Shown one piece after another: positions 1 through 27,748 of a DNA stretch of 27,748 nucleotides; position 1 is the first letter of the stretch, and each line of letters begins with the position of its first letter. Location of the stretch: IMG/VR virus record IMGVR_UViG_3300021961_000485, positions 1-27,748 of that record; one strand, given 5' to 3'. The notes beneath the pieces were generated by a model. That model was not told the DNA's origin and ran no database searches. It saw only the letters and a list, made by a program, of their open reading frames with translations. Source of the DNA: a virus. Made by a program: the position numbers and the translations under genes.

Positions 1-2
1 AA

Positions 3-74
3 TACCCCCACGCAGAATCGAACTGCGCTCTTCAGGATGAAAGCCTGATATCCTAACCGATAGACGATGGGGGC
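3..74 (-). tRNA. tRNA-Glu (anticodon UUC)
   Basis: The reverse strand folds into a standard cloverleaf. A 7-bp acceptor stem opens with GCCCCCA and closes with TGGGGGT (one G:U pair). The anticodon loop CTTTCAT gives anticodon TTC, and the T arm contains GTTCGATTC. The discriminator base is A, and CCA is not encoded, so the host must add it. It is the last gene seen in the leftward purA-tmRNA-tRNA unit. It would decode GAA, a common codon in this AT-rich genome. Confidence 0.95.
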
Positions 75-90
75 GTATTTCAAACAATTA

Positions 91-162
91 TGGGCCCTCT
101 GGGACTCGAACCCAGAACCTATCGGTTAAAAGCCGAGTGCTCTACCATTGAGCTAAAGGCCC
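91..162 (-). tRNA. tRNA-Lys (anticodon UUU)
   Basis: The reverse strand gives a cloverleaf with acceptor arms GGGCCTT and AGGGCCC, a D arm with AGCTCAATGGTAGAGC, an anticodon loop CTTTTAA (anticodon TTT) and a T arm with GGTTCGAGTCC. The outermost anticodon-stem pair is a C/T mismatch. CCA is not encoded. It lies 16 bases upstream of tRNA-Glu on the same strand and is probably co-transcribed. AAA lysine codons are very frequent in the genes of this window, which fits the usual view that phage tRNAs supplement phage codon use. Confidence 0.95.
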
Positions 163-230
163 GTATTTTTCAATTCATATATATAATCTAACAGGGAACT
201 CACTGAAAGTCAAGATGTGAATTGTAACAA

Positions 231-559
231 TGGAGATGGCGGGAGTCGAACCCGCGTCCGAACTTAACTACCTAAATCACTATCAACGCTGTAGGACAGT
301 TAGGGGTACCAAGGTGTCCAACCTCACGGCCTTGTAACGTCTATGCCGGTCACGAAATACATTCTTTGGTGTATATATCCGCACTTAGCTCTATTCCTAA
401 GAGTCACCCGATTACATTTACTTCCCTGTTTATCCTATCGGTTTCAGATAGTGGGAAGGGCTTAAGCAGCCATCAAATAAGGTTCGTCAGTTACTTTTAA
501 AGTATCAAACTAGCGTGTCAATCCAGTATCATTAAACCCGTCGAAACCAGTACATCCCC
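231..559 (-). ncRNA. ssrA: tmRNA (ssrA), one-piece, phage-encoded
   Basis: The reverse strand begins with GGGGATG followed by CTGGTTTCGACGGG, the usual 5' signature of one-piece tmRNA. It ends with a T arm containing GACGCGGGTTCGACTCCCGC and the acceptor strand CATCTCC plus discriminator A. The seven acceptor pairs close fully and include G3:U70, the alanyl-tRNA synthetase identity pair. A short reading frame ends in TAA at 462-464, followed by a hairpin with arms CTTCCC and GGGAAG. CCA is not encoded. The product would rescue stalled ribosomes, charged with alanine and helped by host SmpB; no smpB is seen in this window. The one-piece form differs from the two-piece tmRNAs of cyanobacteria and alphaproteobacteria. 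Confidence 0.93.
462..491 (-). other. tmRNA tag-peptide reading frame
   Basis: Read on the minus strand, the probable tag frame is T-D-E-P-Y-L-M-A-A followed by TAA. I place the resume codon at ACT because the bases before it (A, G, T at -4 to -2) match the AGU of the E. coli UAGUC element. The frame stays open upstream (D-T-L-K-V), so a start a few codons earlier is possible. The Ala-Ala end fits ClpXP-type degradation tags; Met at the third position from the end replaces the commoner Leu. Confidence 0.6.
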
Positions 560-578
560 GTTTTCAATCAACTATATA

Positions 579-607
579 AGTATAACAGCACTAGTATAAC
601 TAATCAA
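579..607 (-). promoter_or_regulatory. candidate sigma70-type promoter for tmRNA
   Basis: On the minus strand TTGATT (602-607) is followed after 17 bases by TATACT (579-584). The -10 box ends 19 bases before the mature tmRNA 5' end at 559. This leaves a short leader that RNase P would remove. It would let the tmRNA-tRNA part be transcribed independently of purA. Confidence 0.5.
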
Positions 608-636
608 TGGGTCAATTGTAACAGAATTGTAACAGG

Positions 637-1746
637 TTATTCTACACAGATTAATTGGTCACGATTCTGACCAACTCCAACCATTGATACAGGACATCCA
701 GTTTGGCATGAAATATAGTTTACATAATCTTGTAATTCAAACGGTAAATCATCCCAAGTTTTTTCATTGCCTGTAAGTTTCCAAGATGGAAATTCAACCC
801 ATCCGTCATTGGGGTCATCTGAATCAGACTTATCTTTAATGTAAACATATTGTAAACAAGACAACACATCCAACTTGGTGATTGCTAGATTTGTAACACC
901 ATTGACTTCACAGGCGTAACGCAATTGGTCCATGTCCAACCAACCCATTCTACGAGGACGACCAGTGGTTGCACCATACTCACCACCAGCTTCTCGTAAC
1001 ATTTCAGTGAGATTTTTATCTACAAATTCAGTAGAAAACGGACCAGTTCCAATTCTGGTTGTATATGCTTTAACCACACCAACCACAGCACTATCACCAA
1101 ACATACTGAGTGGTAGTCCTGTTCCTTGGGGAGCATAGTTTGCTGTACATGGTGATGAAGTTACATATGGATAGGTACCAAAATCAACATCAAGCATGAC
1201 CGCTTGTGCACCTTCCATTAATATCTTGTCGCCGTCTCTTTCAGCATTCCGTAACAGTGTACGAGTATCGGTCAAGAATGGTAGCAGTTTGTTAAAAGCA
1301 AATTCAGTTACCACATCGCCTAGTCTTAGGCACTTTCTGTCGTACTTGTCTCTATATGCTGGTCCAATACCCTTACCTGTAGAACCCCATTCTTTTTTAT
1401 TGGATTCGTCCTGTATTAAATGTTGGCGAGTAATGACCGTTGCCTCCTTGGAAATAAAAAGTCGGTCAGTAAAATCAATACCCATTTCTTCTAGTTCTGT
1501 AATTTCCTTGATGAGTTCTTCAGGATTGACCACACATCCATGCGTAATTACTGAACGGACATTGGGGCGAATAACACCCGTAGGTAGTGAGTGGGTGACA
1601 TACTTTTTACCATCTACATATACGGTATGACCGGCATTGCTACCACCTTGGTAGCGCACAACCCAATCATAATCTTCGCTCATATAGTCAGTGATTTTAC
1701 CTTTGCCTTCGTCTCCCCACTGGAGCCCTACTACAATATCAATCAT
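637..1746 (-). CDS. purA: adenylosuccinate synthetase, compact phage form
   Basis: PurA joins IMP and aspartate using GTP to make adenylosuccinate, the first committed step to AMP. Visible motifs are the glycine-rich WGDEGKGK (residues 10-17) with the catalytic Asp12, NAGHT with the catalytic His40, GSTGKGIGPAY (121-131) for IMP, the ATTGRPRR segment (259-266) and the GTP-base motif TKLD (290-293). At 369 residues it is about 60 shorter than E. coli PurA. Much of the difference lies between LRLGD (140-144) and MEGAQ (177-181), where roughly 40 residues are missing. Asp12 is kept, whereas phage PurZ enzymes (2-aminoadenine synthesis) have Ser there, so PurA activity is favoured. GAGG precedes the ATG, and it heads the leftward unit with the tmRNA and tRNAs. 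Confidence 0.93.
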   Translation of the reverse strand: MIDIVVGLQWGDEGKGKITDYMSEDYDWVVRYQGGSNAGHTVYVDGKKYVTHSLPTGVIRPNVRSVITHGCVVNPEELIKEITELEEMGIDFTDRLFISKEATVITRQHLIQDESNKKEWGSTGKGIGPAYRDKYDRKCLRLGDVVTEFAFNKLLPFLTDTRTLLRNAERDGDKILMEGAQAVMLDVDFGTYPYVTSSPCTANYAPQGTGLPLSMFGDSAVVGVVKAYTTRIGTGPFSTEFVDKNLTEMLREAGGEYGATTGRPRRMGWLDMDQLRYACEVNGVTNLAITKLDVLSCLQYVYIKDKSDSDDPNDGWVEFPSWKLTGNEKTWDDLPFELQDYVNYISCQTGCPVSMVGVGQNRDQLICVE

Positions 1747-1774
1747 ATAACCTCATGGATAAAATTTATATAGA

Positions 1775-1803
1775 AATATAGTCGGTCAAACACACATTGT
1801 CAA
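1775..1803 (-). promoter_or_regulatory. sigma70-type promoter for purA
   Basis: On the minus strand a perfect TTGACA (1798-1803) is followed by 17 bases and TATATT (1775-1780). The -10 box is about 28 bases upstream of the purA ATG at 1746. Box quality and spacing are what host sigma70 holoenzyme prefers, so this is probably an early promoter driving purA and perhaps the tmRNA and tRNAs. Confidence 0.8.
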
Positions 1804-1811
1804 TACTTATA
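1804..1811 (+). promoter_or_regulatory. possible late-type box TACTTATA
   Basis: This is one mismatch from the recurrent TATTTATA box and identical to the box at 26802. It sits between the leftward purA promoter and the first rightward gene (ATG at 1858). The 54-base distance to that ATG is longer than for the other boxes, so support is weaker. Confidence 0.3.
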
Positions 1812-1857
1812 GTTAAATGGTTATGTCGTCTACAACAATTTGTTTTCGAGAACCATT

Positions 1858-1998
1858 ATGGCTAAACCAAAAAAGAATTCTGCGGCAAATCGTGGAAGAA
1901 AGATTAACTTCAGTAAAGAAACTGTCCGTGGAAGAGCCAAGAAGAAGTTTGGCCCTAAAGAAAATAAACCAAAAAGATATAGGGGTCAGGGTAGATAG
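1858..1998 (+). CDS. small strongly basic protein (46 aa), unknown function
   Basis: A 46-residue open frame starts MAKPKKNSAANRGRK and ends in RYRGQGR. It is extremely rich in Lys and Arg, with almost no acidic residues, which suggests nucleic-acid or ribosome binding, but I recognise no family. Only a weak GAG precedes the ATG. It is the first rightward gene after the divergent promoter region. A second open frame overlaps it at 1817-2035 but looks less protein-like. Confidence is moderate because of its size and weak ribosome-binding site. Confidence 0.55.
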   Translation: MAKPKKNSAANRGRKINFSKETVRGRAKKKFGPKENKPKRYRGQGR

Positions 1999-2002
1999 GG
2001 GC

Positions 2003-2031
2003 TTGACAAGATTAAAAAAGACCTTTATATT
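2003..2031 (+). promoter_or_regulatory. sigma70-type promoter
   Basis: A perfect TTGACA (2003-2008) is separated by 17 bases from TATATT (2026-2031), exactly matching the boxes and spacing of the leftward purA promoter. Transcription should start near 2038, giving a leader of about 37 bases before the ATG at 2075. It probably drives the lysine-rich gene pair and the small genes after it. Confidence 0.8.
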
Positions 2032-2058
2032 CTAGCTGTACCCCGGACAGATATACAT

Positions 2059-2075
2059 TAGTACTAGGAGTACTA
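2059..2075 (+). promoter_or_regulatory. hairpin with Shine-Dalgarno in the loop
   Basis: Arms TAGTACT (2059-2065) and AGTACTA (2069-2075) are perfectly complementary around a 3-base loop AGG, which is part of the Shine-Dalgarno sequence. The last base of the 3' arm is the A of the start codon. The same layout occurs at 6585 and 14434. It could tune translation of the gene at 2075. Confidence 0.6.
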
Positions 2076-2794
2076 TGCTTGAAGAAACTATAAAAAAGAT
2101 AGGAAATAAATATATTGTGTATCCTAAGAAGGGTGGTAAAAGATTGGGAACACATGATACACTATCTGCTGCTAAAAAACAATTGAGGGCTATAGAAATG
2201 AGCAAACACATGGGAGAAGATAAGGTTCCAGGCGGACTAGCAGACAAAATGTCATTGAGTGATATTGCTAAAAAACATGGTGTATCTAATCAACAAATTA
2301 AAGACCAACTCAAAATGGGAATAAAGGTTGAATTGGAACACACTGATGATAAGTCTCTAGCAGCAGAGATTGCAATGGATCATTTGGTAGAAGATCCAGA
2401 ATATTATACAAAATTAAAAAAGATGGAAGAACATTCCTGTGTTTTCTGTGGAAATGTTGTAGAAACAGAAATAAATGAAGATTTAAGAAAATGGTTTGGT
2501 TCTGGATCTTGGGGTGGTAAAGGTGGTGGTGGATGGGATCGCTATAACTCAAAGGGTAAAAGAATAGGAAAATGTGGCGCCGGAAAAGAAGGTGAAGGAT
2601 ATGCTGCATGTCTTTCTAAAGCAGCTGCAAAAAAATTAGGTAAGAAAGGTATAGCATCTTTTGTTCGTAGAAAAAAGGATGCACAACAAAAAGCAGGTCG
2701 TGGAAAGAAAGGTTCTGGTGCAAAGGGTAAAGCACCAGTTAGAGTTTCTTGGGACAAAAAAGGTCAAGATAAAAAATATAACCCACCAAATTGA
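2075..2794 (+). CDS. modular Lys/Gly-rich phage protein with DUF5661-like segment
   Basis: This 239-aa protein of unknown function shows three blocks. Residues 1-40 form a basic GNKYIVYPKKGGKRLGTH-type segment. Residues 50-118 carry EHTDD and EIAMDHLVEDPEYY signatures that recall DUF5661-type segments of marine phage proteins (from memory). Residues 137-239 form a Gly/Lys-rich part with GGWDRYNSKGKR, KCG and KKGIASFVRRKKDAQ. CVFCG at 122-126 is an isolated CxxC. High charge suggests nucleic-acid contact or an internal virion protein, but nothing proves it. It follows the promoter at 2003, its start sits in a hairpin, and it is coupled to the next gene (TGA and ATG one base apart). Confidence 0.8.
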   Translation: MLEETIKKIGNKYIVYPKKGGKRLGTHDTLSAAKKQLRAIEMSKHMGEDKVPGGLADKMSLSDIAKKHGVSNQQIKDQLKMGIKVELEHTDDKSLAAEIAMDHLVEDPEYYTKLKKMEEHSCVFCGNVVETEINEDLRKWFGSGSWGGKGGGGWDRYNSKGKRIGKCGAGKEGEGYAACLSKAAAKKLGKKGIASFVRRKKDAQQKAGRGKKGSGAKGKAPVRVSWDKKGQDKKYNPPN

Positions 2795-2795
2795 T

Positions 2796-3704
2796 ATGTT
2801 AAACGAAAAGTGGTCAAAAAAATATAAAAAAAGTATTGATTGTAACAATCCAAAGGGTTTTTCTCAAAAAGCACATTGTGCAGGTAGAAAAGCTAGACAG
2901 AGTGGGAAATCTACTAAAAGTAAAAGTGTATCGGAGACAAAAATGGATAAAATGGAACATTTAAATGAAAAATTAAATCTTTTTATGGAAAAAAATGTTC
3001 CTACCCAACCATCAAAATGGGCTTATTGGAAAAGTAAAGCAAAAGAAAAATTTGATGTTTATCCAAGTGCATATGCAAATGGATGGGCAGCCAAAATGTA
3101 TAAAAAAGCTGGTGGTGGTTGGAGGTCAGTAAAAGAAATTATAGTTAGTGATACATCCATTCATGAAGGTATACGATACCACATGTCACAGGAAATACCA
3201 CTTTCGGAAAATGTATATCGTATGGGTTCAGATGAATATTTCAGATTGTTTAGAGAAGCAAGAGAAATATATAAAAATGGATTTAATCTTTGCTTATCGG
3301 AAAGTGACAAATGGTTCTTAGAAAGTGATTTGGGAGAGTTTGCTGAATTTGAAGGACAATTGGTCCCCCTTGATTGTCCAATGAGAGAACAGGAATCTGT
3401 TGATGAGGCAGAATATCGTGGAAAAAGCGTAAAACTCAATAGTCCAAAACGTGGAGGGTCTAAAAAATTTTATGTGTATGTTCGTGACCCAAAATCCAAA
3501 AATATAAGAAAAGTTGCTTTTGGAGCAAAAGCTGGTGGCGGTAATTTAGCCGTTAAATTGCGTGACCCTAAAGCTAGAAAAGCATTTTCCGATAGACACA
3601 ATTGTCCATCCAAAACAGATAAGACAACTGCTGGATATTGGTCATGTGCTCTACCCCGTTACGCAAAACAACTAGGACTTAGTGGTTCTGGGAGATATTG
3701 GTAA
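2796..3704 (+). CDS. modular basic phage protein with AYANGWA and DRHNC motifs
   Basis: This is a 302-aa protein of unknown function. I place the start at 2796, one base after the upstream TGA; a longer open frame reaches 2661 but would lie inside the previous gene. Blocks are IDCNNPKGFSQKAHCAGRKA (14-33), a KWAYWKSKAKEKFDVYPSAY segment followed by ANGWAAK (74-100), a more acidic middle, and a C-terminal block with PRYAKQLGLSGSGRYW. Similar blocks occur in many marine T4-like phage proteins, usually labelled structural or hypothetical (from memory). The Cys-His content of the C-terminal block hints at metal binding. It is probably co-translated with the preceding Lys/Gly-rich protein. Confidence 0.8.
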   Translation: MLNEKWSKKYKKSIDCNNPKGFSQKAHCAGRKARQSGKSTKSKSVSETKMDKMEHLNEKLNLFMEKNVPTQPSKWAYWKSKAKEKFDVYPSAYANGWAAKMYKKAGGGWRSVKEIIVSDTSIHEGIRYHMSQEIPLSENVYRMGSDEYFRLFREAREIYKNGFNLCLSESDKWFLESDLGEFAEFEGQLVPLDCPMREQESVDEAEYRGKSVKLNSPKRGGSKKFYVYVRDPKSKNIRKVAFGAKAGGGNLAVKLRDPKARKAFSDRHNCPSKTDKTTAGYWSCALPRYAKQLGLSGSGRYW

Positions 3705-4018
3705 TGTCAACCCCCTATAAAGAAAAAAAGAAAAATGATTATATAGTTAGAAAGTTTTTAAAAACCATAGATGAAATGGAATTAGAATGGCATGTTGATG
3801 AACATGATAGAGTAATTGTTCCATTAGAAAATAGTGGATGGAAGTTACAATTTGAAAATAAATTGCCAATTGACTTAGAGAAGGGAAAACAGTATATTAT
3901 TCCAAAAGAAAGTTGGCATAGGGTTATAAAAGGTAAAGATAATTTAACAATCATCATAAGAGAGAATGGGGGGAATGATGAAGAAACTATGGATAATAAC
4001 ATTATTGGGACTAGCTAG
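3704..4018 (+). CDS. small cupin-like protein
   Basis: A 104-aa protein; the ATG overlaps the upstream stop in a TAATG junction. The middle and C-terminus (SGWKLQFENKLPIDLEKGKQ, then YIIPKESWHRVIKGKDNLTI) read as alternating beta strands with the G-(X)n-P-(X)-W/H-R pattern of single-domain cupins. His residues are few, so metal binding is uncertain. Similar small proteins are common in T4-like marine phages as hypotheticals (from memory). Function is unknown; the cupin call is inference from the pattern. Confidence 0.6.
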   Translation: MSTPYKEKKKNDYIVRKFLKTIDEMELEWHVDEHDRVIVPLENSGWKLQFENKLPIDLEKGKQYIIPKESWHRVIKGKDNLTIIIRENGGNDEETMDNNIIGTS

Positions 4019-4112
4019 CATTGGGTCAACTTCTTTGATAAGAAAAATAAAACTTAACAAAAAGAATAATTTCTATGAAGAACTTAGAAAAGATAACATT
4101 TTCTTTACATGA
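3975..4112 (+). CDS. possible 45-aa membrane peptide overlapping both neighbours
   Basis: An open frame starting ATGATG behind GGGGGGAATG encodes MMKKLWIITLLGLASIGSTS and then a charged tail. The beginning looks like a signal anchor. It overlaps the cupin-like gene by 44 bases and the next gene by 38 bases in a third frame, which is unusual and lowers confidence. Its placement could instead reflect chance. Confidence 0.3.
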   Translation: MMKKLWIITLLGLASIGSTSLIRKIKLNKKNNFYEELRKDNIFFT

Positions 4113-4383
4113 TGATATGAACAATGATGAGGCACAAGCTTTTCTCATCTCCATAATGGATCATTATCATGGAACCATTCAATATAAAATTCATAGAACA
4201 AAAGAATTCTTGGATGATTTAATTTTTCATACAAAATATGATTTGGAAAACCCATTCTCAAACAATTCCAGAAAATATTATGACTTAGCAGTTTTTACTC
4301 GTTCAATATTAATTCCACAGTTATTAGACGCCCTAGAAAAACATGATAATTCAGAACCATTTGATGTTCATGGGTGGAATTGA
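4075..4383 (+). CDS. hypothetical protein (102 aa)
   Basis: A mostly helical, acidic protein (MKNLEKITFSLHDDMNNDEA at the start, FDVHGWN at the end). I do not recognise a family. The ribosome-binding site is weak (AAAGAA). It lies between the cupin-like gene and a box-led 57-aa gene on the same strand. Confidence 0.65.
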   Translation: MKNLEKITFSLHDDMNNDEAQAFLISIMDHYHGTIQYKIHRTKEFLDDLIFHTKYDLENPFSNNSRKYYDLAVFTRSILIPQLLDALEKHDNSEPFDVHGWN

Positions 4384-4386
4384 TAC

Positions 4387-4394
4387 TATTTATA
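4387..4394 (+). promoter_or_regulatory. candidate late promoter box TATTTATA
   Basis: An exact TATTTATA starts 34 bases upstream of the ATG at 4421, in a 37-base gap between genes. It is one of four exact copies at similar distance from gene starts in this window, so I read it as a -10-like late element. Confidence 0.5.
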
Positions 4395-4420
4395 TCTAAA
4401 TTTTATAGGAAAGGTATGAC

Positions 4421-4594
4421 ATGAAAACCGATTTAGAAAAATTTATAGTTCCAGTATTCGTCGTGGCTTATGGTGAAGATGAAAGCGACGCTGTTGCATA
4501 TGTTGAACAAGCCTTAGATTCAACCGAACTAGTATATGAAGATGGTATATTTAGTGTGGAGTTACTAGAAGACGAGGTTGAACCATACGTATAA
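4421..4594 (+). CDS. small acidic protein (57 aa)
   Basis: An ATG frame preceded by AGGAAAGGT encodes MKTDLEKFIVPVFVVAYGED and ends EDEVEPYV. It is strongly acidic, with no Cys and no membrane segment. No family is recognised. It has a TATTTATA box upstream and its last codons overlap the usable ribosome-binding site of the next gene (TGGAG). Confidence 0.65.
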   Translation: MKTDLEKFIVPVFVVAYGEDESDAVAYVEQALDSTELVYEDGIFSVELLEDEVEPYV

Positions 4595-4607
4595 TGGAGT
4601 TTCGAAA

Positions 4608-4778
4608 GTGGTAGCTATTAAAAAATTATTATTTAAACCAACAAATACAATACCATTCATGTTTGGTTTATTTATTGGTATGACAGTTTTAAATCATGAT
4701 ATCATTTACAATGGGATGGTAACAGCATTATCTGGATCAGCCTTCCATATTATAAAGGCGTCTCTATTCCGACTCTAA
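4608..4778 (+). CDS. small membrane protein (56 aa)
   Basis: I choose the GTG at 4608 because TGGAG lies 8 bases upstream; an in-frame TTG at 4578 would overlap the preceding gene. The product has a basic start (AIKKLLFKP) and a hydrophobic stretch, roughly PFMFGLFIGMTVL, then a second weakly hydrophobic part. It is likely a one- or two-pass inner-membrane protein of unknown role. Confidence 0.5.
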   Translation: MVAIKKLLFKPTNTIPFMFGLFIGMTVLNHDIIYNGMVTALSGSAFHIIKASLFRL

Positions 4779-4817
4779 TTTGGTTACAGATAACAAATCT
4801 TAGCCAGTGAAAGTATA

Positions 4818-5150
4818 ATGGAATTTTTACCAGAATTTTTCCTTGACGAAAGAGGAATCATAGCTCTTGTTTTTACGGTAGTTGCTGCTATAGTTTCAGC
4901 CAAACTAGAAACTAAAAAAGAAACAAAGGAAGATTCAGAACTCATTCTCAAAGCATTTGACGAGATCAAAAAAACAGTAGATGTTCTCAGATGTCAAAAC
5001 GAAGAACTTAAAAAAGACTACAAACTATTGCGTGATGAACTAGAAGATTATCGTCACAAATACTATAAGCAAATAGAAATCAATAATTCTCAGAGTGCAC
5101 AACTTACAAAGCTAAATTTAGAAATGATTTATTTGGTTGATAAAAAATGA
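4818..5150 (+). CDS. N-anchored coiled-coil protein (110 aa)
   Basis: Residues about 13-30 (GIIALVFTVVAAIVSAKL) form one membrane segment. The rest is charged heptad-like sequence (LETKKETKEDSELILKAFDE and onward), so it is probably an inner-membrane anchored coiled coil. The topology resembles inner-membrane spanins, but no outer-membrane spanin partner or lysis gene is adjacent, so that role is only a possibility. The ribosome-binding site is weak. The next gene has the same topology. Confidence 0.65.
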   Translation: MEFLPEFFLDERGIIALVFTVVAAIVSAKLETKKETKEDSELILKAFDEIKKTVDVLRCQNEELKKDYKLLRDELEDYRHKYYKQIEINNSQSAQLTKLNLEMIYLVDKK

Positions 5151-5151
5151 C

Positions 5152-5179
5152 TTGACAAATAAATTATATCTATTAAATT
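5152..5179 (+). promoter_or_regulatory. candidate sigma70-type promoter
   Basis: A perfect TTGACA (5152-5157) lies in the 56-base gap before the gene at 5207. The best -10 is TAAATT (5174-5179) at 16 bases spacing, a moderate match. A late-type box with one mismatch (AATTTATA) overlaps it at 5176-5183, so the gap may carry both promoter types. Confidence 0.4.
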
Positions 5180-5183
5180 TATA
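5176..5183 (+). promoter_or_regulatory. possible late-type box AATTTATA
   Basis: One mismatch from TATTTATA, starting 31 bases upstream of the ATG at 5207, the same distance as the exact boxes. The surrounding sequence is very AT-rich, so chance is a concern. Confidence 0.3.
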
Positions 5184-5206
5184 TATTACTTCAACCAAAA
5201 GGATAT

Positions 5207-5644
5207 ATGATCATTGCGCTCACGGTAGTATCAACCATCTTGTGTTTGGTGACCTTATTCACATTAATTGCTGTTGCAGCTGCCCTCGGTCAATTAAATA
5301 ACATTAATACTGCAATTAGAGAAATTTATACTTTAAACAAAGAGCAAATGAACCACTATACCACTTTGTCCAAGTATGTTTTGGATTTATCTGTGGTAGC
5401 AGAAAATCTTAGTGAAACAGTTCAAGAACTTACACAAGCTCTTTATGAAAATTCATTCAAGATGGTACGAGATGGTAACAAAATATTTGGAGGATTTTCA
5501 GCCGAAGATATAGCTGAAAAAATGAATAAAAATGATTATAATTTAACTGATGGTGATATTAATCAATTAAGAGATCTTTTTCTTGGAATGGACGAAGAAG
5601 AAGATGATGATGACGATATGGAAGATGGCAAAGAAACATTATAA
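5207..5644 (+). CDS. N-anchored membrane protein with acidic C-terminus (145 aa)
   Basis: Residues 1-27 are a hydrophobic anchor (IIALTVVSTILCLVTLFTLI then AVAAAL). A helical, heptad-like region follows (about 28-90), then a highly acidic tail (DEEEDDDDDMEDGKE). AAAGGA precedes the ATG. No family is recognised; the topology suggests a membrane-tethered cytoplasmic or periplasmic protein. It overlaps the following gene by about 20 bases. Confidence 0.7.
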   Translation: MIIALTVVSTILCLVTLFTLIAVAAALGQLNNINTAIREIYTLNKEQMNHYTTLSKYVLDLSVVAENLSETVQELTQALYENSFKMVRDGNKIFGGFSAEDIAEKMNKNDYNLTDGDINQLRDLFLGMDEEEDDDDDMEDGKETL

Positions 5645-6041
5645 CAGATACAAATATTGGTATGATGCTCCATATGAAGAGGATAGTATAAAAAAACGAT
5701 TTGGAGCTGGCTGGCAAAATTTATTAGATGAAGCGTTTAGAGTTGTTTCTTATTTTCCTAATGCACGAATATGTAACGCAAAACGGTGTTATGGCATGTT
5801 GCACATGTATGCTACTGCTGAAGATAAATTTGACCTTCACGCTATAGAAGGAATATTGTGGAAGGTTGAAAGATTATCTTCAAGCATATGTGAAGAATGT
5901 GGTAAAATGGGAAAACGCAGAACTGAATTAAAAGAAACAAGATGTATGTGTAATAATTGTTATTTAATTTTTTTAAACAAAGCAGACGACCCCAAAACAT
6001 TATTTATGGAAGGTCGTGAAGGAAGATTCAAGGAGAATTAG
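5625..6041 (+). CDS. four-cysteine putative zinc-binding protein (138 aa)
   Basis: I prefer the ATG at 5625 (MAKKHYNRYKYWYDAP); the frame is open back to 5583, which would lie entirely inside the previous gene. The C-terminal part has CEECGK and, about 17 residues on, CMCNNC, a typical four-Cys zinc-ribbon layout. An earlier Cys pair (CNAKRC) is also present. The fold suggests a nucleic-acid or protein-binding zinc knuckle; function is unknown. Its stop lies 2 bases before the next start. Confidence 0.7.
   Translation: MAKKHYNRYKYWYDAPYEEDSIKKRFGAGWQNLLDEAFRVVSYFPNARICNAKRCYGMLHMYATAEDKFDLHAIEGILWKVERLSSSICEECGKMGKRRTELKETRCMCNNCYLIFLNKADDPKTLFMEGREGRFKEN
6025..6039 (+). promoter_or_regulatory. 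weak hairpin exposing Shine-Dalgarno
   Basis: Arms GATTC (6025-6029) and GAATT (6035-6039, one G:U pair) flank the loop AAGGA. The loop holds the core of the ribosome-binding site for the ATG at 6044. It is a short stem in AT-rich sequence and only meaningful as part of the recurrent pattern. Confidence 0.3.
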
Positions 6042-6043
6042 TT

Positions 6044-6349
6044 ATGTTTTTTAGAGAAGAGGATGTAGAACCAGCTGTTAATTTAGCAGTAAAATTGTTG
6101 GGTCCATATAATTACATGGAGCATCATAACAGAAATGCATATAGAAATGTTTCTATTATGACACGAGAATTTGGTAAAATTTGGTTTGGTGATTTAGAAT
6201 TAAATGAACAGACTAAAGAAAATTTAGAAAAGCTATCTGTTACAATTAATCAACGAGTTTATTTTACTAGAGATTACGATACCAATAATGCAATTTATGT
6301 AACAACTAGTAAATTGCGTGAAGTTGTACCAGAAGAATTAAATGGGTAA
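6044..6349 (+). CDS. hypothetical protein (101 aa)
   Basis: A good AAGGAG site precedes the ATG. The protein (MFFREEDVEPAVNLAVKLLG at its start) is soluble with mixed helix and strand, and contains GKIWFGDLEL and a C-terminal VYFTRDYDTNNAIYVTTSKL. I recognise no family or catalytic motif. It ends where a TATTTATA box begins. Confidence 0.7.
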   Translation: MFFREEDVEPAVNLAVKLLGPYNYMEHHNRNAYRNVSIMTREFGKIWFGDLELNEQTKENLEKLSVTINQRVYFTRDYDTNNAIYVTTSKLREVVPEELNG

Positions 6350-6357
6350 TATTTATA
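6350..6357 (+). promoter_or_regulatory. candidate late promoter box TATTTATA
   Basis: An exact copy begins at the end of the upstream gene, 39 bases before the ATG at 6389. A good AGGAG ribosome-binding site lies between box and start. Confidence 0.5.
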
Positions 6358-6388
6358 TATAACATTAAGTTTTAATAGGAGAACTCTT

Positions 6389-6568
6389 ATGAGTATTTTG
6401 TTGTTGTTAATTGTTGTTGGTGGATTACTTTTTTGGAGTAAGTCTAGAACAAAAACATGTGGTTGTGGAAAGAAGTTTTGTACTTGTTTAAAACAGGTTC
6501 CTGTGGTTATTGAAACACCAAAGCCAAAGAAGGCTTCTACACGCGGCCGCAAGCCAAAGACAAATTAA
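6389..6568 (+). CDS. small membrane-anchored Cys-motif protein (59 aa)
   Basis: An ATG with AGGAG upstream encodes MSILLLLIVVGGLLFW as a single membrane segment. It is followed by the cysteine cluster CGCGKKFCTC and a Lys/Pro/Arg-rich tail. The tight four-Cys cluster next to the membrane could bind a metal such as Zn or Fe-S, but this is inference. The coding sequence holds GCGGCCGC, notable in such AT-rich DNA. It is preceded by a TATTTATA box, which supports it being a real gene. Confidence 0.65.
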   Translation: MSILLLLIVVGGLLFWSKSRTKTCGCGKKFCTCLKQVPVVIETPKPKKASTRGRKPKTN

Positions 6569-6576
6569 TTTTTTTT

Positions 6577-6594
6577 GATACTAGTTTTAGTATC
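6577..6594 (+). promoter_or_regulatory. alternative hairpin upstream of gene at 6612
   Basis: GATACTA (6577-6583) pairs perfectly with TAGTATC (6588-6594) around loop GTTT. The 3' arm is also the core of the 5' arm of the next hairpin (6585-6612), so the two structures cannot form together. Confidence 0.5.
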
Positions 6595-6612
6595 AATTGG
6601 AGGATACTAAAA
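6585..6612 (+). promoter_or_regulatory. 10-bp hairpin with Shine-Dalgarno in the loop
   Basis: TTTTAGTATC (6585-6594) and GATACTAAAA (6603-6612) are perfectly complementary around loop AATTGGAG. The loop carries the ribosome-binding GGAG and the 3' arm ends on the A of the ATG. It is the longest of the three perfect examples. Confidence 0.65.
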
Positions 6613-6902
6613 TGTTAAGTATTATTAAAAAATTTTTAACTGGCTTTTCAAAAAATACTGATGTAGATGAAATTATTCGTGAATATGACATTATATCATA
6701 TATCATTAATGATTGTCATTCTATGGAAGATTTTATCTATTGTAAAAAAAAGATTAGACAGTTCCAAAATCGTTGGGACAAAGAAGAAGGCTCTTTCGGG
6801 TCTAATATGTCTAACAAATTAAACAAACAGTATAGTACTCGTCTTGTACGACAAAAATATCAGATTGGGTTATATGCGCAGAAAAAGAGGAAGAAAACAT
6901 AG
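6612..6902 (+). CDS. hypothetical basic protein (96 aa)
   Basis: The ATG at 6612 follows GGAGG. The protein (MLSIIKKFLTGFSKNTDVDE at the start) is helical, with an acidic middle and a strongly basic C-terminus ending KKRKKT. No family is recognised. It overlaps the next gene by 29 bases. Translation is probably controlled by the competing hairpins just upstream. Confidence 0.65.
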   Translation: MLSIIKKFLTGFSKNTDVDEIIREYDIISYIINDCHSMEDFIYCKKKIRQFQNRWDKEEGSFGSNMSNKLNKQYSTRLVRQKYQIGLYAQKKRKKT

Positions 6903-7266
6903 AATTCACACCAAGGAAGAAATTTGGTGTTGTATATGTAAAACTGCAAGTGTCATGAGCAACTCTGATGTAGAAGAGTTAATTTGTGGTGATTGTTATG
7001 GTAGAATGATTTATTGGGAGGAACTTGAGTTAGAAAAAGAAAGAGTAAATTATGTACAAGGTTGGAATCTAAAAAAGAAATATAAAGCACCAGATGGAAA
7101 AATCTACAGTTTCGGACAAGAAATAGTCGGAGAAGAAGATGTTAGAAATACCAAACAACCTAGTAAGAAAACTAAACCTGTTTCAAAACGAGGAACCAAG
7201 ACTAGTAAATTACTACTATCTAAAAAAGATAAGACAAGCAGTAAGAAAAAAAGAAAACAGAGCTAG
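6874..7266 (+). CDS. CxxC...CxxC putative zinc-binding protein (130 aa)
   Basis: I choose the ATG at 6874 (MRRKRGRKHRIHTKEE); a TTG at 6844 is an in-frame alternative. CCIC and, about 20 residues later, CGDC form a four-Cys zinc site like that of the gene at 5625. The C-terminal 60 residues are Lys/Ser-rich low complexity. The next gene overlaps this tail by 128 bases in the +1 frame, so the true end of this protein may be earlier, or the overlap is real. Confidence 0.55.
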   Translation: MRRKRGRKHRIHTKEEIWCCICKTASVMSNSDVEELICGDCYGRMIYWEELELEKERVNYVQGWNLKKKYKAPDGKIYSFGQEIVGEEDVRNTKQPSKKTKPVSKRGTKTSKLLLSKKDKTSSKKKRKQS

Positions 7267-7447
7267 ATTTTATCGTATCAAAGGAACTCCAATTGTTGGT
7301 GGGATAGAATCAAAAGAGTTTATAGAAACTCTGGAAGAATTGCAGGAAAGATTTATAGAAGCAGAACTATATGAATTAGCAAAAGAATGTAGTGATTTAA
7401 TAAAAGAAATTCATATTGATAAATTAATAACAGAAACTCAAAAATAG
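7139..7447 (+). CDS. small helical protein with UVR-like motif (102 aa)
   Basis: GGAGAAGAAG directly precedes the ATG at 7139, a good ribosome-binding site, even though the gene overlaps its neighbour by 128 bases. Residues about 60-95 (LEELQERFIEAELYELAKEC then SDLIKEI) resemble the helical-hairpin UVR motif of UvrB, UvrC and McsA, though with fewer residues between helices. The N-terminal half is basic. Function is unknown; the UVR likeness is weak. Confidence 0.6.
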   Translation: MLEIPNNLVRKLNLFQNEEPRLVNYYYLKKIRQAVRKKENRARFYRIKGTPIVGGIESKEFIETLEELQERFIEAELYELAKECSDLIKEIHIDKLITETQK

Positions 7448-7450
7448 GTT

Positions 7451-7990
7451 ATGTACAATTCAAACTGTATTGTTTTAAATTCAACATTTGAACCACTGGC
7501 TATAGTTCCTTCTCGCCGCGCACTAATTTTGTGTTTACAGGACAAAGCTACGGTTCTACAAAGTTATGATTATAAGGTCAGGTCACCATCGGTTGAGTTT
7601 AAACTCCCATCTACTATTGCTCTTAAAGAGTATATCAAGACTAGAAAACTTTATTCAAGAAGAGCAATCCTAAACAAAAGAAATTTATTTATTAGAGATG
7701 ACCACCAATGTCAATATTGTGGTCGTGGTCCAAGTGATTTCTCTTCCAGAGAAGAATTAACTCGTGACCATGTGATACCAAGAAAACGAGGTGGATTAAA
7801 TACTTGGGAAAATATGGTGACAAGTTGTTCTAGTTGTAATCATAAAAAAGCGGACTTGACATTAGAACAAATAGGTTTTATTTTAAATAAACAACCATAC
7901 GCACCAAGCATGTTTGAAATCTTTGCTAAGTCAAGGATGAAGCATTTTAATTTAGATAAATTATACGATGAGGTTTCATGTTCACTTTAG
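7451..7990 (+). CDS. HNH endonuclease
   Basis: A 179-aa protein with the complete HNH layout. Zinc cysteines are CQYC (87, 90) and CSSC (126, 129), the catalytic pair is DH (106-107), followed by PRKRGG, Asn121 and NHKKAD (130-135). The N-terminal 80 residues match the domain seen in free-standing bacterial HNH proteins. It would cut DNA as a possible free-standing homing or phage-competition nuclease. It is not inside an intron or intein here. It overlaps the following HD gene by 13 bases. Confidence 0.88.
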   Translation: MYNSNCIVLNSTFEPLAIVPSRRALILCLQDKATVLQSYDYKVRSPSVEFKLPSTIALKEYIKTRKLYSRRAILNKRNLFIRDDHQCQYCGRGPSDFSSREELTRDHVIPRKRGGLNTWENMVTSCSSCNHKKADLTLEQIGFILNKQPYAPSMFEIFAKSRMKHFNLDKLYDEVSCSL

Positions 7991-8610
7991 ACATTGAAGA
8001 AAAGGTTACAAAAAATTACGAACGACTCATGGAGTTTGTAGAACAAGACAGTCGCTGTGAAGAAATTAAGAAGTTATTTGAAGTTTTACACAGTGAACTA
8101 ATTTCAGCACCAGCTAGTGGTAAGACATATTTTCACAATTGTTTTCCCGGCGGTTATCTTGACCACGTTCTTAGGGTCATTGATAACGCAATCAAGCTAG
8201 CTCCGTTGTATAAGGAAGCTGGTGGAACAATTGATTTTACCAAACAAGAACTTATTTTTTCTGCTATGATGCACGACCTTGGTAAGTTGGGTACCGAAGA
8301 TGGCCCATATTATGTTGATAGTGATGATTGGCAAAAGAAGCGTAATGAATATTATGTTCAGAACAAGAACATTCAATATTTCAAGCCACCAGAACGGGGT
8401 CTTATGATGCTACAAAAGTATGGCATAACAATTACTGAAAAGGAATGGCTTGCGATTAAATTGTCCGATGGTATGTATGATGAGGGAACTCATAGTTATT
8501 TGAGAAATTATTCTCCATATGCTATGAAGACCAGCCTTCCATACATTGTACATTGGGCAGACCACATGGCAAGTCAAGCCGAAGGAGACATGGGTAGAAT
8601 TTCATTCTAA
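7978..8610 (+). CDS. HD-domain phosphohydrolase
   Basis: A 210-aa protein whose FHNCFPGGYLDHVLRVIDNA (52-71) and MMHDLGK (97-103) give the H...HD metal ligands of the HD superfamily. The GGYLDH context is closest to YhaM-type HD proteins, which act on nucleic acid 3' ends or nucleotides; the substrate here is unknown. HD proteins are frequent in marine T4-like phages. GATGAGG precedes the ATG within the end of the HNH gene, so the two are translationally coupled. Confidence 0.85.
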   Translation: MFTLDIEEKVTKNYERLMEFVEQDSRCEEIKKLFEVLHSELISAPASGKTYFHNCFPGGYLDHVLRVIDNAIKLAPLYKEAGGTIDFTKQELIFSAMMHDLGKLGTEDGPYYVDSDDWQKKRNEYYVQNKNIQYFKPPERGLMMLQKYGITITEKEWLAIKLSDGMYDEGTHSYLRNYSPYAMKTSLPYIVHWADHMASQAEGDMGRISF

Positions 8611-8626
8611 CATGATATGTATATAT

Positions 8627-8647
8627 GTGTCGCCTAAAAAGGGACAC
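8627..8647 (+). promoter_or_regulatory. hairpin in the hsp20 leader
   Basis: GTGTC (8627-8631) pairs with GACAC (8643-8647), and CC with GG inside (one bulged G), around an A-rich loop, in the 80-base gap before the Hsp20 gene. No U-run follows, so it is not a terminator. A 5'-leader structure is possible, but it does not cover the ribosome-binding site. Confidence 0.25.
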
Positions 8648-8690
8648 GAGATGCGTAGATACGGTCTAACAATTTAACAAGGAGAAAACT

Positions 8691-9167
8691 ATGACTATGC
8701 TATCTGTATTCCATCCTCGCAATAATCGTGAGTTGAATTCACTCTTAAAAGAGCGTGACCACTTTATCCGCTCATTTGACACCATTTTTGACGATATGTT
8801 CAAGAATCATTTTGGTGAACTAGGTGTCTCTGCTGGTAAGGGTGCTTATCCAAAGGTCAATGTTATTTCACACGACGACTGTGTTGAAATTGTTGCTGAG
8901 CTAGCAGGATTCACCAAAGACGACATTGAATTGGAGATTGATGAAAACCTCCTCACAATCTCAGGCAGGTCGCCACATAAGGAAGACAAGGAGGTTACTT
9001 ACTATTTACGGGAACTCAAACGAAGTTCCTTTAGGCGTTCATTTCAGGTTAATGAAAATGTTCAAATGGACAAGGTGAGCGCTAAATTTGACAATGGCCT
9101 TTTAACAATCTTAATTCCCAGAATTAAGGAAGAGGTCAAAGTCGCAACAAAGGTTACGATAAAATAA
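8691..9167 (+). CDS. small heat shock protein Hsp20
   Basis: A 158-aa ATP-independent holdase. The alpha-crystallin domain spans about residues 52-147, from PKVNVISHDDCVEIVAELAG to the C-terminal strand with GLLTILIPR, and the I-x-I-type ILI anchor is present. AAGGAG precedes the ATG. Hsp20 genes are a recurrent cargo of T4-like marine phages and may help folding or assembly of virion proteins. A strong terminator follows, so it probably ends a transcript. Confidence 0.95.
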   Translation: MTMLSVFHPRNNRELNSLLKERDHFIRSFDTIFDDMFKNHFGELGVSAGKGAYPKVNVISHDDCVEIVAELAGFTKDDIELEIDENLLTISGRSPHKEDKEVTYYLRELKRSSFRRSFQVNENVQMDKVSAKFDNGLLTILIPRIKEEVKVATKVTIK

Positions 9168-9186
9168 CTTAAAAAAACGAAAGCCG

Positions 9187-9199
9187 AAAGGAGGTGATC
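9187..9199 (+). other. 13-base perfect anti-16S-tail (Shine-Dalgarno) sequence without a start codon
   Basis: AAAGGAGGTGATC is complementary over 12-13 bases to the conserved 3' end of bacterial 16S rRNA. No ATG or GTG lies at a usable distance downstream; the first ATG (9216) is inside the terminator hairpin and about 20 bases away. It sits in the 3' untranslated part of the hsp20 transcript. Confidence 0.5.
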
Positions 9200-9214
9200 T
9201 TAACGGTTTTGTTT

Positions 9215-9246
9215 AATGGGGGGAGAAGTTTTCCCCCCATTTTTTT
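9215..9246 (+). terminator. rho-independent terminator
   Basis: AATGGGGGG (9215-9223) pairs with CCCCCCATT (9233-9241) in a GC-strong stem, directly followed by a run of T (9240-9246). It ends the transcript carrying the HNH, HD and hsp20 genes. It is the only strong intrinsic terminator I see in the window. Confidence 0.93.
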
Positions 9247-9247
9247 A

Positions 9248-9255
9248 TATTTATA
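9248..9255 (+). promoter_or_regulatory. candidate late promoter box TATTTATA
   Basis: An exact copy lies immediately after the terminator and 30 bases before the ATG at 9278. The terminator-then-box order is what one expects at a transcript boundary and supports the promoter reading. Confidence 0.6.
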
Positions 9256-9277
9256 TAGTACACTTTTGAGGTAAATT

Positions 9278-10249
9278 ATGTTTAAATATTTAGTATTACT
9301 TTCGTCAATGGTAATTGCAACAGTTGCAGCTTTCTTTTCCATTTCTGGATTGGGAAGTTTGTTTGCTGGTGCATTTATACCAGTAGTCATTATGGCTTCT
9401 AGTTTAGAAGCAGGTAAATTGGTTACCGCTTCATTCCTGACCAGACATTGGAAAGACTTAACGGTCATGTTAAGGTTTTATTATATGTTAGCTACCTGTG
9501 TGTTAATTTTAATCACATCAGCGGGTATTTACGGGTTTCTTACTGCAGCGTATCAAACGACCGCAGACCAACTCAGTATTGTTACCCAACAAGCGAGTGT
9601 ATTGGAGTTAAGAAAGGAACGATACCAAGAACAATTGGATTTGTATATAGCAGAAAGACAACGAGTCAGTGAAACTATTGTTCAATTAACTCAAGGTTTG
9701 TCTAATAATGTTATTCAGTATGTTGACGAAGCAACAGGACAATTGGTCACCAGTACATCAAGTGCAACCAGAAATGTTATCCAACAACAACTTAATACCG
9801 CTACTCAAGAAAGAGAACAAGTATCTTTAAAAATTGAGGAAGCAACAGATAGTATTACATCGTTAGATATTCAAAAAATTGAGTTAGAAGCAAACAACGA
9901 AGTGGCTGCCGAAATTGGTCCACTCCGTTATATGTCCAATCTTACAGGCTGGTCAATGGACAAGGTGGTCAACATATTTGCACTATTAATTGTCTTTGTT
10001 TTTGACCCATTAGCGGTATCATTGGTAGTTGGATACAACCGACTTGCTATGTTACCAAAGATGGTCAAGGATGAAAAAAAGTACGAAATCTACAAAGAGG
10101 TAGAAGAAAACAAACCTGTTCGTGAAGAATTATCAACTGAAATTGTAACAAAAGAAGAAGAGCCTCTTGACAATATAGTAGAAGAGGTGTTAGATTTAGA
10201 TGTTACAAAAACAAAAAAGCGTAATTGGGGACTAGGAAGACAACCATAA
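9278..10249 (+). CDS. multi-pass membrane protein with long coiled coil
   Basis: This 323-aa protein has hydrophobic segments near residues 5-23, 28-42, 67-91 and 232-252. About 140 residues of heptad-like sequence (roughly 95-225) lie between the third and fourth. The C-terminal 70 residues are charged. The coiled coil probably lies on one side of the inner membrane. GAGG precedes the ATG. I recognise no named family; similar coil-containing membrane proteins occur in marine phages (from memory). It begins a new transcript behind the terminator and TATTTATA box. Confidence 0.8.
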   Translation: MFKYLVLLSSMVIATVAAFFSISGLGSLFAGAFIPVVIMASSLEAGKLVTASFLTRHWKDLTVMLRFYYMLATCVLILITSAGIYGFLTAAYQTTADQLSIVTQQASVLELRKERYQEQLDLYIAERQRVSETIVQLTQGLSNNVIQYVDEATGQLVTSTSSATRNVIQQQLNTATQEREQVSLKIEEATDSITSLDIQKIELEANNEVAAEIGPLRYMSNLTGWSMDKVVNIFALLIVFVFDPLAVSLVVGYNRLAMLPKMVKDEKKYEIYKEVEENKPVREELSTEIVTKEEEPLDNIVEEVLDLDVTKTKKRNWGLGRQP

Positions 10250-10253
10250 AATT

Positions 10254-11150
10254 ATGACTAATCTAGGTTATTGTTGTATAAATCTTACTCTTGCTGACGA
10301 AGGTGTCAAAACCTCTCGTAGTATGATTCAACGCACTTTCAAAGCCAAAGGCATCAAATATGCCTCTGAATTGGCTCTTGAAAATGTGAAAGATTTACAT
10401 AAAATTATTACATGGAATATTCATAACGGTGTAAAACTTTATCGTATTACATCAGATTTGTTTCCGTGGGAAAGCGAATACCAGATAGAAGACCTGCCAG
10501 ACCAACATAAGATAATTAATAAATTACAAGAAATTGGGCAGTTGATTAAACTATCTGGTATTCGTGTATCCTTCCACCCTAGTCATTTTGTCAAATTGGG
10601 TTCTGAGCGTGAATCTGTAATTCAAAATTCTATTGAAAATGTAAATCACCACGCTAAGATTTTTGACCTTATGGAACTACCCAAAACACATGAGTATCCT
10701 ATCAATATTCATATTGGTTCTAAGGGTTCCAGTAAAGAACAAACTACCAAGCGTTTCCTCAACAGTATTGACCGACTAACCGATTCTGCTCGGTCACGCC
10801 TCGTAGTTGAGAACGACGACAAAGCCTCTCTATATTCGGTCAAACAATTGTGTGATGTTCTAAATGACACACCAGTTACATTTGACTATTTCCATCACAA
10901 GTTTCATACTGATGATGTATCCGAAGAAGAAGCATTTTTCATGGCGTATGAAACATGGGGTAATGTCACACCCCTATTCCATTATTCAGATAGCAAACGA
11001 GAATACGAAGATAATACATCTAAAAACACAGCACATGCTGATTATCTTTACAATCCAATCAACACATATGGAGTACCCATTGATATTGATTTGGAAGCTA
11101 AGTCCAAAGAACTTGCATTGTTCAAATATTGGAGTGATTACGGAACTTGA
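10254..11150 (+). CDS. uvsE: UV-damage endonuclease (UvsE/UVDE family)
   Basis: A 298-aa TIM-barrel nuclease that nicks DNA 5' to UV photoproducts. Family hallmarks are LGYCCINLTL near the N-terminus, the metal-binding RVSFHPSHF, NIHIGSKG, VENDD and TFDYFHHKF segments, and the C-terminal HADY. All expected His/Asp/Glu ligands appear present. Only 4 bases separate it from the preceding membrane-protein gene, and no clear Shine-Dalgarno is seen. Carriage fits a phage of sunlit water, as an alternative to T4 DenV. Confidence 0.92.
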   Translation: MTNLGYCCINLTLADEGVKTSRSMIQRTFKAKGIKYASELALENVKDLHKIITWNIHNGVKLYRITSDLFPWESEYQIEDLPDQHKIINKLQEIGQLIKLSGIRVSFHPSHFVKLGSERESVIQNSIENVNHHAKIFDLMELPKTHEYPINIHIGSKGSSKEQTTKRFLNSIDRLTDSARSRLVVENDDKASLYSVKQLCDVLNDTPVTFDYFHHKFHTDDVSEEEAFFMAYETWGNVTPLFHYSDSKREYEDNTSKNTAHADYLYNPINTYGVPIDIDLEAKSKELALFKYWSDYGT

Positions 11151-11165
11151 CAACTAGAGGCAATT

Positions 11166-11780
11166 ATGATAAGTTATTTAGTGACAACACACAATGAAGG
11201 TAAGTGTATAGAAACATTGCTATTCCAAATATTGGAATATATGTCAGATGATGATGAAATTGTTATTGTTGATGACAATTCTACAGATAAACTAACTCTA
11301 AATATTTTAGAGTCGGTTAAATCTGATAAGGTTCGTATTTTTAAACATGACCTAAATAAAGATTTTGCAAGTCACAAAAATTTTGGTAAAGAACAGTGTC
11401 ATAATAAATGGATTTTTCAATTAGATGCTGATGAAACTGTTTCTGAATATTTGTTAAAAAATATTCATACATTACTAGAATATAATAATGAGATAGAACT
11501 ATTAGCAGTACCACGGGTCAATATCGTAAATGGATTGACTCAGGAAGATGTACAAAAATGGCGTTGGAGAGTCAACGAAATGGGTTGGGTAATGTGGCCC
11601 GACTTCCAAACCAGAATCTTCCAAAACAAGCCAGAAATCAAGTGGAAAAATAAAGTGCATGAGGTCATCACTGGTCACAAAACATTCACCACATTACCAG
11701 AAGAAAAAGAGTGGGCACTTTACCACATCAAAGACATAGACAGACAGAGAAAACAAAATGCCTTATACGAAACTATCTAA
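11166..11780 (+). CDS. family 2 glycosyltransferase
   Basis: A 204-aa GT-A fold enzyme: YLVTTHNEG at the N-terminus, VDDNSTD (35-41) for the nucleotide sugar, and LDADE (86-90) as the metal-binding DxD. The C-terminal WRWRVNEMGWVMWPDFQTRI and WKNKVHE segments match small GT2 enzymes of the lipopolysaccharide/SunS-like type. The acceptor is unknown: phage DNA, virion protein or host glycan. GAGG lies before the ATG. The next gene overlaps its end. Confidence 0.9.
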   Translation: MISYLVTTHNEGKCIETLLFQILEYMSDDDEIVIVDDNSTDKLTLNILESVKSDKVRIFKHDLNKDFASHKNFGKEQCHNKWIFQLDADETVSEYLLKNIHTLLEYNNEIELLAVPRVNIVNGLTQEDVQKWRWRVNEMGWVMWPDFQTRIFQNKPEIKWKNKVHEVITGHKTFTTLPEEKEWALYHIKDIDRQRKQNALYETI

Positions 11781-12852
11781 AATGGTACCAACATATACAT
11801 TTGATGATGTTCAGATTATTCCACAATATAGCGAAATTCAATCTCGTTCAAATTGTGATACATCTACATTGTTGACCGAAAATTATCATATTGACATTCC
11901 ATTAATCGCTTCACCAATGGCTTCTATTTGTGAATACGACATGGCGTTCAAGATGTGGTCATTGGGTGGAGTTGGGGTCATTCATAGATTTAATACAATT
12001 GATGAACAAGTGGATATAGTCAGTAAATTAAAATCTAATATAGATTCTATTTGTTCCAAAACAAAAGAAACTACTTATAGATATACAAATCCTGTTATTG
12101 CAGCTGCAATTGGAGCTAAAGAACAGGATATATATAGAGCAAGAGCGTTGGTTGAGGCTGGAGCCAATGTTCTGGTTATAGATATTGCACACGGTCACCA
12201 TTCGTCAACGCAACACACCCTTGAAGAACTTAAGATGTTACGGGAGTTGCCAAACATGGAGTTTGATGTAATCGCGGGAAATATAGCAACCGCCAGAGCA
12301 GTTGAAGATTTAGAATACTGGGGAGCTAATGGACTACGAGTTGGAATAGGTGGTGGCTCAGTGTGTGAGACTCGTATTAGAACGGGAGTGGGTATCCCAC
12401 AAGTTTCGTGTCTATACGAAACCTCAGCTGTCGCAAACACACCCATAATCTCATGTGGTGGAACTCGTTACCCAGGCGATGTGGCTAAAGCATTAGTCGC
12501 AGGAGCCTCTTCGGTAATTCTTGGTTCAATGATTTCTGGAACGGATGAAACCCCAGGCGATGTTATGCATTTTGGGTCATACGGAAAGAGACAACGAATG
12601 AAGATTTACCACGGTTCCGCAAGTGATGTTCAGAAAACTCTTTCTTCAACACAACTTAATAACATTGAAGGAACTGCTGCTATGGTTCCAATGAAAGGTT
12701 CTGTTGAAAAAATAGTAAATGAAATTATGGATGGTGTACGTTCAGCTATGAGTTATATAGGAGCCCAGACAATTGATGAGTTGTATATTAATGGAAATTT
12801 TGTTTCAGTAACTACCAATGGTCTTAGGGAGGCAATGCCACACCTGTTATAA
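11758..12852 (+). CDS. IMP dehydrogenase/GMP reductase family enzyme
   Basis: A 364-aa barrel with TFDDV near the start, IDIAHGHH (141-148), and the loop GIGGGSVCETR (196-206) with catalytic Cys203. SCGGTRYPGDVAKA (phosphate site) and EGTAAMVPMKGS follow. The CBS pair of standard IMP dehydrogenase is absent. IDIAHGH and the C-terminal SAMSYIGAQTIDEL favour IMP dehydrogenase (IMP to XMP), but the short flap lacks a clear Arg-Tyr pair, so GMP reductase (GMP to IMP) is not excluded. The ATG at 11782 (MVPTYTFDDV) fits family length better than 11758, which overlaps the glycosyltransferase by 23 bases. Confidence 0.88.
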   Translation: MPYTKLSKMVPTYTFDDVQIIPQYSEIQSRSNCDTSTLLTENYHIDIPLIASPMASICEYDMAFKMWSLGGVGVIHRFNTIDEQVDIVSKLKSNIDSICSKTKETTYRYTNPVIAAAIGAKEQDIYRARALVEAGANVLVIDIAHGHHSSTQHTLEELKMLRELPNMEFDVIAGNIATARAVEDLEYWGANGLRVGIGGGSVCETRIRTGVGIPQVSCLYETSAVANTPIISCGGTRYPGDVAKALVAGASSVILGSMISGTDETPGDVMHFGSYGKRQRMKIYHGSASDVQKTLSSTQLNNIEGTAAMVPMKGSVEKIVNEIMDGVRSAMSYIGAQTIDELYINGNFVSVTTNGLREAMPHLL

Positions 12853-12878
12853 TTCGTTAATCTTAACAAGGAGTCAAA

Positions 12879-13454
12879 ATGAAAATTAGACTTATGTTAA
12901 GCCTTTTGGCAATACTAGTTTTATTACAAGTAAAAAATTTTAATAAAGAAATATCTATTGTAGAAGAAATAGTTCTTGAAGATATTCAAGACGAACCAGA
13001 AATAGTACATGAGATAGAAGAATTCTTAAATGCTATTGGTCGCTTAGAAAGTAATAATCGTTATGATGTAGTAAATCCATATGGATTCATGGGCAAATAT
13101 CAATTTAGTCCAAGAACAGTAAAATATTTAGGATTTACTGTAAGTAGAGAAGAGTTTTTGTCAAACCCCTCTTTACAAGACGAAGTTATGATGACATATT
13201 TATACTACAATTACAATGCTTTAAAACGTTATATTACCAGATATAATGATACCTATCACAAGGGAATATACATAACAACATCGTCCATTTTAGCAGGTGC
13301 ACATTTTGCTGGAGCACAAGGTGTAAAATCTTTTTTCATCAGTACGGATTCTACGGGTACCACAGATTCTAACGGAATGACTCTCAGAAAATATATGAGA
13401 CAATTTTCTGGATATCATTTAGATAGAGATGTTATTGAACAGGGAGTTATTTAA
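12879..13454 (+). CDS. membrane-anchored lysozyme-like (transglycosylase) protein
   Basis: A 191-aa protein with an N-terminal signal anchor (RLMLSLLAILVLLQV), an acidic linker, then a lysozyme-like domain from about residue 48. Key segments are IGRLESNN (53-60) with the likely catalytic Glu57, NPYGFMGKYQFSPRTVKYLG (66-85), the SILAGAHFAGAQG helix and a C-terminal GMTLRKYM. It would cleave peptidoglycan, either as endolysin (the anchor could act as a SAR-type export signal) or as a virion-associated enzyme. AAGGAG precedes the ATG. It is the only muralytic gene in the window. Confidence 0.8.
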   Translation: MKIRLMLSLLAILVLLQVKNFNKEISIVEEIVLEDIQDEPEIVHEIEEFLNAIGRLESNNRYDVVNPYGFMGKYQFSPRTVKYLGFTVSREEFLSNPSLQDEVMMTYLYYNYNALKRYITRYNDTYHKGIYITTSSILAGAHFAGAQGVKSFFISTDSTGTTDSNGMTLRKYMRQFSGYHLDRDVIEQGVI

Positions 13455-13729
13455 TGTTGGTTTTTTTAATATTATCATTGTTACTAAACATAGCACTAAT
13501 TTATAGTTCTATTGTTTCTTTGCGTAAAATTGAATATTATGAAGATAGAATTATGTGGTTTTACACACAATCCAACAAAATATTAACTACCATGAGAATA
13601 CTAGATAGCCGTGAAATGTTTGAAAAGGACGACGAAGTTGGGCAAGTTTTTCAACAACTCACTACTACTATCGGAAATCTAAGGACGTTAATATATGACA
13701 CCCAAGAAAATGAAGAGGAAATCTTCTAA
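13454..13729 (+). CDS. small single-pass membrane protein (91 aa)
   Basis: Residues 1-22 (LVFLILSLLLNIALIYSSIV) are one membrane segment, and the rest is a soluble helical tail with FEKDDEVGQVFQQL. The ATG overlaps the lysozyme-like gene's stop (TAATG), so they are co-translated. Adjacency suggests a lysis role, for example holin-like, but one segment and a long tail also fit other functions. I recall similar FEKDDEVG proteins in marine T4-like phages as hypotheticals. Confidence 0.7.
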   Translation: MLVFLILSLLLNIALIYSSIVSLRKIEYYEDRIMWFYTQSNKILTTMRILDSREMFEKDDEVGQVFQQLTTTIGNLRTLIYDTQENEEEIF

Positions 13730-14426
13730 TAAAATTTATTGGACATTAGAAACAGAACAATCAATTATTAAGTACAATAAAGAAGAAGATGACCTTTTAA
13801 AAGAAAAAATATTTAAAGACCATATATACGGTCCATTGGACAAGATGGCAGAAAATATTATAAATCGCTTTAAGTTTCCTTATATGGAAGGGTCTTTTGA
13901 AGACATTAAAAGTGAAGTTATTTCTTATTTAATTTTAAAGCTCCCAAATTTTACCGAAGACAAGGGAAAGTCTTTTAGTTATTTTTCGGTAGTAGCTAAA
14001 AATTATCTTATTCTACAGAATAACAAAAGATATAAAGAAGAAAAACGAACCATTTATTTGGCCGATAAGACAGAAGAAAGTTATTCTCTACAAGATACAT
14101 TAATCATAGACCCAGACGAGACATATCACGAACCCGAGCGCGTTGAATTTATAAAATTATTTATAAAGTATTGGGACGGAAATCTACACCAAATTTTTCC
14201 AAAAGATAAGGATTTGGAAATTGGGTACGCTATATTGCTATTGTTAACTCGGTCACACCAGATTGAAAATTTTAATAAAAAAGCAATCTATCTAATGATA
14301 CGAGATATCACAGATTGCAAGACCAGTGACATTACAAAGATTGTCAAAGAATTTAAAGTTATACTAGACAGACAGTATAGATATTTCCAAAGAACGGGAA
14401 AAATATCAGAATACTTCGACAACTAA
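13695..14426 (+). CDS. gp55-like late transcription sigma factor
   Basis: This 243-aa protein resembles T4 gp55-type sigma factors of marine T4-like phages. Residues about 45-118 hold a sigma region 2-like helical core: FKFPYMEGSFEDIKSEVISY, then a FSYFSVVAKNYLILQNNKRY motif for core binding and -10 recognition. No clear sigma region 4 is seen, as in gp55. It would direct host RNA polymerase to late promoters, for which TATTTATA is my candidate. It overlaps the preceding gene by 35 bases; AGGA lies before the ATG. It sits just before the structural genes it should activate. Confidence 0.8.
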   Translation: MTPKKMKRKSSNKIYWTLETEQSIIKYNKEEDDLLKEKIFKDHIYGPLDKMAENIINRFKFPYMEGSFEDIKSEVISYLILKLPNFTEDKGKSFSYFSVVAKNYLILQNNKRYKEEKRTIYLADKTEESYSLQDTLIIDPDETYHEPERVEFIKLFIKYWDGNLHQIFPKDKDLEIGYAILLLLTRSHQIENFNKKAIYLMIRDITDCKTSDITKIVKEFKVILDRQYRYFQRTGKISEYFDN

Positions 14427-14427
14427 A

Positions 14428-14435
14428 TAATTATA
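14428..14435 (+). promoter_or_regulatory. possible late-type box TAATTATA
   Basis: One mismatch from TATTTATA, beginning 25 bases before the ATG at 14453 in the gap between the sigma gene and the baseplate cluster. It overlaps the start of the hairpin at 14434. Confidence 0.3.
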
Positions 14436-14453
14436 GTAAATGGAGATTTACTA
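14434..14453 (+). promoter_or_regulatory. 8-bp hairpin with Shine-Dalgarno in the loop
   Basis: TAGTAAAT (14434-14441) and ATTTACTA (14446-14453) are perfectly complementary around the loop GGAG, the ribosome-binding sequence itself. The 3' arm ends on the A of the ATG. This is the cleanest example of the recurrent start-site hairpin. Confidence 0.65.
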
Positions 14454-14833
14454 TGGAACAACCAGTATTTGACAACAAAACATTAGCAGATGTTTTTAAA
14501 GACATATATAAAAATACAGAAAGTAAGAGAGAACAAATCAATACATTTATTCTTAAACTTACACAACTTATAAAAACTCCTGAAGATGCATCGGTGATAG
14601 CTCCCGTCATCAAAGATTTTATGGAGGTCAATGTTAAAAACGACGAACACATCGTTCGTGTCGCTCAAATTGCACAAAGAGCTATGTCTATTGGTGCAAA
14701 GGCTGCTTCCTCTACTGATTTACTAACAGAAGAAGAAAAACAACAATTGTTGAATAATATTTCTTTTGAGATAGATGAATTACAAGAAGAGGCCAAACAA
14801 GTTGAAGAGGAACTTGTGAGATTGAGAGCTTAA
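14453..14833 (+). CDS. helical protein upstream of the baseplate genes (126 aa)
   Basis: Almost entirely helical, with a C-terminal coiled-coil stretch (EIDELQEEAKQVEEELVRLR). No family is recognised and no enzymatic motif is seen. It is the first gene after the sigma factor and lies one base before the gp5-like hub gene, so a structural or assembly role is plausible. Its start is embedded in a perfect hairpin. Confidence 0.75.
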   Translation: MEQPVFDNKTLADVFKDIYKNTESKREQINTFILKLTQLIKTPEDASVIAPVIKDFMEVNVKNDEHIVRVAQIAQRAMSIGAKAASSTDLLTEEEKQQLLNNISFEIDELQEEAKQVEEELVRLRA

Positions 14834-14834
14834 A

Positions 14835-16079
14835 ATGAGTGTATTATGGAATCCAAGTATATCTGGAAATATTAAATCATTTGGATTAAATACCACAAGT
14901 GCAACTGTTATAGATGTGGTCATAAACGAAGAACATCCAGATTATGGTGTAGATGGATTTGAGGTTGGTAGAATACGATTTAAATATACTGAATACGGTG
15001 GCCACAGAGACACACCACAAAATGCTTTTTATGCATACCCAATAGAAGTTGGAGTACAAGAATTTCCATTGATTGGTGAAACCGTAATGGTTCAAAAAAT
15101 CCAAGGAATTCATTTTTATACGAGAAGAGTTAATATTAACAAAACTCTACAGTTAAATGGTTTTCCCAACATTTTAAATCGTTCGAAATCTGCCAGAACT
15201 CAACAAAATAGAACTGATAGTATTCAACAAGCAAGACAGGGTGCTATTGATACAAGAACAGATGCAGATGAACCAGAAGAAAATTTAACTAACGAAAAAT
15301 ATTCTCCAAGAGTTGGTTTAAATAATTTAAAAAGTTTTGATGGTGATGTAATAATACAGAATAGATATGGTGCTTCTATAAGACTTGGTTCCTCTCAAAT
15401 GGAAGACGCACTTAATCAAAAAACACAAGTCAGAAACGGAACTGTAATTCTTGGTCCAACAAAAAGTCAAAAAAATGACTCATTAATTTTATTCAGAGTT
15501 GGCCAACGACAAACACCCAATAGAACAAAAGAAACTCCCTATGCGTTAGTAGTTGAGGATATAAATCTAGATTCTTCTTGTTTTATAATGGCAGAAAACC
15601 AAGTTATAAACTTGATTTTTTCTAGTGAATTTACTACATTGAAAAATCTAAATAAACCATATACAACTTTAGATGCACAGTCCGATGGTTCTACAAAAAC
15701 GCAACTCAGCGGAAACCAAACTATACTCAACAGTGGTATGGTTGTGTTGAATTCAAAAGAAACTGATATATTACTTTCTTCTCAAAGAGACATGATATCT
15801 ATAACAAACCGTGATACTATTATAGATAGCGGTAAAAATATTTATATTAATTCAGATGGTGGTAAATTGTTTTTGGGAACAGTTGAAAAAACAAATTCCG
15901 TGGTTAAATATAATGAACTAGAATCTATTTTATATGAAATTTTAGACTACATAGAAGAATTAGCAAGAAGTATTGCTATACCATATAGTACATTATCAAC
16001 GTCAGTTTTTACCAAAACATCATCTACCAGATTGAAAATTATTGAAGCAAAAAGTAACGGAGTTAAAATAGGTAACTGA
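14835..16079 (+). CDS. gp5-like baseplate hub/spike protein
   Basis: This 414-aa protein has an N-terminal OB-like beta domain (about 20-115, with GFEVGRIRFKYTEYGGHRDT and PLIGETVMVQKI) as in T4 gp5. A variable linker follows, then a beta-rich part with repeated strand motifs (VILGP, LLSSQRDMISI, NIYINSDGG) that fits a trimeric spike. The T4 gp5 lysozyme domain is absent. The C-terminus is helical (NELESILYEILDYIEELA). It begins the baseplate cluster just upstream of gp25 and gp6. Confidence 0.75.
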   Translation: MSVLWNPSISGNIKSFGLNTTSATVIDVVINEEHPDYGVDGFEVGRIRFKYTEYGGHRDTPQNAFYAYPIEVGVQEFPLIGETVMVQKIQGIHFYTRRVNINKTLQLNGFPNILNRSKSARTQQNRTDSIQQARQGAIDTRTDADEPEENLTNEKYSPRVGLNNLKSFDGDVIIQNRYGASIRLGSSQMEDALNQKTQVRNGTVILGPTKSQKNDSLILFRVGQRQTPNRTKETPYALVVEDINLDSSCFIMAENQVINLIFSSEFTTLKNLNKPYTTLDAQSDGSTKTQLSGNQTILNSGMVVLNSKETDILLSSQRDMISITNRDTIIDSGKNIYINSDGGKLFLGTVEKTNSVVKYNELESILYEILDYIEELARSIAIPYSTLSTSVFTKTSSTRLKIIEAKSNGVKIGN

Positions 16080-16081
16080 AC

Positions 16082-16089
16082 TATTTATA
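16082..16089 (+). promoter_or_regulatory. candidate late promoter box TATTTATA
   Basis: An exact copy in the 31-base gap after the gp5-like gene, 29 bases before the ATG at 16111. It would start a transcript for the gp25-gp6 baseplate series. Confidence 0.55.
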
Positions 16090-16096
16090 AAGGAAC

Positions 16097-16110
16097 AATA
16101 GGAGTGTATT
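16097..16110 (+). promoter_or_regulatory. weak hairpin exposing Shine-Dalgarno
   Basis: AATA (16097-16100) and TATT (16107-16110) flank loop GGAGTG directly before the ATG at 16111. Only four A/T pairs, so it is weak alone; it is listed because it repeats the pattern of stronger cases. Confidence 0.25.
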
Positions 16111-16482
16111 ATGACAAGTAAAGAATTATCAAAACTAATCAGAGAGTTTGTTAGAGCCGAAATTCAACATCAGAAAGCTGAAATCATCAAAGAAGTTAAG
16201 GCTGAGTTGTTTGATATAATGATTTCTGCAAACACACCAAAGATGCAAAATGAGTCTGTAACAACAACTACTTCTGATTTGGGTCGCCAACAATTGAGAG
16301 ATATGTTTACACAAAAATTGGGAATGGACACAGTTAGTTTCAATACCAAAAATGTAAATTTAATGTCTCCTATGGAATTGCCATCAACATATCAAGGTGG
16401 TGCTATTGGTGAACAACACAAAGATGCTATAAACGCTATTAACAAAGATTATAGTTCTTTAATGAAAAAGATGGGAATCTAA
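16111..16482 (+). CDS. hypothetical late protein next to gp25 (123 aa)
   Basis: An N-terminal amphipathic helix or coiled coil (ELSKLIREFVRAEIQHQKAE) is followed by a flexible Ser/Thr/Gln-rich part and a C-terminal helix ending KKMGI. TAGGAG precedes the ATG. It has no recognised family. Position between the hub gene and gp25, with 3 bases to gp25, suggests a baseplate or assembly role. Confidence 0.75.
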   Translation: MTSKELSKLIREFVRAEIQHQKAEIIKEVKAELFDIMISANTPKMQNESVTTTTSDLGRQQLRDMFTQKLGMDTVSFNTKNVNLMSPMELPSTYQGGAIGEQHKDAINAINKDYSSLMKKMGI

Positions 16483-16485
16483 CAA

Positions 16486-16863
16486 ATGGCAACGATTGGA
16501 TTTACTTTACCATTGCGTAGAGCAAATGGTGGATATTTTGAACAATCCAATACTTTGCTTGAACAAGTTAAAAGTAATTTTATCAATTTAGTATTGACCG
16601 TTAAAGGTGAAAGATTCAATAATCCAACCTTTGGGTGTGATATTCATCAATTAATTTTTGATTTTAATAATGACGATATTGGTGAACGGGCTAAAGAAGC
16701 TGTTGAAAATGCTGTCCAAGAATGGATGCCTTATATAACAATTGAAGATTTTGCTATAGAAACAACAGATAATGATAGAGATAGACATACATCAAAAATG
16801 TATATTAGATATAGGTTAACAGATAATCCAAATTTACTAGATGAAGTAGTACTTTTTGTCTGA
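16486..16863 (+). CDS. baseplate wedge protein gp25
   Basis: A 125-aa member of the GPW/gp25 family, a sheath-initiator-type wedge protein conserved in contractile tails. The core TVKGERFNNPTFGCDIHQLI then FDFN (38-61) carries the conserved Gly-Glu-Arg and FG, and the helix after it (DIGERAKEAVENAVQEWMPY) is typical. Length is near T4 gp25 (132 aa). No strong ribosome-binding site precedes the ATG, so coupling to the upstream gene is likely. It is followed by gp6 as in other T4-like phages. Confidence 0.93.
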   Translation: MATIGFTLPLRRANGGYFEQSNTLLEQVKSNFINLVLTVKGERFNNPTFGCDIHQLIFDFNNDDIGERAKEAVENAVQEWMPYITIEDFAIETTDNDRDRHTSKMYIRYRLTDNPNLLDEVVLFV

Positions 16864-16872
16864 GGAATATAA

Positions 16873-18822
16873 ATGGCAATTAATAAACTTTCTACTGTAT
16901 CCCCAAAAGATCAAATAGATAAAAAACAAGTAAAATATCTAAACAAAGACTACTCAGATTTCAAAAAGAGTTTGGTAGATTTTACTAAATTTTATTTTTC
17001 AGATACCTATCAAGATTTTAGTGACGCATCGCCTGGTAGTATTTTTTTGGATATGGCATCATATGTTGGTGATGTTCTTTCTTATTACACAGATAACTCT
17101 TTTAAAGAAAGTTTATTAGCTTATGCAGAAGAAAGAGAAAATGTTGTTTCTCTTGCACAAGGATTGGGATTCAAACCAAGATTAACTTCACCATCATTCT
17201 GCAAAGCAACAATATCAGCATTGATACCAGCAGATACCGATGGTAATTTAGATACTAGATTCTTACCAAGAATAGCGGCTGGGTCATCTTTTAACGCAAC
17301 AACGCAATTTGATGCTGGTAGTTTTTTAACACAAGATATTTGTGATTTTGGTGACTCTACAAACAGAACAGTTCAGATATTTTCTTTAGATGGTACCACC
17401 GGATTGCCTTCAACCTTCGTTGTGTCTAAACAATGTAAGCTAGTATCAGCAACCAGAAAAACAACAACAAATGTAGTAGGAAACCCAACCAAGTTTTTAA
17501 AGGTTCAAATTCCAGACGACAATGTAGTTGAAATTGTGTCGGTGGTTGATTCTGAAGGTAATACTTGGTATGAAGTTGATAACCTATCACAAGATTATCG
17601 TTTTCAAGATACATTAGTAAGTACATCTTCAACATTAGCTCCGCTTTATACATTAAAGCCAGTAAAAGTCAATAGAAGATTTATTACTAGATATAATAGA
17701 AATTTAAAAATTGAACTTGTATTTGGTTCTGGAACGGGTGATTTATCTGATGTATACCAAAATCCAGATTACAAATCTGTTTATGATTCAAATTATTTAC
17801 AAAACATGACCAATGTTTCTCTTGATACTTTAAATTTCACAAACAGCAATTCTTTTGGTCTTGCTCCAGGCAATACCACCTTAACAATTACATATACTGT
17901 TTCAAATGGTATTCGGTCAAATGTACCATCTGGAACCATAACAAAAATTGGTACATTAACAACATTAAATGAAACAAGAACTTTGAGTGGTGCTGATTTG
18001 TCCACATTCAATACAATGGTATCAAGTATAACCGTAACAAATGATGAACCAGCAGCTGGTGGATTGGATGCACCATCCATAGAACAAATAAGACAATCAG
18101 CTATCGGTTTCGTTAATGCACAGGGAAGAGTTGTTACTTCACAAGATTATGAAAAGCGTATTCTTTCAATGCCATCAAAATATGGTGCTGTTGCAAAAGC
18201 ATTTGCTATCAAAGACGACGCAATCAATAATATTAGATCACAAACCGAAGTTTCTGAACAAACTCTATCAACTTTAGATCCAGAAGATGATGTGTTATAT
18301 GTTGACAATAGACCAGAAAACACAAATGTTAATCTTTATGTTTTGGGTTATGACAACGACCAAAGATTAACTATTCTTAACAATACCGTAAAAAGTAATA
18401 TTAAAAAATTCCTAAAAGGATACAAAATTTTAACAGATAGAGTAAACATTTTAGATGCTTTTAGAGTTTCTATAGGAATAAATTATTCGGTCGTCGTATA
18501 TAAAGGATATAATGTACACGATGTATTAGCACAATGTTCTGATTCGTTGGTTCAATACTTTAATATAGACAATTGGGAAATAAATCAACCAATAATCATA
18601 GATGATGTTTTATTACAAATTGCAAGAGTTGATGGTGTACAAAGCGTGACAAGTTTAGATTTCGTTAACAAGTACCAACAAAAAGACGGACGAGATTATG
18701 CTTCACACACATACGATTTACAGTTCAATACAACTGATAGAATTATATATCCATCAGCCGACCCTTGTATTTTTGAGTTACGCTACCCACAAAACGATAT
18801 CGTAGGGACAGGTAGACAATGA
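16873..18822 (+). CDS. baseplate wedge protein gp6
   Basis: At 649 aa this is close to T4 gp6 (660 aa). N-terminal hallmarks include YLNKDYSDFKKSLVDFTKFY, DASPGSIFLDMASYVGDVLS and NVVSLAQGLGFKP. The baseplate J-like core has GRVVTSQDYEKRI and the C-terminal part a DAFRVSIGINYSVVV segment. It forms the wedge iris around the hub. GAGGA lies before the ATG. It ends in a 4-base ATGA overlap with the next gene. Confidence 0.93.
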   Translation: MAINKLSTVSPKDQIDKKQVKYLNKDYSDFKKSLVDFTKFYFSDTYQDFSDASPGSIFLDMASYVGDVLSYYTDNSFKESLLAYAEERENVVSLAQGLGFKPRLTSPSFCKATISALIPADTDGNLDTRFLPRIAAGSSFNATTQFDAGSFLTQDICDFGDSTNRTVQIFSLDGTTGLPSTFVVSKQCKLVSATRKTTTNVVGNPTKFLKVQIPDDNVVEIVSVVDSEGNTWYEVDNLSQDYRFQDTLVSTSSTLAPLYTLKPVKVNRRFITRYNRNLKIELVFGSGTGDLSDVYQNPDYKSVYDSNYLQNMTNVSLDTLNFTNSNSFGLAPGNTTLTITYTVSNGIRSNVPSGTITKIGTLTTLNETRTLSGADLSTFNTMVSSITVTNDEPAAGGLDAPSIEQIRQSAIGFVNAQGRVVTSQDYEKRILSMPSKYGAVAKAFAIKDDAINNIRSQTEVSEQTLSTLDPEDDVLYVDNRPENTNVNLYVLGYDNDQRLTILNNTVKSNIKKFLKGYKILTDRVNILDAFRVSIGINYSVVVYKGYNVHDVLAQCSDSLVQYFNIDNWEINQPIIIDDVLLQIARVDGVQSVTSLDFVNKYQQKDGRDYASHTYDLQFNTTDRIIYPSADPCIFELRYPQNDIVGTGRQ

Positions 18823-19838
18823 GCAGAGTATATTTAAAAGCATCTAAAGATGCAAGTATTTATGAAATTTATCCAAATCTAAACGCTGGTCAGGATGAGA
18901 TATTAGAAGTTGGGAAGCATAAAAACGATATAGCATTTAATACAGGCGCTGTAAGATCATTAATACAATTTGATTTGAGTGATTTAAAAGGCGCTCCTAC
19001 CAGTTCTACAGTTTTTCTAAATTTAAAAGTTGCAAATGCGGAAAAACTATTTCAAGATGAATACATTTATGTTTATCAAGTATCTCAATCTTGGGCAGAG
19101 GGTTCTGGCTACACAATGCAAACCCCATTGGTTTCTGATGATGGTGCTACTTGGTCAAAACATAGTACTGGTTCGGCATGGACAAGCACAGGAGGGGATT
19201 ATAATCTAACTCCAGTTGTCAGTTCTTCTGTTACAAATTTAACAAACGATGAATTAAGAATAGATGTAACTGATTTAGTTGCACCAATGATTTCTGGTTC
19301 ATCACTGACCACAAACTATGGTCTTCTTTTAAAATTCTCGGGAAGTTCTGAATCAAATTCCGACAATGTAGGAAATGTTAAATTTTTCTCAAAACAAACA
19401 CATACTGTTCATGAACCAACTCTTGAATTAGCATATGTAAGTCAAAGTTTTACAACTGGGTCACTAAAAACTTTACCCTCGTTTGATATTGAAATTGCAC
19501 CAAATAATTTAAGAGCAGAATATGAAGTTGGCTCAATTTCAAAATTGTATTTTACGGTAAGAGATAAATACCCAACAAAAGCATACACCAATACAAGAAG
19601 ATTTGATAATAGATACTATCTACCTTCCAGCAGCCAATATACAGTAATAGATGCGGGTGCTGGTACAACCATAGAACCATTTGATGTTTATTCACATATA
19701 CATTGTGATAGTTCTGGTTCTTATGTAAAATTAGATACAAGAACTTTGTATAAAAATAGATTTTATGATTTAAAATTAAAAATTACTTTGGGTGAGGAAG
19801 TACATTTTACTAAACCATTTAGATTTAAGGTAGTATGA
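18819..19838 (+). CDS. baseplate-cluster protein with DNRLRE-like domain
   Basis: This 339-aa beta-rich protein starts with KASKDASIYEIYPNLNAGQD, a LEVG segment and RSLIQFDLSDL. That is the pattern of DNRLRE-type domains, jelly-roll folds found on bacterial surface proteins and polysaccharide-binding proteins. The C-terminal half (from about 215) looks like a separate beta domain with LYFTVRDKYPT and FRFKVV. In T4 this slot holds gp7/gp8-type wedge proteins, but I see no likeness to them. A baseplate decoration or receptor-contact role is inferred. It is joined to both neighbours by ATGA overlaps. Confidence 0.7.
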   Translation: MSRVYLKASKDASIYEIYPNLNAGQDEILEVGKHKNDIAFNTGAVRSLIQFDLSDLKGAPTSSTVFLNLKVANAEKLFQDEYIYVYQVSQSWAEGSGYTMQTPLVSDDGATWSKHSTGSAWTSTGGDYNLTPVVSSSVTNLTNDELRIDVTDLVAPMISGSSLTTNYGLLLKFSGSSESNSDNVGNVKFFSKQTHTVHEPTLELAYVSQSFTTGSLKTLPSFDIEIAPNNLRAEYEVGSISKLYFTVRDKYPTKAYTNTRRFDNRYYLPSSSQYTVIDAGAGTTIEPFDVYSHIHCDSSGSYVKLDTRTLYKNRFYDLKLKITLGEEVHFTKPFRFKVV

Positions 19839-20095
19839 TAAATTTAGAAGAATTAGCTGCAAAGAATTTAACATATTCACTGGATGTGGAAGAGGGAAGA
19901 GAATACCCTAATAATAAGCCACACCCATATCCTGTGGTTAATCCACCTTATGCTACTAATGTCAAAAAAATATATGTAAAAAATGATAGTCAAAGATTTG
20001 TACCACCACAAAATATTAACATAACAACAAAAACATTCACAACAATTAATAGAAATTTTAATCAATTGTTTAATGTTGCTTTTGAGGAACTTTAA
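19835..20095 (+). CDS. small late protein (86 aa)
   Basis: A short protein with a Pro-rich middle (NNKPHPYPVVNPPYATNVKK) and a C-terminal TTINRNFNQLFNVAFEEL helix. No family is recognised. It overlaps the genes on both sides by 4 and 1 bases, so it is translated with the baseplate cluster and is probably a small connector or chaperone. Confidence 0.75.
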   Translation: MINLEELAAKNLTYSLDVEEGREYPNNKPHPYPVVNPPYATNVKKIYVKNDSQRFVPPQNINITTKTFTTINRNFNQLFNVAFEEL

Positions 20096-20967
20096 TGGCT
20101 AACCAAAATAATTACAAACAGTTGGTAGGCACATTGTCAATTGGTGATTCAATTAATAGAACTATCTCTCCAGAAGAATATGTTATTAAAACAGAAATAA
20201 ATCAATATTTTTTGGGGTTAGATCTTGAAAAAGAAAATGTTGAATTACATTTTTATAATCAAGGAACAGATCAATTAGTATATAGTGCTGTGGTGCCACT
20301 CAATGAAGAAATTTTGTCCGTAGTTAATACTAATTCCGATGATGGCATTCATGTTAGATTAAACTTTTTTAGACCAGGCGATCAAACAAATACAGTTGCT
20401 TATTCAAACGAAAATAGTTTACAAGAAAAATATTTAAGTGATTTGCCTGCTGGAACATATGATGTAATCATAAATTTCTTTTCCGATGAAATTGGAACAT
20501 ACAATGATGCTAATTGGAGAATTAAAAGGGTTTCTCCGTCAAAAAAAGAAATTGTATTGCATGCAAGACCCAATCAACAGGGAACAGTTTCAATAGATGA
20601 AAAACAGTATGGACAGTTTGTAATTGAATCCATTTTTGGACAGGATTTTCAGCAGATGGTTATGGACCTATTTCAAACAAATCTTTTGTCTTCTTTCAAG
20701 AGTAAATTAAATTCAGAACAATTGGCTAGAAGTAATACTGTATCAAATTTTGATAGTTCTATACAAATTATAATAAACGATATTTATCAACGTATGGTAA
20801 AGTTTGTTGATTCTGAATTTGAGAATAAAAGATTTAGAATTGAAAGGCAACGGTTTTTAACTGCTTTGAATACTATTATTTCGGAATCAATAGAAGCAAA
20901 CTTACAAAGTTTAGTAAAACAAGATGCTGGAGATTCTGGCGAGATTCCATTGGTGGTGAACGCATGA
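20095..20967 (+). CDS. putative baseplate structural protein (290 aa)
   Basis: The N-terminal half is beta-rich (VGTLSIGDSINRTISPEEYV, LPAGTYDVIINFFSDEIGTY) and the C-terminal half, from about 180, is helical (QDFQQMVMDLFQTNLLSSFK onward). No family is recognised. It lies between gp6 and the large tail proteins with TAATG and ATGA overlaps, so a structural role in the baseplate is likely from context alone. Confidence 0.75.
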   Translation: MANQNNYKQLVGTLSIGDSINRTISPEEYVIKTEINQYFLGLDLEKENVELHFYNQGTDQLVYSAVVPLNEEILSVVNTNSDDGIHVRLNFFRPGDQTNTVAYSNENSLQEKYLSDLPAGTYDVIINFFSDEIGTYNDANWRIKRVSPSKKEIVLHARPNQQGTVSIDEKQYGQFVIESIFGQDFQQMVMDLFQTNLLSSFKSKLNSEQLARSNTVSNFDSSIQIIINDIYQRMVKFVDSEFENKRFRIERQRFLTALNTIISESIEANLQSLVKQDAGDSGEIPLVVNA

Positions 20968-22727
20968 GTGTACGTATACTAAAAGACCAACAGAATATTA
21001 CAGATGAAACTGTAAAATTTTCAAGAAGTTTTGGTAGAGGATATGTTCCAAGTGATGATATATCCGAAACTTATGTATTGGAATATATACGAGAGGGTAG
21101 CGATGTACCACTAACAGTAAAATTTCCAAAATTGATTGAAAATAATATAGAAGTAAAATTTGTTGATATAAATAATAATTCATTAAATGACCAAGAAATG
21201 ACATTTCAAGAAGATACAAATTTTTCATTTTCTGTTGTAATACCCTTACAATCACTAAGCAGTTTATCACAAACTCTGGGAAAGAATACATTAAATAGAC
21301 AAATATTAATTGGAAATACCAGTGATGCTGGATATACAATTGAACTGTCTCCATCTACAATAGCATTTGGTCAATTGACAGAAACAACAAAAAAACTAGT
21401 AATTGTATTAAAAGAAAATGTTGGTGAAAATATGGTATCTGTTAAACCAACAATAGAAAATCCATATACAATAACTTATAAAAATTCTACAGGTGGAGTT
21501 AGACGCAGTGATATTTCTATGGTTGGATTTACAGATACTAATAATCCAGTTGGATATGTAGTAGATGTTAATAGAACTAGTACAGCTGGTGATGTTGATG
21601 ATTATTATGAAATAAAATATAATGGTACTGATTTAATAGATATGAACGGAAATTCTCTACAAGACAGAACAATTGAATTAAGAGTTACAAGTGATGTTGT
21701 TGCTGTGGTCAGAGATGAATATATAACAAGATTGGTAAATGAATTTGAAAGAGAAATTAACTCTCAAAATTCATTAAATGCTGATGGTCAAACAGGATTG
21801 ATTGATATTCCATCGGTAGATATTAGAATGTATACATTTGATGCAAATAACCAACAACCAGGCGCACGAATTGCACAAGACCTCGTTGAAAGTTATTACT
21901 TAGAAGTATCAAAAATGCAGGGCATATCATCTATTGATATTGGTGGAACACCAATGGTGGGTGGGTCTACTAACCAAACACAAATATTTGGTCCATTCAC
22001 CGCTCCAGTACCAATAATGGGTGCATTACAGGAAGGTACTAATTCTGGTATACTAACTATCAGACATTATGCTATTTTAAAAGAAAGAACAGAAAGTGGT
22101 GGAATACAATCTTCCCAAAACAGAACACAAGAAGTTACCTTTAATTTCAGTAGAGGAACTGTTACTGTTTCAACAGACCCAGCTATAACACCAACAGAAT
22201 TTATTGACCCAACAACACTGGTCAAAATAAACACTGGAAATGTAACATTTGTCCGTGCTGAAAAGTTAAACGGAGCTACAGATTCTTGGGAAGATTATAC
22301 ACCAAATGGAAATGCTGATTATGCACTTACCGAACCAACCGATGATAGAATAAGATACTACTATAATTTTGGTTTGAACTATCCAGATGGAACAATAACT
22401 GACGGAAACATTCAAATTAGAAGACCAAATTATGTTTCAAAGGACGGTACACAGATTGCTGCAAGCGAATGGTCTAATATAAATGAACAAGTTTATGGTG
22501 CTGATACATTTAGCAGATTAACAACCACGGTAGAACTTGCATTAGAACCATATGGTGGAAAAACCCAAGGTGGTCAGTACAATCCATCATTCAGTGTATA
22601 TGAATTTAGAACAATATCTATAGAAGACCCAAATACTGATTTGACAGCAGAACAACCATTTTCTATGACTCAAGTTAGTTTGGTAGAACCATCAAACAAC
22701 AACCCGTCATCGGGCCCGGAGGTATAA
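20964..22727 (+). CDS. putative baseplate/tail structural protein (587 aa)
   Basis: A beta-rich protein with several Ig-like stretches (for example IELRVTSDVVAVVRDEYITR and QEVTFNFSRGTVTVSTDPAI) and a central segment RIAQDLVESYYLEVSKMQGI. The C-terminal residues are Pro/Ser/Asn-rich (VEPSNNNPSSGPEV). There is no recognised family or enzymatic motif. It is joined by ATGA to the previous gene and separated by 3 bases from the 1351-aa gene. A multi-domain baseplate or fibre-network protein is the best inference. Confidence 0.75.
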   Translation: MSVRILKDQQNITDETVKFSRSFGRGYVPSDDISETYVLEYIREGSDVPLTVKFPKLIENNIEVKFVDINNNSLNDQEMTFQEDTNFSFSVVIPLQSLSSLSQTLGKNTLNRQILIGNTSDAGYTIELSPSTIAFGQLTETTKKLVIVLKENVGENMVSVKPTIENPYTITYKNSTGGVRRSDISMVGFTDTNNPVGYVVDVNRTSTAGDVDDYYEIKYNGTDLIDMNGNSLQDRTIELRVTSDVVAVVRDEYITRLVNEFEREINSQNSLNADGQTGLIDIPSVDIRMYTFDANNQQPGARIAQDLVESYYLEVSKMQGISSIDIGGTPMVGGSTNQTQIFGPFTAPVPIMGALQEGTNSGILTIRHYAILKERTESGGIQSSQNRTQEVTFNFSRGTVTVSTDPAITPTEFIDPTTLVKINTGNVTFVRAEKLNGATDSWEDYTPNGNADYALTEPTDDRIRYYYNFGLNYPDGTITDGNIQIRRPNYVSKDGTQIAASEWSNINEQVYGADTFSRLTTTVELALEPYGGKTQGGQYNPSFSVYEFRTISIEDPNTDLTAEQPFSMTQVSLVEPSNNNPSSGPEV

Positions 22728-22730
22728 CAT

Positions 22731-25700
22731 ATGTCACCTAATAGACTTGGTTCGCCTGATGGAGAAGAAATTTTGGGTTCTGGTGATGATCTAAATAGAA
22801 TTGATGAAGGTGGAAATGTTGTTGCAACCGGAGCTGGTACCACAACCAATGTACAGATTGACCCACCACCATCACCGCCAATTCAAGACCCACCACCACC
22901 GCCTCCTCCTCCACAATTTTCTACAATACCATTTGATATAGAAATTGATATTACGGAGTATGCTACAATTCCAGCAAAAACAATATTAACAGAAATTTTG
23001 CGTGACGCAATATTACCTGAATTTGACAATTACTATGATGATATGCGTTGGGGCAAAACCTTACTCAATCTTCGTGATGATAGACAAATTCCTATTTTAA
23101 ATTGGAAAGTTAGCGGAGAAGCAGGGTTTCCAGAATTAACATTAAAGTTAGCAGAACCACTAGATACATCATTGTATCCAATTAATACAAGTGCTTTTAT
23201 TTCTAGAGAAATATTAAATACTGTATTTGAAACTATTAGGTTCATTCCTGTAGACCAAGTATTAGTTCCACAATTAAGACCAAGCAAAAATACAAAATCA
23301 CTCATTGGTAAATCAACACAGGTAACAGCCAATCTTGAAGAATTAATACCAAATGTTGCTGGTGGAACAGGACAATACAGTGTAAGTTCTAGTTATGTAA
23401 ATTTTGTTTCTAACAACATTCTTGAAAATCTGTATAACACAAATATAGGAATGGACATCAATGTTGATTATTCAAATTTCAATAACTTTGTTACATTTGG
23501 TTCTGCACAAAAACGACTTGATGTATTTAAGGCAAAATTACAAGAAGTAGAAAGATTGGTTATTGACGCACCAATCTTTGTAGAAAATCTAAATCTATCA
23601 GCTAGCTCTGCTGACGCAGGCACATATGATACTATTTTTGGTACTCTAAACATTACTTCTGTTGGTAGTGCTAGTCTCTCCCTTAGTGGGTCTTCAGCAG
23701 TATATGATTTGATTACATCTGGTAGTGCTTCTGCAACCGGAAGTATTGATTATGTTAATAGTTCTATTAACACCTCATTGAAAATTCAAGAATTAATTCG
23801 TGGTCTAGATGATTATGAAAGAACATTGTGGTTTAAGACAGGATTGCCATATTCATCTTCTGATGCGGTTTTCCATTCACCACCAGAACAATATAAATCG
23901 GACTTTACATATCCTTCTATATTAGGAATACCATTAGCAACTACAAATAGTACAAGTAGTACTTGGTATTCTGAAATGAGTGGAATTGCTACTGACTACG
24001 ACAATACAAATATCAATAGATTAAAATACAATGTTCCAAAATATCTACAAGAAGATGAAGCGTCGGAAGACTTCTTGGTATTTACAGATTTAATTGGACA
24101 TAACTTTGATAATGTTAAAATATACATTAGTAACTTGCAGAATATATCATCTAGATATCCAAAAATAGACGAAGAAATTTCTGGTGAAATGGCAAAACGA
24201 GTACTTGAATCTTTTGGTGTTAGTGCTCCAAGCATAGCCAGTGTTGATAGCTTAATCAATTATGTGTCAAATAATGGTAGAACCTCATCTTATAAAGATA
24301 TTGCAAACGAATATTATAAGAGATATATCCATGCTTTACCATTCCTTTTGAGAACAAAAGGAACCAAACAATCAGTTCAATCGTTATTAAATGTATTTGG
24401 TATAAACCCAGATATGTTAACGGTTAAAGAATCAATATCAAATAGATACACATCAATAGAACCAGTAAAAGTAGCTACCACCGAACAAAACTTTAATTTA
24501 ACAATAAACAGTGGTTCTTATTTGGTGGTTCCTTTTAGTTCAAGTCTAAGAAATCCACAAACAATACAAGCTAGATTTGCTTTGTTAGATGACAGAACAC
24601 AAGATGTGTTTAAGTTTGATAATGATTATTCAATCAAAGCAACATTCCACCCAAGTGGGTCAACTAATACCTACTATGCAAATACTGGTAGAATTGACCT
24701 TATGTCCGCTTCGGTTGCACTGGTCACCAGTAGTTACTTTGATTTGTTTGATGAAAATTATGTTTCATTACAATTAAAATATGATAGTGCTGGTGCTATA
24801 CTTGATATTAGAAAAATAGAAAACGAAGATACAACCTTCTCACAATCACTACAAGAAACTCAAATGAGTATGAGTGCTGATTGGTCGGGATTGAATGAAC
24901 TGTACATCGGTGTCCCTGCAGCATCTGCTAGTGCTGGTGAATACACTTACGCAAGTATAGATGAATTTAGAATGTGGGGAGGACAGATAACTCAAACTAA
25001 ATTTATTGAATTCGCTGAAAACCCAGGCATGTTTGCTGGTAACTCATATACATCTTCCTTACAAGATTTATATGTAAGATTGTCATTCAACATTCCAATG
25101 GATGTTTCTGCTTCTGGGTATGTAACAAACACAACACCATATGCTGGAAAAACTGGTTCTCTAAATATTTCTAATATATCCAGTAGTGGATTCTCTTCAG
25201 GAACTTCACCACTGTATCAAACAACCAGAAATATAAGAACTGTAATACAACATTCATATGATGCTTCTTCTATGAGTGAAACAACAGATATGATACGAAT
25301 CGCACCAGACGCTCCTGCTACAATGTCATTGAGCAGTAATGGTACAACAGTTTCTATCTACGAAAAGTTCTTTTCCAGTAGCGTTGGTTCTTCTCAACTA
25401 GACATTTCCATATCTCCAGTTGATGCTGTTGACCGTGAGATATTGAGATCGTTTGGTAGCTTCAATGTAGGAAACTTAATTGGTCGTCCAATAGATAGAA
25501 CTTCTTACACATATTCGTTGTTAGATGATTATCAAGATGTGTTTGTAAGAGAATTAGCACCATCTATAGACTATAATAATTTTATTAGATTCTTTGATAA
25601 ATTCTTACATTTGTTCTATGAATCTGTGGAACAATATCTACCAGCTAGAGCTAGAGTAAAGAAAGGTATTGTTATCAGACCAACCTTGTTAGATAGAACA

Positions 25701-26786
25701 AAAGTAAATACAAGAACAAACATTAAATTTAGTGGTGAAACATCAAAAAGAACAACCAATTCTTTGACCGATAATGATTTTGATATTATTAGGTCGTTTG
25801 ATGTTTCTATGTCACTTGAACCAACATCACCAAATGTAACTCAAGAATTGTTTGGTATTTTTGGCAATCAAGATTCGTCTTATACAATACCACAATATTC
25901 GGACACGATTAGTGCATTACCAAATAATCCATTGACTTCTACATATGATAGTTACAGTGGTTCATACAGTATATTTACTGACGAAGTATCATTGAAAGCA
26001 TACACACTTGGTGATAATACTGCTTCGTTTGGAGAGTTGGAAGCTGTCCTTACACGACCAAAACAGGAAATGGGTGTGGTAACTCTTGATGTGTACGAAA
26101 CTGGATTTGGAACAGCTTCAATAGCACCTATAAACGATACTTACGCTTTATTTTTTGATAGATATTCAATTGTAAATCAATCTGTTACATATTTTAATAA
26201 TTCGTATGGATTGTATTATGTAGATGCAACTAGATATGTTCCCGTAACACAATCATACATGTCTTCAGCACCAACAGTAACAACTTGGTCATCTGGTCAA
26301 TCTTACCAACTTGGTGATGTTGTATTACAACCAATTGGAACTGTTGGTAGTGATGGAAAAGAATTAACTGGAAATGGAAACTACTATGCATTTAAAAACC
26401 AAGGAGCCTCTGCAAATACTTCTGTGGTTAGTTATAACGCACCACAGCTTGATACTTCAAATTGGGCAAAAATTCAAACAACCCCAGAGGTATATCAAAA
26501 GTTGGTGAGAGTTGCATATGTAAATGGTGAAACAGATAGATTGACCGTTTTGACAAACTTAACAGCATCTTACGATTCTGTTCCAAGTGAATATACTTTA
26601 CAAATTGGTCGCCCACATATTAAATTTGTAAGAGACGATAGTATCGGTTCTAGAAGAAGAACATATTTGGGAACATTAAATACTATTGATACTTCCATAG
26701 ATGGTGGTCCGCCATATGAAGTATTTGATATCAATGTTAATATTCTTGGTTCTGGAAATCCACAACCATGTATCGGGTGTGATTAA
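22731..26786 (+). CDS. very large baseplate/tail protein with polyproline and lectin-like region
   Basis: At 1351 aa this is the longest gene here. A disordered N-terminus ends in a proline run (residues 45-61). A helical stretch with RYIHALPFLLRTKGTKQSVQ and SLLNVFGI recalls phage tail protein I-type segments. A concanavalin/LamG-like beta region follows (roughly 585-770, with DEFRMWGGQIT). A FDKFLHLFYESVEQYLPARA segment and beta-rich C-terminal domains complete it. In T4 the slot after gp6 holds gp7 (1032 aa), so it may be a gp7-type wedge protein carrying adhesion modules, but I cannot show homology. Confidence 0.8.
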   Translation: MSPNRLGSPDGEEILGSGDDLNRIDEGGNVVATGAGTTTNVQIDPPPSPPIQDPPPPPPPPQFSTIPFDIEIDITEYATIPAKTILTEILRDAILPEFDNYYDDMRWGKTLLNLRDDRQIPILNWKVSGEAGFPELTLKLAEPLDTSLYPINTSAFISREILNTVFETIRFIPVDQVLVPQLRPSKNTKSLIGKSTQVTANLEELIPNVAGGTGQYSVSSSYVNFVSNNILENLYNTNIGMDINVDYSNFNNFVTFGSAQKRLDVFKAKLQEVERLVIDAPIFVENLNLSASSADAGTYDTIFGTLNITSVGSASLSLSGSSAVYDLITSGSASATGSIDYVNSSINTSLKIQELIRGLDDYERTLWFKTGLPYSSSDAVFHSPPEQYKSDFTYPSILGIPLATTNSTSSTWYSEMSGIATDYDNTNINRLKYNVPKYLQEDEASEDFLVFTDLIGHNFDNVKIYISNLQNISSRYPKIDEEISGEMAKRVLESFGVSAPSIASVDSLINYVSNNGRTSSYKDIANEYYKRYIHALPFLLRTKGTKQSVQSLLNVFGINPDMLTVKESISNRYTSIEPVKVATTEQNFNLTINSGSYLVVPFSSSLRNPQTIQARFALLDDRTQDVFKFDNDYSIKATFHPSGSTNTYYANTGRIDLMSASVALVTSSYFDLFDENYVSLQLKYDSAGAILDIRKIENEDTTFSQSLQETQMSMSADWSGLNELYIGVPAASASAGEYTYASIDEFRMWGGQITQTKFIEFAENPGMFAGNSYTSSLQDLYVRLSFNIPMDVSASGYVTNTTPYAGKTGSLNISNISSSGFSSGTSPLYQTTRNIRTVIQHSYDASSMSETTDMIRIAPDAPATMSLSSNGTTVSIYEKFFSSSVGSSQLDISISPVDAVDREILRSFGSFNVGNLIGRPIDRTSYTYSLLDDYQDVFVRELAPSIDYNNFIRFFDKFLHLFYESVEQYLPARARVKKGIVIRPTLLDRTKVNTRTNIKFSGETSKRTTNSLTDNDFDIIRSFDVSMSLEPTSPNVTQELFGIFGNQDSSYTIPQYSDTISALPNNPLTSTYDSYSGSYSIFTDEVSLKAYTLGDNTASFGELEAVLTRPKQEMGVVTLDVYETGFGTASIAPINDTYALFFDRYSIVNQSVTYFNNSYGLYYVDATRYVPVTQSYMSSAPTVTTWSSGQSYQLGDVVLQPIGTVGSDGKELTGNGNYYAFKNQGASANTSVVSYNAPQLDTSNWAKIQTTPEVYQKLVRVAYVNGETDRLTVLTNLTASYDSVPSEYTLQIGRPHIKFVRDDSIGSRRRTYLGTLNTIDTSIDGGPPYEVFDINVNILGSGNPQPCIGCD

Positions 26787-26801
26787 AGTGAGAATACATA
26801 A

Positions 26802-26809
26802 TACTTATA
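26802..26809 (+). promoter_or_regulatory. possible late-type box TACTTATA
   Basis: One mismatch from TATTTATA, 33 bases before the ATG at 26835, in the 48-base gap after the 1351-aa gene. The distance matches the exact boxes, so it may drive the following highly expressed-looking structural gene. Confidence 0.4.
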
Positions 26810-26817
26810 TTAGAACA

Positions 26818-26834
26818 ACTTAGGAGATTTGAGT
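26818..26834 (+). promoter_or_regulatory. hairpin exposing Shine-Dalgarno
   Basis: ACTTA (26818-26822) and TGAGT (26830-26834, one G:U pair) flank loop GGAGATT, with the ATG immediately after. The stem is five pairs, weaker than the three perfect examples but in the same position. Confidence 0.35.
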
Positions 26835-27500
26835 ATGGCATATTTAGATAATACCGTAATTACAGTTGACGCTGTTCTTACTAAAAAAGGTAGAGAAAGA
26901 TTGAGTGAAGGCCGTGGAAACTTTAGAATTACAAAGTTTGCGGTTGCTGATGATGAAATTGATTATACATTGTATAATACAGCCCATCCTCTCGGTTCAA
27001 ACTATTATTCAAACATAATTGAAAGTATGCCAGTTTTAGAGGCAATTCCAGACGAATCACAAACAATGAGATTTAAGTTGGTAACTCTTGATTCGGGAAT
27101 AACATTAGTACCACAAATTTCAGTTGCAAACTACAATGCTGATAGTGGAATTACTCTTACTTATTTAAGAAACGATACAACAAATGCAGATAGTATTTCA
27201 TTTACACCAAATACTTCTAATCTAAATGAAGCAGAAACCTACACCGTTATTCTTTTTGACGAAGAATCTGCTGATGTTGTTGTAACAGCAGGAGCACCAG
27301 ATGTAGCAGTACTTGGTCAGACTACAGCTACTGCTGGTGGTGGAATCAATCTTTCCACTGTATTGACAAAGGTTGGTACATCATTTAGAATTGATCCTAA
27401 AGATGTTAAGACTGCTAGAAACACAAAACTTAGAGTTTTTGGTAACAAATCGGGTGCTACAGTAACAATTCCGTTGACTGTAAATCCAGCAACTGTTTAA
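26835..27500 (+). CDS. conserved phage structural protein (221 aa)
   Basis: I choose the ATG at 26835 behind TAGGAG rather than the in-frame TTG at 26829. The N-terminus (MAYLDNTVITVDAVLTKKGR, then GNFRITKFAVADDEIDYTLY and LEAIPDESQTMRFKLVTL) is a pattern I recall from structural proteins of marine T4-like phages without an assigned name. The C-terminal half is an Ig-like beta domain (ITLTYLRNDTTNADSISFTP and onward). It probably belongs to the tail or fibre apparatus. Confidence 0.8.
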   Translation: MAYLDNTVITVDAVLTKKGRERLSEGRGNFRITKFAVADDEIDYTLYNTAHPLGSNYYSNIIESMPVLEAIPDESQTMRFKLVTLDSGITLVPQISVANYNADSGITLTYLRNDTTNADSISFTPNTSNLNEAETYTVILFDEESADVVVTAGAPDVAVLGQTTATAGGGINLSTVLTKVGTSFRIDPKDVKTARNTKLRVFGNKSGATVTIPLTVNPATV

Positions 27501-27509
27501 TAAAACAAC

Positions 27510-27527
27510 TTATTGTAGAGGTAATAA
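27510..27527 (+). promoter_or_regulatory. hairpin exposing Shine-Dalgarno
   Basis: TTATTG (27510-27515) and TAATAA (27522-27527, one G:U pair) flank loop TAGAGG, which carries the ribosome-binding sequence for the ATG at 27531. The stem is A/T-only apart from the G:U pair, so support is modest. Confidence 0.3.
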
Positions 27528-27530
27528 AAC

Positions 27531-27748
27531 ATGGCAACCAATATTTTTAAAGTATTTGATATTGAAGATGAAACCAATGTACCAGTAGAAGTAACTACAG
27601 GACTATGGACTGGCGATACTGGGTCATTAACATTATTCAAATCATCAACAACACAACTAGGAAAAGCTAATTCAAAATATTTCGTAGATGTTTATGATGC
27701 TGATCCTGCTACAACATCTTCAGCAGAAGTTCAATTTTCTATTGCATA
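27531..27748 (+). CDS. partial structural protein, cut by the window end
   Basis: The first 72 codons of an open frame behind GAGG. The start reads MATNIFKVFDIEDETNVPVE, and YFVDVYDADPATTSSAEVQF lies near the cut, a beta-rich style like the preceding structural genes. It continues beyond the window, so length and function cannot be given; a virion protein is likely from context. Confidence 0.75.
   Translation, partial: MATNIFKVFDIEDETNVPVEVTTGLWTGDTGSLTLFKSSTTQLGKANSKYFVDVYDADPATTSSAEVQFSIA

Follow-up and report, generated by a model that had tools for sequence, protein, structure and literature searches.

Three start-site hairpins of a T4-like phage, probably unrelated, one of them a likely timing switch of the T4 soc/e type

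In the 27,748-nucleotide stretch of viral DNA analysed here (the window), three genes have a perfect inverted repeat that ends at the ATG and carries Shine-Dalgarno (SD) sequence in its loop. The question is whether these are copies of one regulatory element, as a sequence-only reading had proposed, or separate structures. We think it rather probable that this reading merged three unrelated structures, and that the hairpin at 14453 is a timing switch of the type found at genes soc and e of phage T4. The device is thus already known, and what would be new is another case of it, the best supported of the three hairpins.

The three hairpins

All three hairpins were confirmed in the window sequence.

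2059..2075, + strand: TAGTACT-AGG-AGTACTA, 7 bp, loop AGG, ending on the A of the ATG of gene 2075-2794 (DUF5661 domain)
6585..6612, + strand: TTTTAGTATC-AATTGGAG-GATACTAAAA, 10 bp, loop AATTGGAG, 3' arm ending on the A of the ATG of gene 6612-6902
14433..14454, + strand: ATAGTAAAT-GGAG-ATTTACTAT, 9 bp, perfect

The stem at 14453 had been given as 8 bp; it is 1 bp longer and so takes in both the A and the T of the ATG. The shared TAGTA of the 5' arms and TACTA of the 3' arms were borne out at all three sites, and a 5-mer common to three random arms from these leaders was found in only 0.13% of draws. At 2075 and 14453 the TACTA ends on the A of the ATG, at 6612 three bases before it, and the register thus differs among the three. 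The loops are of 3, 8 and 4 nt at 2075, 6612 and 14453 respectively, and the promoter contexts also differ: 2075 has a sigma70 promoter of host type, 6612 is intercistronic, and the arm at 14453 is overlapped by a late promoter. In an Rfam search only tmRNA and tRNA scored above the gathering threshold, with no match at the hairpins even at E 1.

The 14453 leader and its neighbours

The features of this locus are as follows.

13695..14426, + strand: gp55-like late sigma factor gene (AlphaFold model, structural match), directly upstream of 14453
14428..14435, + strand: putative late promoter TAATTATA, 17 nt from the ATG; clade consensus TATTTATA
14433..14441, + strand: 5' arm ATAGTAAAT, its first 3 nt being the end of the late promoter
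14442..14445, + strand: loop GGAG, the SD
14446..14454, + strand: 3' arm ATTTACTAT, including the A and T of the start codon
14453..14833, + strand: gene under the hairpin, for a conserved 126-aa protein, in a tail/baseplate gene block

Of 167 starts, 18 have the consensus TATTTATA at 17-32 nt upstream, about ten times background, and in 13 of the 14 aligned leaders of relatives one of TATTTATA, TAGTTATA or TAATTATA stands at a fixed 16-17 nt from the ATG. The T4 late box spans roughly -13 to -6, and by that position late transcription would be expected to start at about 14440-14441, at the end of the 5' arm. A late transcript would thus begin inside the 5' arm and could not fold the hairpin. 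The predicted fold of the full leader is at -8.3 kcal/mol (z -2.5), with the AUG partly in the stem and the SD in the loop, and on cutting at the expected start only -1.3 or -1.1 kcal/mol is left and the fold is lost. A terminator-like site was looked for between the 13695..14426 gene and 14453, and none was found.

With regard to the upstream gene, the AlphaFold model of the product has its best structural match in 7d7c_F, from the open complex of T4 gp55 with RNAP (Z 9.9, 116 residues); Foldseek alone gave no E below 0.001, though most of its top rows are sigma factors. By sequence there was nothing in the PDB, and matches in Pfam and PHROGs were weak and scattered, the best PHROG being 1740, RNA polymerase sigma factor (E 0.0036, to one of 14 members). 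As no sequence match is significant, the gp55-type identification rests on fold, position and the late boxes. The gene order, with the 14453 gene beside the sigma gene, is shared by T4-like relatives, among them Immutovirus and Microcystis phage Mel-JY01.

Proposed switch and comparison with T4 leaders

We propose that read-through RNA from the late sigma gene would carry both arms, and that with both present the stem would take up the AUG and a tight loop the SD, lowering initiation. Once the late sigma is active, transcription would start from the late promoter that sits within this arm at 5', and late mRNAs, lacking that arm, would be freely translated for 14453. The proposal is built on the sequence, the position of the promoter, the sigma-like neighbour, the conservation of the leader (below) and the loss of the fold on truncation; the actual start point, the read-through and the effect on translation we infer. 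Repression may be modest, since the SD lies in a loop rather than in the stem. Immediately downstream of the late sigma gene, such a switch would keep expression of the following gene low during synthesis of the sigma mRNA.

The sequence-only reading could put no name to an element of this form. However T4 soc has exactly the same geometry and T4 e nearly so. As at 14453, soc has its SD (AAAGGAG) in the loop of a perfect AU-rich stem, of 9 bp, whose 3' arm ends on the ATG. Its late promoter, TATAAATA, is likewise at the 5' arm, immediately before it. The fold energies are also alike, at -8.6 for the full soc leader and 0 when truncated near the late start, against -8.3 for the full 14453 leader. 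The two differ in the promoter box, which is TATAAATA in soc and TA[A/G/T]TTATA at 14453, and in the loop, of 12 nt in soc and 4 nt at 14453. Furthermore soc is a capsid gene beside a homing endonuclease gene, while 14453 encodes a conserved small protein and is beside a late sigma gene. No shared ancestry of the two leaders is implied.

A review lists e, soc, 49 and I-TevI among the T4 genes whose translation is inhibited by start-site hairpins (PMC3014915). In the case of e, late promoters overlap the 5' strand of the start-masking hairpin and late transcripts are without the 5' part of the structure, so that early read-through RNA is repressed and late RNA is not (PMC3014915). The overlap of a late promoter with the 5' strand is as at 14453, and e also has a small AATAC-TTAGGAG-GTATT-ATG hairpin with the SD in its loop. 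In the longer AATACCTTCT/AGGAGGTATT pairing of e, however, the SD itself is in the stem, whereas the 14453 stem takes in the AUG and leaves the SD looped. The gene 49 and I-TevI leaders are likened to 14453 by their description in the review only. The split ribosome-binding sites of T4 genes 25 and 38 also have a hairpin at the start site, and one that is lineage-restricted in evolution, but it lies between SD and AUG and aids initiation, while the 14453 hairpin encloses the SD. Our analysis suggests that the soc/e arrangement, with the start hidden on read-through RNA and freed by a late start inside the hairpin, is also present in a very divergent T4-like clade.

Conservation of the 14453 leader

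The main alternative at 14453 is that the complementarity is incidental, arising where a conserved late promoter meets a conserved ribosome-binding site, and that there is no regulatory hairpin. The distribution of the stem bears on this in both directions. In seven close phages the hairpin is kept, and the 20-nt leader with both arms is invariant except for one C-to-U substitution, which retains a G-U pair, while four-fold sites in the same seven phages are 19-69% different (about 69% at most). The frozen segment includes the SD-ATG spacer, which is usually variable and does vary among these phages at gene 16111. Both the frozen spacer and the pair-retaining substitution argue against incidental pairing, although the invariance could reflect the needs of promoter and ribosome-binding site alone. 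The stem is lost from leaders that keep the promoter, both in L098 and in five phages outside the close group (L008, L103, L104, L105 and L107), and in L003 the hairpin is changed, an insertion of about 21 nt separating the late promoter from the SD. Pair counting gave one apparent double change, not above shuffles. The loss of the stem from promoter-bearing leaders and the lack of covariation both favour incidental pairing. On selection for the hairpin the signs are divided, with strong constraint in the close clade, loss outside it, and no convincing covariation. The sequence-only reading had named uncompensated drift of the arms as evidence against it; such drift is what we see outside the close clade, and not within it. 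Taking both sides together we consider incidental pairing unlikely, though an explanation to be reckoned with.

L098 and L003 have, instead of the canonical stem, a perfect 6-bp stem that closes a 17-nt loop and likewise ends at the ATG. We give these no weight, as the predicted folds do not use them.

The 6612 hairpin

The 6612 hairpin is predicted to fold at -10.4 kcal/mol, and at -17.3 with flanks (z -4.7). One relative (L003/L166) retains it, with a loop of 15 nt and one pair being G-U; L164, which is without the upstream gene, does not. The hairpin probably acts as a plain attenuator, masking the start within a late polycistronic mRNA. A second hairpin overlaps it.

6575..6596, + strand: alternative hairpin TTGATAC-8nt-GTATCAA, exclusive with the 6612 start hairpin; 8 bp in L003

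This raises the possibility of a two-state leader, in which 6590-6596 would pair upstream, leaving the start open, or downstream, masking it, as set by ribosomes finishing the preceding gene. Both pairings are available in both phages at comparable energies (alternative -5.8 in the window and -6.8 in L003, start hairpin -9.1 and -7.7), L003 largely keeps the pairing segments while the linker grows, and in both the first segment starts no more than about 10 nt past the upstream stop. However only two sequences are involved, pairs like these arise in about 1% of shuffles (1.4% for the window and 0.4% for L003), and the arrangement is absent from L164. We therefore hold the two-state leader to be improbable and keep to the plain attenuator.

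A pattern scan of viral contigs for the 6612 form gave 47 stretches, including L163, a near-identical copy of the window, and L166/L213, the same contig as L003. The others are unrelated and mostly off gene starts, consistent with chance, and wider spread of this form was rejected.

The 2075 hairpin

The 2075 hairpin has about -5.8 kcal/mol, and the full leader has a different minimum-energy fold. In L166 both hairpin and SD are lost, while the promoter upstream is conserved.

2003..2031, + strand: sigma70-type promoter TTGACA-17-TATATT, upstream of 2075

It is a weak, lineage-specific structure, possibly due to chance. Wider spread was not upheld here either, the only contig matched being from a near-identical phage.

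One element or three

Within the window the enrichment over shuffled start regions is real for long arms: 3 of 25-32 starts have an arm of 7 bp or more and a looped SD, against 0.04 expected with the whole leader shuffled and 0.14-0.2 with the SD kept in place (P about 0.002), the test being post hoc. At 5 bp or more there is no excess (3 observed, 2.6 expected), and the weaker versions pointed to at 6025, 16097, 26818 and 27510 have stems of only 4-5 bp, at chance level. The claim that the element recurs fails outside the window: 151 starts of close relatives gave no arm of at least 7 bp beyond copies of the same three leaders, 260 starts of distant T4-like contigs gave none of this length (1.8 expected), and neither did an Immutovirus. 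With no excess in these scans or in T4, and three leaders that evolve differently, we reject a unified element. Of the common translational control that had been suggested, control at the start is well supported at 14453 and moderately at 6612; a single element under one shared trans-acting factor is unsupported, given the different promoter contexts, the unequal conservation and the lack of excess elsewhere in the clade. A temperature response, also put forward, is likewise unsupported.

A stem-loop common to all three genes and bound as an operator by some RNA-binding protein of the phage (RegA, gp43-type or other) would account for the common arm motifs and for three hairpins within one window. 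It is nevertheless very unlikely, as registers, loop sizes and promoters all differ, other starts of relatives show no excess, the hairpin is lost from L166 at 2075 and from L164 at 6612, and T4 RegA sites are without clear structure (PMC3014915). We give equally little credence to a narrower form, limited to this phage and its nearest kin, in which the TAGTA/TACTA stem-loops would be a small, recently assembled regulon under one RNA-binding factor of the phage, in addition to the late-promoter switch at 14453. That a RegB-like endoribonuclease cleaves at the looped GGAG and so inactivates early mRNAs is hardly credible: the 14453 and 6612 loops roughly fit, but structured RNA is generally protected against RegB, no GGA is presented in the 2075 loop, and REGB_T4 had no match in 13 related contigs, which are fragments.

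In T4 itself the same blind scan gave one hairpin against 0.87 expected, and that one, its top match, is soc. A simple scan of this kind (SD in the loop, stem ending at the ATG, late box at the 5' arm) can be applied to all T4-like phages.

Start-site hairpins in the window and in other phages

The three inverted repeats that the sequence-only reading had described before the genes starting at 2075, 6612 and 14453 are all present, at 2059-2075, 6585-6612 and 14433-14454. The finding is real as sequence, yet we are dealing with three things rather than one. In the window 25-32 starts were measured blind, and three of them combine a perfect arm of 7 bp or more with a loop that holds Shine-Dalgarno (SD) bases and a 3' arm that stops at most 2 bases from the A of the ATG. 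Dinucleotide shuffles give 0.04 expected if the whole leader is shuffled and 0.14-0.2 if the SD is held in place (P about 0.002). Since the form was picked once it had been noticed, this enrichment is post hoc. In the four weaker cases proposed the stems are only 4-5 bp long, and 5-bp stems are at chance level in the window. The TAGTA/TACTA common to the three arms is unusual (0.13% for random arms); its register differs at 6612, and the 14453 arm starts inside a promoter.

The enrichment seen in the window did not extend further in most sets. In close relatives, with 151 distinct starts, every match of 7 bp or more is a copy of one of the three window leaders; distant T4-like contigs have none in 260 starts (1.8 expected), T4 has one in 162 (0.87 expected) and Immutovirus none in 50. 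Four matches occur in 145 starts of a mixed set of contigs, retrieved with another protein, where 0.65 would be expected; two are poly-T/poly-A runs, and TAGTA/TACTA arms are absent from all four. From the scans of relatives, T4 and Immutovirus, the form is thus not a device that recurs across the clade.

14453 - a hairpin overlapping a putative late promoter

In an alignment of 14 ortholog leaders no feature, the hairpin included, is conserved as widely as an 8-base box, TATTTATA, TAGTTATA or TAATTATA, which lies 16-17 nt before the ATG in 13 of the 14 and resembles a T4-type late promoter (14428-14435 in the window). The box and the 5' arm share three bases, at the end of the former and the start of the latter. 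T4-type transcription starts about six bases downstream of the late box, which here predicts a start where the 5' arm ends, at 14440-14441. Late mRNA would then include the SD and the 3' arm, with the pairing partner missing. Predicted folding accords with this, at -8.3 kcal/mol for the long leader and -1.3 or -1.1 for the short.

The gene directly upstream (13695-14426) has its stop codon ending two bases before the box. No terminator-like site lies between the two genes, and transcripts of the upstream gene should therefore extend into 14453 and include the hairpin. Sequence searches gave no name for the upstream product. A model built from a 14-member alignment (mean pLDDT 77, usable) has as its top structural match chain F of 7d7c, the T4 gp55-dependent RNA polymerase complex (Z 9.9, 116 residues, 19% identity), and nearly all remaining matches are sigma factors. 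A Z near 10 in a helical protein is by itself insufficient for identification; a putative sigma-factor identity is in keeping with the gene position and the late boxes.

In the 243-aa putative late sigma factor the N-terminal part is sigma2-like, as in T4 gp55, and there is an extra helical C-terminal stretch (about 146-234) that resembles a helix-turn-helix; full-length bacterial sigmas align across both parts. Possibly it is a late sigma that carries a region-4-like domain of its own; a T4 review states that such an arrangement, a gp55-gp33 fusion, had not been found in nature (PMC2988020).

Seven phages (window, L006, L090, L091, L092, L096 and L100) form the close-clade comparison. Pairwise divergence at four-fold degenerate sites in gene 14453 is 19-69%, yet the 20 nt before the ATG show a single substitution, a C-to-T in L091 after which a G-U pair remains. 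In the same phages gene 16111 has a variable SD-ATG spacer. Both arms thus appear to be under strong constraint within this clade. Outside it the box is kept but the stem lost in L008, L103, L104, L105, L107 and also L098, and in L003 an insertion shifts the box to 38 nt. Pair counting over 13 leaders gave covariation not above shuffles. With stem loss beyond the clade and no covariation, the device is to be seen as lineage-restricted, as are the T4 gene e and gene 25 structures (PMC3014915). Where the canonical stem is lost, L098:1972-2005 and L003:9570-9619 have 6-bp stems with 17-nt loops, likewise ending at the ATG, which are too weak to interpret.

There are precedents in T4, where start-site hairpins inhibit translation of the mRNAs of e, soc, 49 and I-TevI. 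In the case of e, repression falls on the longer early transcripts, and late-promoter transcripts without the 5' part are well translated (PMC3014915). Our blind T4 scan, run without reference to e or soc, ranked position 15573 first, with CATGTAATT-TAAATAAAGGAG-AATTACATG and TATAAATA just upstream, and the record names the gene soc. This answers the earlier reader's remark of knowing no named element with this form. The long soc form folds at -8.6 and one beginning inside the 5' arm at 0. T4 e also has AATAC-TTAGGAG-GTATT-ATG. The 14453 hairpin is a good candidate for a new member of the soc/e class.

6612 - a probable start-masking hairpin

This is the strongest fold of the three (-17.3 with flanks, z -4.7). 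In the L003 ortholog leader (45% protein identity) the loop is longer and both arms are kept, one pair having changed to G-U, and the leader folds at -18.5 (z -3.8). The hairpin is absent from L164, a closer ortholog in which gene 6389 is missing. In the window no late box lies next to the 6612 hairpin. The closest one, at 6350, precedes gene 6389, and late mRNA from there would therefore contain the whole hairpin, which probably reduces translation of 6612 relative to 6389. A second pairing, exclusive with the start hairpin, is present in both the window and L003 and is only mildly unusual.

2075 - possibly a chance hairpin

The hairpin lies 28 bases downstream of a sigma70-type promoter that is conserved in L166. 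It is weak (-5.8), and the minimum-energy fold of the full leader differs. In the L166 ortholog (72% protein identity) hairpin and SD are both lost and an AT-only inverted repeat remains. The 2075 hairpin may be due to chance, and we claim no mechanism for it. The L166 leader (4486-4538) retains the sigma70 promoter with no recognisable SD before the ATG.

Other features of the window

The window (G000) is an IMG/VR viral contig of 27,748 bases and 34% GC, with gene order kept in relatives found by protein search. For genes 13695 and 14453 the nearest named relatives are Immutovirus and Microcystis phage Mel-JY01, at about 36-41% identity, the search query for 13695 being a distant ortholog. 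Annotated features include:

231-559, minus strand, phage-encoded tmRNA with tag DEPYLMAA, adjoined by tRNA-Glu and tRNA-Lys
637-1746, minus strand, purA-like gene (adenylosuccinate synthase)
11758-12852, IMP dehydrogenase/GMP reductase-like gene
16486, gp25-like baseplate gene (Pfam GPW_gp25)

PurA-like and IMP dehydrogenase/GMP reductase-like genes are thus both on one phage contig. Between genes 8691 and 9278 there is a strong terminator-like hairpin (9215-9241) with a late box directly after it at 9248, and the same gap in relatives has a similar G/C-rich hairpin of different sequence.
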